A DNA stretch of 64,000 nucleotides from Gemmatimonadota bacterium (GCA_020348925.1 CP070758.1:4245003-4309002); one strand, 5' to 3'. Positions 1 through 64,000 are shown, counted from the stretch's first letter. Program-made: numbers and translations. Notes: generated by a model not told the origin, from the letters alone.

Positions 1-1
1 T

Positions 2-577
2 TTCAAAGCAATCGGCGCGGCTTTCCTCTTCATGTTTGGCCTGGGTCTCCTCCAGCCGCTCCTGCCCGTTCTCTCCGTGCAGGAGCTTGGTTGGAATCAC
101 AAGGAGTTTTCGAACCTATTCGCCCTTGCCGGTATCATCGCCTGTATCGTGGGGATGTTCCTGAGTGCAACCATCCTCAATCGGCTGGGTCCAATCCGCA
201 CTCTTGTCCTCATCACGCTTCTTTTTATGATTCTTGAAATAGGCGCTGGATCAGCGATCCACGTGTGGATGACACGGACCGCATTCGCCATATTCGTAAT
301 AAGTTTTAGTATCATCAAATTTTGCGGCATCGTTGCGATTCTGGCGATGTTTATGAACATGTGCTGGAAGCGCGTCGCGGCAACTCAATTCGCGCTCTTT
401 ATGGCTTTCGCCAACTTGGGTGCTTCAGCCGGTGCCGCCCTTGCCGGACCTTTGGACACCGTTTTCGAATACGCCCACATATTCTTTCTCATGGCGTTTG
501 TAATCGGTTTGGTCCTGCTGCTGTTGCGATCCGTCGATTTAAAAGCTCACCAAGAATACCTCAACAGCCTCGCATAA
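2..577 (+). CDS. MFS transporter of the AmpG/PAT type, C-terminal part
   Basis: The reading frame is open from base 2, so the gene starts outside the window and only the last 191 residues are seen. It shows about five hydrophobic transmembrane segments, with short basic loops such as NRLGPIR between them. The segment with CWKRVAATQFALFMAFANLG resembles the conserved helix of AmpG-like PAT-family permeases, where a TATQYAL-type motif is usual. Members carry muropeptides, acetyl-CoA or other small solutes across the inner membrane; the substrate here cannot be read from the sequence. The C-terminus is a short hydrophilic tail. Family assignment is fairly safe at the MFS level and moderate at the PAT level. 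Confidence 0.75.
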   Translation, partial: FKAIGAAFLFMFGLGLLQPLLPVLSVQELGWNHKEFSNLFALAGIIACIVGMFLSATILNRLGPIRTLVLITLLFMILEIGAGSAIHVWMTRTAFAIFVISFSIIKFCGIVAILAMFMNMCWKRVAATQFALFMAFANLGASAGAALAGPLDTVFEYAHIFFLMAFVIGLVLLLLRSVDLKAHQEYLNSLA

Positions 578-733
578 TCAGGCAGGAGAACCTTTCTCAA
601 AACATCTGTCACATTGGCTTCCATTTATTTGTCTAAGGGAATGAAGTCAAAGTGCTCAATAGTAGTTTGAACTTCAAAGATGAATTCAGTCTTTCGAAAG
701 TGTATGCCACACGGATATCATCGAGGAGGAAAT

Positions 734-1180
734 ATGAAAGACAAGAAAGCACTGACGGCACCCTGCGGGCTGGATTGCTTCAACTGCGAAATTTATGAAG
801 AAAATCTGACGGAGGAGCTTGCCGCATCGATTCATACAAAAACGGGAGTCCCGAAGGGTGAGATTGCCTGCCAGGGCTGCCGCCAGGAGGACGGGAGGCA
901 TTATCATTTTCCGCCGGAGGGCTGCGCCACTCTCAATTGTGTCAAGTCCAGGGGCGTTGAGCTGTGCTGCAATTGCACCGGTTTTCCGTGCGAATTGTTG
1001 GCACCATTGGCTGATGGGGCCAACTCCTATCCGCACAACATGAAGGTCTACAATCTCTGCCGGATCAAGAAGATCGGACTTGAGCGTTGGATCCGAGAGG
1101 AAGCCGGGCACATTCGTAAAAACTATTTCACAGCCAAATTCATTGTCGGCAGGGGTCAAGGGATGCCACGGGAACTGTGA
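734..1180 (+). CDS. DUF3795 cysteine-rich protein
   Basis: A 148-residue cytoplasmic protein with the DUF3795 pattern: an N-terminal PCGLDCFNCEIY segment, then CQGCR, then a CVKSRGVELCCNC cluster followed by FPCE. The many paired cysteines suggest a bound metal or Fe-S cluster, but the biochemical role of the family is unknown. I chose the ATG at 734 because GAGGAGG lies just upstream; an in-frame ATG at 680 would add 18 residues but has no ribosome site. A second DUF3795 protein lies at 13239-13622. These proteins are common in anaerobic bacteria and archaea. Confidence 0.8.
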   Translation: MKDKKALTAPCGLDCFNCEIYEENLTEELAASIHTKTGVPKGEIACQGCRQEDGRHYHFPPEGCATLNCVKSRGVELCCNCTGFPCELLAPLADGANSYPHNMKVYNLCRIKKIGLERWIREEAGHIRKNYFTAKFIVGRGQGMPREL

Positions 1181-1480
1181 AAGTACTTTTGGGAACAGGG
1201 ACTGCGAACCATGTATCATGAATTTTCCTTGACTCATAAGTCAATTATTTTCAGAATCTAATGCAAGATACACTTGAACTATTTTTCACCCTCCTTGACA
1301 TAAAATTGAAACAGTCGACCGTTTTTATTGTCTAAAATCATTAAGAAGAAAAACGAAAATGATATTATATTCACCTGATTCGATGTTCGGTCTACACATC
1401 GAGACGCAGAGAAGAGAGAAGTCGAATTTCGGGCTTTAAGAACGCAGAATGTGCGAGCAGTAAATGCAAGGAGGTCTGTC
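1181..1480. other. 300-bp gap upstream of the DUF362/T9SS gene
   Basis: No gene is visible. The stretch is AT-rich between about 1200 and 1370. It contains TTGACA-like hexamers at about 1230 and 1294, but neither has a convincing -10 at 17 bp. An AAGGAGG ribosome site just before 1481 belongs to the next gene. Confidence 0.5.
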
Positions 1481-4400
1481 ATGCGTTTCCAAAGGAAGTG
1501 TCTTAAAATTTTCGAAAGATGGTATTGGCTTGTCGGTCCTGTGGCCTTTCTCTGGGTACTGCTCAGAAGCGCCACGAATCCGAAGAGGTTGACATACCCC
1601 TGCCAGCGTGCGGCTATGCCCCTTGCAGCCAATTGGGCTCTGGCCGCGATTGCACTTTTGACCGGGAGCATGGTTCTTCGAAAGTTTGCGAAGCTTTCAG
1701 CCGCGGCCGTCTTGATTGCAGGAACGATCTGGTTCATCGGAGGAATGCCCGATTTCGGCACATCCGGGATACATGAGATACCGTCTCTGCCCGTGTGGGA
1801 CGTGGTCGATCCCCTCTCGAGGGTTTTCGTCATGGATGCTGTTCCGCCGACGACCGGTTCACTGGCAGCCGGTGACGCCTCCGTTCCCGACGCATATCTC
1901 TCCGATCCAGCCATCGATACGTTGGTGGCTATGCTCGAAGCCGGCGGTGTGTTCCTGCATCAAACCGCATCCCACCCCGAAGGTATTGTCGGTGTTGACA
2001 ATGTCGTCGTCATAAAGGGAAATTTCCAGTGGACCAGCAGGAACACGACGAGCACCGATCGCATCAAAGGACTTGTATGGCAAATTTTAAATCACCCCGA
2101 CGGCTTTTCCGGCGAAATACTCGTGTGTGACAACACCCAGGATCTTGGCACCGGTATCAACCACAACGACAACAACTCCGAAGATCCCGACCAATCCATC
2201 GTCGATGTGGTCAATACTTTCTATAGCAAGGGTTACCCCCTGTATCTCCTGGACTGGGTCTCCATATGGGACGACGTGGCCTCCGAATACTCCGACGGCG
2301 ATTACGATGACGGATACGTTTACGAGTCCGAGACCATGGTATCCTACCCCAAATTCCGTTCCCCTTCCGGTAACCATTACATTTCGCTTCGCCACGGTAT
2401 CTGGGATTCGCTTTCAGGAGAGTACGATGCCTCCCGTCTGTGTATCATCGACTTTCCGGTGCTGAAAGCTCACTTTCGTGGCGGTTCAACCATAGCCGTC
2501 AAGAACTGGATCGGAGTACTTACGACCGCATATAGAGAGGAGCGGTACGGCGGCATCGATCCCCTGCACGACGACCTTTTCTTCGGGCCATACGCCCTGG
2601 TTGCCCGGGTCATGGCTGTGACTTTCCCCCGACTCTCCATTGTGGATGCAGCCTGGACGACGAGACAGGGTCCGATCAATCTGTCACTGGTGGAGAATAC
2701 GAGGATGCTGCTCGCTTCCACTGATCCTGTGGCAGTATCCTGGTACGCCGCAAAATTCATCCTGACACCGATCGCCGTCAATCCTTTCGAAACCGATCCG
2801 GACCGGCCGGGAGGACTGTACAATACTATCCTGGACAGGTGGACGACGTTCCTGGCCGACTCGGCAGGATTTGCCTGCACGAATACCTCCTCGAGGATCG
2901 CTGTCTGTGACAGAACGATCCTGGGGAGCCCCTATATCTGGCTGAACGACTACACTGTGGATGACAGCCAGGGCAACAACAACGGGAGACCGGACGAAGG
3001 CGAAACCGTAAGCCTCGTCGCGACCCTGACCAACATGAACCTGGACGCAACCGGAATCTCGGTGACCCTCACGACCGACGATCCGGATGTCCAGATCATC
3101 GACCCCACTGTCGAATTCGGTGGTCTGGCCAAGGACGAAAGTATTACAAACGAGGGAAATCCATTTTCATTCTCCATCGATACTGCTACTGTCGCCCATC
3201 TCTGCCAATTTCAATTGAATATTGCAGCCGACGGTGGATACACAAAATCCTTCGACATCGAACTCATCGTCGGAACGCCCACGATTCTCCTTGTGGACGA
3301 CGATGCGGGGGTTCAATACGAACAGAACTACACACTCGCTTTGAGGACCACACAGATTTTTCCCGAGGAATGGGACGCATCCCTGATGGGCACTCCGACC
3401 GCAGAGATATTGCAGCAGTACGAAACCGTCATCTGGTTCACCGGGGATGACCGGATCAGCACCCTGACCTCGGAAGAACAATCCGCCATTAGGACTTTGC
3501 TGGATGGAGGCGGAAAACTTCTGATCGCCGGCCAGAACATCGGTTACGATTTGGTGGAGGATGGCACGATAAGCGACGCGGACTTCTATGCCAATTACCT
3601 GCATGCCGACTACTTGAGCGATTCGGCCCAGGAGACATTCCTCTACGGGATCGCGGGCGACCCGATCTCAGGCGAATACCAATTTCTTCCCATCGGTGAA
3701 AACCAAACCTCTCCGGATGCCATTGCTCCCCGGGAAGGGGCCAGTCCCGTCTTTCTCTACCAGGTCTCCCGGGAGGCGGCTGCCATAAAATACGATGGCG
3801 ATCACAAGGTGGTCTATTTTGGCCTCGGTCTCGAGGGCATTCGACCTCTGTCCGGAGACGAGTATGAGGTTCGGGGAACGATCATGGGGAAAATCATTCA
3901 GTGGCTCGGCTACGTCGAGACCCGGGGCGATGTGACCCAGGACGGTGCGATAGATATCCTGGACGTCCTCACGTCGGTGAATATGATACTTGGAACGGTC
4001 CAACCGACGCCGACTCAGGAGTGGGCGGCCGATTGCAATAGCGATGGGACCGTCGATATTCTCGACGTCCTCGGCATTGTGAACGTCATTCTCGGCATCG
4101 GCACCTGTCCACCGGAAGGCACGGTCGGGATCTCCCCGACCGCTCTCAAATACATTCAATCGCTGGAATCTCTCTTGACACCTGAGAATTTTTCAACCCT
4201 CATGACCCTCATCAAGGAGGTGTACGCACCACAAAAGTACCGTCTCGCCCAGAACTACCCCAATCCCTTCAATCCCAGCACGGATATCAGATACCAGATA
4301 CCAGACGGGAGAGATCCCGTCCGTACCACCCTAAAGATTTATAACATTTTGGGACAGGAGGTGAAAGTGTTGGTGGACGAGGTTCAGGAACCGGGGCATC

Positions 4401-4510
4401 ACGCCGTCACCTGGGATGCGTCCGATGTGAGCAGTGGTGTCTATTTCTACAGACTATCAGTAAATGATGGTCAGTGGTCGGAGACGAAGCGGATGGTGTT
4501 GATGAAATAA
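1481..4510 (+). CDS. Membrane-anchored DUF362 protein with dockerin repeats and T9SS sorting domain
   Basis: A 1009-residue mosaic protein. Residues 1-90 hold about three hydrophobic segments instead of a simple signal peptide. About 160-430 is a DUF362 domain (KNWIGVLTTAYREERYGG and ASTDPVAVSWYA are recognisable). About 490-590 looks like a CARDB-type beta-sandwich. About 600-805 is a GATase1-like alpha/beta domain opening with ILLVDDDAG. About 816-877 is a pair of dockerin-like calcium loops (DGAIDILDV and DGTVDILDV). The last 90 residues are the T9SS C-terminal domain with QNYPNPFNPSTDI and SGVYFYRL, ending in K. DUF362 proteins often sit beside ferredoxins, but this copy has no obvious Fe-S motif. 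ATG 1481 has AAGGAGG at good spacing; the GTG at 1451 does not. Confidence 0.8.
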   Translation: MRFQRKCLKIFERWYWLVGPVAFLWVLLRSATNPKRLTYPCQRAAMPLAANWALAAIALLTGSMVLRKFAKLSAAAVLIAGTIWFIGGMPDFGTSGIHEIPSLPVWDVVDPLSRVFVMDAVPPTTGSLAAGDASVPDAYLSDPAIDTLVAMLEAGGVFLHQTASHPEGIVGVDNVVVIKGNFQWTSRNTTSTDRIKGLVWQILNHPDGFSGEILVCDNTQDLGTGINHNDNNSEDPDQSIVDVVNTFYSKGYPLYLLDWVSIWDDVASEYSDGDYDDGYVYESETMVSYPKFRSPSGNHYISLRHGIWDSLSGEYDASRLCIIDFPVLKAHFRGGSTIAVKNWIGVLTTAYREERYGGIDPLHDDLFFGPYALVARVMAVTFPRLSIVDAAWTTRQGPINLSLVENTRMLLASTDPVAVSWYAAKFILTPIAVNPFETDPDRPGGLYNTILDRWTTFLADSAGFACTNTSSRIAVCDRTILGSPYIWLNDYTVDDSQGNNNGRPDEGETVSLVATLTNMNLDATGISVTLTTDDPDVQIIDPTVEFGGLAKDESITNEGNPFSFSIDTATVAHLCQFQLNIAADGGYTKSFDIELIVGTPTILLVDDDAGVQYEQNYTLALRTTQIFPEEWDASLMGTPTAEILQQYETVIWFTGDDRISTLTSEEQSAIRTLLDGGGKLLIAGQNIGYDLVEDGTISDADFYANYLHADYLSDSAQETFLYGIAGDPISGEYQFLPIGENQTSPDAIAPREGASPVFLYQVSREAAAIKYDGDHKVVYFGLGLEGIRPLSGDEYEVRGTIMGKIIQWLGYVETRGDVTQDGAIDILDVLTSVNMILGTVQPTPTQEWAADCNSDGTVDILDVLGIVNVILGIGTCPPEGTVGISPTALKYIQSLESLLTPENFSTLMTLIKEVYAPQKYRLAQNYPNPFNPSTDIRYQIPDGRDPVRTTLKIYNILGQEVKVLVDEVQEPGHHAVTWDASDVSSGVYFYRLSVNDGQWSETKRMVLMK

Positions 4511-4646
4511 AGAGAAGTGATGTCGGAGTGTGTGCAGTACGTTCCTGCAAACACCGGTTCGAAACTTAGGGGAGGTTCGCTCGGTACAAACTTCTTTCAG
4601 CCAACAGCGTTCGACAAGCTGTCTGGTCTCTTCCTTCCACCCATTT

Positions 4647-6056
4647 CTAAGCGATAGAATTCAGCGCCTGATCCAGATCGGCGATGACATCGTCCGGGTG
4701 CTCACCGCCGACGCAGAGCCGCACCATGTTGGGTGGAACGTCCGCCATACACCGGGCTTCCTCACCCTGCTGCTGATGCGTTGAAACGGCCGGTATCGTG
4801 GCCACCGATTTGATACGACCCAGGTCCGTAGCCCGCCAGATCCGCTTCAGGCTGTCGAACATGGTTCGTGTTTGTTGTGCTCCCCCTTTCACCCGAAAGG
4901 ACATGAGGTGACCGTATCGATTCACAGGCTCACCGTAGTCGTATTCCGAATCGACCAGCACCATATACTTCGCTGCCAATTCGTGTAAAGGATGAGATTG
5001 CAGTCCCAGATAATCCACCTGCTCCACCCTCGGATGCTGTTCCAAAAATTCGGCCACCTTCATAGTATTTCTGCTCAGCAGATCCATCTTCGACCGGATG
5101 GTTCGGATATCGTTCAAGGTCAGAATGGCCTGAATGGGTGACAGACACGGGCCGTTGTCGCGATTCGGTAAAAATTTCACATATTCCGCGAAGTTCTCCT
5201 GCATCGGTGGATTGTCAAAGTTGGTCGCTATATTCTTCCTGGCAATGAGGGCTCCACTGATACCGAAACCACTGCTGGTAAGGCTTTTCGTAGCACTCTG
5301 AATGACGATATCGGCGCCCCGGGCGAGGGGCCGGAGCAGTGCCGGGGTGGCCACGGTCGTGTCGACGATCATAGGAATACCATGGGAGTGGGCCAGCTCG
5401 GTGACCGTGTCCAAGTCGAAGAAGGCCTGACCCGGATTGGATGGCATCTCGCCGTACAGAAAACGGGTGTCCTTGTCGATCCTCGAAGCCCACTCGTCAA
5501 GGTCGTGGGAGTGGACAACCCATCTGCATTCAATCCCACGATCCGTCATCTTCCGCTCGGCGAACTGTTGGAAGGTCCCACCGTACACTTGACAGGTGGC
5601 CACGAAATTGATCTTCTCGTCGAGCTTCTTCGTCCGCCTTACAAGCAGCGGATCGATGGCGCTCATGATAGCCGCCATGCCTGAGGAGGTGGAGCAGCAG
5701 GAGGCCTCTACATCAGAACCGTAGGTTTCCAAGAGGGCGAGTGTCCATTCGAGGTAGTAGGTTGATGGGTTGGCGATGCGCGAATAGCACCATGTCGGAA
5801 TGAGGTAGGCCAGAGCTGCCTCCATTTCATCGGAATCGCGATACGCCTGGGAGGCGCTCATGAACATGGGCTCGATAATTGCCCCCTGGTTGTGGTCAAG
5901 GGATTCCTCGACCGTGTACAGACCGTGGACGGCAATCGTATCGAACTTCCACTTCTTGACGACCTCTTGGACATATCTATCGCGTTCAGCTAAAGCTTTC
6001 TTCGCTTGTTCAACATAGCGCATCACGCCCGGACTGTACGATTGTTCCTCTGACAT
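4647..6056 (-). CDS. Cys/Met metabolism PLP-dependent enzyme, cystathionine gamma-synthase-like
   Basis: A 469-residue fold-type I PLP enzyme of the trans-sulfuration family, longer than the usual 380-400 because of an N-terminal extension of about 40 residues and a few insertions. Recognisable elements are YSRIANPSTYYLEWTLALLE near the N-terminal third, SSGMAA, a DTTVATP strand and the Schiff-base lysine in SATKSLTSSGFG. Relatives act on O-acyl-homoserine, cystathionine or methionine; I cannot tell the exact reaction. ATG 6056 follows GGGAGGTGG at normal spacing, so the in-frame GTG at 6065, inside the ribosome site, is unlikely. It is the last gene of a minus-strand run that starts with an Lrp regulator. 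Confidence 0.8.
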   Translation of the reverse strand: MSEEQSYSPGVMRYVEQAKKALAERDRYVQEVVKKWKFDTIAVHGLYTVEESLDHNQGAIIEPMFMSASQAYRDSDEMEAALAYLIPTWCYSRIANPSTYYLEWTLALLETYGSDVEASCCSTSSGMAAIMSAIDPLLVRRTKKLDEKINFVATCQVYGGTFQQFAERKMTDRGIECRWVVHSHDLDEWASRIDKDTRFLYGEMPSNPGQAFFDLDTVTELAHSHGIPMIVDTTVATPALLRPLARGADIVIQSATKSLTSSGFGISGALIARKNIATNFDNPPMQENFAEYVKFLPNRDNGPCLSPIQAILTLNDIRTIRSKMDLLSRNTMKVAEFLEQHPRVEQVDYLGLQSHPLHELAAKYMVLVDSEYDYGEPVNRYGHLMSFRVKGGAQQTRTMFDSLKRIWRATDLGRIKSVATIPAVSTHQQQGEEARCMADVPPNMVRLCVGGEHPDDVIADLDQALNSIA

Positions 6057-6189
6057 GATAGCCACCTCCCTGCGGGTAAATCAAGTCATTGAAAAATGCA
6101 TAAAGTAAAAGTCACAACAAGTACTCAGTTCTATTGAATTGAATCCACCTCTTTAGAACTACCTCTTCTCACAAGACCAACGACGGTTT

Positions 6190-7602
6190 TTACAGATTAA
6201 AACAGACCACCTTCGGCTCCGTCATCTCCAACAGGGCGAACTTGAGCCCTTCGCGACCCAGACCGGAGTACTTCACGCCACCGAAGGGCATGAGATCAAT
6301 GCGATAATCCGAGGAGTCGTTGATCATGATGCCGCCCACGTCGATCTCTTTGATGAGTTTAAAGGCCGTCTTGATATCTTTGGTAAAGACACCGGCGTGG
6401 AGCCCGAACCGGACATCGTTGGCCTTGGCAACGGCCTCGTCCATATCCTTCACCTTGAACAGACACACGGCCGGCCCGAAGACCTCCTCGCAGGCGATGG
6501 TGACACCCTCGGGCACATTCGACAGAACCGTCGGTTGAAAAACGGTCCCCTCACGAGTTCCACCTGTCAGGAGTGTCGCACTCTTTTCAACGGCCTCCCT
6601 CACCCACGCCTCGACCCGGGCGGCCTCGCCCTCGGTAATCATCGGGCCCATGTCCGTGTCCTCATCCAGCTGGCGACCGACCTTCATCTTTTTCGTCCGC
6701 TCGACAAACATCGATTCGAACCGGTCATAGATCGCCTCGTGAATATAAATCCGCTGCACACCGATGCAGTTCTGACCGACGGCCCAGAAGGCGCCGGACA
6801 CCGAAGATTCAACGGCCAGTTCGAGATCCGCATCTTCGGCCACAACCACGGGTGAGTTCGAGCCCAACTCCATGCCGATCTTTTTCAAGCCGGCTTTTCG
6901 CACAATCTCTTCACCGGCCTCGGTCCCGCCGGTAAAGGTGATCATTCGAACCCGCTTATCCGTAACCATGGCATCACCAATCTTGCTCCCGTATCCGGTG
7001 ACGATGTTCAACACCTTGGGAGGGAGACCCGCTTCCAACAGGGCTTCACCTAACTTCAGGGCCGAGAGCGGTGTCACTGTGGCCGGCTTCAGGACGACGG
7101 AGTTGCCACCCGCTATGGCAGGACCCAATTTATGCGCAACCAGGTTGAGGGGATCGTTGAAGGGCGTGATGGCTGCGATGATACCGATGGGAAACCGGTA
7201 GTAATACCCGACGCGATTCTCGGAACCGGCCATACTATCGAAGGGTATCGTCTCTCCCAAGATCCTCCGCGCCTCCTCGGCCGCTACCGTCATGGTCTGA
7301 GCGGCCCGGAAGGCCTCCTTTCGCGCCTCCTTAATGGTTTTACTCCCTTCGGTGGCAATCGTCCTGGCAAACTCCTCCTGTCGTTCGTCAAGGATGTTCG
7401 CCGTTCCCTTCAGTATCTCGATTCGCTTGTGGACCGGCAGATCGCGGTTGATGCGAAATCCCTCCTCAGCACTATCTATGGCCGCTTTCACATCCTTGGC
7501 CGTGCCGGACGGCACCGTATCGATGACCCGGCCATCGTAGGGATCAACAACGTTTATCTTCTCCTCTCGATCAACCCACTCTCCGTGGATGAGCATCTTC
7601 AT
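6190..7602 (-). CDS. NAD(P)-dependent aldehyde dehydrogenase
   Basis: A 470-residue ALDH-superfamily enzyme that oxidises an aldehyde to an acid or acyl product. The cofactor-binding ITPFNDPLN and FTGGTEAG segments are present, with the general base in MELGSNSP (Glu about 245) and the nucleophile in GQNCIGVQRI (Cys about 279). The GQNC-I-VQRI form is seen in lactaldehyde-, succinate-semialdehyde- and phosphono/sulfoacetaldehyde-type dehydrogenases. It begins 15 bp after the homoserine dehydrogenase stop, so the two are very likely co-transcribed. That context makes aspartate semialdehyde a candidate substrate, which is inference. AGGAGAG lies upstream of the ATG. Confidence 0.85.
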   Translation of the reverse strand: MKMLIHGEWVDREEKINVVDPYDGRVIDTVPSGTAKDVKAAIDSAEEGFRINRDLPVHKRIEILKGTANILDERQEEFARTIATEGSKTIKEARKEAFRAAQTMTVAAEEARRILGETIPFDSMAGSENRVGYYYRFPIGIIAAITPFNDPLNLVAHKLGPAIAGGNSVVLKPATVTPLSALKLGEALLEAGLPPKVLNIVTGYGSKIGDAMVTDKRVRMITFTGGTEAGEEIVRKAGLKKIGMELGSNSPVVVAEDADLELAVESSVSGAFWAVGQNCIGVQRIYIHEAIYDRFESMFVERTKKMKVGRQLDEDTDMGPMITEGEAARVEAWVREAVEKSATLLTGGTREGTVFQPTVLSNVPEGVTIACEEVFGPAVCLFKVKDMDEAVAKANDVRFGLHAGVFTKDIKTAFKLIKEIDVGGIMINDSSDYRIDLMPFGGVKYSGLGREGLKFALLEMTEPKVVCFNL

Positions 7603-7617
7603 AGTATTCTCTCCTGT

Positions 7618-8652
7618 CTACTTTTTCAAGGTTCTGTGTATATCCAGCAGATCGGTCAAGACGCTGTATCCGGTCTCGCGTTTGCCTGCACCTGCGCCCA
7701 CGACCGTCACCTGACCCAGCAGATCGGTATCAAAGGTCAAGGCATTGGTGGCCCCTCCGACGCCGGCCAGGGGATCGCTCGTAGGAATCATCTCCGGCGA
7801 CACTTTGGCCTTGATGGAACCGTTCTCTTTTCTGGTCTGACCGATGAGTTTCCAGCGTTTCCCCGCATCCTTGGCCTTTCGGATATCCTCCAGCGTTATC
7901 TTCGTAATGCCTTCACGCTCTACATCGGAGACCTTCAAGGCTCCACCCATGACGACATTGGACAGAATGAGTACTTTCGCCAGGGCATCCCAGCCCTCGA
8001 CATCGGCATCGGGCACGGCCTCCGCGTAGCCCAGTTCCTGAGCCTGCTTCAGGGCTGCCTCATAGCTCTGACCCTTCTCCATCTCGGTCAGGATATAGTT
8101 GGTCGTTCCGTTGAGAATCCCGCGGATTTCTCGAATATCGTTCCCCGCCAGGCAGAGGGTAGCAAGATTCACGACCGGAGTACCACTCATCACCGTGCCT
8201 TCAATCCGAAACTGGACACCCTTCTCCTCAGCCATCTCCGCCAGCTCCTTGTAAGCCAGGGCAACCGGCCCCTTATTCGTGGTGACGAGATGCTTGCCTG
8301 TCTCGAAGGCCGCCTTGAAATGGGACATGGCCGGCTCACCTGTCTCAATGTTCGTGAAGGAGAGTTCCACAATGATGTCGGCATTGCTCTCTGTGATGGT
8401 TTTGAGACTGTCCCAACCCTTGATTCCACGGGGATATCCTTCGATATTTCCATTCTCTGCAACCAATGACAATAGTTTTTGGATTTCCAATCCCTTTTCG
8501 TCGTAGACCGACCCTTTCTGTATGTCGGAGACAGCGACTACGGAGTAATCAAACCCGTGTCGTTTTTTGAGATCCTCCGCTTTTTCAATGAGAATCTCCA
8601 CCAACCCCTGCCCCACCACACCAAAACCTACCAATGCCAGATTGTGCTTCAT
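7618..8652 (-). CDS. hom: Homoserine dehydrogenase
   Basis: A 344-residue enzyme that interconverts homoserine and aspartate 4-semialdehyde with NAD(P). It has the N-terminal Rossmann motif GFGVVGQG, the TTNKGPVA segment, NGTTNYIL, and the catalytic region DVEGWDALAKVLIL. It is the short form without a C-terminal ACT domain, so no threonine feedback module is seen. ATG 8652 is preceded by AAGGAAGGAG; an in-frame TTG at 8671-8673 overlaps that site and is rejected. There is no aspartokinase or aspartate-semialdehyde dehydrogenase beside it, unlike normal threonine/methionine biosynthesis clusters. Confidence 0.92.
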   Translation of the reverse strand: MKHNLALVGFGVVGQGLVEILIEKAEDLKKRHGFDYSVVAVSDIQKGSVYDEKGLEIQKLLSLVAENGNIEGYPRGIKGWDSLKTITESNADIIVELSFTNIETGEPAMSHFKAAFETGKHLVTTNKGPVALAYKELAEMAEEKGVQFRIEGTVMSGTPVVNLATLCLAGNDIREIRGILNGTTNYILTEMEKGQSYEAALKQAQELGYAEAVPDADVEGWDALAKVLILSNVVMGGALKVSDVEREGITKITLEDIRKAKDAGKRWKLIGQTRKENGSIKAKVSPEMIPTSDPLAGVGGATNALTFDTDLLGQVTVVGAGAGKRETGYSVLTDLLDIHRTLKK

Positions 8653-8706
8653 AGCAGGAGCTCCTTCCTTCAATCACACGATATAACAGTCCTTTCCGAG
8701 AGGGAA

Positions 8707-9090
8707 TCACCCCGGAATTGTAAATATCTTGGATACTATTTTCCAACCATCCTCAAATTTGTAGAGCAGCATATAATCTGTGGAAAAATGAAGACCCCTT
8801 TTATACACATCGAGTTTGACAACTGCCGCATTGCCCGTTATGTCAACAGATTGAAAGGTATGCGTCGTCTCACCACTCCAGAGTTCCGGATTCTCCGCTT
8901 TCAATTTTTCAATCCGAGCAAACCAAGTATCGAGCGTGACTCTCTCAATGGTATTATCCTGTTTTACAAACATAATAAAATCATGATGAAATCCTCTTCT
9001 CACGGTTCCCTCATCCTGACTTCCGTGAATTCCCTGAATATACGACGCCTCAATCACCTCTTTGATGGCCTCTTTCTCAACGTTCACCAT
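8707..9090 (-). CDS. Small SnoaL/NTF2-like protein (putative lumazine-binding family)
   Basis: A 127-residue protein with the pattern of the NTF2-like 'putative lumazine-binding' family: an N-terminal helix pair (IKEVIEASYIQGIHGSQDEG), a middle FHHDFIMF strand, and C-terminal strands ending in YKFEDGWKIVSKIF. The family forms a cone-shaped pocket; members are usually of unknown function. GAGAGGAGG sits 8 bases before the ATG. It lies between the methionine gamma-lyase-like gene and homoserine dehydrogenase in the same direction, 92 and 54 bp from them, so it is probably in the same unit. Confidence 0.7.
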   Translation of the reverse strand: MVNVEKEAIKEVIEASYIQGIHGSQDEGTVRRGFHHDFIMFVKQDNTIERVTLDTWFARIEKLKAENPELWSGETTHTFQSVDITGNAAVVKLDVYKRGLHFSTDYMLLYKFEDGWKIVSKIFTIPG

Positions 9091-9182
9091 GATCGAATCC
9101 TCCTCTCTTCGGCAAACCTTTTAGTGCTCGAGCTCTCGAGGGGGCAGTCCATCTCGTCTTCGTAGAATAGATTTCACACATA

Positions 9183-10370
9183 TCAGAGCGTACTCAAGGC
9201 CTGCTCAAGGTCTTCCTTCAAATCCTTAAAATCTTCACACCCTACGGACAACCGGACGAGATCGTCGGTGATGCCCGCTTTTTCACTTTCCTCATTGGAC
9301 ATTGCAGCATGGGTCATGGACGCAGGATGTTGGATGAGTGTCTCGATACCACCTAATGAAACAGCCAATGTCGCCAGGGAAACAGTGTTCATGATGGTCC
9401 GGCCGGCATCAAGCCCGCCTTTAACGCCGAAGCTCAACAGTGCTCCGGGTCCGTCCATCTGCCTTTTGGCCAGCTCATATTGAGGATGGCTTCGAAGTCC
9501 GGGGTACTTCACCCAGTTGACCTTCGAGTGGTCCTCCAAGAACTTGGCCAGCTTCAGAGCATTGTCCTGGCACCTATCCATGCGAAGCGGAAGTGTTTTC
9601 AAGCCCCTCTGGACGAGCCAGGCTTGATGCGGATCGATGGTACCTCCCATGTAGTGGAGTACAGCTCGGATCTGTTTGAACACCGACTCGTCTTTGCACA
9701 CGATCATCCCGGCGACCACATCGCTGTGGCCGTTGATAAATTTCGTCATGGAATGGACGACAATATCAGCTCCCAGATCCAGTGGCCGCTGCAGATAGGG
9801 GCTCATGAACGTGTTGTCCACAGCCAAAAGGGCACCGTGCTCATGAGCGATATCGGCACACGCCTCGATATCGGTAAGAACGATGGTGGGATTTGCCGGT
9901 GTTTCGATGAAGAGAAGACGTGTGTTCGGTTTGAAGGATTGTTCCACTTCTTCGATGTTCGAGGTATTCACATATGAATACTCCACCCCGAAGCGGGAGA
10001 AATCCCGTTCCATGACAACACGGGAGGGTCCATACAGGCAGTCGGTACTTACCATATGGAGCTCTTGACCTAAAAAGGTCATATAAACCGTCGTGACTGC
10101 AGCCATGCCGGATGAGGTCGCCAGCGCCCCGCAGCCGTTCTCCAACACCGCCACATTCTCTTCCAAAGCCTTCGTCGTCGGATTGCCCATCCGGGTATAG
10201 ATGTACCCCTCAGTTTTTTGGGCAAAAAGATCCGCTCCATGATTCGCATCCTTAAAGGCAAAGGTTGATGTTTGAAAGATAGGCGTCGTGATGCTGCCCG
10301 CTGCTTCCTCCACTTGTCCCGAGTGGATTGTTTTGGAGTGAAACCCTAACTTGTCAGTGTGCGAAGCCAT
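9183..10370 (-). CDS. Methionine gamma-lyase / cystathionine gamma-lyase-type PLP enzyme
   Basis: A 395-residue trans-sulfuration family enzyme of normal length. It carries YTRMGNPTTKALE, ATSSGMAAV, an ETPANPT segment, the DNTF aspartate that contacts the PLP ring nitrogen, and the Schiff-base lysine in HSMTKFINGHSD. The loop after DCLYG reads PSRVVMERDFSRFG. Family members either split methionine to methanethiol, ammonia and 2-oxobutyrate, or act on cystathionine. An Lrp-type regulator immediately upstream favours an amino acid catabolic role. ATG 10370 has GAGGG six bases upstream; the ATG at 10376 abuts it. The stop lies 92 bp before the next gene. Confidence 0.85.
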   Translation of the reverse strand: MASHTDKLGFHSKTIHSGQVEEAAGSITTPIFQTSTFAFKDANHGADLFAQKTEGYIYTRMGNPTTKALEENVAVLENGCGALATSSGMAAVTTVYMTFLGQELHMVSTDCLYGPSRVVMERDFSRFGVEYSYVNTSNIEEVEQSFKPNTRLLFIETPANPTIVLTDIEACADIAHEHGALLAVDNTFMSPYLQRPLDLGADIVVHSMTKFINGHSDVVAGMIVCKDESVFKQIRAVLHYMGGTIDPHQAWLVQRGLKTLPLRMDRCQDNALKLAKFLEDHSKVNWVKYPGLRSHPQYELAKRQMDGPGALLSFGVKGGLDAGRTIMNTVSLATLAVSLGGIETLIQHPASMTHAAMSNEESEKAGITDDLVRLSVGCEDFKDLKEDLEQALSTL

Positions 10371-10467
10371 TTGCATCCCTCGTTTTGTGAATGATTAGTG
10401 CACTGAAAATTTTGTTTCGTACTTGACAGTCCATCGGAAGCCATTTGTATTGACGCTTCTTGAGTAA

Positions 10468-10941
10468 CTACTCCACCGGAAATTTCGTTTCGTATTTCAC
10501 TGTGGAAAGAATAAAAGACGTTTTAATCTTACTGAGCGCCGGCAGTTTCGTCAACTTCTTCAGAATAAAGTTTTCATACTCGTGAATATCCTTGACGGCA
10601 ACTTTGAGGACATAATCGTCTTCCCCGGTGATGTGGTAACATTCCATCACCTCAGGGATCTTTTCGATGGCGCGCGTGAACTGATCGATGGACTTGATGC
10701 GATGACGATCCAAAGAGACGGAGACCAAGGCCATCGTTCCCTTGCCAATCGTATCCGGATCGATAAGGGCGACGTACTTCTGAATGATCCCTTTTTTCTC
10801 CAGCTTTTTCACGCGCTCCAACATCGGCGGCGGGGATATACCCACACGGCTGGCCAATTCGGTATTGGTGATCCGCCCGTTCTCTTGAAGGATATCCAGG
10901 ATCTTCCTGTCAATATCGTCAAGTTTATTATTGGTTTGCAT
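10468..10941 (-). CDS. Lrp/AsnC-family transcriptional regulator
   Basis: A 157-residue regulator with an N-terminal helix-turn-helix (LDDIDRKILDILQENGRITN, then ELASRVGISPPPMLERVKKL) and a C-terminal RAM/ACT-like effector domain (YHITGEDDYVLKVAVKD). Such proteins bind DNA as dimers or octamers and respond to amino acids. The gene is 97 bp upstream of the methionine gamma-lyase-like gene on the same strand, so that gene and the ones beyond it are likely targets. A promoter and an AT-rich inverted repeat lie directly upstream, consistent with autoregulation. Confidence 0.9.
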   Translation of the reverse strand: MQTNNKLDDIDRKILDILQENGRITNTELASRVGISPPPMLERVKKLEKKGIIQKYVALIDPDTIGKGTMALVSVSLDRHRIKSIDQFTRAIEKIPEVMECYHITGEDDYVLKVAVKDIHEYENFILKKLTKLPALSKIKTSFILSTVKYETKFPVE

Positions 10942-10974
10942 AAGATTATCCTTGATATCGAAATTTGTGGAATA

Positions 10975-11002
10975 AAATTATAAAAAATAGTGTAGAAGTC
11001 AA
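10975..11002 (-). promoter_or_regulatory. Putative lrp promoter
   Basis: On the minus strand TTGACT (10997-11002) and TAATTT (10975-10980) are 16 bp apart, with the start codon about 30 bases downstream. The hexamers match the other promoters recognised in this window. Confidence 0.45.
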
Positions 11003-11015
11003 GAAATATTTCCCA

Positions 11016-11038
11016 AATAATACTATATTCGTAATATT
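11016..11038. promoter_or_regulatory. AT-rich inverted repeat upstream of lrp (possible Lrp operator)
   Basis: AATAATAC and GTAATATT flank a 7-bp spacer, pairing at seven of eight positions. It lies just upstream of the lrp -35 box, where an autoregulatory Lrp site would be expected. Assignment as an operator is inference. Confidence 0.35.
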
Positions 11039-11147
11039 ATTCTGAAAATCGCGTGAAAATCTTTCTACCATCTTGAATTATACTCGTGTGACTCTCTGTT
11101 TTTCGACGCCAAAGAAAGAGGTGGAGAGGAAGGAACCCATCATGTGC

Positions 11148-11200
11148 TGCCATTATCAGCCCCGGTCCTGAGTTCGGGATAAGCCACGCAAATCGATCTC
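11148..11200. repeat. Dispersed 53-bp repeat, copy A
   Basis: Homologous along its whole length to the adjacent copy at 11211-11263 (33 of 53 positions match by eye, with many of the differences transitions). It is the more decayed copy of the pair. Confidence 0.55.
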
Positions 11201-11210
11201 ATTGTATGCC

Positions 11211-11263
11211 CGTCATTGCGAATCCCGGGACTGAACCCGGGACAGGCTCCGTGAAGCAATCTC
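11211..11263. repeat. Dispersed 53-bp repeat, copy B, with internal hairpin
   Basis: Begins CGTCATTGCGAATCCCGGGA and contains TCCCGGG-N6-CCCGGGA, a strong hairpin. A third copy lies inverted at 52021-52061 with 33 of 41 positions matching. CGTCATTGCGA-type repeats are known as short dispersed elements in many bacterial genomes. Confidence 0.65.
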
Positions 11264-11352
11264 CTTCGAACAAGGAGATCCCTGAAGAAATTCCCTTGGG
11301 TTATCGTCCTTGTAAAAACATTTATTCGCAATACTGATGACATATTATTTAC

Positions 11353-11381
11353 TTGACACCATGCGAAAAGCTCCCTATTTT
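11353..11381 (+). promoter_or_regulatory. rlmN promoter
   Basis: Perfect -35 TTGACA (11353-11358), 17-bp spacer and -10 TATTTT (11376-11381), about 57 bp before the rlmN start codon. Confidence 0.6.
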
Positions 11382-11437
11382 CGCTTCACGATACAGGATA
11401 TGCTTGAATCTGCCTTGAACAACGACGAAGCAAAACC

Positions 11438-12457
11438 ATGAAAACACTCTTAGGGTTGAAAACCAAGGAACTCGAACAGATTGCTTTATCCCTGGGGCTT
11501 GATGCGTATCGGGGAAGACAGCTGGCCCAATGGATGTATCGTAAAAGGGTCACATCTTTTGAGGCCATGACGGATCTTGGAAAGGATACGCGGGAGCGGC
11601 TCCTTCAAACATATGCGATCAATCCTCTGAAGGAAAAACGTGTCCACCAACATCAAGACGGTACAGCGAAATATCTTTTCGAGCTCGAGGACGGCGAATG
11701 CATCGAGACGGTCAAAATTCCCCATGGTGACTGGGAGACAATCTGTGTGTCAACTCAGCTGGGATGTCCCATAGGCTGCACATTCTGCGCCTCAGGATTG
11801 GATTACGGTCGAAACCTGACCGCCGCGGAAATAATCGGGCAGGTGCTTCTCTCAAGAGGAGACACGAGTACGAACGTGGTCTTCATGGGCATCGGGGAGC
11901 CGTTTCTCAACCGGAAGGAGTTGTTCCGAAGCCTGAAAATACTGAACGGAGAGGTCGGCATCGGAGCCAGACATCTGACGGTCTCGACCATCGGTATCGT
12001 CGAAGGCATAGAGAATCTGGCCCATCTTGGGATGGAGGTAAACCTGGGAATATCCCTCCACGCGCCTCAGGACGAACTCCGCCGTCGTCTCATCAAGACG
12101 CATCTATCAAGATTGCGAGACATTCTCAAAGCGGCCGACCTCTATTTTCAAAAAACAGGAAGACGGATCTCCTTCGAGTACGTCATGCTGTCAGGCGTCA
12201 ACGATCTCTTGAAACATGCCACCCATCTCGGCAGGCTCTTGAAATCGTTTGATTTTAAATGTCACGTCAACCTTATCCCGTACAACGAGACCGACTCCGG
12301 ATACAGCAGCTCGTCACCGGCTCGAATCCGTGCCTTTCAGCAGTGCCTCGAAGAATTGGGCATCAATGTCACCGTGAGGCAAGAGAGGGGAAAAGGTATT
12401 CAAGCAGCCTGCGGCCAGCTCCGCCGCCAGCATTTGGAGGGAAAGATACCCAGTTAA
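11438..12457 (+). CDS. rlmN: 23S rRNA (adenine2503-C2)-methyltransferase RlmN
   Basis: A 339-residue radical-SAM methyltransferase that adds a methyl group to C2 of A2503 in 23S rRNA and, in some species, to A37 of certain tRNAs. The N-terminal domain (LKTKELEQIALSLGLDAYRG, then RQLAQWMYRK) is typical. The radical-SAM cluster CPIGCTFC gives Cys110, Cys114 and Cys117. The second catalytic cysteine lies in QAACGQLR (Cys325). FMGIGEPFLN and the SxxGI stretch (LTVSTIGIVEGI) are also as expected. It is a single gene with its own promoter; the gene downstream is on the other strand. Confidence 0.96.
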   Translation: MKTLLGLKTKELEQIALSLGLDAYRGRQLAQWMYRKRVTSFEAMTDLGKDTRERLLQTYAINPLKEKRVHQHQDGTAKYLFELEDGECIETVKIPHGDWETICVSTQLGCPIGCTFCASGLDYGRNLTAAEIIGQVLLSRGDTSTNVVFMGIGEPFLNRKELFRSLKILNGEVGIGARHLTVSTIGIVEGIENLAHLGMEVNLGISLHAPQDELRRRLIKTHLSRLRDILKAADLYFQKTGRRISFEYVMLSGVNDLLKHATHLGRLLKSFDFKCHVNLIPYNETDSGYSSSSPARIRAFQQCLEELGINVTVRQERGKGIQAACGQLRRQHLEGKIPS

Positions 12458-12714
12458 AGATTGAAGTCTGCGATTATCAATAGCCCTCAGTTGATCAGCC
12501 ATTATATCGCATTCATCTTTGAGATGCACCATACCTTACGTTAGGTGAATTCTTAATACGTCACTTTCAGGCTGAATATTTGTAGGAAGTGGGCAGGTTC
12601 CTGTCAAGGGATGCACGTTATTCAGTAAATCAGTCTGAACGATTCCAAGCGGTCGTGTTTTACCTGTCTCAACACCAAATCTAATTAGTTCCAGCGGAAT
12701 CGCATGTTCGCAGC

Positions 12715-13050
12715 CTATCGCTTTTTGCGATTACTTCTCCGAGTACCCCTACGCTTCTTCTTCGATCGATTCCTTGTTGGTTTCTCCTCGGCAATGAGCT
12801 CGAGCTGCTCACCGTACTTGTTGATAACCTCGTTTCTGAGATCTTCCAGCTTATCCTTCGGGCAGCCAAAGGCGAGGGCAGAACAGGCCCAGTCACGCTG
12901 CCGTATCATATCCCTCTCAAGCTTTCCAGCACAATCCTCACACAGGCCGATATCGTCGACCGGACCCCACGTATCACACCCCTGGCACTCAGCCTCGTAC
13001 TGGGGCCAGAGATCATCACCGTCCTGATCGAATTTAAAAAATTCATTCAT
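12715..13050 (-). CDS. Small conserved protein with two CxxC pairs and a basic tail
   Basis: A 111-residue protein I do not recognise by name. The N-terminal half has ECQGCDTWGPVDDIGLCEDC, two CxxC pairs 13 residues apart that look like a zinc ribbon. A helical segment follows (LERDMIRQRDWACSALAFGC). The last 25 residues are very rich in Lys and Arg (RNRSKKKRRGTRRSNRKKR), which suggests nucleic acid binding. The upstream ribosome site is weak. It stands alone between convergent rlmN and the DUF3795 gene. The cysteine pattern and composition argue that it is a real gene. Confidence 0.65.
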   Translation of the reverse strand: MNEFFKFDQDGDDLWPQYEAECQGCDTWGPVDDIGLCEDCAGKLERDMIRQRDWACSALAFGCPKDKLEDLRNEVINKYGEQLELIAEEKPTRNRSKKKRRGTRRSNRKKR

Positions 13051-13238
13051 GCTCGGTTCCGTTTGAATTATAGATAATGATACGATAGTTGGGGAACAAA
13101 GTCAAGCCCTTTCATGATCTGCGACGCCGTTTCGCCGCTTCGGAAATCGAAATCAAGGTTAAGTACTCCAAAGGAATGAGTTAACTTTTCAGTTGAGTTT
13201 CCCGTGTCTTTTCCTCGGTCTCCGTTCGAAGTTGCTCG

Positions 13239-13622
13239 TTATGCCGGCAGATCCCAAGCATCCAGCGGCTGACCGCAACGGCACATACGTTGATACCACT
13301 TCACCTCGGCACCACAATTGTCGCATGACCATTCTTGCTGCTGGGCCTGGAGCCAGCTCTTCACCCCATTCTTTCTGATGAACTTGAGATTGGGTTCCAT
13401 GGTCCAGTGGTGCGGCCATTCATCGTTCATGAATCCTTGAAGTTCCGGGCACGGATAATCGCTGCAGAAGCAGCAGAAATCCACATCCTTGTCTTTGGTG
13501 CATTGCCTGAACACGCACCTTTTTCCCCAATCATGGACATGATCGCTGAGACAACCACCGCAGGTTGGCTCGCCGCATGCAGCGCAGTAAAGACCACATG
13601 GTCCATAGTGGGATTCTTTCAT
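13239..13622 (-). CDS. DUF3795 cysteine-rich protein, second copy
   Basis: A 127-residue relative of the protein at 734-1180. It has YGPCGLYCAACGEPTCGGC near the N-terminus, a CCFCSDYPCPEL cluster in the middle, and an additional C-terminal zinc-ribbon-like part (CDNCGAEVKWYQRMCRCG). At least 17 cysteines are visible. It probably binds metal; the function of the family is unknown. GAGG lies about eight bases before the ATG. It lies 283 bp downstream of the transketolase-like gene on the same strand, so co-transcription is possible but not shown. Confidence 0.75.
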   Translation of the reverse strand: MKESHYGPCGLYCAACGEPTCGGCLSDHVHDWGKRCVFRQCTKDKDVDFCCFCSDYPCPELQGFMNDEWPHHWTMEPNLKFIRKNGVKSWLQAQQQEWSCDNCGAEVKWYQRMCRCGQPLDAWDLPA

Positions 13623-13905
13623 TGTATGATCCTCTTCGATCGAACGCTGGCGATTTCACTGGAACTTCCGCACATATACTTCTTGCTACGAAACCACGGA
13701 CTCATGACACTCAGATTTTCACTGCGATAGAGGTCGTTTTACTTTCGGCAGGGCGAAGCCATGTCCCGAGCGAACTCCTGTGATCCTCACACCCGCGATA
13801 CGCTCAGGGCTTGTGAGACCCCTGACGTGAGATTACTACGCCTTGAACCATTACAGTTCTTGGCTCACAACGCAGTCCTCATCTCGAAGACAATTTTAGT
13901 CATGG

Positions 13906-16209
13906 TTATTCTCTTACCCCCTTCACATCGCCTTTCGCCTGATGAACAACTCCCTCGATCTCCTTCACCCGCTCTTCGGCGGCCTCGGCAAAGGTGTGAA
14001 CGGCCTCCAGAATCTGGTCGTCCCCCAATCCCGCCTCTTCACGAACCTCGTCGACAGTTCCACCGGTGCGCCACCTGTTGTCCTTATCAGCAGAAAGCGA
14101 ATACGTATCCTCAAAATAGCGCCACGGGCCGCGCCACTCCTGCATCAACTTCTTCGACATGTTCGTAACAATCATGGAATTGAAGCGGTCGGCCTGGGAA
14201 TAGACCTGCTCCTGGTAATCCGTCGGCTGTCTCCGAAAGAGCTCGGGGCTGATGGCCGTCACAATCTTGACGTTGAGGTTTTTCAGTTTGGGCAGAAGCC
14301 GAACCACGGCATCCGTCGTACTCGTCCCCTGAACGAGAATGGTCCCGCGTTTCGACCTCTTCTCATCGTAGGGTTTCATGATATAGCCGCCTCTGCGAGC
14401 CTCGAAATGCGAGGGGATTCCCAATGCTTCACGGTCAGGAATGACGATCGGCGGACGGGTCAGGTGGAGAGCAATGACGGATGCTGCCGTTTGCAAGGCT
14501 TCGCTCAAAACAACCGCTACCTCATTGTGTTCCCACGGTACGACATTGATCGTCTGGCCGTCGGGAAAGAGCTGGCCGACACCCGGGCCGAAAATACCAA
14601 AATGCGTGCGCGAGTCATCGGCTGTTTCAGGTCCAGAGTGACCGGCCAAGTATATCACTTTCCCCACTTTGATAGGGCTGTCCTGGGCCAACTGGCTAAA
14701 CAACCGCATGGGTCCGTAACCGAGATAGATGAACGAACCATAGGTTCCATGGATGGCATAGTATCCACAAAACGTATTGAATGGATCCTCGGCGAAATTT
14801 GTGGAAGCGATACCGGCAGACATCGAGGCGTTTGCAAACTCCGTGATCTCCGAAGGGAACTCCGTGCCCAGCCGGTTATCAGAACCGTAAATGCCGTAGT
14901 CAACGTTCATCTGATTCATACACAGAGATCCGGAGAGGTCGGCTGCAAAGCTGATCAATCTCCCCTTCGTTATCCTGTTGACGTAACACCCCCACTTGCC
15001 AAGGGCGTGCCTGTTGGCCGCTTTCGTGCCGGGATCCACAAAGAGTTCTTCCGGCAGGTTTTCCACCTTCAACCGCTCGTCCTGCCAGACATCCGCATCA
15101 GTGGGAATGGCCAATGTCACTTTATGAGGAACATGCATCGCATTGGAGACGAGCCTGCCGGCGATGTAGTCAATAAATTCCTCGTCCCGCCGAAGAACAC
15201 TGAAGACATTATCAACACACTCGCCAAACTGGGCACGCACAATTTCCGCATCCGAAGCATCAATGGGTTCATAGCAGCCGCAAAATTCAATTCCATACTT
15301 CTCCTGGAAAGGCTTCTTCGTCTCCCAATATCCCTCGCAGTTCATGGCGTGTGGCGAACCGTGGGATTTGTGTCCGGTAATACCGTAACCGCGTCCTTTC
15401 AGGGTGTGAAAAATACCGATTCGGGGGAGATCGCTCTCATCGGCCACCAATCCCTGAAGAACCTCAACGACACTGGGGATATGATTTCCTTGTGCGGTCT
15501 CCTTCACAACCCAACCGTGAGCTTCCCACTGGACACAGGGTTCACCCGGGATAACCTCACTCACCTTTCGGTCAATGCTTTCGTCGTTAAAATCCTCGAG
15601 GAGAATGAACCTGTTGCCCAATTTGGCGGCCCAGGCCGCGTTCTGTGCTTCGTGTGTGCCGCCGGGAGTCAGTCCCCCCTCCCCTTCCAGGACAAAGATC
15701 TTGAAAGGAGCATTGGCATGATCAGCGGCAATGCCGATGCCCAATGACGCAGGGAATCCATGACCGGAAGGCCCGGTGTTATAGGAGATCATGCCCGTCG
15801 TCGTCACGGCATGGCCGTCCAGCTTGCTGCCCTGGCGGCGAAACTCGAGCAGATCCTCGGGAAGGATGGCCAGCTTTTCGTCGAAATCATATGTATCGTC
15901 TCCGGTCTTCTTATGTTTTAACCTTAGAGCTTCGTATAAGACAGAGAGCAGAGCATACACAGCAGGGATCGTATGACCGGCAGCCAAAACGAACCGATCG
16001 TTGAGGGAATGTTTCGGTCTTCGGATATCGTATCTCATAACGCCACTTAAGAAGAGAGACGTCAGAATGTGGATTTTCCCCCGACTTCCCCCGGGGTGAC
16101 CGCTCTGCCTGTAATTGAGCATGATATCGATCAACTGATCGGACATATCGGCCACAGTGTCCAAGTATTTATAATTGATCTCCTTGACACTTTTTTTTGA
16201 GTCTCCCAT
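13906..16209 (-). CDS. Atypical transketolase-like enzyme
   Basis: A 767-residue thiamine diphosphate enzyme, about 100 residues longer than classical transketolase. Conserved parts include RQSGHPGGSRG near the N-terminus, LAAGHTIPAVYALL, SGHGFPASLGIG and GHKSHGSPHAMN. The ThDP/metal motif, usually GDG...N, reads EGEGGLTPGGTHEAQ...EDFNDESID near residue 175, so Asp is replaced by Glu. The pyrimidine-binding domain follows (FAADLSGSL, TEFANASMSAGIASTNFAED), then a C-terminal TK_C-like domain. Whether it acts on sugar phosphates or another 2-oxo substrate is open. ATG 16209 follows AAAGGAG at 9 bases; the GTG at 16215 is too close. Confidence 0.8.
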   Translation of the reverse strand: MGDSKKSVKEINYKYLDTVADMSDQLIDIMLNYRQSGHPGGSRGKIHILTSLFLSGVMRYDIRRPKHSLNDRFVLAAGHTIPAVYALLSVLYEALRLKHKKTGDDTYDFDEKLAILPEDLLEFRRQGSKLDGHAVTTTGMISYNTGPSGHGFPASLGIGIAADHANAPFKIFVLEGEGGLTPGGTHEAQNAAWAAKLGNRFILLEDFNDESIDRKVSEVIPGEPCVQWEAHGWVVKETAQGNHIPSVVEVLQGLVADESDLPRIGIFHTLKGRGYGITGHKSHGSPHAMNCEGYWETKKPFQEKYGIEFCGCYEPIDASDAEIVRAQFGECVDNVFSVLRRDEEFIDYIAGRLVSNAMHVPHKVTLAIPTDADVWQDERLKVENLPEELFVDPGTKAANRHALGKWGCYVNRITKGRLISFAADLSGSLCMNQMNVDYGIYGSDNRLGTEFPSEITEFANASMSAGIASTNFAEDPFNTFCGYYAIHGTYGSFIYLGYGPMRLFSQLAQDSPIKVGKVIYLAGHSGPETADDSRTHFGIFGPGVGQLFPDGQTINVVPWEHNEVAVVLSEALQTAASVIALHLTRPPIVIPDREALGIPSHFEARRGGYIMKPYDEKRSKRGTILVQGTSTTDAVVRLLPKLKNLNVKIVTAISPELFRRQPTDYQEQVYSQADRFNSMIVTNMSKKLMQEWRGPWRYFEDTYSLSADKDNRWRTGGTVDEVREEAGLGDDQILEAVHTFAEAAEERVKEIEGVVHQAKGDVKGVRE

Positions 16210-16280
16210 GAGCACAATCTCCTTTCGGTATTTGAGGGGATGATTATTTATAGTAAACCTACATCGAAAAAGAGTTTTTA

Positions 16281-16309
16281 AATATACGCTTTTTTCGCTG
16301 AAAAAACAA
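16281..16309 (-). promoter_or_regulatory. Possible promoter of the transketolase-like gene
   Basis: On the minus strand TTGTTT (16304-16309) and TATATT (16281-16286) are 17 bp apart, about 70 bp before the ATG. The -35 match is only partial. Confidence 0.35.
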
Positions 16310-16349
16310 CCTTGAAAGCACTGGCAGATGGTCGCTCATTCTAAAAAAT

Positions 16350-16428
16350 CCACTGTTGATAAAACAGTGGGTGAATTGAATTACGGGAGACACTCCGTGA
16401 AATAACTTTTCGGTCAGTAACCGAAAGG
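16350..16428. other. Three consecutive stem-loops
   Basis: Stems occur at 16350-16370 (CCACTGTT/AACAGTGG), 16383-16398 (ACGG.../CCGT) and 16406-16428 (CTTTTCGGT/ACCGAAAGG). None ends in a long T run in either direction, so they are not simple terminators. Confidence 0.4.
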
Positions 16429-16525
16429 TTTTGATAATTAAAGAAAAGGTTGCTTGATGTCCACTTTCATTTAAGTAAGCATTTTCACCAACTAATTCTC
16501 AGATGAATCAGATTTTAAACTTTCA

Positions 16526-16544
16526 TTCACTCTCCTGAAGTGAA
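16526..16544. promoter_or_regulatory. Palindrome TTCACT-N7-AGTGAA, site 1
   Basis: A 19-bp inverted repeat with 6-bp arms, and A/T bases extending the match by one pair. The same arms and spacing recur at 25082-25100. It looks like a dimeric regulator site, but this is inference. Confidence 0.35.
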
Positions 16545-17207
16545 TTTACCTAACCAAAATCACCCGAGTGTGTTAGACGTATTACTTCTTGGAAGTATCA
16601 GAGGATATTATATTAAATCCTTACTGCAAAGTCACGAATATTAAAGATAATAAAAACACTTTCACTCCATCACAGATAGTCTATGTTTCTGTCGAAAGTG
16701 GTAGAAATCAACCATAGAAAATCATCAATCCCATCAAAATCCAAAATGGTGGATTATAGAAAAAATGTCCCTGCAATTCAGTAGTAGTTCTTCAAAATGC
16801 AATTTCGCTTCCTTTTGAATGCATAAATTATCCTTCAGTAATTATTTTTTGCCCTTGCTTTCCGGCAGATAACGGAATAATTTAAGAATTGACCTATCCA
16901 TATGTTGAATTTTCTGAAAGGAAGTTCAACAGGCAAACCATGATCTGACTAATAATATCGCTCTCTAAGATATTCGATGTGAAGGAGTACGTATGGGTGA
17001 CGTTGAGGTGTATCAACTGCTGGGATATAAAGTGACAGAGTGAGAGGATGATGTATTACTGGTGTGGGTATCATTCGGCTCGTGCGATCGACTCACATGT
17101 CAAATAGCTATACTTATATTATCGCACCCATGCCGTTGACCTTTTGCCACAAGACGCATGGTTTTCATGAAGCTGACCGATAATCGTTTTTTGAAAGGAG
17201 CCACAAA

Positions 17208-20200
17208 ATGAAATCAAGAAAGGGAAATTCGCTGAAGATATTTGTCTGTATGATTTTTATGGTAACCTTACTCATTGCTGGTAAAACAGACGCTCAGGAT
17301 CAAAAACGAGTGATCGTTGTTTCCGGTCAGGAGGCACCTGGTACGGGTGGTGCGATTTTTTCATCGTTTTCACCTGTGGCAATAAGCAATACCGGGAGAG
17401 TCCTTTTTGAAGGTCATCTCCAATATGGTGTGGCCGGTGTAACGGTAGCAAATTCAAAAGGCTATTGGGTCGAAGAAAATAACGATATTAAGTTAATTGC
17501 CCGCGAAAAGAGCGAAGTACCCGGCCTGCAGGGACAGTTTTTTGTCGAAATTGTAGAAGTATTTATGGACTTGTCAGGTCAAATTGGAATTGAAGCAACC
17601 TATTCTCCCACAGGAGAGGAACCTGAAACTCATGGATTCTTCATGGAAGAGAATGGAACGTTGGCTTTAAAGGTGTATGACGGAATGACCATATCACCGG
17701 AATCACCGGAGATAATACTGACACGCTTCTACGAAGTGAAAGGCTTCAATATGGGAGGTGTTATATTTCGCGGTTACATCTGGAGTGATGATGATCGTTC
17801 TTACCATTATATCCTGGCCATGGTGGACCAGAATGGTTTCACTATTCTCTGCAGGCAAGGTGATCCGATGCCGTTCATGGAAGATGACTATGTGATTACA
17901 CAATATATGGGTTTTTACAACACACTGAATATGTATGGAAATACAATTGTGTGGATAAAGGGTGAACATACTACAATTTATAGAAAAGAAACCTCAGCCG
18001 TTTATCTCTGGAAAAAATCAGAAGGGTTTTCACATATAATCCACAGTTATCCAAGCAATGGTACGAGCAATTATGGCTTTCATCTAAATTCTTCGGATAA
18101 TGTATTGGCGAGTCCATTATACGGGGATACCCTTTATATGGAAAAGGACGGTACTTTTTTAAAAGTAGCAAGCAGGGGTGATGTGGCAGACGGTACCGAT
18201 AGTGCAACCTTTATAGACTTTGTAGGTAGCGTTTTGCATGATAATGATATGATATCCGTATTTGCTACAACTACGGATGATAATTTTGATTCGAATATTG
18301 AGGCTGGCATCTGGACGGGTGATGAAACAGGGCTTCAAAATGTGATCCGCACAGGAAACCTTATGGAGGATTCGGTTTCGGTTTCCTCATTAAAGGGGAT
18401 GGATGCAAATACCAGTGGGCAGGTTGCGATTTATGGAACGTCCGGGGGTCTGGGACTATTGGGTAATGACTGTATCTGGTTTGGAGACAAAAACGGCGTA
18501 AAGGTGGCAGCAAAAAAGTACGATCAGCTTGAAATTGAGCCCGGCGTTATAAAAACTATTGAATCTGTCACTCCATTAGAAGAATATATGGGTTTCTTCC
18601 GGGGGCCACGCACCGGTGCAACGGGTTGGCCGTCCACGGTCAATGATAACGGCGAGATTATTTTTCACGTAGAATTTCAAGAGGGGGAAAACGCCCTTGT
18701 TGTGGCTGTTGGGGGAGTTGGCGAGTTGGTAGTAAATTCAACCGACGATGATGTAGATAACAATCCAGGTAATGGAAAATGCGAATGCGACGGTCATTAT
18801 GTAGAGGGAAAGCCCAAATGCACGCTGCGGGCTGCTATTATGGAAGCCAATGCGAAAGAAGGGAAGGATAAGATAACTTTTGATATTCCAGGTGAAGAAG
18901 ACGTTTACTTAATTCAACCGAGTACAGCTTTACCGGAAATTACATCCCCTGTTTCTATCACCGGCTCTATGAATGAGCAGCAAAAACCGGATATATATAT
19001 CGACGGAGTTAATCTTACTGATTCTGACGGTCTACAGATAACGTTCGACGGAGAAGGGAGCAGTATCCAGAATCTCATTATCATGCATTTTGTTAATGGT
19101 ATTCATATTGATGGAGGCTGGAATAATACCGTGAGTGGTTGCTATATCGGAACCGATACTGAAGAGGGCGATGTAGCCGGCAATAACATTGGTATCATGA
19201 TCACTAACGGCAATGGGAATACTATAGGTGGTAGTTCAAGAGAGTTAGGTAATTACATATCTGGAAATGGCGGAAACGGCTTAGTTATTAGTGGAACTGG
19301 ATCCAAATTCAACAAGATATTGAATAATGTGATCGGTCCAAGAGTGAACCTGGAAGAAAATCCGGGCAATGGTGGCAATGGTATTTTTATTGAAAAAGGA
19401 GCAACCCAAAATACAGTAAAAGAGAATGTCATATCCGGGAATCTTGGACACGGGCTTTACATTTTAGGTTCGAGCAGCGACAATACCAGGGAAAATATGA
19501 TCTATAAGAATTTTATCGGAACCGATTTTGATGTGTCGGCAGATATTCCAAATGGCTTAAATGGAATACTTGTAGAGAATTCGGGAGCAAATACAATAGG
19601 TGGTACGCCCGATGGAGGAGAGATCAGCGGAAATATTATTTCAAGTAACAAAGGACATGGTATTGAGATCAAGGGAATACTTTCATCGGTTAACTCTATC
19701 AAAGGAAACAAAATAGGCAAATGCTATTCTGAGTTAGAGACTGGGGCTAATGAGGGAGATGGAATTTTTATCAACTCCGCACCAAGAAACATCGTTGGCA
19801 TTCTTGATCTAATACCAGGTGAGGGTTTGGGAAATCAAGTCAGCCTAAACATGGGTTCCGGGATCAGAATTGAAGGTGAGGACGCAACTGGAAACACGGT
19901 AGAAGGAAATCTACTGAATGGAAATGAATATGGAGTAAAGATTGTTAATGCCCCGGAAAATAGGATTGGTTATGAGTCAACAGGCCCCAATAACGTCATT
20001 AAATTAAATTTAAAAGACGGAATATATATATCCGGTTCAAATTCAATCGATAATACAATACACTATAACTATATAGGGACCGACGAAACCGGCTCGAGTA
20101 AGGAGGGTAACAACGGCAATGGAATCCATATCACTGGAGGAGCTTCTCAGTGCAAAATAAATAATAATGTTGTATCCGGAAATAAAGGGAACGGAATATA

Positions 20201-23200
20201 CATAGATGGTGATTCGGAAAACGATACCCATGGTAATTCGATCAACGATAACAAGATCGGTACAAATAAAGACGGGAATGATTCAATTCCTAATGAAAAG
20301 AGCGGTATTTACATTTCAAACTCGCATTCAAATAGAATCAGCTCGGTGGATGATGCTAATTTTCCCGGTAATATTATTTCTGGAAATAAAGAATATGGTG
20401 TATTAATCGATGGTATAATCTCTACTTTCAATCAAATTTTTAATGCATACATCGGTGCAATGGTTGATGGAACAGGCAACCTCGGTAATGAAAAAGGTGG
20501 AATCAGATTAACTGAATCTCCGGGGAATATAATTGGTATTGCCGTGGCACCTGGCTCAATTGGCGGTAACCTGATTTCCGGTAACGGCGGAAACGGAATC
20601 GTTATTGAGGAGTATTCTGATGGGAACTCTATAAACGGTAATTTGATCGGAGTAAACCGAGATGGTACAGATATATTGAAAAATGAAAAGGACGGTATTC
20701 TTTTGATAAATACAAGGGAAAATGTTATTGGAGAACTTCCTGGTAATAATGTGATCTCAGGGAATGGTGAAAACGGGATATATATTATTGGGAACGAATC
20801 CAGACAAAATATTATTGGTGGAAATATGATAGGAACTGATTCTAAAGGGGAAAAGGCCCTTGGAAATGAAGAAAATGGTATCAAATTGGATATGGCGGAT
20901 GAGAATTTGATTGGTGGAATCACGGGTATTGCCCATAATCTCATATCCGGGAACAGAAAATCAGGAATATTGTTATTGACGGATGCAAACGAGAATAATA
21001 TTGTAGGCAATTTTATTGGGACAAATCTTCCCGGTGACGATGCAATATTGGATAGTCTTGACATAATTGGCATTGAGATCAGTGATTCACGTAGAAATAA
21101 TATTGGTTTTTTTGAGGATAACAAAATAGGCAACTTAATTTCTGGAAACGATATTGGAATCTACATTTCTACTAGTCGAAGTGAAGGTGCTAATGTAATC
21201 AAACACAATTACATTGGAACAGACAAAACCTCAGATGTAAATGTCGGAAACACGTATGGAATAGTTCTCAACAGAACAAGTAAAAATATCATTGGTGGAA
21301 GCTCTGGTGAAGATCGTAATATAATATCTTTTAATAAGATGTACGGTATTTATATGAGTGAATCATCAGAGAATGTGGTAAGTGGTAATTATATAGGGAC
21401 CGATAACCTGGGAGAAAATGCCCGGGGGAATAAAGATGGGATTTTCATTCATTATAGATCAAAAAAGAACATCATAGGTGGTCCATCAGAGAGTGAGGGA
21501 AATGTAATCTCAGGAAATGATATTGGGATTAGAATCAATGGCATGCTGACTGAGTATAATAAGATCTTGGGAAACAAAATCGGGACAGACAAGAATGGCA
21601 CCTTTCCGATTCCAAATAATACTGGAATAGAGTTTTGGGAAACTTGGTATAATCAAATTGGTGGCTATGAAGAATATGATAGAAATATTATTTCAGGAAA
21701 TATTAATGAAGGTATACTTATTGAAAAATCCTACGGATCTATAATTGTCGGTAATTATATAGGAACCAATAAAAACAAAATAAATTTACAGAATACTGTT
21801 GGAATTAAAACAATAGATTTGGACTTTACAATCGGTGTGACATTTTCAGGCTTGAGTTTACAGAATTTACCAAATTTAATTGCGTATAATGAAACCGGAA
21901 TCTTCATCGAAATGAGTGAAGACCATGGCCGTGCATCAATTCTGTCGAATAATATTTTTAAAAATAATGTTGGCATTAAGATACATCAATTACACGAGCT
22001 TATACTTAATCCGGCTATAAAGTACATAAATATTTTAGGTAATCATGTTCATGATAACCAAAAAGGGTTGGTCATTAGAAGTTATAGAGCTGATGTGGAC
22101 GAATCAGAAAAAATAATCATAGAAAATAATATCTTTGAAAACAATATAAGTAACACAAGTGGCATCCATCTCGATAGTACTTACGCCGTGATTCGAGGTA
22201 ATCAGATAACGGGTGATGCCGGCAGTGCGATCTATCTTGAGAATTTCTCCAATGCAGACATCACCGATAATAACATTTACGGCAATGAAGGATTTGGTGT
22301 GAAAAACATGTCCCCTGCAGTAACAGTAACTGCCGTAAACAACTGGTGGGGCGATGACAGCGGGCCAAGTGGCGAAGGTCAGGGCATGGGTGATAAGGTC
22401 AGTACAGGGGTAGATTTTAGCAATTGGCGCACCGAGATGGTCTCACTGGTTCTCTCCACAGGTGCGGATACCGTATATATCCCACCAGGTGAAAGTGATT
22501 CGGTCTACTTTTCTGTCCGCAACTGGCAGTATCCCACCGAAACGGTAGAGGTGAATGTAACGGATGATCTGAGCTGGGTGCAGGAGCCAACTAACTTCTC
22601 GGTGACGCTTGATTCAAGTTTTGGAGGTGGTGCCGCTATTCGTCTTGCAGTTTCTGGAAACACAGAGGAAGGTACAGAAAATAGTGTCATCGTAACAGCA
22701 ATCTCGCAAACTGATCCGGGCACATTTGAAACTGATTCATTCCTTGTATTAACGTACGAACCTATCCCCACTCAAATTTTCGTAATACCAGACTCAGTTG
22801 CGCTTTCTCCAGGTGATTCGGTGCAGTTTGAGGCAATAGGAATAAATCAGTTTAATACTATTCTTGTTTTTACGCCTGTCTGGAGCGCCGCAGGAGGGAC
22901 GATAGATGAAACGGGATTGTATGCGGCCGGCTCGGAAGAAGGCGTGTATACAATTACTGCCAGACATGAAGCAGGAGGGGTAGAGGGATACGCACAAGTA
23001 TTGATTCAATGGTATGTGGGTGTCGGACCGGATGAAAATATTCTCACTCAACAACTACCAACGGAGTATCTTCTCTCTCAGAACTATCCCAATCCATTTA
23101 ATCCTGTAACTACTATTGATTACGCTCTGCCTGAAGCAGCACAGGTGAAGGTTACGATATACAACATCATAGGACAGGTCGTTGAAGTGCTTATGAATTC

Positions 23201-23324
23201 ACATCAAGCAGCCGGTTTCCATTCTGTCCAGTGGAATGCTTCTGGTTTAGTCAGTGGAGTCTATTTCTACAGACTTGAAGCTGGTGAATTCGTGACCACA
23301 AAGAAGATGCTACTGCTAAAGTGA
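17208..23324 (+). CDS. Giant secreted right-handed beta-helix protein with T9SS sorting domain
   Basis: A 2038-residue secreted protein. Residues 1-30 are a signal peptide ending near GKTDAQ. About 30-500 is a region of anchor-type repeats (VAISNTGRVLFEGHL, STVNDNGEIIFHVEF). About 503-590 is a CSLREA-type domain (VVNSTDDDVDNN, CTLRAAIMEAN). About 617-1708 is a long parallel beta-helix of repeated units such as NLISGNGGNGIVI and NIIGGNMIGTDSKG. Two Ig-like domains follow (about 1745-1850 and 1853-1934, the second BIG2-like). The end is a T9SS domain with QNYPNPFNPVTTI and SGVYFYRLEAG, ending in K. It probably acts as a surface adhesin or polysaccharide-binding fibre. The gene is visibly richer in AT than sprA or the metabolic genes. 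AAAGGAG precedes the ATG. Confidence 0.88.
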   Translation: MKSRKGNSLKIFVCMIFMVTLLIAGKTDAQDQKRVIVVSGQEAPGTGGAIFSSFSPVAISNTGRVLFEGHLQYGVAGVTVANSKGYWVEENNDIKLIAREKSEVPGLQGQFFVEIVEVFMDLSGQIGIEATYSPTGEEPETHGFFMEENGTLALKVYDGMTISPESPEIILTRFYEVKGFNMGGVIFRGYIWSDDDRSYHYILAMVDQNGFTILCRQGDPMPFMEDDYVITQYMGFYNTLNMYGNTIVWIKGEHTTIYRKETSAVYLWKKSEGFSHIIHSYPSNGTSNYGFHLNSSDNVLASPLYGDTLYMEKDGTFLKVASRGDVADGTDSATFIDFVGSVLHDNDMISVFATTTDDNFDSNIEAGIWTGDETGLQNVIRTGNLMEDSVSVSSLKGMDANTSGQVAIYGTSGGLGLLGNDCIWFGDKNGVKVAAKKYDQLEIEPGVIKTIESVTPLEEYMGFFRGPRTGATGWPSTVNDNGEIIFHVEFQEGENALVVAVGGVGELVVNSTDDDVDNNPGNGKCECDGHYVEGKPKCTLRAAIMEANAKEGKDKITFDIPGEEDVYLIQPSTALPEITSPVSITGSMNEQQKPDIYIDGVNLTDSDGLQITFDGEGSSIQNLIIMHFVNGIHIDGGWNNTVSGCYIGTDTEEGDVAGNNIGIMITNGNGNTIGGSSRELGNYISGNGGNGLVISGTGSKFNKILNNVIGPRVNLEENPGNGGNGIFIEKGATQNTVKENVISGNLGHGLYILGSSSDNTRENMIYKNFIGTDFDVSADIPNGLNGILVENSGANTIGGTPDGGEISGNIISSNKGHGIEIKGILSSVNSIKGNKIGKCYSELETGANEGDGIFINSAPRNIVGILDLIPGEGLGNQVSLNMGSGIRIEGEDATGNTVEGNLLNGNEYGVKIVNAPENRIGYESTGPNNVIKLNLKDGIYISGSNSIDNTIHYNYIGTDETGSSKEGNNGNGIHITGGASQCKINNNVVSGNKGNGIYIDGDSENDTHGNSINDNKIGTNKDGNDSIPNEKSGIYISNSHSNRISSVDDANFPGNIISGNKEYGVLIDGIISTFNQIFNAYIGAMVDGTGNLGNEKGGIRLTESPGNIIGIAVAPGSIGGNLISGNGGNGIVIEEYSDGNSINGNLIGVNRDGTDILKNEKDGILLINTRENVIGELPGNNVISGNGENGIYIIGNESRQNIIGGNMIGTDSKGEKALGNEENGIKLDMADENLIGGITGIAHNLISGNRKSGILLLTDANENNIVGNFIGTNLPGDDAILDSLDIIGIEISDSRRNNIGFFEDNKIGNLISGNDIGIYISTSRSEGANVIKHNYIGTDKTSDVNVGNTYGIVLNRTSKNIIGGSSGEDRNIISFNKMYGIYMSESSENVVSGNYIGTDNLGENARGNKDGIFIHYRSKKNIIGGPSESEGNVISGNDIGIRINGMLTEYNKILGNKIGTDKNGTFPIPNNTGIEFWETWYNQIGGYEEYDRNIISGNINEGILIEKSYGSIIVGNYIGTNKNKINLQNTVGIKTIDLDFTIGVTFSGLSLQNLPNLIAYNETGIFIEMSEDHGRASILSNNIFKNNVGIKIHQLHELILNPAIKYINILGNHVHDNQKGLVIRSYRADVDESEKIIIENNIFENNISNTSGIHLDSTYAVIRGNQITGDAGSAIYLENFSNADITDNNIYGNEGFGVKNMSPAVTVTAVNNWWGDDSGPSGEGQGMGDKVSTGVDFSNWRTEMVSLVLSTGADTVYIPPGESDSVYFSVRNWQYPTETVEVNVTDDLSWVQEPTNFSVTLDSSFGGGAAIRLAVSGNTEEGTENSVIVTAISQTDPGTFETDSFLVLTYEPIPTQIFVIPDSVALSPGDSVQFEAIGINQFNTILVFTPVWSAAGGTIDETGLYAAGSEEGVYTITARHEAGGVEGYAQVLIQWYVGVGPDENILTQQLPTEYLLSQNYPNPFNPVTTIDYALPEAAQVKVTIYNIIGQVVEVLMNSHQAAGFHSVQWNASGLVSGVYFYRLEAGEFVTTKKMLLLK

Positions 23325-23383
23325 TTTCTGTGATTCTTGGAGAAATTTGACAACATCGTTTAAAACCCGACAGTGTATGCTCT

Positions 23384-23452
23384 CTTTGATAACACTCACT
23401 TTTGGTGGAGGATCTGAAAAAATTCTAAAAAAGTCACGAATATCAAAGACAA
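23384..23452. repeat. Intergenic repeat fragments shared with 27951-27975 and 16631-16650
   Basis: Bases 23384-23408 match 27951-27975 at 24 of 25 positions. Bases 23433-23452 match 16631-16650 at all but two positions. These look like remnants of a dispersed AT-rich element in the gaps around the secreted-protein genes. Confidence 0.45.
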
Positions 23453-23548
23453 CCTTCACTTTGAAATTTTGTGCAAGAACTAATGTTTTCCACGAGAATC
23501 ATAGAGATCACTCTCTTCTCTTGGGACTGAAGGTTTACCAAATGAGTC

Positions 23549-24919
23549 TTATTCCTGGAGTTCTGCTTCTAAAACCTCAATCCTCTCCTTCAAAGCCTCA
23601 TTCTCAGCATGTAACTCCTTGATTGCCTCAATAAGTGGAGCAACAAGTCGCCCATAGGCTACAGACATGTGCCCATCATCATCATTGGACACTGCCTCGG
23701 GAAATATCGCCTCGACCTACTGAGCGATTACCCCAATCTGCAACTCGTCAGATTTCTCTTCATCCTTCTATTTGAAATTCACACCTCGAAGAGAACTTAC
23801 TTTCTTAAGAGCATTCTCAATAGACCTAACTTCCTTTTTCAGTCGCACATCAGAGGGGGAGACATTATCACCTCGAATCGTTCCATTCACGTCAAGCTTG
23901 TATGAAGGATTAGAATATCCAATGCCAACCCTACCGCCTGAGTCGATCACGACTCTTTGTGCCGCTCCACCTATACCGAACCCTATTTTGTCATAAAAGT
24001 TGGAATACTCAATTGAAGCTCTGCAATCATTCGTGAAATTTCCAAAGTAAATCCTCGACGAAAACGAATCTCCAGATACTAACGACATATCTGTATACTC
24101 ATTCGTCTTAATCTTTAGCTTTCTTGATCCCGGATCGTCCGTTCCGATGCCAACGTCACCGGTCCCATTCTCAATAACCATATAATTGATGGTACCACTG
24201 CTTCTGAATATCAAATTATCTGAATCCTTTTGCACCCCTACAAACCAGTTTTCGGATCCATTGTTTTTGTAAACGATACCACTCCAGATTGCAGTATTCG
24301 ATCTATCGATTTCTATGCCACCACCAGTATTTGAATGACGGATATCTAAATTTCTATCTGGACTCGTTGTTCCTATACCGACATTTCCGTTATGGTTCAC
24401 GTAGACTGCATCCGTTGGATCACCATCGACAGCATCGAGGGAGTGTCCGTCTCCACCGCTCGCAGCCGTGTCATCCGTTCCATCAGCAAAGCCTTCGGGT
24501 ACATCGGCCATATTGTTCCAGCTCACCCGATAAGCCGAGTCTGCGACGGCGGCCCGAAAGGCCGTCGGCACACTGACGAGACGGTATCTCGGTGAGAGTT
24601 CATCGTCTCCAGCGACCTGCATACCCAACCAATAATCACCGTCGAAGTCCAGATCAATGGGATTTATCAATCCCAAGTTGACGTTGTACAGTCCTTCATG
24701 ACAGTCAACATGAATTGTCTCCGTCCATAGAAGTGTACCGTCTTCTTCCGCATCGTAAATACGAAAGGTGACTTCATATTGACCGGTCAACGTATTGCCA
24801 TCACTGTCATACAGCTTGCCCTGAAAGTTGATGAGTTGAGGCACATCAGCAGAAGCGGCCCCTGCTGCCAGCAAAACGAGGATGGCGATTGCGCTCAGGA
24901 CAACCATTCGCCTGCTCAT
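23549..24919 (-). pseudogene. Secreted protein with C-terminal S74 intramolecular chaperone domain, interrupted by two TAG codons
   Basis: The frame starts at ATG 24919 after AAAGGAG and encodes a signal peptide (MSRRMVVLSAIAILVLLAAG), a beta-rich domain opening PQLINFQGKLYDSDGN, spaced repeats of NVGIGTTSPDRNLDI type, and the start of a peptidase S74 autocleaving chaperone domain (SDVRLKKEVRSIENALKKV). It stops at TAG 23768-23770. In the same frame the missing part continues as KDEEKSDELQIGVIAQ, meets a second TAG at 23717-23719, continues VEAIFPEAVSNDDDGHMSV, and ends in a coiled coil at TAA 23549-23551. The family has Trp and Glu at these two places, so each stop is one base change away. 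TAG is used as a true stop in sprA, so decay or sequencing error is likelier than recoding. Confidence 0.8.
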
Positions 24920-25081
24920 GGTTTTCTCCTTTCTTGATCAGAATAATTGATGAGTGAAAATGATAGGTAAACCAGTGTTTATTATCTTAATGTTGTCAAT
25001 TTCTGTGATCGTATGCGGAAAGAAGAGAAATCAGAAGAGAGAAGAGTTTATTGACGATTTTGAACTGATATCACCTCCTTG

Positions 25082-25100
25082 TTCACTCCACACAAGTGAA
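25082..25100. promoter_or_regulatory. Palindrome TTCACT-N7-AGTGAA, site 2
   Basis: Same arms and same 7-bp spacer as 16526-16544; pairing extends to 9-bp arms (25079-25103). It lies about 160 bp upstream of the S74-domain gene start. Confidence 0.4.
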
Positions 25101-25394
25101 CAATCAACCCTCTCCCAATCCCAAATTACTTTTTAAATGTGTCTGTCAAGATGTTTCTGTGAATTCCCGAAAACTGAAAGGTTTCACCCGAAATATTCTG
25201 CGATTTCACTCAACTCAAAATGAGGCTTTCTTACCCTAGCAGAGCTTTTTCAGAGTTTCTTGTCAACTCTTTCCCTTTAAGTGTTTGTTATCAAAAAAAA
25301 CTACACTTTCACAGATTTAATAAAATTGTTTATTTCAACCGAAATTCACGGAAATCAAAACTGAATCACTTATCACTTTTGACAACGAAGGAAT

Positions 25395-25430
25395 AAAGGC
25401 CACCCAGGATAGAACCTGGATGGCCTTTTC
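25395..25430 (-). terminator. Intrinsic terminator after the toroid-protein gene
   Basis: A long stem pairs AAGGCCATCCAGG with CCTGGGTGGCCTT around a short loop. It lies 17 bp beyond the stop codon of the minus-strand gene at 25447-27312. T runs flank both sides, so it may work in both directions. Confidence 0.7.
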
Positions 25431-25446
25431 GTACATACGCAGCGAT

Positions 25447-27312
25447 TTACTTCATGAGAACCATTCGCTTAGTAGACGTGAATTCGTTGGCTATAATCCT
25501 AAAGAAGTACACACCACTGGGTGCATCGGTGGCATTCCATCTGACAGTATAGGTACCTTTAACCTGGTGTTCATTTACAAGTGTAGCTACCTTTTGCCCG
25601 AGCAAATTGAAAACTTCTACTCTGACCTCACCTTCAATGGGAATGACATATCCGATTTCAGTCTCAGGATTGAATGGATTCGGGTAATTTTGAAAGAGAG
25701 CATAGGAACTTGGAGAGGAAGCAACTGTCTTGGCACGGCCTTTCAATCGGATAACAACACAGTCGCTGCCCTCTATCAAGCGCCCTTTGAATGTTGCACC
25801 GGTCAGAGTCAAAACCAACTCTTCACCATCCTCAATCTCTCCCAGAACTGCCACAATCTCCTGAGTATTATACTTCAGGGTTAGATCATCGAACCCATCG
25901 GGTCCCTGTGTGGAGCAACTGCACAACTCACCCTCGTAGGGTGCCGCAACATCCTCAATAGACCAGCGTAAAGGAGGGACACCTTCAAGCTTTATTGTTG
26001 CAGGATCAACAATCGTCACATCAAAATTCTCATTACCCAAGATGGCCACCGGGAGTTTCCCTTTATCCGTGTTATTAAAAGGATTGGGACACGATGTCGG
26101 CTTGATATCGACATGAACCAAGAGAGGCGGGAAAACCTTCTGCAATGTAAGGAGTGCCCAGGTAGTGGAGAGGACCGAATCACCACCAACCCAACCGTCC
26201 CAGATGTCAGGTCCCCAGGATCCATTAGCGTGTTGTGAAACCACTATGGAATCTGAAACTTCATCAAACCAGTCAAATCCACCAATTTCCTCAATCCCAA
26301 AGGCTTCCAATCCTTTCATCAAAGTGAACATAGCTTGATAGTTACCATGCCATCCCTGAGGGCCTGGCCAAGTATTGCCAGGATCAGCCCAATGACGGAC
26401 TATATAGTCGATTGCATCAAGCACCCTCTGGGTCGCCACATCGTCTCCATACCACTCCATTTCGGATAGCAAGTTACCGGTTTCGAGGATGTTTACCGTT
26501 TGATATCCGGCCGTGGTATCGTTAGGTTGAAAGTATGCCGATCCCCCATCAAACTGATCTCCATCCACATCGTTCTGGATGTAATCTATCCATAAGCCAG
26601 GATCTCCCAATTCATCCTTCACAAACTGTGGTACTGTCAAACCAAATCCATGAGGTGGAGAGGATTCAGCAAACCTTAGTCCCAGAGTTGCATACCCGGA
26701 ATTGGAATTATCGCCATTAAGGGAATTATCCGTATATCCCCAACTTCCTCTCCATATTCCGGCATCAATCTGTCCAAAAGCCAGGAAATCCACTACATCT
26801 ACAGCGACGTCATAGTAAGTCCAGCCATCTACAGGGCTATCCGGAACATCTACCACACTATCCGGGGTGTTGCTCTCGACAATAGCCATCAATGCTATAC
26901 CAGTTTCATAGGTTTCACCTCCGGAGAAGCCCACTCCTATGCCATCACCATCTGAGTCAGGATCACCTGCAGGCTGAGGAACGATCGCATGGGTGGAAGC
27001 GTTCAAGAAAAGATAATTCAATCCTCGTTGGACAAGCTCATGATAGGGATAGTTCGGATCCAAAGGGGATTCATATCCCATCAATGTGGCATGATGTTCA
27101 AATTTCTTGACAGCTAATCCTGTTTTCCCAACCTTCTGGTCGATACCCCACGATCCAAAGTCTGGTCCAGGGGTTGTTTCCTGCTTCGCCGCCAACCAGG
27201 CCAGGCCATTATTAATCGCACCCTGGATCTCGTCTTTAGTGGCTCCATCTACCACCTGTATACTCATTGAAAAGGCCACCAAAACAGCAATAACAAATAC
27301 AATCCTTTTCAT
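25447..27312 (-). CDS. Secreted alpha/alpha-toroid (terpene cyclase/prenyltransferase-fold) protein with T9SS sorting domain
   Basis: A 621-residue secreted protein. Residues 1-23 are a signal peptide (MKRIVFVIAVLVAFSMSIQV). About 25-430 has repeats like those of squalene cyclase and prenyltransferase folds: INNGLAWLAAKQ, a SWGY motif in the middle, and SQHANGSWGPDIWDG near the end. No DxDD cyclase motif is obvious, so enzymatic activity is doubtful. About 440-530 is a beta domain starting VHVDIKPTSCPNPFNN. The last 85 residues are the T9SS domain (FQNYPNPFNPETEI, SGVYFFRI), ending in K. ATG 27312 has GGAGG 5 bases before it; a longer frame open to 27444 begins with non-signal sequence and is rejected. 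Confidence 0.82.
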   Translation of the reverse strand: MKRIVFVIAVLVAFSMSIQVVDGATKDEIQGAINNGLAWLAAKQETTPGPDFGSWGIDQKVGKTGLAVKKFEHHATLMGYESPLDPNYPYHELVQRGLNYLFLNASTHAIVPQPAGDPDSDGDGIGVGFSGGETYETGIALMAIVESNTPDSVVDVPDSPVDGWTYYDVAVDVVDFLAFGQIDAGIWRGSWGYTDNSLNGDNSNSGYATLGLRFAESSPPHGFGLTVPQFVKDELGDPGLWIDYIQNDVDGDQFDGGSAYFQPNDTTAGYQTVNILETGNLLSEMEWYGDDVATQRVLDAIDYIVRHWADPGNTWPGPQGWHGNYQAMFTLMKGLEAFGIEEIGGFDWFDEVSDSIVVSQHANGSWGPDIWDGWVGGDSVLSTTWALLTLQKVFPPLLVHVDIKPTSCPNPFNNTDKGKLPVAILGNENFDVTIVDPATIKLEGVPPLRWSIEDVAAPYEGELCSCSTQGPDGFDDLTLKYNTQEIVAVLGEIEDGEELVLTLTGATFKGRLIEGSDCVVIRLKGRAKTVASSPSSYALFQNYPNPFNPETEIGYVIPIEGEVRVEVFNLLGQKVATLVNEHQVKGTYTVRWNATDAPSGVYFFRIIANEFTSTKRMVLMK

Positions 27313-27578
27313 CTTTTCCTCCAATGAGTCCCCCTTTAGACAGGACTCCATTTGTGGGGTAAGTTTAAAAATCAACATCATTCCCCATCCCTTCTTGCAC
27401 ACCCTCACTCGATTTCTCAGTTCCAGGGTAGTTCTGTTAATCATTACCTCCTTTCTTTAAAATGTTCTTATCAAAAGTGAAGTTATCGTTCGCATTCCAT
27501 CACCTCCTTTTCGACCTGGAACTGTTACGATATGATTATTGAAGAGATCAATTGATATCAACCAATTAATTCGCAAAT

Positions 27579-27587
27579 ATTATACCA
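27579..27587 (-). promoter_or_regulatory. Extended -10 promoter of the toroid-protein gene
   Basis: The minus strand reads TGGTATAAT, a TGn-extended perfect -10. No good -35 is present, as is common for extended -10 promoters. It would give a leader of about 260 nt. Confidence 0.45.
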
Positions 27588-27630
27588 AGATTGGTTTAAA
27601 TAATTGGGAGGGTCTAACGCATTGGGAGAG

Positions 27631-27648
27631 AGAAAGAATACTCTTTCT
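27631..27648. promoter_or_regulatory. Palindrome AGAAAGA-N4-TCTTTCT
   Basis: Seven-base arms with a 4-bp spacer, centred about 60 bp upstream of the extended -10 on the minus strand. It is a possible operator. Confidence 0.3.
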
Positions 27649-27950
27649 ATTAACTAATGACAGAAAAAAAGGGGGTATTTAAAATGCAATATTTGCGTTG
27701 ATGTGCATTATTTCATTTTGCGCATACCTTTAAAAAGGGCATTGTCACGGTAAGAAAGTCCCCTACTTAGAAAAATTAAAATTTTTCGCTCAAATTTGTT
27801 TAGCCTTTGGCGTTTGTATACCTTTTGGGGTTTCCTGTTTAACCTACAGAAGGTCAATCTTCAGCAAAGAGATCTTCGTTTGTCCGGTTAATTTCTGTCA
27901 TTTTTGGTTGAAATATACTCTTGCCGTGACTTTGCAAAAGTGATTATTTT

Positions 27951-27975
27951 CTTTGATAACACTCGCTTTTGGTGG
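27951..27975. repeat. Copy of the 23384-23408 intergenic repeat
   Basis: A 25-base segment reading CTTTGATAACACTCGCTTTT followed by GGTGG, with a single mismatch to the copy near 23.4 kb. CGTGACTTTGCA, just upstream at about 27924, also matches the inverse of the 16.63-kb copy. Confidence 0.45.
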
Positions 27976-28563
27976 TTCTAATTGTAACCCCTATATATAG
28001 TATTCTATGAATCTCCTTAAGGTCACATATCAAGCATTTTTTCGGTGCATTTTCTGAGATCTGATCAGATTGCGAAATTTCCCCAGAAACATGCATTTCC
28101 TATTTCACCCGAAAAGTAATTGTTATCTTTGATATTTCACTCTTATCTTAAGTTACTCTATAATATTCCCCAAACTCCTTGAGAATACCGGCAAGATTTT
28201 CACCGTATCACTGACACGTTTTGTACAGGCGGAGTTGGGTACATCCTACTTTTTCGCCGCCCTATGCTCTTCGGAGCAATGAAGGGTATACCCGATCAGT
28301 TTGTGACCGTTTATGGATCCATTTCCGGCAGTGAAGTAGGCGGAAAGTTCTTGGGCGTGTGCATGCGATCCCTCTTTTGCTGAGGCACAACACTCGCCAC
28401 GATGAATCGTTGCACTCCAGAGACCTGCACGATGGATTGAAAAAAGAAGAGCGTGAAATGATGTATTTCTTCAGATCTTTCACCTGCTTCGATTTTCAGA
28501 TTTTCGAAGCCTCAAAAACTCCGAGAGTAGTGCTTCTTTGATGAAGATAGTATAAAGGATCGA

Positions 28564-30432
28564 TCAAAGTTTATCAAGAACCCACTCGATCTGAAGCTCC
28601 CAGAGTTTCTCCGGTGTCGGGATTCCGTTCTCCGGGTCCCAGCCCATCATCTTGTAGTACGTCCGAATGGCCTCCTTCATCTCCTTGGGATCGAGAGCCA
28701 CGCCTTTGAGAGGTCCCCGCTCGAAAGGCTGGAACATTCTCGGAGGCAGCTTATCGTCATCCGGTGTCAGCCCCTGAATCACATTGAAAGCTCTTGCCAG
28801 AGTGATCGCTCGCTCTCCGACTTTCATCCCTTCCCAGACCGACGTGCTCCAGCCCGTGGCGGCTCCGACGGCCTGCATGATCTGCTGCGGCGAGAAGGGA
28901 ATGAAGACGCACATGGGCGCTGAATCGCACAGGTTCTGCCACTGCTGGCGGTAGATGAACATGGCCACCTTGCGGGGGCTCAGGTCGGAGGCCGGCAGCG
29001 GCTCGATAATACCCAAGGGTTTGGATTGCTCGAAACGACCGCTGGGACTATCGAAGTAGGTGTCCTGAAAACCGGTGCCGTGATCGCCCCCGTGAGAAGC
29101 CACGGCATAGCCAAGCCCGGTGCCGGGCTTCAGCCTGGCCTCGTGCATGCCCATGTCGACCCCCTTGACCTGATGGGCATATTGTAAGGCCTCCGGGCCG
29201 ATCTTCTCCGCCGCGCGACGGCTTCCCTCTGCCAGCAGATCCCCAATGCCGTCCCGTTGGGCAATCCGCGCGACCGTCTCGAGCATCGCCTCGGCGTTCC
29301 CAAAGGTCAACTCCATGCCGTTCGTATCGACCTTTGTCAACAAACCGTTCTCAAAACATTCCATGGCGAAGGCGATGGTGCTTCCCATCGAAATAGTATC
29401 CAGGGAGTTGGCCTGACACAGGTGATGAGCCCGGGCAATGGCCTTGACGTCGTCGATACCGCAGTTGGCCCCCAGGGCTGCCAAGGTCTCGTATTCCGGA
29501 CCACCGTATGCCGGATCAACCGTGTAAGGCTCCCTCACCCGGACAATCTTTTTGCACCGAATGGGACAGCCGGGACACCCTTTCATGCCAATGCGGATAG
29601 TATCGCGAACGGCCTGTGCGGAGATTCTGTCCGTACCCTCGAAGATACCGTCGCGCCAGTTGCGGGTGGGCATGTTGCCTGTTTCGAGCGATTCGAGCAT
29701 GTCACTGCCGGTGCCAAAATCGTGGAGCGCCTTGGCCTGTTTTCTGAAATGTTTGGCAAGCCACCTGTTCACACCTTTGACGCCCTCGGCCTTGAACATC
29801 TTCGGTCGCTGTCTCCCTTTGACAGCCACCGCCTTCAAATTTTTCGAGCCCATGACAGCACCCATGCCGGTGCGCCCGACGGCGCCGTGGAGATCATGAA
29901 TGACGCAGGCGAATCGGACCAGGTTTTCCCCCCCCGGTCCAATCTGTGCCACACGTATGTCATCGTCATGGTGATTCTTATGAATCACGGCCTGACACTC
30001 TTTCGTCTCCAAGCCCCACAGGTGCCCCGCATCCCGCATCTCGACCTGTCCGTTTTTCACCCAGAGATACATGGGTTGTTTTGCTCTGCCTTCCACAATG
30101 ATGGCGTCGAAACCGGCTCTTTTCAACTCAGCCCCCCAGTACCAGCCGACCTCTCCCTTGCCGAAGCCTCCGGACAACGGTGACTTTGCCCCTACGACAT
30201 GGCGGGCGGCACCGGCCAGAGGCATACCGGTCAGAGGGCCTGCGGCGAAGACGAGCTTATTGTCAGGTCCCAAGGGATCCACATCGGAACGCAATTCCTC
30301 CACCAGAATCCGTCCGATAAAACCAACGCCGCCGAGATAACGCCGGTAGAATAATTCGTCCCGATTCTCGACAGAGGCGGACTCGTCCGTCAGATTGACC
30401 CGAAGTATCTTGCCGGTATATGCCCAATCCAA
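28564..30432 (-). CDS. aor: Aldehyde:ferredoxin oxidoreductase (tungsten-type)
   Basis: A 622-residue enzyme that oxidises aldehydes to carboxylic acids and reduces ferredoxin, using a tungsten or molybdenum bis-pterin cofactor and one 4Fe-4S cluster. The N-terminal domain (LDWAYTGKILRVNLTDES) and the cofactor-binding segments (SKNLKAVAVKG, HDLHGAVGRTGMGAVMG) are typical. Cluster cysteines lie in CPGCPIRC at about residue 283 and in NLCDSAPMC at about 499, the spacing seen in the family. The start is TTG 30430-30432, with AAAGGAGG seven bases upstream; the longer ATG-initiated frame to 30783 only overlaps the upstream gene. It lies 52 bp after a DUF362/ferredoxin protein, a likely redox partner. 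The enzyme class is oxygen-sensitive. Confidence 0.92.
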   Translation of the reverse strand: MDWAYTGKILRVNLTDESASVENRDELFYRRYLGGVGFIGRILVEELRSDVDPLGPDNKLVFAAGPLTGMPLAGAARHVVGAKSPLSGGFGKGEVGWYWGAELKRAGFDAIIVEGRAKQPMYLWVKNGQVEMRDAGHLWGLETKECQAVIHKNHHDDDIRVAQIGPGGENLVRFACVIHDLHGAVGRTGMGAVMGSKNLKAVAVKGRQRPKMFKAEGVKGVNRWLAKHFRKQAKALHDFGTGSDMLESLETGNMPTRNWRDGIFEGTDRISAQAVRDTIRIGMKGCPGCPIRCKKIVRVREPYTVDPAYGGPEYETLAALGANCGIDDVKAIARAHHLCQANSLDTISMGSTIAFAMECFENGLLTKVDTNGMELTFGNAEAMLETVARIAQRDGIGDLLAEGSRRAAEKIGPEALQYAHQVKGVDMGMHEARLKPGTGLGYAVASHGGDHGTGFQDTYFDSPSGRFEQSKPLGIIEPLPASDLSPRKVAMFIYRQQWQNLCDSAPMCVFIPFSPQQIMQAVGAATGWSTSVWEGMKVGERAITLARAFNVIQGLTPDDDKLPPRMFQPFERGPLKGVALDPKEMKEAIRTYYKMMGWDPENGIPTPEKLWELQIEWVLDKL

Positions 30433-30484
30433 GATGGAACCTCCTTTCGATAAAAAACATGAAAAGTTGGACGCACCATGTATC

Positions 30485-31627
30485 TCATTCTTCGCTCGCA
30501 CAGTGTGGCTCCGGCGCACGATCCAATGGCACCAAGGTATAATCCCGGGAGCCGAGACCGATCCTCTCCGCATACTCGATGATGTCGTAGGGATAGATGT
30601 CAGGCCATAAGGTCTGCCATTTGTCGTCATCCTTCGGGGTTTTTTCAGACAGAGCCGAATTCGGTAGAGGTGCGTGCTCGTTGACGAGGTCGAGAGCGGC
30701 CTGGTCGATGGCCACAGGATCGTCGGAGGCCAGAATGCCCAGATCCGGAACGATGGGGGCATCGGCCCAACGGTTGCAGTCACAATCCGGAGTGATCTCG
30801 GTCAGAAAGCTCATGTAGCCGAATTTCGCCCGCGAGTGGCGGACGATTCCCAGGGCGTACTCGGCCATCTTTTCGTGCATCTCGTGCGTCGCCTCGCGGG
30901 GTGCGGTGATGGCCTCACAGGGGCAGACGTGGGTACATTCCAGACACCCCATGCATAATTCCCGCGAGAGAACGGCCGCCCCGCCCACGACCCGGATGGC
31001 GCCGGCAGGACAGTGTTCGACGCACTCGCCGCATGCGCTGCAGCGCTCGGGGTCAACCTGGGGGAGATCCTTGCAGTGCATCTCCTGCTTGCCTCTGCGG
31101 CTGGCGCAGCCCATGGCGACATTCTTGATCGTGCCGCCGAACCCGTGGGAGATATGGCCCTTGAAGTGGGTCGCAACAATGACGGCGTTTGAGTAGTAGA
31201 TATCCGATGCGATGTGGATCGTATCGAAATAATTGAAGTCGACCGGAACGTCGACGGTACTGTGGCCCAACAGGCCATCGGCCACCAGAATGGGCGCACC
31301 GACGACAGGGTAAGCGAAGCCATTGGTGATGGCCGTGTTGAGATGGTCGACCGCGTTCGTTCGTGTGCGGATATAGAGCGTCCCGCTGTCAGTCAGGTAC
31401 GGTTTCCCGCCGAGCTCTTTGATTCTATCCACTATTTGGCGAATGAACAGGGGACGGATGAAGGCCGTGTTGCCCTGCTCACCAAAATGCAGTTTCACGG
31501 CAACCAGGTCATCCGGCTGGACAAACGTGCCGAAACCGGCCCGATCGAAGAGCCAGCGGATCTTATGCAGCAGTCCTTCATCCTGTTTTCTCGATCTCAT
31601 ATCCGCAAAGTATACAGTACTTGACAT
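30485..31627 (-). CDS. DUF362 protein with two 4Fe-4S ferredoxin motifs
   Basis: A 380-residue cytoplasmic protein. The DUF362 domain occupies both ends (LVAVKLHFGEQGNTAFIRP, TDSGTLYIRTRTNAVDH, GGTIKNVAMGC, LASDDPVAIDQAALDLV). Two ferredoxin clusters are inserted in the middle (CSACGECVEHCP and CMGCLECTHVCP). It presumably carries electrons, but its partner is not proven. Because aldehyde ferredoxin oxidoreductase follows on the same strand after 52 bp, a role in taking electrons from that enzyme is a reasonable guess. AGGAGG lies five bases before the ATG. Confidence 0.88.
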   Translation of the reverse strand: MSSTVYFADMRSRKQDEGLLHKIRWLFDRAGFGTFVQPDDLVAVKLHFGEQGNTAFIRPLFIRQIVDRIKELGGKPYLTDSGTLYIRTRTNAVDHLNTAITNGFAYPVVGAPILVADGLLGHSTVDVPVDFNYFDTIHIASDIYYSNAVIVATHFKGHISHGFGGTIKNVAMGCASRRGKQEMHCKDLPQVDPERCSACGECVEHCPAGAIRVVGGAAVLSRELCMGCLECTHVCPCEAITAPREATHEMHEKMAEYALGIVRHSRAKFGYMSFLTEITPDCDCNRWADAPIVPDLGILASDDPVAIDQAALDLVNEHAPLPNSALSEKTPKDDDKWQTLWPDIYPYDIIEYAERIGLGSRDYTLVPLDRAPEPHCASEE

Positions 31628-32253
31628 GTTTGCCTCCTGTCATGTGCTCGTCTCATCCCAAATACGCTACAACCATGCGTCCACCTCAACGCTATGGTCG
31701 TATGACATCTTCTCCCAATTACCAGTCTCGTGTCAGGAATTTCTGACCGGAAGGGTTGCAAATGCAATGCGAAAACAGCCCTATTTTTATACTTTTTAAT
31801 ATAACGCTTCCGAATCCAAATTGCAAGTTCAGCCACCATAATCAATTATAAGTAAGCAGCTTGCATCAACAGAGCGGCTGCCGTCACGGCTCGGGGAGAG
31901 ACGAAAGCTGTGAACATGGAGCGGTTCGGTAGCATCGTACCGGGATTCACATCTTTCCTTTTCTGATAGAACATTTTGCCGACCTGTGATTGCGAGCTTG
32001 GTTATACAAGCTTTTGTATTTTAATGAGAAAGGGATTCTCCTTGGGGGTAATCCCTGAACGCGGGAGCGTGCCTTGCAAGTCGGGACGGCCACTCATGTT
32101 GTGGCAATTGTTCATGTCAGAGATCGCTCAGGACTCGCCCGTGTACTGTTCAAGGTCAGGAAATCACAGAGACTACTCTTTGGGAAGGATCTCACACGGA
32201 ACACATGCGTCTAAAAGGTAACATTGCTTTTTCGAAGACCGAGAAAAAAGGAC
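31628..32253. other. Gap of about 625 bp upstream of the candidate ncRNA
   Basis: No supported gene. Short frames at 31976-32221 and elsewhere show no family resemblance and lack ribosome sites. The first 200 bp should contain the promoter of the minus-strand DUF362 gene, but I could not assign clear hexamers. Confidence 0.45.
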
Positions 32254-32282
32254 TTGACAAATATAATGGAACTCTTTAATTT
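32254..32282 (+). promoter_or_regulatory. Promoter of the candidate ncRNA
   Basis: TTGACA (32254-32259), 17 bp, TAATTT (32277-32282). No coding frame follows before the terminators. A perfect TATAAT also occurs at 32262-32267, inside the spacer, so the exact start is uncertain. Confidence 0.55.
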
Positions 32283-32289
32283 GTAAATG

Positions 32290-32472
32290 TGTTGTATTGA
32301 AGGAATCCAAATTATACGTTGAAAAGGAGGCTGGTGCCTATATCCGTTCGTTAAGGGAGTTGGTTGCTACGTAAAAGAGGTCGGAATTGACCTCTCAAGC
32401 AAGAATAAACGTCAGGTAGTTCAGTGAGCAACCAAGGCCTTTGAACGAACGATGGGTGTACAGCCTTTTTAT
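32290..32472 (+). ncRNA. Rod-shaped structured RNA candidate (6S- or SRP-like), family not identified
   Basis: The segment after the promoter is non-coding and folds into a long rod. Paired blocks, 5' to 3', are: GGCTG 32329-32333 with CAGCC 32461-32465; CCTAT 32337-32341 with ATGGG 32452-32456 (one GU pair); CGTTCGTT 32345-32352 with AACGAACG 32444-32451; AAGG 32353-32356 with CCTT 32438-32441; TTGGTTGCT 32360-32368 with AGCAACCAA 32427-32435. An apical hairpin AGAGGTC/GACCTCT sits at 32376-32395. A T run directly follows the outer stem. The size (about 140-180 nt) and shape suit 6S RNA. GTCAGGT...GAGCAACCAAGGC also recalls part of the SRP RNA consensus, but the GGAA apical loop is missing. 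Confidence 0.55.
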
Positions 32473-32486
32473 CATATTATCTTATC

Positions 32487-32519
32487 AAAGGCCAGGTTGC
32501 CCAAATCTGGCCTTTTTTT
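32487..32519 (+). terminator. Intrinsic terminator between the candidate ncRNA and sprA
   Basis: AAAGGCCAG pairs with CTGGCCTTT across an 11-base loop, and seven Ts follow. It is a strong rho-independent terminator in the plus direction, so sprA probably needs its own promoter. Confidence 0.8.
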
Positions 32520-32574
32520 GTGCAGGCCTTGAGGACGCAATCGAACGTAAACCGTACGTCTATCGCTGAAATCC

Positions 32575-35500
32575 ATGGAAAGATACGGCGACATTCCGGT
32601 TGAGTCGGACAAGACCACGGTTTCTTTGTGGATCCCCCCGAAGGAGCTTTTTCTTGTTCTTCTCCTCTCTTTTTTCTCACTGGTCTCTTCATCCTCGTGG
32701 GGAAGTATTACTGTTCCTCCCCTCAATGGAGTGGCAGACCGTGCCGTGAGCCTCTGGGACACGGCTCCCCTGAAACCTTTGAGCATAGCCTATCCTTCAG
32801 TTCCGGCCTTAATTGTGAATACCAAGGGGTTCACAAGGGATATCTCGGTTGACCCGGAAAAGAGGATTATTACCTTAAAGGAGACGGTGCATGGTCTCGA
32901 GTTGAAAAGACCCCTCATTTTCGAATTGAACACATTCGTCAAAGTAAAATCCTTGGAGGCGTTACCCAGGTTGCTGCGGGAGGAGCGCCGGAAAGCCCTG
33001 ACCGAGGAGCAGGCCGCCGGGACGAAGAGGGCTGGTATCAATATCGACATCCCGGTAAAATTTCCAAAGGCGTTATCTCGCATTATCGGTGAGGGGGGCG
33101 GTCTCAAAATTACGGGGTACAGGAAAATCAATTTCTCCGGGCGGAGCGAGTGGACGGAGGGGGACGTGCTCACGGCCACGCACCGCCCCTCGAAATTTCC
33201 CTCCCTCGTCATGGAACAGCGATCGCAATTCAAGATCGAAGGGACCATCGGTGAGAAGATACATGTCTATGTCGATCAGGATTCGGAGCGGATGACAGAA
33301 TTGGAGAATGCCATCCGAATCAACTACAAAGGCTCGGAGGATGAGATCGTCCAGGAGATCCAGGCGGGCAATACGTCCCTGTCCCTGCCCGGTACACAAT
33401 TCGTCAGTTTCAGCCAGCAGAACAAAGGGCTCTTCGGGATCAAGGCCTCGGCCAAAATCGGTCCGGTCGATCTCGTGGCCATCGCCAGCCAGGATAAGGG
33501 AGCGGGACAAAGAAAGTCCTTCCAGGCCGGGGCCGAGAGCTCGGCCGATAAAATTCCGGACTATCGCTACGATACAAGCCGCTATTTTTTTCTGGATGCG
33601 ATGTATGTGAAGAACTACTACGAGAACTACACCCAGGATTGGAAACACATTGCTGCTAACGAAAGAATCGACAGCCTCGAGGTCTTCATCGATGACAACA
33701 TAAACAACGACCTGGAGGGAAGGGGCAAGCTTGCCGACGCTGTTGTGAATCCACAATCTGATGACACGACGACATTCGACGACATAGGGGACGATGAAAA
33801 CCATCATGGATACTTCGACCTTTTGGACCCCGACGAATACTTTGTGCAGAAGGATCTGGGCTACATTCGGCTCAATTCGACCATAACCGGGGAAAAGACC
33901 TTGGCTGTGAGATACAAACTGGTGAACAGTACAACCTGGGTCGGCACGGCACCGAGCGATACGAGCAGCGACTTGCTATTGAAGTTGATCAGACCGGGGA
34001 GTCCACGGCCCAGCCATGATACCTGGGATCTCTCATGGAAGAACGTTTACTCCCTGGGAAGAATATCCGAGGACGGTTTGGACATAAAAATTTACTTCGA
34101 CACAGCCGGCGAGGAGGATGACGACTCACAGGGCGGTGACAAATACGTGACCATCATGGGACTCGATAAGTACAACAATGCAAATCCCGGCACACAGCTA
34201 CCGGACAATCTGTTTGACGCGTTCGACAGATCTCTCGTCAATTATGAACTTGGTGAGCTCCACTTTCCCCAGCAACGGCCCTTTGCTCCTGATACCGCCC
34301 TTTTTGGGATTCCTCTCAACACGCCTGTTCCGGAGATCTATGATGAGTCCAATACTACCCTTCGACAACAGGCCACTAAGTATTACATCGCCGTTGAATC
34401 GCAAACGCGGAAGACGTCTTACAGCCTGGGCATCAATATCATTGAGGGCTCGGAGGTGGTCAAGCTCAACGGGCGGGCGCTCCAGAGGAACAAGGATTAC
34501 AACATCATCTATGAGGTCGGTCAGATCACGTTTTTGACGGATGAGGCCATGGATCCCTCTGCGGATATTACGGTGGACTACGAGTATGCGCCCTTTTTCA
34601 TGCCGGAGAAAAAGACTCTGTTGGGCTTTCGAGCCGACTATTCCTTCTGGGAGGACGCGTCCTGGGGAGCGACTTTTCTGTATCGGAGTGAAAGCACCAT
34701 AGACCGCCGTATCCGCCTGGGTCAGGAGCCCTCGCGGGCCATCGTCTGGGACTCCGACATTCACCTCAATTTCGAGCCCCAGATTCTGACGGACATGGTG
34801 GATGCCCTGCCCTTCGTGCGGACCAATGCGCCGTCGGCTCTCAAAATCGACGGTGAGGTCGCCCAGAGCTTGCCCAACTCGAACACAAAGGGCGATGCCT
34901 ACGTGGACGATTTCGACGGCAGTAAGAATACGACGAGCTTGGGAGTCATGAGGGGCCACTGGACTCTGGCCAGCCCACCGAGTTCCGATGATCCTGTCAG
35001 GGGTCAATACTCGATCTGGAGTCGTTGGCAGTCCTTTTACTGGTACAATCCTTACACACAGGTGAGTGTAACGGATATCTGGCCTGAAAAAGAGGTCCTC
35101 GGCCGGGAGAACAAGACCCACGTGCTGACCCTCGAGTTCACACCCAAATCAGATCCCATCTATAACCCAAATCCGGCCAACTCCTGGGCCGGAGTGATGC
35201 GGGCGCTCTCTCAGGGGAACTACAATCAGTCGCTCAACAAGTACCTCGAAGTCTGGGTGCAGGGATCCAGCGGCCAAGTGAACATCGATCTCGGTCTCAT
35301 CAGCGAGGACGTCATTCCCAACGGCAAGCTCGATTCCGAGGATATTGGTGCGGATACTGGAGTGGGAGATGGAATCCTGGACAAAGATCCCGACGAAGAT
35401 GTAGGAATGGACGGTATGGCCGACGGCGACCCAAGAGCCGTTGCTGCCGGGGGAGATTTCTGGGATATTGACAGTATCGGCTCGAAACAGGCTTGGGAAC

Positions 35501-38500
35501 CATACAGTAACGATAACTGGAACTACAACAACAAGAATATTTACACGCAAATTAACGGTACCGAGGGAAACCGGGACGATTACGACAGGGCACAACGGCC
35601 GGACACCGAGGACATTAACGGGAAATCGTTGCTGGAAACAGAGAACGCCTTCTTCAGATATTCCTTTTCTCTGGAAGAGGACAGTCCGGATACGGTTTAC
35701 GTGGCCGGCGGTGATCCGAATGTCCCATGGAGAACGAGATGGCGCCTCTACCGCATTCCGCTGGCCCAGGCATCCGATACGGTCGGAGCGGCGGATATGG
35801 AACAAATTCGGTTTGCCCGGATCTGGATCACCGGAGTCGCGCGTCCCACAACAATAAGTCTGGCCGCCATCGACATCGTCGGCAACGACTGGTTGGAGGA
35901 TGGGATCGAGCCCGCCGCCCTTGTCTCCATCGATGAAACCTTCTCCGTGGCCGTGAAGAATACACACGATAATCCTGAGCCCGACTACATACCACCGCCC
36001 GGTGTCGAGGGTGTCAAAGACGCGGTCACCGGACTCAGGCAGATGGAGCAGTCGCTGGTGTTGATGTTTGAGAACCTCGCACCAGGCCATTCCGGCTCGG
36101 CGAGTCAGGACTACTCCACCCAGGCGAAAGATTTTACCCAATATCGAACGCTCCGCATGTACGTTCATGGCAATCTCCGCAGTTCCGCGGGGGTCGACAT
36201 AGGGGTGGCTGAATTCTTCTTCCGGTTCGGGGCCGATGCCAAGAACTACTATGAGTATCACACCATGATCTACCCCGGCTGGGATCCGCGCAATGAGGTC
36301 AACATCGAATTTGATGATCTGACGAACCTCAAGTACCAGAAGCTGGAATCCGGCAATACCGAGGGAGATACGACGGACGGTCACTTCACCGTCATGGGAA
36401 AGCCCTCTCTTTCCGCCATAAAAAAGCTTACTGCCGGTGTGAAGAGCGTCTCGTTCCATCCGGTTCAAAAGGGGATCGGCACACCCAGGAGGGAGGAGAC
36501 CATCTCCGGTGAAGTGTGGATCGATGAGCTGCGGCTGTCCAATGCGAGGGACGATCCGGGACTGGCCAGTAGGCTGACAGTGAATGCAACCCTGGCCGAT
36601 TTGGGCGGAGTTACGTTCAATATGAGCAGAACGGACGCCGAGTTCCAATCCTTAGGAGCTGGCTCTCGCTCCGACGCCCAAAAGACTGCCAAATCGGACG
36701 AGAGTATCCAGGGAAATCTCAACGCGGACAAGTTTCTGCCTGAGAAGTGGGGGATTTCTCTGCCCGTTTCAGGAAGCTACAGTAAGACGACGCAGTTGCC
36801 GAAGTTACAAAAGGGTTCCGATGTGAACCTGACCAGCGACGAACAGTGGAGGCAGCGAACCGAAAATATCAGTAAAAGTGGTCGAATCAGCTTCAGCAAG
36901 ACGAAGCCGTCGTCTTTCTGGCTGTTGGGATTAACCCTCGATCGAATGAAAGTTTCAGCTTCGGGTTCGGAGAAAGAGGGGCGTTCGACGACCAATCCCT
37001 ACAGCCTGACCCGACAGTTGAGTGGCTCTTTCTCTTATAACTTACAGTCGAAGAAAGATCTGTCGCTCTCCCCCTTGGCTTGGACCGCCTCCAAGTTTGT
37101 GCCGAAGTTCATCTCGGAGACAAAAATAACCCTCATACCATCAAACATAAGTTTTGACACGAGTATCAACCAGACGCGGACCCAGAAAGTGGACCGTCAT
37201 GACATACTCACGTCAAATTTTTCGCGGAAGACGACACAAAAAGTGAACAGCAGCATGAATCCCTTCGGTTCGGTATCGGCCAATTATTCCTTTAACAGGG
37301 GCTTTGACAGCCAGAGAGCTCAGGTGATGAGACTGAGATTTGGTCGGGAGACGGACCGAACGCAATCGCTCTCTCTAACCTATAAACCGCCGTTTCTCAA
37401 GTGGTTGGGTCCAAACTACTCTTACCGGATCAACTATCACGAAAAGGAGAATACGAAAGTAAAACCGCAGGAGATAGATACAACTTCTACTTCTACGAGA
37501 GAGTTTGGACTGGACGCCGACAACAGTATCAGCCACTCGATTGGGGCCAGCCTGAATGTCTCGCAGTTTTTAACCTCTCTGGGCGCGCCGAAGAAGGATG
37601 AGAAAATCGGACTTCTTTCGTACAAGAGAGTACTCGGAACATTGAAGTATGTCACCGATCGTTTTCAGAGTGTCTCCGCGTCCTTTCAGAAGGATCGGAG
37701 ATCGAACTGGTTCAGCTTGCTGGGACGCCCCACCTTGGACTATCAGTTCGGATTCAGTAGTGAACCTGGCATTGGGTCAGATCCCAATTTGACCGGCCAG
37801 ACCCACACCAGCTCTTCAGGTCAGGGCTGGAGCGCCAAATCGGGCTTGAATCTCATGGCCGGAGTGAACGTAAGCACCAGCATCTCCTCTGACAATAAAT
37901 CGACGGTCTCCTCAACCGGACGGTCGGATTCCCGGACGATGACGTTTCCCCAAGTCAGTACACGATGGGGAGACTTTGGTAAGCTCTATCTCATCAGGAA
38001 CCTTGTCCAGAGTTCGAGCCTCGATTTCAGCTATACCGAGAAAAAAACCGAGGAGGGCACGGACAATTTCAAGGTGCTCCGCTCCGAGTCGGTCAACAAG
38101 AATTTTTCGCCGCTTTTCTCCTGGTCCGCCACGTGGGCCAAGAACCTGAGCTCCACCCTGACGAGCAATCGAACGGAGACGGTCAACACCGATCATCAAC
38201 GAGATACGGAAACGGTCCAGACGAACTCGTCCCTGCGGGCCTCGTTCAAATACAGCTTCAGTGCACCGCAAGGGATTACACTCCCGCTCTTCGGAAAAGT
38301 GAAATTTCAGAGTAATTTGAACGTGAATCTCGATTTCAAACTCGATAACACGAAAAACATAACAAAGAATGCGGCCAACCCGGTCACAAAGGATGATCAA
38401 ACACGATCCATCTCTCTGGGCGGAAGCTACACCTTCAGCAAGAAAGTGAAGGGCGGGCTGAAGGTCGAAATAAGTGATCGGCACGACCGCAAGACAGACA

Positions 38501-38553
38501 AAAAAACAATGGTCCGGGACGTCGGTCTGTGGACGGAAATCCGGTTTGATTAG
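32575..38553 (+). CDS. sprA: T9SS outer-membrane translocon protein SprA (Sov)
   Basis: A 1992-residue protein of the SprA/Sov family, the very large outer-membrane barrel through which type IX secretion cargo crosses. It is somewhat shorter than the 2300-2500 residues of Flavobacterium and Porphyromonas homologues. Residues 20-45 are a hydrophobic signal segment (LFLVLLLSFFSLVSSSSWGS). SprA-type signatures include GEKIHVYVDQDSERMTELEN, INYKGSEDEIVQEIQAGNTS, LGYIRLN, a DDFDGSKNTTSLG segment and a WIDELRLSNARDD segment. The last third is rich in alternating polar/hydrophobic strands and FSYNL-type barrel repeats. No clear Shine-Dalgarno precedes ATG 32575. The gene ends in TAG. No other T9SS component (PorV, PorU, PorK-N) lies nearby. 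Confidence 0.9.
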   Translation: MERYGDIPVESDKTTVSLWIPPKELFLVLLLSFFSLVSSSSWGSITVPPLNGVADRAVSLWDTAPLKPLSIAYPSVPALIVNTKGFTRDISVDPEKRIITLKETVHGLELKRPLIFELNTFVKVKSLEALPRLLREERRKALTEEQAAGTKRAGINIDIPVKFPKALSRIIGEGGGLKITGYRKINFSGRSEWTEGDVLTATHRPSKFPSLVMEQRSQFKIEGTIGEKIHVYVDQDSERMTELENAIRINYKGSEDEIVQEIQAGNTSLSLPGTQFVSFSQQNKGLFGIKASAKIGPVDLVAIASQDKGAGQRKSFQAGAESSADKIPDYRYDTSRYFFLDAMYVKNYYENYTQDWKHIAANERIDSLEVFIDDNINNDLEGRGKLADAVVNPQSDDTTTFDDIGDDENHHGYFDLLDPDEYFVQKDLGYIRLNSTITGEKTLAVRYKLVNSTTWVGTAPSDTSSDLLLKLIRPGSPRPSHDTWDLSWKNVYSLGRISEDGLDIKIYFDTAGEEDDDSQGGDKYVTIMGLDKYNNANPGTQLPDNLFDAFDRSLVNYELGELHFPQQRPFAPDTALFGIPLNTPVPEIYDESNTTLRQQATKYYIAVESQTRKTSYSLGINIIEGSEVVKLNGRALQRNKDYNIIYEVGQITFLTDEAMDPSADITVDYEYAPFFMPEKKTLLGFRADYSFWEDASWGATFLYRSESTIDRRIRLGQEPSRAIVWDSDIHLNFEPQILTDMVDALPFVRTNAPSALKIDGEVAQSLPNSNTKGDAYVDDFDGSKNTTSLGVMRGHWTLASPPSSDDPVRGQYSIWSRWQSFYWYNPYTQVSVTDIWPEKEVLGRENKTHVLTLEFTPKSDPIYNPNPANSWAGVMRALSQGNYNQSLNKYLEVWVQGSSGQVNIDLGLISEDVIPNGKLDSEDIGADTGVGDGILDKDPDEDVGMDGMADGDPRAVAAGGDFWDIDSIGSKQAWEPYSNDNWNYNNKNIYTQINGTEGNRDDYDRAQRPDTEDINGKSLLETENAFFRYSFSLEEDSPDTVYVAGGDPNVPWRTRWRLYRIPLAQASDTVGAADMEQIRFARIWITGVARPTTISLAAIDIVGNDWLEDGIEPAALVSIDETFSVAVKNTHDNPEPDYIPPPGVEGVKDAVTGLRQMEQSLVLMFENLAPGHSGSASQDYSTQAKDFTQYRTLRMYVHGNLRSSAGVDIGVAEFFFRFGADAKNYYEYHTMIYPGWDPRNEVNIEFDDLTNLKYQKLESGNTEGDTTDGHFTVMGKPSLSAIKKLTAGVKSVSFHPVQKGIGTPRREETISGEVWIDELRLSNARDDPGLASRLTVNATLADLGGVTFNMSRTDAEFQSLGAGSRSDAQKTAKSDESIQGNLNADKFLPEKWGISLPVSGSYSKTTQLPKLQKGSDVNLTSDEQWRQRTENISKSGRISFSKTKPSSFWLLGLTLDRMKVSASGSEKEGRSTTNPYSLTRQLSGSFSYNLQSKKDLSLSPLAWTASKFVPKFISETKITLIPSNISFDTSINQTRTQKVDRHDILTSNFSRKTTQKVNSSMNPFGSVSANYSFNRGFDSQRAQVMRLRFGRETDRTQSLSLTYKPPFLKWLGPNYSYRINYHEKENTKVKPQEIDTTSTSTREFGLDADNSISHSIGASLNVSQFLTSLGAPKKDEKIGLLSYKRVLGTLKYVTDRFQSVSASFQKDRRSNWFSLLGRPTLDYQFGFSSEPGIGSDPNLTGQTHTSSSGQGWSAKSGLNLMAGVNVSTSISSDNKSTVSSTGRSDSRTMTFPQVSTRWGDFGKLYLIRNLVQSSSLDFSYTEKKTEEGTDNFKVLRSESVNKNFSPLFSWSATWAKNLSSTLTSNRTETVNTDHQRDTETVQTNSSLRASFKYSFSAPQGITLPLFGKVKFQSNLNVNLDFKLDNTKNITKNAANPVTKDDQTRSISLGGSYTFSKKVKGGLKVEISDRHDRKTDKKTMVRDVGLWTEIRFD

Positions 38554-38713
38554 GAAAGAGATACGAAAACAGTTCATCGGCCGAACAATCAATCGCAATT
38601 TTGTTGTTGCCAGATGTCAGATGGTACCATGCGAAGCACCTTCAAGGGGTGAACGGTTTCTCCAACAGTTCCCATGATATTATACAAAAAAAAGTAATTT
38701 TACGAGTTACAGC

Positions 38714-39121
38714 ATGTCTTTTTTCAGTTTTACCCGTCAGGAACAGATCGTGATCCTCTTTCTCGCGTCTGCCTTGATCGTCGGTGGCATCGTAACGCTC
38801 ATCAAACGTCACCACCCCGCAAGTGCACCTGAACTCATGCTGGAGGAATACGGGGAACCGTCTGATCTCGATACGATCCACACAGGGGGGGACCGGCAGC
38901 CACGCTCTCCGGAGAAACCCCTGGAGGGAAAAGTGGACATCAATACCGCGACGATCGAAGATTTCATGCGATTGCCGGGGATTGGTCCTAAAACAGCCCG
39001 CGCAATTATGGCTTATCGAAAGGAACACGGTAAGTTTCAAGCGTTGGAGGATTTGTTACAGGTAAGGGGTATTGGTGAGAAGACCTTCGAACGATTGAAG
39101 CCGCTTTTAAAAATTGAATGA
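38714..39121 (+). CDS. comEA: ComEA-like helix-hairpin-helix DNA-binding protein
   Basis: A 135-residue protein with one N-terminal transmembrane helix (IVILFLASALIVGGIVTLI), a variable linker, and a ComEA-type double helix-hairpin-helix domain (VDINTATIEDFMRLPGIGPK, YRKEHGKFQALEDLLQVRGI, then GEKTFERLKPLL). ComEA binds incoming double-stranded DNA in the periplasm during natural transformation; short relatives may have other DNA roles. It is followed by a pilin-like gene and pilM, and dprA lies 7 kb further on, which fits a competence role. Confidence 0.85.
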   Translation: MSFFSFTRQEQIVILFLASALIVGGIVTLIKRHHPASAPELMLEEYGEPSDLDTIHTGGDRQPRSPEKPLEGKVDINTATIEDFMRLPGIGPKTARAIMAYRKEHGKFQALEDLLQVRGIGEKTFERLKPLLKIE

Positions 39122-39136
39122 CGTCAAACATTTTTG

Positions 39137-39165
39137 TTGACATTATTGTCGAGATGAAGTATTTT
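39137..39165 (+). promoter_or_regulatory. Promoter of the pilin-like gene
   Basis: Perfect TTGACA (39137-39142), 17-bp spacer and TATTTT (39160-39165), about 70 bp before the GTG start at 39233. Confidence 0.55.
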
Positions 39166-39232
39166 AACGAATCGCGCTTTGAAGAATCGTAACAACGGGA
39201 GATACAGGAACTTTTTTTAAGGAGGAATCATA

Positions 39233-39613
39233 GTGCGGCCAAAACGTGAAAGTGGATTGATTCTTATTGACCTCTTGATCATTATTTTGATTGCAGGGAT
39301 TATTGCAGCTATTGTGGTTCCTCAGTATGCACTAAAAAAGGAAGAGAAGCGAAAAGAGCTCTCACGACAGCACATGATTGCGTTGGCTGATGCTCAGGAT
39401 AGATATTTTGAAGAACACGGAAAGTTCGCCCCAGACATTGAGGAACTTTCTCTTGCAGCCCCTGAAGTGAACGCACTCGTTGGTCCTGAAGGTGAAGAGT
39501 ACATTTTTGAACAGCCGGATTCCCTCTCATTCGTGATTACCAGTTCCTTGGGGTACGGTGAAGTCCGGGCGGATACTACCGAAAGAAAGGTGGACTGGGA
39601 AAAACAACAGTAG
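39233..39613 (+). CDS. Type IV pilin/pseudopilin-like protein
   Basis: A 126-residue protein with a prepilin-like N-terminus: a short basic leader (RPKRESG), then a hydrophobic helix (LILIDLLIIILIAGIIAAIV) and the usual PQY exit from it. If cleaved after Gly, the residue at mature position 5 is Asp rather than the nearly invariant Glu. The rest (LADAQDRYFEEHGKFAPDIE) resembles the small periplasmic domain of type II secretion/pilin-like proteins. The start is GTG 39233, with AAGGAGG seven bases upstream. It has its own promoter and is followed by pilM. Confidence 0.75.
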   Translation: MRPKRESGLILIDLLIIILIAGIIAAIVVPQYALKKEEKRKELSRQHMIALADAQDRYFEEHGKFAPDIEELSLAAPEVNALVGPEGEEYIFEQPDSLSFVITSSLGYGEVRADTTERKVDWEKQQ

Positions 39614-39830
39614 CCGCAAAAAATGAGACGGGGAGAGGCAAGGGGAGCCGTTGAAACAGCCGGAAACCGGAAAAGGAACTCCTGCGAGAAAAAGAGACCG
39701 CAGAAATAGCGGAACCAACGGCAAGAGATACACACTGAGACAAGAGATCGTAAACTAATTTCGCCATTTTAAAAACCCATTTCTCAAAACTTTTATTTCA
39801 CTCATCCGCGCGACCCTTTGGAGTCTGCCA

Positions 39831-40757
39831 ATGAAAAAAGGGCGTCGAAGCACAATAGCGCTTGGAATCCACTTTGGGGCGCACTCCGTTCGTCTTGTTG
39901 CACTAGAACGTACTCGTAAGGGGATTCAGTTGAAACATTGCTGTGAACGCTCTTTTCCCAATGATTTGCGTTTCGCGGGAACGTTCGATCCTCTCGTGAA
40001 AAACGCGAGCATTCAAATCCTTCAATCCATGCTGTCAGAGATTCGTATGAGGAGCGAAAATGGCACAGTCGGTCTTGACAGCAGAAACGTCATTCTGAGG
40101 AGAATTCCCGTCGATTCGTGGTTGGAAGATGATGAACTTCAGAACCAGGTGCTGTGGGAAGCAGAACAGTTACTCGTCGATCCCCTTGAACATTACGTTC
40201 TTGATTTTCACATCCAGGATGTCTCCGAGACGATGAGGGAGGTCCTTCTGGCCATCGCGCGAAGGAAAACGATCGAGGAGTACACAGAAATTGTGCGAAA
40301 ATCGGGAATATATCCTGTGTGCGTCGACGTCGATCTCTTTGCTTTGGGCAATGCCTATGAATATCTCTCAGGAAATCGTTCGAACGGAGCCGTCGCCCTG
40401 ATGGACGTTGAACCTGATACCGTTCGCTGTGTCATCGTGCGGAACGGATTTTTTTACTCTGGCAGACTTTACGAGAAGTCTTCGAAAGCCTGTGATCCTG
40501 AAGAGCTGTTGGACACCGTCATACCCCGGGGTGGAGAAACTCTGCCATTGACGAGGATTGTGTTGAGTGGCAGCGAGACGTTTTCCGAGGAACGGCTCTC
40601 AGATTTGTCCGCCAGATGTCACTGTCCGATTGAAATAGCCAATCCGTCTCGAAAAATGAAAATCGGTTCGGCGTTCAGCCGTCAGCATCTCCAAAAACAA
40701 ACCTCCTCTTGCGTAATAAGCCTGGGATTGGCTTTGAGAGGTATTACCGAACCATGA
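39831..40757 (+). CDS. pilM: Type IV pilus assembly protein PilM-like
   Basis: A 308-residue actin/FtsA-like ATPase-fold protein of the PilM family. The N-terminal ALGIHFGAHSVRLVALERTR strand-loop, the VILRRIPVDSW segment, the paired helix EYTEIVRKSGIYPVCVDVDL and the later ALMDVEPDTVRCVIVRNG strand fit the family. PilM sits in the cytoplasm and binds the N-terminal tail of PilN to build the inner-membrane alignment platform. Its stop overlaps the start of a pilN-like frame in ATGA, showing translational coupling. It is slightly shorter than the usual 350 residues. Confidence 0.78.
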   Translation: MKKGRRSTIALGIHFGAHSVRLVALERTRKGIQLKHCCERSFPNDLRFAGTFDPLVKNASIQILQSMLSEIRMRSENGTVGLDSRNVILRRIPVDSWLEDDELQNQVLWEAEQLLVDPLEHYVLDFHIQDVSETMREVLLAIARRKTIEEYTEIVRKSGIYPVCVDVDLFALGNAYEYLSGNRSNGAVALMDVEPDTVRCVIVRNGFFYSGRLYEKSSKACDPEELLDTVIPRGGETLPLTRIVLSGSETFSEERLSDLSARCHCPIEIANPSRKMKIGSAFSRQHLQKQTSSCVISLGLALRGITEP

Positions 40758-40909
40758 TTCGAATCAATTTTCTTAAGAATTCGAAGCCGAAAGCCGAGAA
40801 CCAGCATCGAGCACCGAGGATGACGTTTGGACTTGTACTTATTCTGATAACTGTATTTTTTATGACTATGATGTTCCTCGTGCTCATGCTGAAATCGTAT
40901 TGGTCATGA
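40754..40909 (+). CDS. Truncated PilN-like protein
   Basis: A 51-residue protein that starts MIRINFLKNSKPK, the same kind of short cytoplasmic tail that PilN uses to bind PilM, followed by one transmembrane helix (LVLILITVFFMTMMFLVLML), and then stops. Normal PilN has a further 130-150 periplasmic residues. No continuation is seen in other frames before rsmD. The ATGA overlap with pilM supports real expression. It is either a relic or a minimal PilN. Confidence 0.6.
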   Translation: MIRINFLKNSKPKAENQHRAPRMTFGLVLILITVFFMTMMFLVLMLKSYWS

Positions 40910-41050
40910 GAGGATCATTGGCCGTGATCTCACCTCATCACCACCTTCTTTTGAGTTCCGCAATCGGTTCGTTTTCAGAGGTGCGCCGGCACGTCTCAAG
41001 TGAGGCAAGCCCTCAGTGTGACGGGCCAGAAGGCGTACGCAGAGAGAAGC

Positions 41051-41614
41051 ATGCGTGTTATAACGGGAAAAGCTAAGGGACTCAGGCTCAAAACGTTAAA
41101 AGGTTCGAACAAACGCCCCACGACCGATCGCGTGAAAGAAAGCATCTTTTCGGTGATTGGTGAAAAAGTGTACGAAGCTGATGTGTTGGACCTGTTTGCA
41201 GGAACCGGCAATCTGGGCATAGAGGCCTTGAGCCGTGGTGCTCGGACGGCCCTCTTTATCGACAACGACCACAGAGCCACAAGGATCATTGAGGAAAACC
41301 TGGAGCTAACGCGCTTTCGGAGCAAGAGTGAAATATGGACGTCTGACGTCTTCACTGCACTTCTGCGGCTCCGCACCGTTTCACGGGCATTCGATGTGAT
41401 CTTCGCCGATCCACCCTACGAGAAAGGGTTTGGAACGAAGACGCTCGTCCTTCTCGAAGAGAATGGTCTTCTCAATACAGGGGGGATATGTATCCTGGAA
41501 CATCCCATCAGGGAGGAAATCCGTATCGCCAGCAACCGTATGAAGCTCATGACTCACAAATTGTACGGTCAAACAGCGGTCCACTTCTTTCAAGACATCG
41601 ATACAGAGGAGTAA
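41051..41614 (+). CDS. rsmD: 16S rRNA (guanine966-N2)-methyltransferase RsmD
   Basis: A 187-residue SAM-dependent methyltransferase of the small ribosomal subunit. It begins MRVITGKAKGLRLKTLKG and has RPTTDRVKESIFSVIG, the SAM-binding VLDLFAGTGNLGIEALSRGA and the catalytic DPPY at about 120-123. The ATG at 41051 matches the family start; an upstream in-frame start at 41000 would add 17 unrelated residues. It is separated by 3 bp from coaD, the common rsmD-coaD pair. Confidence 0.95.
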   Translation: MRVITGKAKGLRLKTLKGSNKRPTTDRVKESIFSVIGEKVYEADVLDLFAGTGNLGIEALSRGARTALFIDNDHRATRIIEENLELTRFRSKSEIWTSDVFTALLRLRTVSRAFDVIFADPPYEKGFGTKTLVLLEENGLLNTGGICILEHPIREEIRIASNRMKLMTHKLYGQTAVHFFQDIDTEE

Positions 41615-41617
41615 AAA

Positions 41618-42109
41618 ATGCAGACGGCTCTTTATCCCGGAACTTTTGACCCCATGACACATGGTCATCTCGACATCATGGAACGTGCCCTTCGACTCTT
41701 CGACAGTTTGATTGTCGCTGTGGCGGTGAACCCATACAAGCACCCACTCTTCACCGTTGAGGAGCGCGTGGAGATGATACAGGAAGAAACCGAGAGCTGG
41801 GAGCGCATTCGCGTTGAACCCTTCGATGGTCTTCTGATCGAATATGCCCACAACATGGGAGCACAATCGATCATTCGGGGACTTCGGGCCGTGTCCGATT
41901 TCGAGTACGAGTTTCAAATGGCCCTCACGAATCGAAGCCTTGACTCGAGCATCGAAACGGTCTTCCTCATGCCCAGCGAGCAATACACCTATCTCAATTC
42001 GACAATTGTGAAAGAGATTGCCCATCTCGGTGGCAACGTCAGCCAGTTTGTACCGAAAGGGGTCGAGAGACGTTTGAGAGAGAAATTGCCGCAGCCGGAA
42101 CACGAGTGA
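41618..42109 (+). CDS. coaD: Phosphopantetheine adenylyltransferase CoaD
   Basis: A 163-residue enzyme of coenzyme A synthesis that joins AMP from ATP to 4'-phosphopantetheine. It has the nucleotidyltransferase motif in [29 protein letters not shown], and an [14 protein letters not shown] segment. The length is normal. GAGGAG lies just upstream of the ATG. It is translationally close to rsmD. Confidence 0.96.
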
Positions 42110-42525
42110 ACGAACACCGACTGCAGGCCGGTAGTATTTTGATGCGGCTTCCTGCCGAGTGAGATAAAGAGTGCTTGCGACGCGCGGTCAAGGTCAGGAA
42201 ACCCTTATCGTTTCGCGCTGAAGTGGCCGGCGTCGTTTTGGAGAGGCCCGCATTCGCAGGAACGGGTTCGGCGACGACGAGCCGAAACCACGAAAGAGAC
42301 GTCCGGAACAGCGGGTTCACCGACCGACACACTTTCAAGGAGATTCAACGCTCGAGAGTGATCCGCACTCATTTTCCTCCTTGAGAAAGCGATCGAAGTC
42401 CGGCGTGATTGTACAGCGCGTCTTTCGAAAAAGTCATTGACTTTAAAGCTCCTTTTTCATAAACTTTTATTCTCATGTACTGCTCATTTTTCATGCGATT
42501 CTTTTAATACGGAGGTTTTTGACTT
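42110..42525. other. 416-bp gap between coaD and the acyl-CoA synthetase gene
   Basis: The first 280 bp are GC-rich with no recognisable gene. An inverted segment CCCG...CGGG near 42248-42267 recalls a short dispersed repeat. A plus-strand frame of 69 codons (42175-42384) has no family match. The last 90 bp hold the promoter at 42437-42465 and the CGGAGG ribosome site. Confidence 0.5.
42437..42465 (+). promoter_or_regulatory. Promoter of the ADP-forming acyl-CoA synthetase gene
   Basis: TTGACT (42437-42442), 17-bp spacer and TAAACT (42460-42465), about 60 bp before the start codon. Confidence 0.5.
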
Positions 42526-44670
42526 ATGGGGGGTTGTACGAATAGAGACGAACCAAAGATCATGAAAACTTTCTTCTCTCCGAGGTCCGTAGCGGTCGTA
42601 GGTGCTTCCACACGGCCTGATAGTGTGGGGAGGGCTATCTTTTCCAATTTATTGTTCAGCGGCTACACCGGCATTGTCTATCCTGTCAATCCGAAAGCTC
42701 ACGGTATATTGGGAGTGCGGGCATACCATTCTGTCTGGGACATCCCCGGCGGAGTCGATCTGGCTGTCATCATCGTCCCCAGCACGGCTGTGCCCGGTGT
42801 CTTGGAGGAATGCGGCGAGAAGGGTGTCAAAGGTGCTGTCGTCATCACGGCCGGTTTCAAAGAAGTCGGCCAGCAGGGATTGGAGTTGGAGAGACAAGTC
42901 AAGGACGTAACCACGAAATGCGGCATCTCTCTCATCGGTCCCAACTGTTTGGGGATCATTAACACCGATCCCGAATTTTCCCTCAATGCCACGTTTGCGC
43001 GATCCATGCCCCGGGTGGGCAACATCGCCTTTATCTCCCAGAGCGGAGCTCTCGGGGTCGCGGCCCTCGAATACGCCCACGAGCAAAACATCGGCCTATC
43101 GAAATTCGTCTCCATGGGCAATAAGGCCGATGTGACTGAGAACGATCTTCTCACGGGCTTGAAAGACGACCCTCAGACCGACGTTATTTTGCTCTATCTT
43201 GAGGATTTATCCGACCCGAAGACATTTATTGAACAGGCCAAGCAAATTACGGGTGATGCCCAGCACAAAAAGCCAATTCTGGCCATTAAATCAGGAAGGA
43301 CAGCCGAAGGGGCCAAGGCCGCTTCGTCGCACACCGGGGCCTTGGCCAGTTCCGATGAAGCCTACGACGCTGTCTTTATCGAATCGGGCGTTCTTCGGGT
43401 CGAGACCCTGGAGGAGCTCTTCGATTATGCCCAGGCCTTTGCCAGCCAACCATTGCCCAAGAGCAACCGCATTGCTATTGTCACGAATGCCGGTGGTCCC
43501 GGCATTATGGCCACGGATGCCTGCATTCGATACGGATTGAAGCTGGCCGAGTTTGAGGAAGAGACCACTGACAAGTTGAGAACAGGACTTCCACGCACGG
43601 CCAATATCAATAATCCGGTCGACATCATCGGAGACGCCAAGGAGGATCGCTACGAGCTGGCCCTGAGGAGCGTTCTTGAAGACGAGAATGTGGACGGCGT
43701 TATTGCCATCAGCACGCCTCAGATGATGACCGATTTGGAAGCCGTGGCGAAAACCATCGTAGATACGGCCTCCACCTATGAAAAACCGATGTTGACGTGT
43801 TTCATGGCGACAGAGGATATCTCCGAAACATTGCGCATTCTTGATGAAAAGAGGGTCCCCCATTACCTGTTTCCTGAGGCGGCTGCCCGAGCCATGGCCA
43901 ATATGGCCGAATACGCCTGGTGGATCCAGCGACCCCGCACCGATGTCCGGACGTTCAACGATATACACAAGGATCAGGCCAAACGAGTCCTCCATAGGGT
44001 CAAGAAGGAAGGTCGCTCTTTTCTGCCAGAGCCAGAGGCGCACGATGTTCTGGAGGCATACGGCTTTCCGGTTCTGGAATCTCGACTCGTAAAAAGTGTT
44101 GAGGAGGGGGTCACCGCGGCTGAACGGATTGGGTTTCCTGTTGTGTTGAAAATCGTTTCCCCGGACATTGTCCACAAAGTGGACGTCGGTGGCGTCAAGG
44201 TCAATATTCAGACCAAAGCCGAGTTGCGACGAGCCTACAAGGATCTTCTGGAGAACGTGAAGAGGGAGAAACCGGATGCCGATATCTGGGGCGTTTTTGT
44301 CCAGAAAATGGCCGCAAAGGGGAAGGAAGCCATCATCGGTATGAATCGAGACCCTCACTTCGGTCCGATTCTACTTTTTGGATTGGGCGGTATTTATGTG
44401 GAGCTGTTTAAAGATGTCAGTTTCCGGATTGCACCTCTGCGGGAACTTGGCGCCCGCCGCATGATACGCCAGATCCGCGGGTACAAGATGTTCGAGGGGT
44501 TCCGGGGCGAGCCCCCGTCGGATACAGAAGCCATTGCCGAGTGTCTCCAGCGGTTATCACAATTGGTGATGGACTGTGAAGAGATCGATGAGTTGGACAT
44601 CAACCCTTTGATTGTCTATAATAAGGGTGATGGAGCGATGGTCGTCGACGCGCGAATATTGATCAGATGA
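42526..44670 (+). CDS. ADP-forming acetate/acyl-CoA synthetase, fused alpha and beta subunits
   Basis: A 714-residue enzyme that converts acyl-CoA, ADP and phosphate to the acid, CoA and ATP. It is a main ATP-saving step in amino acid and sugar fermenters. The alpha part comes first: a CoA-binding domain (FFSPRSVAVVGASTRPDSVG, SLIGPNCLGIINT) and a ligase domain with the SSHTGALASSDEAYD segment. A hinge follows near residue 490 and then the beta part with its ATP-grasp domain (VVLKIVSPDIVHKVDVGGVK, LFGLGGIYVELFKDVSFR, ELDINPLIV). The alpha-beta order is that of the fused bacterial and protist forms. It fits with the aldehyde ferredoxin oxidoreductase at 28564 in a fermentative route. Confidence 0.92.
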   Translation: MGGCTNRDEPKIMKTFFSPRSVAVVGASTRPDSVGRAIFSNLLFSGYTGIVYPVNPKAHGILGVRAYHSVWDIPGGVDLAVIIVPSTAVPGVLEECGEKGVKGAVVITAGFKEVGQQGLELERQVKDVTTKCGISLIGPNCLGIINTDPEFSLNATFARSMPRVGNIAFISQSGALGVAALEYAHEQNIGLSKFVSMGNKADVTENDLLTGLKDDPQTDVILLYLEDLSDPKTFIEQAKQITGDAQHKKPILAIKSGRTAEGAKAASSHTGALASSDEAYDAVFIESGVLRVETLEELFDYAQAFASQPLPKSNRIAIVTNAGGPGIMATDACIRYGLKLAEFEEETTDKLRTGLPRTANINNPVDIIGDAKEDRYELALRSVLEDENVDGVIAISTPQMMTDLEAVAKTIVDTASTYEKPMLTCFMATEDISETLRILDEKRVPHYLFPEAAARAMANMAEYAWWIQRPRTDVRTFNDIHKDQAKRVLHRVKKEGRSFLPEPEAHDVLEAYGFPVLESRLVKSVEEGVTAAERIGFPVVLKIVSPDIVHKVDVGGVKVNIQTKAELRRAYKDLLENVKREKPDADIWGVFVQKMAAKGKEAIIGMNRDPHFGPILLFGLGGIYVELFKDVSFRIAPLRELGARRMIRQIRGYKMFEGFRGEPPSDTEAIAECLQRLSQLVMDCEEIDELDINPLIVYNKGDGAMVVDARILIR

Positions 44671-44830
44671 AGCTCCTTCGTGCTTCTGTTCTCCGGTTGT
44701 CGCCCAATATGTAGAGGAAGTTATTTTCACATTTTGATTTCGTCTCGCCACTACGAATCCTTCCGTTTGAGAAAGAAAGAACTGAGACGCTTTCAGGAAG
44801 GCCGTTCGACTGCTTCCAAAGGAGGTCCTT

Positions 44831-45055
44831 ATGGCTGAATCGAGCCAGAGTGAACCGAAGCGCTTGTATCGCTCCCAAAAAAATCGGAGACTGTTCGGTG
44901 TGTGCGGTGGTATTGGTGAGTACTTCAACATTGATCCTGTCATCGTCCGTTTGTTGTGGATCCTCTTCACGCTGGCCGGTGGCGGAGGGATCATTGCTTA
45001 CATCGTCGCCTGTTTCATCGTCCCGGAACAGCAGCACCACGAGCCGTCCTCATAA
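44831..45055 (+). CDS. PspC-domain small membrane protein
   Basis: A 74-residue protein with a PspC domain: the basic stretch KRLYRSQKNRRLFGVCGGIG, then EYFNIDPVIVRLLWILFTLA and a second membrane segment (IIAYIVACFIVPE). PspC proteins are inner-membrane stress sensors in the phage-shock response; small stand-alone copies are common and rarely characterised. AAAGGAGG precedes the ATG. It sits between the acyl-CoA synthetase gene and obg, all on one strand. Confidence 0.85.
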   Translation: MAESSQSEPKRLYRSQKNRRLFGVCGGIGEYFNIDPVIVRLLWILFTLAGGGGIIAYIVACFIVPEQQHHEPSS

Positions 45056-45108
45056 GGCGCGGTCAGATCATTTGTATCACGTTTTGAGGTGAAGCTTGTG
45101 GAGAGCGT

Positions 45109-46086
45109 ATGTTTTTAGACGAGGTAACCATTTTCGTGAAAGCCGGCCGGGGTGGTGACGGGTGTGTCAGTTTCAGAAGGGAAAAGCATGTCCCGCGCGG
45201 CGGGCCTGACGGGGGCGACGGAGGACGCGGTGGTCATGTGATCTTTGAAGTGAATCCCCACCTGCATACGCTACTCGATCTGCGGTACAAACAGTACTAC
45301 TCGGCAGGCCGGGGATCGCACGGTATGGGGAAAAAGATGCACGGACGAAACGGCGATGACGCCGTCATTTGTGTGCCACCCGGAACAACCGTCACCGACG
45401 CGGAGTCAGACAAGACCATTGCTGAGCTGACGAAGCCGGGACAACGAAAGATCGTGGCCCTTGGTGGGAAAGGAGGAAGAGGAAATGCCCACTTCGCAAC
45501 GTCCACGAACCGCACGCCGCGTGTGTGTGAGGAAGGCGTTGCAGGGCAAGAGCTTACTCTTCAAGTGGAACTGAAGCTGATGACCGATGTCGGTTTGGTG
45601 GGCCTTCCCAACGCGGGCAAATCGACTCTTCTGGCCAGACTCTCCGCCGCCCGCCCCAAAATCGCGGATTACCCCTTCACGACACTGCAGCCACACTTGG
45701 GAATTGTTCGAAGAGGTGAATATCAGTCCTTCGTCATGGCCGATATCCCCGGCTTGATCGAAGGTGCCCACAAGGGCAGGGGCCTGGGAACCCGGTTTCT
45801 CCGTCACATCGAACGGACAGAGGTGCTCGTCTTTCTGCTCGATTGTGCCAGTTCAGATGTCACCCGAGATTTGAAAACGTTGCAGAAAGAATTAGGCTGT
45901 TTCAATCCGAAGCTTTTGAAGAAAAAGAGAATTATAGCCATCACCAAAATAGATCTCTTAACCGAAAGAGAGCAATGTCCGGTCGTCGAAACGAATGACC
46001 GTGTTCCCGTTTGTCACATCTCCTCTGTGTCCGGCGAAGGATTGGATACGCTTCTGAAGGCTATTGATGTTCAATTAGAGAGGTGA
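45109..46086 (+). CDS. obg: GTPase Obg (CgtA)
   Basis: A 325-residue ribosome-associated GTPase needed for large-subunit maturation and stress control. It has the glycine-rich Obg fold at the N-terminus (FLDEVTIFVKAGRGGDGCVS, GGDGGRGGHVIFEVN) followed by the G domain: GLPNAGKST (G1), the G2 region YPFTTLQPHLG, DIPGLIEGAHKGRGLG (G3), TKIDLL (G4) and SSVSGEGLD (G5). It lacks the C-terminal OCT extension present in some species. Its stop overlaps the likely dprA start. Confidence 0.96.
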   Translation: MFLDEVTIFVKAGRGGDGCVSFRREKHVPRGGPDGGDGGRGGHVIFEVNPHLHTLLDLRYKQYYSAGRGSHGMGKKMHGRNGDDAVICVPPGTTVTDAESDKTIAELTKPGQRKIVALGGKGGRGNAHFATSTNRTPRVCEEGVAGQELTLQVELKLMTDVGLVGLPNAGKSTLLARLSAARPKIADYPFTTLQPHLGIVRRGEYQSFVMADIPGLIEGAHKGRGLGTRFLRHIERTEVLVFLLDCASSDVTRDLKTLQKELGCFNPKLLKKKRIIAITKIDLLTEREQCPVVETNDRVPVCHISSVSGEGLDTLLKAIDVQLER

Positions 46087-47183
46087 GGCCCTTGAGCGAT
46101 CTCGAATCATGGTTACTCTTGAACTCAATTCCCGGTGTTGGCCCAACACGGTTTCGAGCGCTCTTGGGGAAATTCGGATCCCCGGAAGCTGTGCTCCAGG
46201 CCAAAGTCAAGGATCTTTTGTCCGTTCCAGGTATCGATGAACGCACCGTCCGGGCAATTGGCCTGAAGGGAGACCGGACGTTTGTCTCCAAGCAGCTGGA
46301 GCTCATTGAGAAGCACGGGGTAGACGTTGTAACATACAAGGACGAGGACTACCCTGAGAATTTAAAGGCGATCTACGATGCGCCTCCGGTTCTTTTCGTG
46401 CGGGGGGGATTCGAAGAGAGGGATGCGGGCGCTGTGGCCATAGTTGGTTCCCGGACTCCCAGCGATTACGGGAAACTCATTGCCCAAAGACTTGGACGGG
46501 AGCTGGCCGATCAGGGAATCACGGTCGTGAGCGGCATGGCACGGGGTATCGACACCATGGCCCATCGGAGCTGCCTGACCAGAGGTGGCCGGACGATTGC
46601 CGTTTTGGGCTGTGGAGTCGACATCGTCTATCCTTCAGAAAACAGGAGATTGATGGAAGAGATCACTAAATTGGGGGCCGTGGTTTCGGAGTTTCCCATG
46701 GAGGCAAAACCGGAAGGGGTCCACTTTCCGCGCCGAAACCGTATCATCAGCGGTCTCAGCTTAGGTGTTGTTGTCGTTGAGGCCGGAGAGAAAAGCGGAG
46801 CGCTTGTCACGGCCGAATTTGCTCTCAACCAGAACCGGGAGGTCTTTGCCGTTCCCGGACAGGTGACATCAATGCGCAGCCGGGGCACCAACAGACTCAT
46901 CAAAGAGGGGGCCAAACTGGTTATGAGTGTTGAGGATGTGCTTGATGAGTTGGTTCCGGCAATGGACGCAAGCTTGAGGACAGGACCAATCCGCATGCCT
47001 GAAATCCGTCTCTCCGAAACCGAGAAAAAAATCTATGAAGCCCTCTCCGAGACTCCCCTCCACATCGACGATATTGCCAAGCAGACCCAGCTTTCCACAT
47101 CGCAGGCACTCACCCTGTTGCTCTCCATGGAACTCAACGGAGCCGTGAAGCAGCTCTCAGGCAAGATGTTTGTCCGAGCCTAA
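46083..47183 (+). CDS. dprA: DNA-processing protein DprA
   Basis: A 366-residue protein that loads RecA onto incoming single-stranded DNA during natural transformation. It has an N-terminal helix-hairpin-helix-like part (LLNSIPGVGPTRFRALLGKF), the Rossmann core (IVGSRTPSDYGKLIAQRLGR, TVVSGMARGIDTMAH, AVLGCGVDIVYPSENRRLM, NRIISGLSLGVVVVEAGEKS) and a C-terminal winged-helix domain (IYEALSETPLHIDDIAKQTQ). The start is probably GTG 46083, overlapping the obg stop as GTGA; a TTG nine bases on is the alternative. With the comEA and pilM genes it makes a competence-like set. Confidence 0.94.
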   Translation: MRPLSDLESWLLLNSIPGVGPTRFRALLGKFGSPEAVLQAKVKDLLSVPGIDERTVRAIGLKGDRTFVSKQLELIEKHGVDVVTYKDEDYPENLKAIYDAPPVLFVRGGFEERDAGAVAIVGSRTPSDYGKLIAQRLGRELADQGITVVSGMARGIDTMAHRSCLTRGGRTIAVLGCGVDIVYPSENRRLMEEITKLGAVVSEFPMEAKPEGVHFPRRNRIISGLSLGVVVVEAGEKSGALVTAEFALNQNREVFAVPGQVTSMRSRGTNRLIKEGAKLVMSVEDVLDELVPAMDASLRTGPIRMPEIRLSETEKKIYEALSETPLHIDDIAKQTQLSTSQALTLLLSMELNGAVKQLSGKMFVRA

Positions 47184-47385
47184 TTCCTGTTTCCTGGGCA
47201 GAACGCGTTCATCTCGTATTGTGATGTACTGTGACACCCTGGTTAGGGCTCATGTCCTTACTCTCTCCCTCACGGAATACATATTCGAGACCATCAGGAG
47301 GTCGGGCTGTTGTATCTTGCCCTTTTGCTCCTTGCATAACAAATGCAACACACACTGTTATGAAACGCATGGTCAATCCCTCGTG

Positions 47386-47414
47386 TTGACAGAAGTCCTG
47401 TACTTTTATAAATG
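47386..47414 (+). promoter_or_regulatory. Orphan promoter after dprA, facing the MFS gene antisense
   Basis: Perfect TTGACA (47386-47391), 17-bp spacer and TAAATG (47409-47414). No plus-strand gene follows; transcription would enter the 3' end of the minus-strand MFS gene as antisense RNA. Confidence 0.4.
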
Positions 47415-47466
47415 CAAAGAGCAGTAATTATAGGGTGATTTGAAACGGAATGGAAATACCTTACTT

Positions 47467-48789
47467 TTACACTGACTCAATCCTCTCCAATCCACCCCCC
47501 TCGCGGACGTCGGCGCGCTTGAGGAGCAGGGCGAAGATGAGGCCGAAGAGGCCGAGGCTGGCGAACATAATCATGCTGCTGGTGTACGTTTTTGTGATAT
47601 CACGCAGCACACCATTCAACCACGGGAACAATCCCAACCCAAAATTCTGAATGGCCGTCATCAGTCCAAAGGCCGTGCCCACCCGCTCCTTTCGGACGAT
47701 GAGCGGGACCGAGGGCCACATGGCGGCCGGGACGAGGACGAAAGCGGCGCCGAGCGTAATCATCGGGTAGACCGGGTAGATCTTGGTGACACCCATGAGC
47801 AGGTGGCTGGGGATCATGAGGAGCGACCCGAAAATCATCAGGGTGGCGCGCCTCCCGAATTTATCGACGAATCGTCCGGCGAAGGGAGCCAGGACCATGG
47901 AGGCAAAAATGATGATGGAGGAAATGCCTCCGGCCGTGCTGAACATGTGGAGAAAGTTATTGAAAATCTGATAGAAAAAGCCGCCCGTCGTCTCGGCAAC
48001 CCGGGCGATGCCCCATTTGTCCGCGAAGAAATCGGTCGACAGGGCGGTAAATGGAAAGATGGCCGAGTAGAAGGTTACGCACAGCAGGACGACATACCAG
48101 TAGGATGGCTTGAAATCCTTAATATCCTTGAAGACGATCTTCTCTTCGGCGCCCTCGTCTTTCAACTTCAGGAGTCGCTCACCCCGGCGGTCCAGAATAA
48201 TGTAGATCACATTGGCCGCCAGGGAGACGGCACAAAACAGAACCCCGGCAAAGAGCGCGTACCGGTAGTTCCCGAAATGGCTGGCGATCAATTCGCCCGT
48301 ATTGAAGGTGAACAATGTCCCCAACCGACTCACGGTGAGAGAGATTCCAAAGGCGAGGGCCAGCTCCTTTCCCTTGAACCAGCGGGCCAGGATGGCGCTC
48401 TGGGCAACGATGAGGGGCTCAGAACCGGCACCGAAAATGAACCGGCCTAAAAAGAAAAGTGGAACACTGCTGCCAAGCCAGACCACCACTTGACCCACAA
48501 AAACGAGCAGCGAAAAGATGAGGCTGGCCTTGCGGGTTCCCAACCGGTCGATGAGTATCCCCCCGATCAAAACAAGAAGAATGGCGGCGATGCTGTACAT
48601 CGTATAGGAGGCACCTATGATCTCTCGCGTTCCCAACTCCTCTGACAGTGTCGGCGCAATGGCCCCGACAACGTCGTAAGCGAAATAACTGCCGAAGGGG
48701 AGAAACGCGATGAAGGCCAGGATGATAAAACGATACAGCCCTCTCGAGGGATGAAAAACACTCACCTGTTCACCGGTCATTTCGGTCAT
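47467..48789 (-). CDS. MFS transporter, MFSD1-like
   Basis: A 440-residue inner-membrane carrier with 12 predicted transmembrane segments. LVLIGGILIDRLGTRKASL (the loop 2-3 motif), GRFIFGAGSEPLIVAQSAIL, ARWFKGKELALAFGISLTVS and APFAGRFVDKFGRRATLMIF fit the MFS group that contains animal MFSD1, a lysosomal dipeptide exporter, and bacterial relatives. The substrate is not known. A small frame ends in an ATGA overlap with its start codon. It is the most distal gene of a minus-strand run with the isochorismatase-family gene and the amidohydrolase, though the spacing does not prove an operon. Confidence 0.85.
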   Translation of the reverse strand: MTEMTGEQVSVFHPSRGLYRFIILAFIAFLPFGSYFAYDVVGAIAPTLSEELGTREIIGASYTMYSIAAILLVLIGGILIDRLGTRKASLIFSLLVFVGQVVVWLGSSVPLFFLGRFIFGAGSEPLIVAQSAILARWFKGKELALAFGISLTVSRLGTLFTFNTGELIASHFGNYRYALFAGVLFCAVSLAANVIYIILDRRGERLLKLKDEGAEEKIVFKDIKDFKPSYWYVVLLCVTFYSAIFPFTALSTDFFADKWGIARVAETTGGFFYQIFNNFLHMFSTAGGISSIIIFASMVLAPFAGRFVDKFGRRATLMIFGSLLMIPSHLLMGVTKIYPVYPMITLGAAFVLVPAAMWPSVPLIVRKERVGTAFGLMTAIQNFGLGLFPWLNGVLRDITKTYTSSMIMFASLGLFGLIFALLLKRADVREGGGLERIESV

Positions 48790-49046
48790 GATTCTTTATC
48801 CTTTCCGTTGAACAATTCGAAATCACTCATTGAGGCTGAAGACTCTATACGGATTTCGTTTCCAGAGACTTGCTTATAAATTTTGGAGAATATACGGAGT
48901 TGTTTTGAGAATTCAAAAGGAAAAATCGAGTCGATTTCAAGATGCTTCCATTCCTTTTCTGTGATTTCGAATCCAGAGTCAAAGTCCGGAGGAGAGATCT
49001 TGATGTGGTAAAGATACAGATTTCTCGGTTTCGCTCGAAATGACAC
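48786..49046 (-). CDS. Uncertain 86-codon frame overlapping the MFS start
   Basis: The frame begins inside a dispersed repeat, so its first ten residues (MSFRAKPRNL) are the usual translation of that repeat and not a real protein start. The rest (ITEKEWKHLEIDSIFPFEF, SKQLRIFSKIYKQVSGNEIR) has ordinary protein composition and ends in ATGA over the MFS start. It may be the 3' end of a small gene cut by the repeat, or chance. I recognise no family. Confidence 0.25.
   Translation of the reverse strand: MSFRAKPRNLYLYHIKISPPDFDSGFEITEKEWKHLEIDSIFPFEFSKQLRIFSKIYKQVSGNEIRIESSASMSDFELFNGKDKES
49018..49045 (-). repeat. Short dispersed repeat (TGTCATTTCGAGCGA type)
   Basis: On the minus strand it reads TGTCATTTCGAGCGAAACCG, then AGAAATCT. 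This is the common short repeat whose translation gives MSFRAKPRNL-like peptides in many genomes. Confidence 0.6.
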
Positions 49047-49115
49047 CTGGGGTAATAGCGGGTCGAATGGATTCTGCTCGGAACGATATATTGTCCGGAG
49101 AAAAGAATTCCCTAC

Positions 49116-49736
49116 TCATCGATCGCTCAAAGAACGGCTTTTCTTTAAATGGTCGATGATCTCGTCACACGTGAGAATGTAAGCGAACCCGAAGGCAAGA
49201 TTTCTCAGGGTTGCCAGATGGTAGTCATCCCCGGCCGTGGCCGTACCGTCGGCCAAGAAAAAGACCCGAAAATCGCGAACAAAGGCGTCCCGGGCCGTTG
49301 TCTCGCAGCAGAGATTTGTCATGACCCCGGAGACGAGGAGGTCTTTCACGCCGACGGTTTTTAAATGATGTTCGAGGTCGGTATCGTAAAAAGCGCTGTA
49401 ACGATTTTTTGCAATAATCTTCTCCGCAGGCTGTGGTTCGATTTCCCTGAGGATGTGCGCCCCTCGTGTTCCCTTGATAATCAGATCACCCCACCACTCC
49501 CCAAGCATCCCGCCGTCCTGAGACGGATCTTCGTGCCCGTGTTGCGTGTAGATCACAGGTATATTGGAATCGCGGCACACTGAAATAAGATTATCAAGAT
49601 CAGGAATAATATCTGTGACCATGGATCGAAAATATTCCTGCATATCGACGACGAGCAGGGCTGTGTGATCCGGTGACGGCAGAGCCTGCCGCCATGTGGC
49701 CTCGGGAATTAATTTTAGGAGTTCCTGTCGGTCCAT
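49116..49736 (-). CDS. Isochorismatase-family cysteine hydrolase
   Basis: A 206-residue alpha/beta hydrolase of the isochorismatase-like superfamily, which hydrolyses amides or vinyl ethers (nicotinamidase, biuret hydrolase and others). The triad is visible: Asp in LLVVDMQ, Lys in IIAKNRYSAF, and Cys in GVMTNLCCETTARDAF. The exact substrate is unknown. An in-frame TTG at 49763 adds nine residues; neither start has a strong ribosome site, so ATG 49736 is a choice of convenience. The periplasmic amidohydrolase gene lies 250 bp upstream on the same strand. Confidence 0.85.
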   Translation of the reverse strand: MDRQELLKLIPEATWRQALPSPDHTALLVVDMQEYFRSMVTDIIPDLDNLISVCRDSNIPVIYTQHGHEDPSQDGGMLGEWWGDLIIKGTRGAHILREIEPQPAEKIIAKNRYSAFYDTDLEHHLKTVGVKDLLVSGVMTNLCCETTARDAFVRDFRVFFLADGTATAGDDYHLATLRNLAFGFAYILTCDEIIDHLKKSRSLSDR

Positions 49737-49984
49737 TTTCGATGAGATTGGTTCTGTTGCCAATAGAGCCTAAAATGATTTGGTTGGAGTGAAACGATTT
49801 ATCGTTTCAATGTACGGCAATGATACATCATTGCACTCTCAAAGATACTCCCCGGTTGAGACACTGAGCCCTGTATTCACTTTTTGCTTCTCGCTCCCAA
49901 ATTCTCTCGCTGCAAAAAAAAATTTTCCTTTTGAACTCCCTTTGCGGCTGTCCGCGGACATGGATAGACACTGTCTTAACATTT

Positions 49985-51784
49985 TTATTTGTCAGCTTCG
50001 TACACGACCTCCCCACCAACAACAGTCATGAGGACTTCAGTATTCAGTATTTCTCCCGCCGGAACCTCGAAGATATCTTTCGACAGGACCACAAGGTCGG
50101 CCAGTTTTCCCACCTCCAGTGAACCCTTGATATCCTCCTCAAAGGCTCCATAGGCCGCATCAAGGGTGAAGCCTTTGACCGCTTCATACACCGAAAGTTT
50201 TTGCTCCGGATACCAGCCTCCTTTTGGCCAGCCCTGATGGTCCTGGCGGGTCACGGCGGCGTAAATGCCCCACAGGGGATTGGGCGATTCCACGGGAAAA
50301 TCGGACCCAAAGGGAATTCTGACGCCGGTATCTAAAAAGCTTCGCCAGGCATAGGCCCCCTTGATCCGCTCAGAACCGACGCGGTCTTCAGCCCAATACA
50401 TGTCGGAGGTGGCATGGGCGGGTTGCATCGAGGGAATGATTCCCAACGTGGCAAAGCGGGGAATATCATTCAACGACACAATCTGGGCATGTTCGATCCG
50501 GAATCGATGATTATCCTTGGTGTTCTCCTTCAACGCTCGTTCGTAGGCGTCGAGCACCAAACGATTGGCATGATCACCAATGGCATGAGTACAGACCTGA
50601 AAACCGCGACTGAGTGCTTCCCTGCAGATTTCATACATGCTATCCGAATCCGTGACAACCAATCCCCTATTGCCCGGATCGTCGCTGTAAGGTTCCAGCA
50701 GGGCTGCTCCCCGTGAACCGAGAGCCCCATCGGCGTAGAGCTTTATGGTTCGTAACGTGAAGTGATTGTTGAACAGACCAATCTGCGGACCGGTCTGATA
50801 ATATTTTTCGATGTCAACCTCATCGGCATCGTACATGGCATAAATGCGGATTTTGAGTTTCTCCTCCCTGCAGAGATGCTTATAGACCTCAATCTCCGCT
50901 GAGTCGATACCTGCCTCGCCTACTCCGGTCAATCCAAATCTCAGACACTCCTGCTGAGCAAGCATGGCTCTTTCCACGAGCTCTTCGTGCGTGGGATCGG
51001 GTACGATGGCATCAATAATGCATTGGGCATTATCGATGAGGACGCCCGTGGGTTCGCCGTTCTCGTTCCGGACGATGCGACCACCCTCCGGATCAGGTGT
51101 CTCCCTGGTAGTGCCCGCCAATTCCAAGGCTTTTTTGTTGACCCAATACGAATGGCCGGCAACCCGGGAAAGATAGATCGGATTTGATTCGGTCCCCTGA
51201 AGGTCCTGCCAGGTCGGGAACGTTTTCGTATCCCAATCGTTATGATCCCAGCCACGACCGTAGATCCAGCGATCAGGCCCGACACGTTGGCACTCCTTCA
51301 GCACCATTCGATGTATCTCTTCTTTCGATGTGGTACCTCCAAGATCGAGCTTCTGTAGCTTCTTTCCCAGGCTGAGAAAATGGGCATGGGCATCGATCAG
51401 ACCCGGAAGAACCGTTTTCCCCTGTAGGTCAAGAATGCGTGTGTTTGTGCTTCGAAACTGCTTCACATCGTTGCTCTCGCCCACGAAGATGATTCTGTCG
51501 CCCGCTATGGCAATTGCCTCGGCCTTCGGGTTGCCCTCGACCATTGTACGGATATTCCCATTGATAAGGATCATTTCAGCTTTTTCCTCAGTGTTGTCCT
51601 TTTCGAAGTCTGTTCGCGAAAAAGAATTGCTCGGACAGAAGCACAGCAGGATCAGGATCAATCCAAGTGTGACGATTGTTCGTTCCGCTGCATGGTTCCG
51701 AGCCAAATGAAAATGCACTTTTATTCTTCCTATGCTCTCCAGGTGAAAATGTATCATGTTTTGAGATAATGCCCATCGATTCAT
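49985..51784 (-). CDS. Secreted YtcJ-like amidohydrolase
   Basis: A 599-residue metal-dependent amidohydrolase of the YtcJ group. A hydrophobic export segment lies at about 35-55 (RTIVTLGLILILLCFCPSN), so it probably acts in the periplasm or is anchored there. Metal ligands are visible in LIDAHAHFLS, THAIGDHANR and FGSDFPVES; YLSRVAGHSYWVNKKALELA and TIKLYADGALGSRGAALLEP are typical of the group. The C-terminal composite domain ends in EVVYEADK. Possible substrates include cyclic amides and ureas. An internal ATG at 51757 is an alternative start; neither has a clear ribosome site. Confidence 0.88.
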   Translation of the reverse strand: MNRWALSQNMIHFHLESIGRIKVHFHLARNHAAERTIVTLGLILILLCFCPSNSFSRTDFEKDNTEEKAEMILINGNIRTMVEGNPKAEAIAIAGDRIIFVGESNDVKQFRSTNTRILDLQGKTVLPGLIDAHAHFLSLGKKLQKLDLGGTTSKEEIHRMVLKECQRVGPDRWIYGRGWDHNDWDTKTFPTWQDLQGTESNPIYLSRVAGHSYWVNKKALELAGTTRETPDPEGGRIVRNENGEPTGVLIDNAQCIIDAIVPDPTHEELVERAMLAQQECLRFGLTGVGEAGIDSAEIEVYKHLCREEKLKIRIYAMYDADEVDIEKYYQTGPQIGLFNNHFTLRTIKLYADGALGSRGAALLEPYSDDPGNRGLVVTDSDSMYEICREALSRGFQVCTHAIGDHANRLVLDAYERALKENTKDNHRFRIEHAQIVSLNDIPRFATLGIIPSMQPAHATSDMYWAEDRVGSERIKGAYAWRSFLDTGVRIPFGSDFPVESPNPLWGIYAAVTRQDHQGWPKGGWYPEQKLSVYEAVKGFTLDAAYGAFEEDIKGSLEVGKLADLVVLSKDIFEVPAGEILNTEVLMTVVGGEVVYEADK

Positions 51785-52020
51785 TGAGGGACAGACGGCA
51801 CGCTAAAAGTTGACCCACACGACAAGTGATGTCAAGGAAAAAATGTTTTCAAGAATCGGCTTGACACAGCTCCTTCAAACGAACACTCTTGAGCGAGAAT
51901 TCATGGAATGCATCACATCACATGGCGGTTCTGTCAATCACAGTCATACAGTGGTCTTTTTATTTACAGGATCAAGGGCAGCGCAGCATTATAATAACAG
52001 GCAATAGATTGGGATACTTA

Positions 52021-52061
52021 CGGGGCTTCTCGCGGGCTCAGTCCCGGGGCTCGTAATGACG
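52021..52061. repeat. Dispersed repeat, copy C (inverted)
   Basis: Its reverse complement begins CGTCATTACGAGCCCCGGGA and matches the copy at 11211-11251 at 33 of 41 positions, including the internal GC-rich hairpin. Confidence 0.6.
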
Positions 52062-52235
52062 ATGCATAACACTTGTTCTGTAAAATGATGAGATCGGAAC
52101 CTTCGAACTTTCGAGACAACCTCGACACAAAAGAGTTTCGCCTATAAAATATACCTTCATGCAACTCGAGCCGTTGATTGACAACAATTCGTGATCGGGT
52201 GATTCGCCATAAGGGCAAAATATTACCCCAATAAT

Positions 52236-52253
52236 AGTGCAAAGTATTGCACT
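52236..52253. promoter_or_regulatory. Palindrome AGTGCAA-N4-TTGCACT
   Basis: A perfect inverted repeat of 7-bp arms with a 4-bp spacer, 459 bp before the array. It is a possible regulator site. Confidence 0.3.
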
Positions 52254-52711
52254 TCCTGCCGACCATTCACGTCAAAACTCATGACTCTTGTGCCAAGATA
52301 CGCTGAACCTGTTTCCAGGCGGGAATTCATGCGTCCTCTGATCGTGACACTTCGGCACACGTTTTGCTAATTTGCTGAGGAGTAAATAAATCATCCCAAA
52401 CTGCTTCGGAGAAAGACATCACTAGCGCCCAGGGCATGAGTTCAGTTCAAAAAGCTTCGAAACAAAAATGAATGCACACGTGTCAAAAAATCAAGTGGTT
52501 GGAAAGACCCAAGAAGGTATTTTTCCAGGCTTGAGCCCTCTTCAGTAGGGAGGTGAACAACGCTTCATCCATATGATTGAACAACACCAAGTAACCTTCA
52601 GGGAAGAGAGGAGTTCGAATGCTGTAGAGACATCTTAAGAAAAGAGACCGCACAATACTTAAAAACAAGGACTTTTTTCACGAACATCCATCATCAGGAG
52701 GAAGGGCTGTC

Positions 52712-55666
52712 ATGAAAAGGATTCTTCGATCTTTCACAGTAAGTTTCATTTCATGCGTATTTTTCGTTTCGGTTGGTTCGTCGCAAATTCTATTTTTCGA
52801 GCACACGATTGACGATCAATTCGGCGGTCCGGGAGGCGTCTACGCCTGCGATCTCGATGGCGATGGGGCCATCGATGTGCTCGGTGCCGCAATTGACGAC
52901 AACGAGATTGCCTGGTGGCGCAATGAAGCCGATGGGTCCAACACTTGGACAAAACAGACCATCGATGATCAATTCGATGGCGCCATATTTGTCTACGCTA
53001 CCGATGTCGACGGCGATCTTGATACCGACGTCCTGGGCGCTGCCTGGGAAATTGACGAGATCGCCTGGTGGCGCAACGACGGCGGCGATCCCATCGTCTG
53101 GACGAAACAGGTGATCGACGGCGATTTCGGTGCGGCCCATGAAGTCTACGCCTGCGATCTCGACGGCGATTCGGACACCGACGTGCTCGGTGCGGCAGCC
53201 TTCGGGGACGAAATTGCGTGGTGGCGCAACGACGGCGGCAGTCCCATCGTCTGGACGAAACAGGCGATCTCCGGTCAGTTTCCAGGTGCTCGGTCGGTCT
53301 ACGTTGCTGATATAGACGGCGACGAGGATAACGATGTCCTGGGTGCTGCTCTGGACAGCAATGAACTGACGTGGTGGCGCAACGACGGTGGGAATCCCAT
53401 CGTCTGGACGGAAACGAATATTACGTCCGCCTTCTTGGGTTCGCACATGGTTCGCACCTACGATATGGACAACGACGGCGATCCGGATGTTCTCGGTACA
53501 GCCTATGGTGCCAGGGACATTGCCTGGTGGCGGAATGACGGAGGAGACCCGATTTCGTGGACGAGGCAGACCATCGAGGGTGAATTTGTCGGTGCGGTCT
53601 CCGCCTATGCCGCCGATATTGACAGGGACGGGGATCTCGACGTCTACGGGGCAGCTCAGGACGCCGGGGATGTGGCCTGGTGGCGTAACGATGGCGGTGA
53701 TCCCATCGTCTGGACGAGGTTTTTGATTGATGACAGCTTCGGAGGTTCGTGGCCGATTTACTCCGGTGATCTCGATGGTGATCATGATACGGATATTGTT
53801 TGCGGCGGCAATGGAGCCAACGAAATCAGATGGTGGGAAAACAGCCTCTACGGGGCGCGTTTTCAAACGGACGTCACGACCGGCCACGCACCCCTGACGG
53901 TTCAGTTCAGCAATCTCTCAAATGCTGTCCCCGCGATCACGAGCTGGAAATGGGATTTCGATACTGACGGGAGCATCGATTCCGAAGAACAACACCCGCA
54001 ATGGACGTACGAGGAACCCGGATCATACTCGATCTCTCTGGAAGTATCGAACGGATCGGATACATACTCCATCATCCAGGAAGACCGTATTCGAGTCTTC
54101 GACGGCGAGAGCGCACTTGAATTTAATGGCCAAAACAGCTACGTCTCCTGTCCCGCTGCGCCTCCTCTCAACCTGACCGATGCATTCACTGTTGAAGCCT
54201 GGATCTACCCCACCGGCTGGGGCGAATTTGCAAATTTCGGTTTGGGAAGAATCATTGACAAGATCTATCTGTCCCTCCAACTGGTCGACTCCTACCTCAG
54301 CTTTAACAATCACAGCCTCCTTCTCCAGCTCTATCATCAGGGTGGACCTGTCAGTCAATCCAACTCCCCGGAAAATGCCATCTCCCTTGACCAATGGCAC
54401 CATGTGGCCGTCACCTACAACGGCCACGATGAGGTGAACATGTACATCAATGGTATTGGTCAGACCGTATCTTACGCAATCCCGCCCTCAGGCCCATTAC
54501 AGGACAATAGCCCATACGACCTGTATATCGGCAACGAGATAAACACTGGCAATACGTTTGAGGGCATCATCGACGAGCTTCGAATCTGGAATGTCGCGCG
54601 CACCGGGGAGGAGGTTCAGAGCAACATGAACACATACCTGACCGGCATGGAGACCGCTTTGGTCGGCTACTATCAGATGAACGAGGGACAGGGCGAGTCC
54701 ATTTCGGATGACTCACCCTATGATAACGGCGGAGTTGTGATTGAAGCGGCATGGATCCAGGGATTTCATTTAGAGCCGGCGACGACGGATGAGGATGAGG
54801 ACGGAATTCTTGACGTGGAGGATAACTGTCCCCTCACGTACAATCCTGATCAGGAAGACGGTGATGGTGACGCCATCGGTGACGCCTGCGACAATTGCCC
54901 CGCCGACCATAATCCCGATCAAACGGATGCCGACGCTGATGATGTAGGTGATATCTGCGATGCATGCACTGACACTGACGGGGACGGATACGGCGATCCG
55001 GGTTTTCCAACCAACACTTGCCAGGAGGACAATTGCCCGGGTGTCCATAACCCGGATCAGGCTGAAGTGGAGAGGGGCAATATAGACTGTCAGGGAGCAT
55101 CTGATGTTCTGGATGTCCTGGCCGTCGTCAATCACATACTGGCCTCCGCTCCGCTGCTTGGGGGTCCTCTCGACCGGGCCGATTGTAACGGTGACGGGGG
55201 AGTGAATATATTGGATGCTTTGGGTATCATTAATGTGATCCTGGGCCTCGGCGAGTGTGCACCCGCAGCCTCAAAACCGGAAATCACTCCTGAGGTGATC
55301 CGGTTCTGTGAATCGTTGAAACCCTATCTTTCAAGGGATTCGTATGAACGGTTCATGGCCTCGGTCAAAGCCGAAGCCAATACTCCAACCGACTATCTGC
55401 TTTTGCAGAACTATCCCAATCCATTTAATCCTGAGACGACGATCCGATTCTCCCTCCCACGCGCCTCATACATCCGCCTGGCAATATACAATATGAAAGG
55501 AGAATGTGTCAAAAGGCTCATTGATGGCGAAAAAGCGACCGGACATCATGCGATCAGGTGGAACGGCACAAACGAAGAAGATCAATTCGTCAGTTCCGGT
55601 GTATACTTCTGCAGACTGGAAACGAAAGAGCTGAGCAGAAGCAGACGAATGCTGCTTCTGAAATAG
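52712..55666 (+). CDS. T9SS cargo 1: FG-GAP-like head, PKD, LamG, TSP3, dockerin, sorting domain
   Basis: A 984-residue secreted protein. Residues 1-24 are a signal peptide. About 25-376 has seven FG-GAP/VCBS-like repeats (VYACDLDGDGAIDVLGAA, each followed by EIAWWRNDGG), which should form a calcium-binding beta-propeller. About 380-463 is a PKD domain (GHAPLTVQFSNLSN, WKWDFDTDGSIDSEE). About 468-680 is a LamG/concanavalin-like domain (LTDAFTVEAWIYPTGWG). About 691-790 has thrombospondin type-3 repeats (DEDGILDVEDNCPLTYNPDQ). About 791-850 has dockerin-like loops (DVLDVLAVVNHIL, DCNGDGGVNILDALGI). The T9SS domain is QNYPNPFNPETTI to SGVYFCRL, ending in K. AGGAGG precedes the ATG. It is probably a surface adhesin; no enzymatic motif is visible. 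Confidence 0.88.
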   Translation: MKRILRSFTVSFISCVFFVSVGSSQILFFEHTIDDQFGGPGGVYACDLDGDGAIDVLGAAIDDNEIAWWRNEADGSNTWTKQTIDDQFDGAIFVYATDVDGDLDTDVLGAAWEIDEIAWWRNDGGDPIVWTKQVIDGDFGAAHEVYACDLDGDSDTDVLGAAAFGDEIAWWRNDGGSPIVWTKQAISGQFPGARSVYVADIDGDEDNDVLGAALDSNELTWWRNDGGNPIVWTETNITSAFLGSHMVRTYDMDNDGDPDVLGTAYGARDIAWWRNDGGDPISWTRQTIEGEFVGAVSAYAADIDRDGDLDVYGAAQDAGDVAWWRNDGGDPIVWTRFLIDDSFGGSWPIYSGDLDGDHDTDIVCGGNGANEIRWWENSLYGARFQTDVTTGHAPLTVQFSNLSNAVPAITSWKWDFDTDGSIDSEEQHPQWTYEEPGSYSISLEVSNGSDTYSIIQEDRIRVFDGESALEFNGQNSYVSCPAAPPLNLTDAFTVEAWIYPTGWGEFANFGLGRIIDKIYLSLQLVDSYLSFNNHSLLLQLYHQGGPVSQSNSPENAISLDQWHHVAVTYNGHDEVNMYINGIGQTVSYAIPPSGPLQDNSPYDLYIGNEINTGNTFEGIIDELRIWNVARTGEEVQSNMNTYLTGMETALVGYYQMNEGQGESISDDSPYDNGGVVIEAAWIQGFHLEPATTDEDEDGILDVEDNCPLTYNPDQEDGDGDAIGDACDNCPADHNPDQTDADADDVGDICDACTDTDGDGYGDPGFPTNTCQEDNCPGVHNPDQAEVERGNIDCQGASDVLDVLAVVNHILASAPLLGGPLDRADCNGDGGVNILDALGIINVILGLGECAPAASKPEITPEVIRFCESLKPYLSRDSYERFMASVKAEANTPTDYLLLQNYPNPFNPETTIRFSLPRASYIRLAIYNMKGECVKRLIDGEKATGHHAIRWNGTNEEDQFVSSGVYFCRLETKELSRSRRMLLLK
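55119..55182 (+). repeat. 64-nt identical tail segment, copy 1
   Basis: Runs from TGGCCGTCGTCAATCACATA to CTCGACCGGGCCGA and is identical in DNA to 58088-58151 in the next gene. It encodes the first part of the dockerin-like module, while flanking sequence has diverged. Confidence 0.9.
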
Positions 55667-55716
55667 AATCTGAGGGTTCACATGAAACAACGTTTCTTCG
55701 AGGGAAAGGAGATATG

Positions 55717-58632
55717 ATGAAGACGTTCTTAAAGTATGTCGCGGTCTGTCTGTCTCTGCTCGCGGTATTTTGGTCATCCGCTTCCGGCCAGATTTCTTTC
55801 ACAAAACACACCATCACAAGCACCTATGACTACACAATGTCCGTTTATGCCGTGGACCTCGACGGAGACAACGATGTCGATGTGCTGGGGGCGGCTTTTG
55901 GCGCCAACACAGTGACATGGTGGGAGAACGACGGCCATCGTAATTTCATCGAGCATACGATCTCCGAAAATTTCGACGGGGCCAGAACCGTCTGGGCCGT
56001 GGACCTGGATCTGGATGGGGATATGGATGTTCTCGGGGCCGGAGGCGACAAGGTCGCCTGGTGGGAAAACGATGGAAATGAATCGCTCAACTATATCCTC
56101 ATCGATGGTATTTTTGATGGCTCCCACACGATATCAGGAGAAGATATCGACCAAGATGGGGATATCGACATCGTGTGCTCAGCCCATGGTTTTTCAGGAT
56201 CAACTGCATGGTGGGAGAATGACGGGCATCAAAATTTCACAAAGCACACTATATCCACTATCGTCAACGGACATCCGTGCGCTTATGCTGAGGACATCGA
56301 CGGCGATAATGACGTCGACATGTACGGTTGTATTTTCGCCTTGGGTCGTGTGATGTGGTGGGAGAACGATGGGAGTCAGAATTTCACAGAACATACGATT
56401 CCCGATAATTTCAACGGTGTCCACTGGGTCTATGCGACAGATGTGGATGGTGATGACGACGTGGATATTCTTGGTGCCGCCTATACAATCAACCAAATTG
56501 CCTGGTGGGAGAACGACGGAAATCAGAACTTCACCAAGCATACGCTCACGAACACCTTCAACGGTGCAACGTCAGTCTACGCTGAGGACATCGATGACGA
56601 CGGTGATATCGATGTTTTTGGTGCAGCGGAAGGGGCCAGCGAGATTCGGTGGTGGGAGAACGACGGGCATCAGAATTTCACCGAATATTCGGTCTCAGGA
56701 AATCTGCCCGGCGCCAGCCACGTTTGGACCTTTGATGTGGATGGTGACGGTGACGTGGATGTCCTGGGCGCGGCCAATATTGCCGACGAAATCGCATGGT
56801 GGGAGAATACCCTGTACGGGGCCCAATTTGAAACGGACGTCACCAGTGGACATGCGCCCCTCATGGTCCAGTTCACGGATTTTTCAAACGCCAATCCTCC
56901 TCTGACAACCTGGGGATGGGACTTCGATCACAATGGATCCATAGATTCGGAGGAGCAGAACCCAACGTGGACCTACCCAGAGCCCGGGACCTATACCGTC
57001 ACCTTAGAAGTATCGAACGGAGCCCTCACCCTGACAAGAACCTTGGAGGACTACATCCGTGTCTTCGATGGTGAGAGTGGACTTCAGTTTGATGGGAATA
57101 ACAGTGCTGTTGTCTGTGAGGCATCACCATCGTTGAATTGTACCGACGCCCTGACCGTCGAAGCCTGGATCCGTCCCTCCGGCTGGGGGGAAACGCAAGG
57201 CCTCGGATTTGGTAGAGTTGTTGAAAAGGGACCATTCACCCTCTTTCTCATTGGGTCTCATCCATCCTTCAACGATCACAGTTTGGCTGTGCAGCTCTCC
57301 CATGTTCAAAGCCCCATCAGTTTTTCGACAACCCCTCAACAATCGATCCACCTCGACTCATGGCAGCATGTGGCCATGACGTATGATGGACCATCAAGTC
57401 ATATGAACATTTACATCAACGGTGTGGAACAGACGCTCACGCATTCACCGGAACCCTCGGGAAATATCGCCGACAACAGCGCGCACGAATTGGTGATTGG
57501 AAACAATGCCAGCCGTGGTTTCACCTTTGATGGTATCATTGATGAGGTTCGAATCTGGGATGTCGCGCGTTCGGGGGAAGATATCCAGGCCACAATGGAC
57601 TCATACCTTTCCGGTCTGGAGCCCGGATTGGTGGGCTACTGGCAGATGAACGAGGGCAGCGGCGGGACGATCTCGGATTATTCAACCAATGACAACGACG
57701 GTATAGTGACTGACGCGGCATGGATTCAGGGTATCAACCTCAGTCCGGCAACAGCGGATGGCGACGAGGACGGGATCCTTGACTTTGATGACAATTGCCC
57801 CAACGACTATAATCCAGAACAAGAGGATATGGATGCAGATGATAGAGGTGATGTCTGCGACAACTGTCCGGCACAGGCCAATCCCGATCAGGCCGATGGT
57901 GATAACGATGGCAGCGGTGATGTGTGCGACGCGTGCCTGGACACGGACGGCGATGGGTACGGCGACCCTGGTCACCCGGAGGACGAATGCGAGGAGGACA
58001 ATTGCCCCCATGCGTACAATCCTGATCAGGCACCTGTTGAGGGAGGCGATGTGGACTGCAATGGTGGGATCGATGTCCTCGATGTGTTGGCCGTCGTCAA
58101 TCACATACTGGCCTCCGCTCCGCTGCTTGGGGGTCCTCTCGACCGGGCCGACTGCAACGGTGACGGAGGTGTCGACATTTTAGATGCTCTGGGAATCATC
58201 AATGTGATTTTAGGTCTTGGCGAGTGTTCCCCCTCTCTCAAACCGATCGTGAATCCCAATGTGGTATACTATTGTGAGTCACTCAAGCATTATCTTTCAA
58301 CCGAAGACTTCAATCAGTTCATGCTACTCGTGAAAACCAAAGTTCGGATTCCGACAGAATACCATCTCTCTCAAAATTATCCCAATCCCTTTAATTCCGA
58401 GACAACGATTCACTTTGCCGTACCACGAATGTCACATATCTTCCTGGCTATCTACAATATCCGTGGGGAGATTGTGAAAATGCTTGTCAATAATACAAAA
58501 GAAGCCGGCAACCATTCGGTCAGGTGGAACGGTTCGAACGAGCACGATCAGAAAGTGAGTTCAGGGGTATATTTTTACCGGATAGTCACAGGTAATTTCA
58601 CCGATACCAAGAAAATGATATTGTTGAGATAG
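55717..58632 (+). CDS. T9SS cargo 2: FG-GAP-like head, PKD, LamG, TSP3, dockerin, sorting domain
   Basis: A 971-residue paralogue of the gene before it, 50 bp downstream. The head (about 25-364) again has FG-GAP-like repeats, but here of the form VYAVDLDGDNDVDVLGAAFG with WWENDGHQNF, and shorter spacers than in cargo 1. Next come PKD (about 368-448), LamG (about 451-675), TSP3 (about 678-780), dockerin-like loops (about 780-836) and the T9SS domain (QNYPNPFNSETTI, SGVYFYRIVTG), ending in R. Two ATGs lie at 55714 and 55717; AAAGGAG favours the second. A longer open frame to 55558 overlaps the previous gene and is not used. It ends in TAG. Confidence 0.88.
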   Translation: MKTFLKYVAVCLSLLAVFWSSASGQISFTKHTITSTYDYTMSVYAVDLDGDNDVDVLGAAFGANTVTWWENDGHRNFIEHTISENFDGARTVWAVDLDLDGDMDVLGAGGDKVAWWENDGNESLNYILIDGIFDGSHTISGEDIDQDGDIDIVCSAHGFSGSTAWWENDGHQNFTKHTISTIVNGHPCAYAEDIDGDNDVDMYGCIFALGRVMWWENDGSQNFTEHTIPDNFNGVHWVYATDVDGDDDVDILGAAYTINQIAWWENDGNQNFTKHTLTNTFNGATSVYAEDIDDDGDIDVFGAAEGASEIRWWENDGHQNFTEYSVSGNLPGASHVWTFDVDGDGDVDVLGAANIADEIAWWENTLYGAQFETDVTSGHAPLMVQFTDFSNANPPLTTWGWDFDHNGSIDSEEQNPTWTYPEPGTYTVTLEVSNGALTLTRTLEDYIRVFDGESGLQFDGNNSAVVCEASPSLNCTDALTVEAWIRPSGWGETQGLGFGRVVEKGPFTLFLIGSHPSFNDHSLAVQLSHVQSPISFSTTPQQSIHLDSWQHVAMTYDGPSSHMNIYINGVEQTLTHSPEPSGNIADNSAHELVIGNNASRGFTFDGIIDEVRIWDVARSGEDIQATMDSYLSGLEPGLVGYWQMNEGSGGTISDYSTNDNDGIVTDAAWIQGINLSPATADGDEDGILDFDDNCPNDYNPEQEDMDADDRGDVCDNCPAQANPDQADGDNDGSGDVCDACLDTDGDGYGDPGHPEDECEEDNCPHAYNPDQAPVEGGDVDCNGGIDVLDVLAVVNHILASAPLLGGPLDRADCNGDGGVDILDALGIINVILGLGECSPSLKPIVNPNVVYYCESLKHYLSTEDFNQFMLLVKTKVRIPTEYHLSQNYPNPFNSETTIHFAVPRMSHIFLAIYNIRGEIVKMLVNNTKEAGNHSVRWNGSNEHDQKVSSGVYFYRIVTGNFTDTKKMILLR
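58088..58151 (+). repeat. 64-nt identical tail segment, copy 2
   Basis: Identical to 55119-55182. The corresponding region of the third paralogue (about 60709-60785) has diverged at many positions. Confidence 0.9.
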
Positions 58633-58666
58633 TTGGTTTCACGAAAATGAGATATGGAGGAGAAAG

Positions 58667-61249
58667 ATGAAGGCAACGATCGCTTTTTTCGGAATAGTAT
58701 TGATCCTGATATCGAATACATCGGCATTGGCCTGTACCGGGATCACAGCTTCCCGTGGTAATACTATTCTCTTCGGCAACAATGAGGATTGGAACGATCA
58801 CGATACGTACATATGGTTCACGCAACCGGCTGAGGGAAAATTTGGCGGCGTCTATTTCGGGTACAGCAATTTTTGGCAGCAGGGCGGGATGAACGAAAAA
58901 GGGTTGTGCTTCGACGGATTTGCAACCCCGTACTATGCGGTCCATAATCCTGATAACAAACCCCAGTATCAAGGCAGGTTTCTTGAAAAAGTGATGGAGG
59001 AGTGTCAGAATATTGAAGAAGTGGTGGACTTATTTGGACAGTATTACCTTCCATGGTTATCGAACTGCCAACTCTTTTTTATCGACCGAACCGGCGCTTC
59101 GGTCATCATTGAAGGCGATTCGCTCGTGTACAAAGAGGGCGCTTACCAAGTCTGTACCAACTTCTATCAGACGAATCCCCAGGTGGGCTGGTGGCCGTGC
59201 TGGCGGTACAATACGGCCGTAGAAATGTTTGAGAACAGCGACAGCATATCAGTCGATCTGTTCCGTTCTATTCTGGATGCCTGTCATCAGAGTGGTTCGT
59301 ACCCCACGCTCTACTCTAATATCTACGATCTGAATGAGGGGGTTGTCTATGTCTATCTCGATCATGACTTCAATAATGTCTGGAAAATAGACCTCGCGAA
59401 GGAATTGGCCTTAGGTGCTCACACCCACTATTTACCCTCTCTGAGCGGACTGGACTTTGCAGCCGAACCCACCTCGGGACATGCACCGCTGACAACTCAA
59501 TTCAGGGATATCTCAACGGCCTTCCAGCCCATAACATCCTGGGCCTGGGATTTCGACAACGACGGCATCATCGATTCCGAAGATCAAAACCCGGCTTGGA
59601 CGTACCCTGACACCGGATCGTACACCGTCTCCCTTGAGTTTTCCAACGGAACGTTTTTTTATTCCAGAATATATGAAGATTGTATCAGGGTATTTGACGG
59701 TGAAAGTGCTCTCGAGTTCGATGGCGCCGAGAGCTATGTATCATGCCCGTCCGTACCATCCCTCAATCTTACCCAGACCCTGACCGTCGAAGCCTGGATC
59801 AAACCGGCGAACTGGGGGGAAAATAGCATCCTCGGTTTCGGGAGAGTGGTCGACAAAAGGCAATTCGCCCTGTTCCTTGTGGGCTCACATCCTGCTTACA
59901 ACGACTACAGTTTAGGACTGCAGCTCTACCACGAAAACGGCCCCATCAGCTTTTCAACGACGCCGGAACATACCGTCACCCTCGATGAATGGCAGCATGT
60001 TGCTGTTACCTACGACGGTACGACCAACGAGGTCAACATGTATATCAACGGCATTGAGCAAACGCTAACGCAGCCTCAGCTCCCTTCAGGACCCATTACC
60101 GACAACAGCGGAAATGACCTCATCATTGGAAGCGACGTCTATCGCGGCTACACTTTTGACGGCACCATCGACGAGGTTCGTCTGTGGAATGTTATCCGTT
60201 CAGAAGAGGAGATCGCTGAAAGCATGGATTCTTACTTACTGGGGATTGAGGCGGGGTTGGTCGGCTGTTGGCAGATGAATGAGGGGTATGGCGAGACCAC
60301 AGCCGATCTCTCCGACTTTTCACACACAGGTCTACTGAATGATGCAACCTGGATCCAGGGCATTCATCTGAGTCCAGCCGTGTTGGATGCTGACGACGAT
60401 GGTATCCTCGACGCCGACGATAATTGTCCCAATGATCCTAATCCCGGACAGGAGGACAAAGATTTTGACGCTGTTGGGGATGTATGCGACAATTGTCCTG
60501 ATGATCCCAATGCCGATCAGGCCGACAGGGACAGCGATGGAACCGGAGATATGTGCGACTCGTGCATGGACACCGACGGTGACGGGTACGGGAATCCCGG
60601 TTATCCGATCAATACCTGCGAGGAGGACAATTGTCCTGATATGTACAATCCGGATCAGGAACCGATTGAACGGGGGAATATTGATTGTTTGGGCGACATC
60701 GACGTTATGGATGTACTATCGGTGGTCAACCACATATTGGGCACAGCCTCTCTCATCGGAGATCCTCTTGATCGAGCAGACTGCAACGGTGATGGACGAA
60801 CCGACATTCTGGACGCCGTTGGTATCATAAAAGTCATCTTAGGTACAGGCGAATGCGCACCGGATGGCTCGAAACCGCTGGTCACCTCCGATGTTGTCCG
60901 GTTCTGCGAATCGTTGAAATCCTATCTTTCACTTGAGAATTACGTTCGCTTTATGGATCTTGTAAAAGCTGAGGTTTACGTTCCTGCTGAGTACTCACTC
61001 TTCCAAAACCATCCTAATCCCTTCAATCCTGAAACGGAAATTGCTTTCGCTCTTCCCAAATCCTCCGAAGTCACTATTAAGGTCTACAATGTCATTGGAC
61101 AAGAAGTAGACGTGTTGGTTGATTCGGAGCTGGATGCCGGCTTCCATAGGGTAAAGTGGAATGCTTCTTACATGACCAGTGGCGTCTATTTTTATCGTTT
61201 GAAAGCGGGCACTTTTACAGCCGTAGAAAAGATGATTGTGCTGAAGTAA
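58667..61249 (+). CDS. T9SS cargo 3: Ntn-hydrolase head on the same PKD-LamG-TSP3-dockerin tail
   Basis: An 860-residue secreted protein. The signal peptide ends ALA and is followed directly by CTGITASRGNTILFGNNEDW. This is the start of a choloylglycine hydrolase/acyl-transferase-like Ntn domain (to about 260), whose catalytic residue is the first Cys after cleavage (Cys23). The Asn/Asp-rich NNEDW loop and GMNEKGLCFDG are typical. Such enzymes cleave linear amides such as bile salts, penicillin or acyl-homoserine lactones; the substrate here is unknown. Next come PKD (about 263-341), LamG (344-568), TSP3 (573-675), dockerin-like loops (675-730) and the T9SS domain, with QNHPNPFNPETEI instead of QNYPNPF, ending in K. 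GGAGGAG precedes the ATG. Confidence 0.85.
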   Translation: MKATIAFFGIVLILISNTSALACTGITASRGNTILFGNNEDWNDHDTYIWFTQPAEGKFGGVYFGYSNFWQQGGMNEKGLCFDGFATPYYAVHNPDNKPQYQGRFLEKVMEECQNIEEVVDLFGQYYLPWLSNCQLFFIDRTGASVIIEGDSLVYKEGAYQVCTNFYQTNPQVGWWPCWRYNTAVEMFENSDSISVDLFRSILDACHQSGSYPTLYSNIYDLNEGVVYVYLDHDFNNVWKIDLAKELALGAHTHYLPSLSGLDFAAEPTSGHAPLTTQFRDISTAFQPITSWAWDFDNDGIIDSEDQNPAWTYPDTGSYTVSLEFSNGTFFYSRIYEDCIRVFDGESALEFDGAESYVSCPSVPSLNLTQTLTVEAWIKPANWGENSILGFGRVVDKRQFALFLVGSHPAYNDYSLGLQLYHENGPISFSTTPEHTVTLDEWQHVAVTYDGTTNEVNMYINGIEQTLTQPQLPSGPITDNSGNDLIIGSDVYRGYTFDGTIDEVRLWNVIRSEEEIAESMDSYLLGIEAGLVGCWQMNEGYGETTADLSDFSHTGLLNDATWIQGIHLSPAVLDADDDGILDADDNCPNDPNPGQEDKDFDAVGDVCDNCPDDPNADQADRDSDGTGDMCDSCMDTDGDGYGNPGYPINTCEEDNCPDMYNPDQEPIERGNIDCLGDIDVMDVLSVVNHILGTASLIGDPLDRADCNGDGRTDILDAVGIIKVILGTGECAPDGSKPLVTSDVVRFCESLKSYLSLENYVRFMDLVKAEVYVPAEYSLFQNHPNPFNPETEIAFALPKSSEVTIKVYNVIGQEVDVLVDSELDAGFHRVKWNASYMTSGVYFYRLKAGTFTAVEKMIVLK

Positions 61250-61302
61250 TACGAGGGGACATCTTCAGTCTCCAAGCGAGCCCTGATGTCAAGCTGGCTA
61301 TC

Positions 61303-64000
61303 ATGAAAACAAGAGCGCTACTCTTTACTTTTGGCGTACTCCGCTTCTTCATTTCATCTGACTCCCCGGCCAACGAGATCGTTGGATTCACAGAAAAGGA
61401 TCTTGCGACATACAAACAGGAGATACGTGAATCACACAGGGAATGGACAACGGGACCAAAGCTCTATCTGCACAAGGCCATAGGAAATCTGACCGTGCAT
61501 AAGGCGTCGAGCGCGGAGACGTACGAGGCCTATTTCCACATCCCCATCTCCTTTGAGGAACAGGCGCCCATACTCATCAAGGTCGAGAGCCCTGATCTCA
61601 TCGATTACAGATTCATACACCTGAATCCGCCGAACATACTCATTGCCGTCCGCCTGAACCGGGCTCCAGCGACAAGTATCAATTGGACAGGGTGGGTTCT
61701 GGTAAAGGAGACGAGGTATCCGGAGCTTCCGGACTACGTCCCCATTCCCACAGTGGATCAGTTACCCGATTCTGTGAGGAAATGGTTGGTCTCGACGGAC
61801 TGTTCTCAGCTCTCGGTGCCGATTGTGCAGGAGATGGCGGCAACCCTCCGAGGGACCACAACCAATCTCTTGAATCTTGCCAATTCGATCAACACGTATT
61901 GTTTTGGCATCCCCTGGGAATGGATTCGTTTCCCAATTTCCTTTGATGCCGTGTATGCCATGAATTGGGGAAATTCCTGCACAGGACATGCCCATGCCGG
62001 GGCTGCCCTCTTCCGGGCCAATGGAATACCGGCGCGATCGATCCTGAATATACCGATATGGTATCCCGGTTACATGGACATGCATTGGATTATCGACTAT
62101 TTTGTTCCGGAGTATGGATGGATCAAAATGGAGACGTCTCACGGTCATAATTTCTATTCTTCCGAAAATACAGTCGTTGTATTTGTTTCACATCCTGAGG
62201 ATGAATTTCCACTCTTCTATCCTGTCGGCTGCGATGAACAGTGGCACACGTCGGATCCTGCCCTGGGACACAATCCGAATTGGGGAGAAGCGCATCGAGC
62301 ATTTTCGCTCAATACCGTAACCACTTCCACCGATACGATGGATCTCGCCCACTCGTTGACACAGTCCGTGTTCCACTATTATACCCATTTATGGGGGATT
62401 CCCTTGCCTCCTGAACATGAGGAATGCCTCCAAATTGCCTACGCCAACCAACAGGCGGCATTAATAGCTTTTCAAAATGTCGATCTCGATTTGTACGTAG
62501 CCTTGATGCAAGAGGCTTTGCTTTATTATCAAAACATGACGCCTGGGCCATGGACGACTCTTTTCTTCGAGGATTTTGAAGATGGCCAAGGAGCGTGGAG
62601 CACAGGTGGGATGCAGAACGAGTGGGAATGGGGCGTTCCCTCCTACGGACCATCTCAGGCTCACTCCGGTGACTGTTGTTGGGGAACGGACTTAGAGGGC
62701 ACATATGAGAATAACGCTGATTGCTGGCTCAAGTCCCCTCCCGTCGATCTTTCCGGAATAGGGTGTGCCTATGTGAGTTTCTGGGTCTGGAACTGGGTCG
62801 AGGATAATATCTGGGATACAAGCAATTTTTTTAATATTCACGATCCCTTGTGGTTAGATATCACGTTGGACGGGACTACTTTTTACCCTTTATGCGGTCA
62901 GATGGGCGGAGTCAATGATGATCCTGAGATACCACCTGTTGGCGGATGGAGTCGGGTGGTACTGGATCTCACACAATATGTTGGGAACACCGTTCGCATT
63001 CGATTTCGATTTCAATCTGATAACCAAAATACACAGCCGGGATCTTACATTGACGATGTCCACGTTTATACAAAGGACATAACCGGTTTTGTGCCTTCCT
63101 TTACAGGTGAGCCAAGGTGCGGGAATGCCCCCCTGGAGGTGAGTTTTACGGGCCAATCATTAAAAGACATCGTAACCTGGAAGTGGGATTTTGACGATGA
63201 CGGGGCGATCGATTCCTATAAACAGAATCCGGTCTGGACGTACGAAGAGCCGGGTACGTATACCGTAGGTTTAGAGGCTTTCAACGGTTCAATTACAGGA
63301 ACGTCAGTACACGAAAACTTCATCACCATATTTGACGGTGAAACCGCCCTTCACTTTAATGGATTCAGCAGTTATGTTCACTGTCCACCGAATCCGAATA
63401 TGGATTTCATCGATGCTATAACAATAGAGACATGGATAAAGCCCTACGGATGGGGTCAATTTCAAGGTATTCACAATGGCACGTTCATTGACAAAGGTCT
63501 TTTCTCTCTCAGTTTCGTGCGCAGAGGTCCAGTCTTGAATGATTCAAGCCTCGTCTTTCAGGTCGTTCGCGAGCACAGGGCTGAGAGCTATTCAAACACT
63601 CCCGAGAATTCTATAAATCCTGGGGAATGGCAACACGTTGCTGCGACATACAAAAGCTCGGGTGAAGTTGAGATCTTCATCAACGGCGAGAAGCAGCCGA
63701 TCACCCAAATAGTATTACCGTCGAGTAGCCTGACTGAGAATGGACTCGTCATTGGGAATTCTTCAGACTATGGTACAGCATACAATGGAGTTATTGATGA
63801 AATCCGACTGTGGAATATTGTCCGTACCACGGACGATATCCAGACCCACATGGATTTATACTTAACCGGACATGAGCCCGGTTTGGTCGTTTACTGGCAG
63901 ATGAACGAAGGAAATGGAGGGACAATTACAGACCATTCTGGAAACGGAAATGATGGGACAATCGTCGATGCGTCGTGGATCCAAGGGGTGCATTTTGGTC
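61303..64000 (+). CDS. T9SS-type cargo 4 (open at window edge): transglutaminase-like head, MAM-like domain, PKD, LamG
   Basis: An uninterrupted frame of 899 codons with no stop before the window ends. It opens MKTRALLFTFGVLRFFISSD, a weak signal peptide. About 30-390 includes a transglutaminase/papain-fold core: NWGNSCTGHAHAGAALFRA with Cys226, MDMHWIIDYF with His261, and GWIKMETSHG with Glu277 where Asp is usual. About 420-590 is a MAM-like beta-sandwich (FFEDFEDGQGAWSTGGMQNE, SYIDDVHVYTKD). About 593-675 is a PKD domain (WKWDFDDDGAIDSYKQNPVW), then LamG (678 on). These last two modules align with those of the three genes before it, so the TSP3, dockerin and sorting parts probably lie beyond the edge. 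The ribosome site is weak. Confidence 0.82.
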   Translation, partial: MKTRALLFTFGVLRFFISSDSPANEIVGFTEKDLATYKQEIRESHREWTTGPKLYLHKAIGNLTVHKASSAETYEAYFHIPISFEEQAPILIKVESPDLIDYRFIHLNPPNILIAVRLNRAPATSINWTGWVLVKETRYPELPDYVPIPTVDQLPDSVRKWLVSTDCSQLSVPIVQEMAATLRGTTTNLLNLANSINTYCFGIPWEWIRFPISFDAVYAMNWGNSCTGHAHAGAALFRANGIPARSILNIPIWYPGYMDMHWIIDYFVPEYGWIKMETSHGHNFYSSENTVVVFVSHPEDEFPLFYPVGCDEQWHTSDPALGHNPNWGEAHRAFSLNTVTTSTDTMDLAHSLTQSVFHYYTHLWGIPLPPEHEECLQIAYANQQAALIAFQNVDLDLYVALMQEALLYYQNMTPGPWTTLFFEDFEDGQGAWSTGGMQNEWEWGVPSYGPSQAHSGDCCWGTDLEGTYENNADCWLKSPPVDLSGIGCAYVSFWVWNWVEDNIWDTSNFFNIHDPLWLDITLDGTTFYPLCGQMGGVNDDPEIPPVGGWSRVVLDLTQYVGNTVRIRFRFQSDNQNTQPGSYIDDVHVYTKDITGFVPSFTGEPRCGNAPLEVSFTGQSLKDIVTWKWDFDDDGAIDSYKQNPVWTYEEPGTYTVGLEAFNGSITGTSVHENFITIFDGETALHFNGFSSYVHCPPNPNMDFIDAITIETWIKPYGWGQFQGIHNGTFIDKGLFSLSFVRRGPVLNDSSLVFQVVREHRAESYSNTPENSINPGEWQHVAATYKSSGEVEIFINGEKQPITQIVLPSSSLTENGLVIGNSSDYGTAYNGVIDEIRLWNIVRTTDDIQTHMDLYLTGHEPGLVVYWQMNEGNGGTITDHSGNGNDGTIVDASWIQGVHFG

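Follow-up and report, generated by a model that had tools for sequence, protein, structure and literature searches.

Neighbouring genes with unrelated heads appear to exchange pieces of a shared dockerin and T9SS tail in a Gemmatimonadota genome

Gram-positive cellulosome systems use anchors other than the T9SS sorting domain. For Candidatus Stygibacter (Cloacimonadota), a CTD-anchored, cellulosome-like cohesin-dockerin complex has already been proposed, consisting of (i) dockerin-bearing secreted enzymes, including C25 gingipain-like peptidases, and (ii) a scaffoldin-like protein with several cohesins, for which attachment to the cell surface through its CTD has been suggested (PMC8542988). 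Noncellulosomal cohesin and dockerin modules have also been described (Peer et al. 2009, as represented in PMC8542988).

Here, we analyse a 64,000 bp stretch of DNA (hereafter, the window) from a Gemmatimonadota bacterium (GCA_020348925.1), corresponding to bases 4245003-4309002 of a single 5.04-Mb scaffold (CP070758.1). The system to which the window belongs is a much larger variant of the complex proposed in Cloacimonadota. Both combine dockerin-bearing secreted proteins with a multi-cohesin scaffold (PMC8542988); in contrast to Candidatus Stygibacter, the present genome encodes at least 148 dockerins and 81 cohesin matches (most of the latter above cut-off), adaptors of three cohesins and a dockerin beside a six-cohesin anchored protein, many proteins with both a dockerin and a sorting domain, and tails that seem to have undergone gene conversion. 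With the clostridial cellulosome it shares a type I-like dockerin with two calcium loops, multi-cohesin scaffolds and adaptor scaffoldins, whereas the heads found here are peptidases, esterases, propellers and others, and a scan of roughly 25 heads or proteins gave no glycoside hydrolase. As in the noncellulosomal modules, in so far as PMC8542988 represents them, cohesins and dockerins occur outside plant-cell-wall degradation, but on a larger scale and coupled to T9SS. Our reading, which we consider fairly likely, is that this is a T9SS-exported cohesin-dockerin system in which heads were rarely joined to a common tail, and in which distal tails were converted between neighbouring genes while the heads were not swapped. 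The reading builds on domain content, family size, the pattern of the trees, high-identity tracts and their dependence on distance, SprA and PorV, and the multi-cohesin proteins.

The window ends in four consecutive plus-strand genes (positions 52712-64000), separated by 50, 34 and 53 bp (Table 1).

Table 1. Coordinates of the array, of its candidate conversion tracts, and of associated secretion and scaffold genes (window positions count from the first base of the window).
Feature	Coordinates	Strand	Remarks
Gene 1, 984 aa	window 52712..55666	+	signal peptide and FG-GAP propeller head
Gene 1, FG-GAP head	window 52712-53860	+	
Gene 1, PKD, LamG, TSP3 and dockerin	window 53861-55258	+	
Gene 1, T9SS sorting domain	window ~55274-55663	+	
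Gene 2, 971 aa	window 55717..58632	+	FG-GAP propeller head to 56823
Gene 2, PKD, LamG, TSP3 and dockerin tail	window 56824-58227	+	
Gene 2, sorting domain	window ~58240-58629	+	
Gene 3, 860 aa	window 58667..61249	+	probable Ntn hydrolase (AAT/choloylglycine hydrolase-like) head, common tail
Gene 3, sorting domain	window ~60872-61246	+	
Gene 4, incomplete	window 61303..64000	+	transglutaminase-like head and MAM-like region; stops at assembly gap
Gene 4, PKD and LamG	from window ~63100	+	
Conversion-like tract, gene 1 dockerin	window 55119..55239	+	90.1% over 121 bp with gene 2
Partner tract, gene 2 dockerin	window 58088..58208	+	
DUF362-head protein with dockerin and sorting domain	window 1451..4510	+	
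SprA/Sov, T9SS outer-membrane translocon	window 32575..38553	+	PF14349, E 2e-44
Three cohesins and dockerin	genome 4334158-4335618		own profile
Three cohesins and dockerin	genome 4335653-4337197		own profile
Six cohesins and sorting domain	genome 4337232-4340957		own profile

ORF and Pfam analyses confirm the architecture given in the original prediction, with some weaker points: PKD, LamG, TSP3-like, dockerin and T9SS sorting domains in genes 1-3, PKD and LamG up to the edge in gene 4, and two FG-GAP heads plus a transglutaminase-like one. PKD and Laminin_G_3 are present in all four genes, FG-GAP occurs seven times in each of genes 1 and 2 (E 1e-31 and 9e-39), and gene 4 matches Transglut_core (E 3e-7). 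Dockerin_1 exceeds its cut-off in genes 1-3, with both dockerin calcium loops following D-x-[DN]-x-[DN]-G-x-x-[DN]-x-x-D in most alignment rows (by eye). Por_Secre_tail lies above cut-off in genes 2 and 3 and slightly below it in gene 1 (25.3 of 27 bits), where FlgD_ig is above its own. TSP_3 scores are below the Pfam cut-off in genes 1 and 3 (19.1 and 17.1 of 25), and gene 2 is without a listed match; the TSP3-like region is nonetheless clear in the alignment of tails, and a tail profile matches thrombospondin/COMP type-3 repeats in the PDB (E 1e-43). In an AlphaFold model of the tail, only PKD and LamG are modelled well; a Foldseek search with this model returns pentraxin/PAPP-A-type LamG folds.

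The Ntn hydrolase assignment of the gene 3 head is one of the weaker points. The head is probably an Ntn hydrolase of the AAT/choloylglycine hydrolase-like kind: it scores just under the AAT (22.5 of 23.2) and CBAH (20.3 of 20.4) cut-offs, its single, weak PDB match is a choloylglycine hydrolase (E 0.007), and a Cys directly follows the likely end of the signal peptide (cleavage between SALA and CTG). The fold itself was not confirmed, an AlphaFold model of this head made without an alignment giving a pLDDT of 37.

Window base 64000, where gene 4 stops, abuts 100 N (genome 4309003-4309102), and no tail coding was found past this gap; the stop therefore reflects an assembly break. A dockerin and a sorting domain probably complete gene 4 as well, since its closest paralogue (genome 507187-510753; head 79% and shared tail 75% identical) has the full tail with both. 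The array is old, as fourfold sites of genes 1 and 2 are near saturation (0.40 observed versus 0.28 expected at saturation). A promoter and terminator scan returned 28 promoter-like sites versus 13.7 expected, and gave no clear operon boundary. Elsewhere in the window, a T9SS sorting domain also occurs on a 2038-aa protein (positions 17208-23324) that contains DUF7453 and NosD/beta-helix repeats.

The array belongs to a large, genome-wide family, of which it forms one island. Searching the whole genome with one tail gave about 25 long matches (sixteen with E < 1e-220) and many partial ones; given these roughly 25 recurrences of the tail, the pattern in the array is far above chance. The genome stretches examined hold 29 genes with PKD and LamG. 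These have 13 head types: FG-GAP (nine genes), a second FG-GAP type (FG-GAPb), transglutaminase-like, DJ-1/PfpI with kelch, two S41 peptidase types, a metallo-beta-lactamase fold, two alpha/beta-hydrolase types, SMP-30, PD40, Ntn hydrolase and MAM. The common surface module of dockerin and T9SS sorting domain that had been predicted is thus found behind at least 13 head types, and the TSP3-dockerin segment also follows papain, gingipain C25, serine beta-lactamase-like, DUF362 and UnbV/ASPIC heads. Genome-wide, at least about 145 T9SS sorting tails lie above cut-off. Composition and tracts were analysed in a set of 190 tail or cohesin genes, of which 75 have a dockerin without sorting domain or cohesin, 47 a dockerin and a sorting domain, 25 a cohesin and a sorting domain, and 22 a dockerin and a cohesin (13 of these 22 with a sorting domain as well). 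A CTD remnant downstream of dockerin-terminal genes was seen only at 221491, indicating that most of these genes truly end at the dockerin.

The original prediction went further, proposing a diversification cassette that swaps catalytic or binding heads onto the common module. Such active exchange would be the work of a recombinase, or of frequent crossover where head meets tail. Tails behind unrelated heads are up to 71% identical (mean 55%), as such a cassette would have it, and the FG-GAP tails do not form one clade (AU p 0.0016). Two well-supported pairs of sister tails also carry different heads. In the first, the PKD-LamG tail of gene 2 is sister to that of an SMP-30-like (SGL)-head gene 1.4 Mb away (support 100/99, and 99/98 in a tree with added relatives); the second unites FG-GAPb with DJ-1/kelch (97/94). 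The gene 2 tail groups with 2843811/2934695/2937678, and the tail data reject placing it with the genes that have the nearest heads, FG-GAP genes 1487272 and 2856013 (AU p 0.0105).

Each of these points has a counterpart. FG-GAP is the likely ancestral head, judging by the relatives described below, so paraphyly of its tails is expected. Neither the DJ-1 tails (p 0.076) nor the ABH2 tails (p 0.21) reject monophyly, and the FG-GAP head data allow gene 2 to sit in the clade of its tail (p 0.215). Mapped onto the tail tree, the head types require 13 changes against a minimum of 12, which leaves about one exchange, and none of 200 shuffles came as low; with relatives from other lineages added and scored as FG-GAP, the count is 14 against a minimum of 13. 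From these near-minimal counts, on a tail tree that is itself blurred by conversion, each head would have joined the tail about once and then been duplicated along with it. Furthermore, the head-tail junction has the lowest DNA sharing of ten points measured along the gene (longest shared run 15 bp, mean 7.8, over 334 pairs of different head types), and thus gives no sign of a recombinase site or of active exchange at that point. Divergence of head and tail is often similar within head families (head/tail identity 79/75% for TGase, 60/64% for S41a, 54/47% for ABH2); in the FG-GAP genes, tail identity (57-68%) exceeds that of most heads (34-73%). We therefore regard the cassette as quite improbable: active or ongoing head swapping is not supported, and the trees suggest one or two head exchanges, in the DJ-1/kelch gene and in gene 2.

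It is in the tails that recombination is visible. Between neighbours whose heads are unrelated, DNA identity rises to 84-98% in bounded tracts set within near-saturated sequence. FG-GAP gene 2843811 adjoins metallo-beta-lactamase-fold gene 2846793, and the two are 97% identical in DNA over about 100 sorting-domain codons, with 100% of fourfold sites identical; fourfold identity is 7-57% through PKD and LamG (mostly 33-57% in LamG), and identity is back to 65% in the last 35 codons. Two FG-GAP/DJ-1 pairs have tracts of 94% over 275 bp (2843811 and 2849635) and of 86% over 734 bp with a 97% core (2930946 and 2937678), while two S41b genes (2923485 and 2928167) are 84% identical over 781 bp from LamG to dockerin and 59% elsewhere. 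Within the array, genes 1 and 2 share the dockerin tract listed in Table 1; their aligned sequence outside it is 59% identical, and fourfold sites alone give a permutation p of 0.0005 (the floor of the test). Plain BLAST of the DNA had pointed to no recent exchange, a result that was set aside: the tracts are diluted in long HSPs, and a windowed codon alignment revealed them. The codon-window figures leave out the pair 507187/3775704, whose register is shifted by gap letters.

The tracts depend on distance. Of the 33 tract pairs among the 190 genes, 21 are no more than 5 kb apart, versus 0.4 expected (maximum of 4 near pairs in 5000 permutations, p 0.0002). From fourfold sites alone, 15 of 91 near pairs (16.5%) are significant at the p 0.005 level, versus 8 of 1100 far pairs (0.7%), an odds ratio of 27 with a Fisher p of 2e-12 that is nominal because pairs share genes. 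Several other high-identity near pairs fail the fourfold test, and may be ordinary duplicates. A protein-level PHI test also indicates mosaic tails (p 0.001; supporting only, as it was run without a rate-clustering model), and module-to-module distance correlations are too noisy for TSP3. One exception to the near-neighbour rule was seen: dockerin genes 1063081-1065072 and 2668050-2668799, at a distance of 1.6 Mb, are 99% identical over 314 bp at one end.

Tracts of this kind point to recombination between tandem genes, by ectopic gene conversion or unequal crossing-over. Distance-dependent, bounded tracts with high synonymous identity resemble the concerted evolution of tandem paralogues, which here, unlike usually, would act on the shared C-terminal module of genes with non-homologous N-terminal parts. 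Could the same pattern arise from old tandem duplication and domain accretion, with strong selection on the tail, no conversion, and neighbours that are simply the youngest duplicates? Most tail DNA is indeed near saturation, and some same-head neighbour pairs (S41b, MBL) could be younger duplicates. Yet near-saturated sequence flanks the tracts, the genes that they connect have non-homologous heads, and the excess is found at fourfold sites, so protein constraint is no explanation; we consider plain duplication unlikely. With conversion between neighbours as the preferred reading, tail pieces seem to move between genes with unrelated heads while the heads stay in place. The earlier description of constant tails with different heads was right, and its exchanged heads are better read as exchanged tail pieces.

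Mosaic genes could also arise in a scaffolded draft genome if copies of the repeated tail were wrongly joined, and 100-N gaps do lie in or beside several tail genes, including at the window end and at 3776865-3776964. However, most tracts lie in stretches without gaps, and their 84-95% identity, with the differences scattered along them, sets them apart from collapsed repeats; the family is also present as dozens of distinct copies. An assembly artefact is thus a very improbable explanation of the whole, even if a few tracts could come from assembly error at gapped repeats. The three transglutaminase-head genes (gene 4 of the window, 507187 and 3775704) are all at or near 100-N gaps, so repeats probably broke the assembly there. 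ORF 3775704-3778994 spans the gap at 3776865-3776964, with a glycogen phosphorylase-like start (by eye) and a transglutaminase-type tail end, and is likely an artificial join rather than a real fusion. ORF 4894583-4897237 starts at a gap and encodes a partial guanylate kinase followed by a MAM domain and the common tail; it is either an odd fusion or an assembly chimera.

The same tail was also sought in other genomes. In searches of 59 and then 386 genomes, a comparison in which the phylum is represented by one genome, strong PKD-LamG matches (>300 bits) occurred only in distant lineages and without a dockerin. Among eight other-lineage proteins with a related PKD-LamG, seven have an FG-GAP head and none has a dockerin. 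The combination of FG-GAP, PKD, LamG and sorting domain without dockerin was found in one other-lineage genus (three genomes, one with three copies); the named genomes (Zixiibacteriota, Planctomycetota, Bacteroidota and others) gave mainly TSP3-like stretches rather than the whole tail. The rooting of the extended tree is itself inferred, since the outgroup is not clean, with two rows inside the ingroup, one of them on a very long branch.

These comparisons suggest the following history. A PKD-LamG-T9SS chassis with an FG-GAP head, known also from other lineages, would have been the start, and the TSP3-dockerin segment would have been inserted into it in the present lineage. About a dozen unrelated heads may then have been joined to the tail, each roughly once, among them esterase, S41 peptidase, metallo-beta-lactamase fold, transglutaminase-like, Ntn hydrolase and several propeller heads. 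Whole genes would subsequently have been duplicated, often in tandem, and their distal tails (the LamG end, TSP3, dockerin and sorting domain) patched between neighbours by homologous recombination, that is, by ectopic gene conversion or unequal crossing-over, irrespective of head. As an effect, docking and export parts would stay compatible with shared cohesin scaffolds and T9SS while heads diverge freely; this compatibility, and any benefit of homogenisation, we infer. A stronger version, in which the system is a T9SS-exported analogue of the cellulosome, very rich in cohesins and dockerins, whose tail is kept uniform on unrelated proteins by conversion between neighbours, such that new heads are automatically compatible with the scaffolds, is possible but doubtful. 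The array may serve as a model of how many unrelated enzymes and binding proteins come to sit on one surface system, through rare recruitment of heads and homogenisation of tails. It raises the question of whether docking specificity is preserved by gene conversion, and its scaffolds beside adaptors, together with dozens of dockerins, form a testable set for asking whether cohesin and dockerin work with T9SS outside plant-fibre degradation.

As in the T9SS CTD cargo of Bacteroidota, a conserved C-terminal sorting domain here follows unrelated secreted proteins, and SprA (in the window) and PorV (family members in 8 places in the genome, best E 2e-25) are present. Unlike in Bacteroidota, a longer tail (PKD-LamG-TSP3-dockerin) was recruited with the sorting domain, and the GldM N-terminal family (GldM_1st) was not found in the genome search; a T9SS motor is accordingly putative and may be divergent. 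The predicted export through T9SS is thus backed by SprA and PorV and not by GldM, and export itself would follow from these components and the sorting domains.

The three scaffoldin-like genes in Table 1 are consecutive and lie about 25 kb past the window, with Pfam cohesin above cut-off in the 4337232 and 4334158 frames. Their predicted layout is that of an anchored scaffold with adaptor scaffolds, where pairing of cohesins with dockerins is presumed solely on the basis of domain models. A dockerin and a sorting domain occur together in many proteins, so docking would not be needed to hold these at the surface. In the stretches examined, thirteen proteins unite cohesin, dockerin and T9SS sorting domain (e.g., genome 408309-410918, 513705-515054 and 65461-67182), and such proteins could self-associate or chain.
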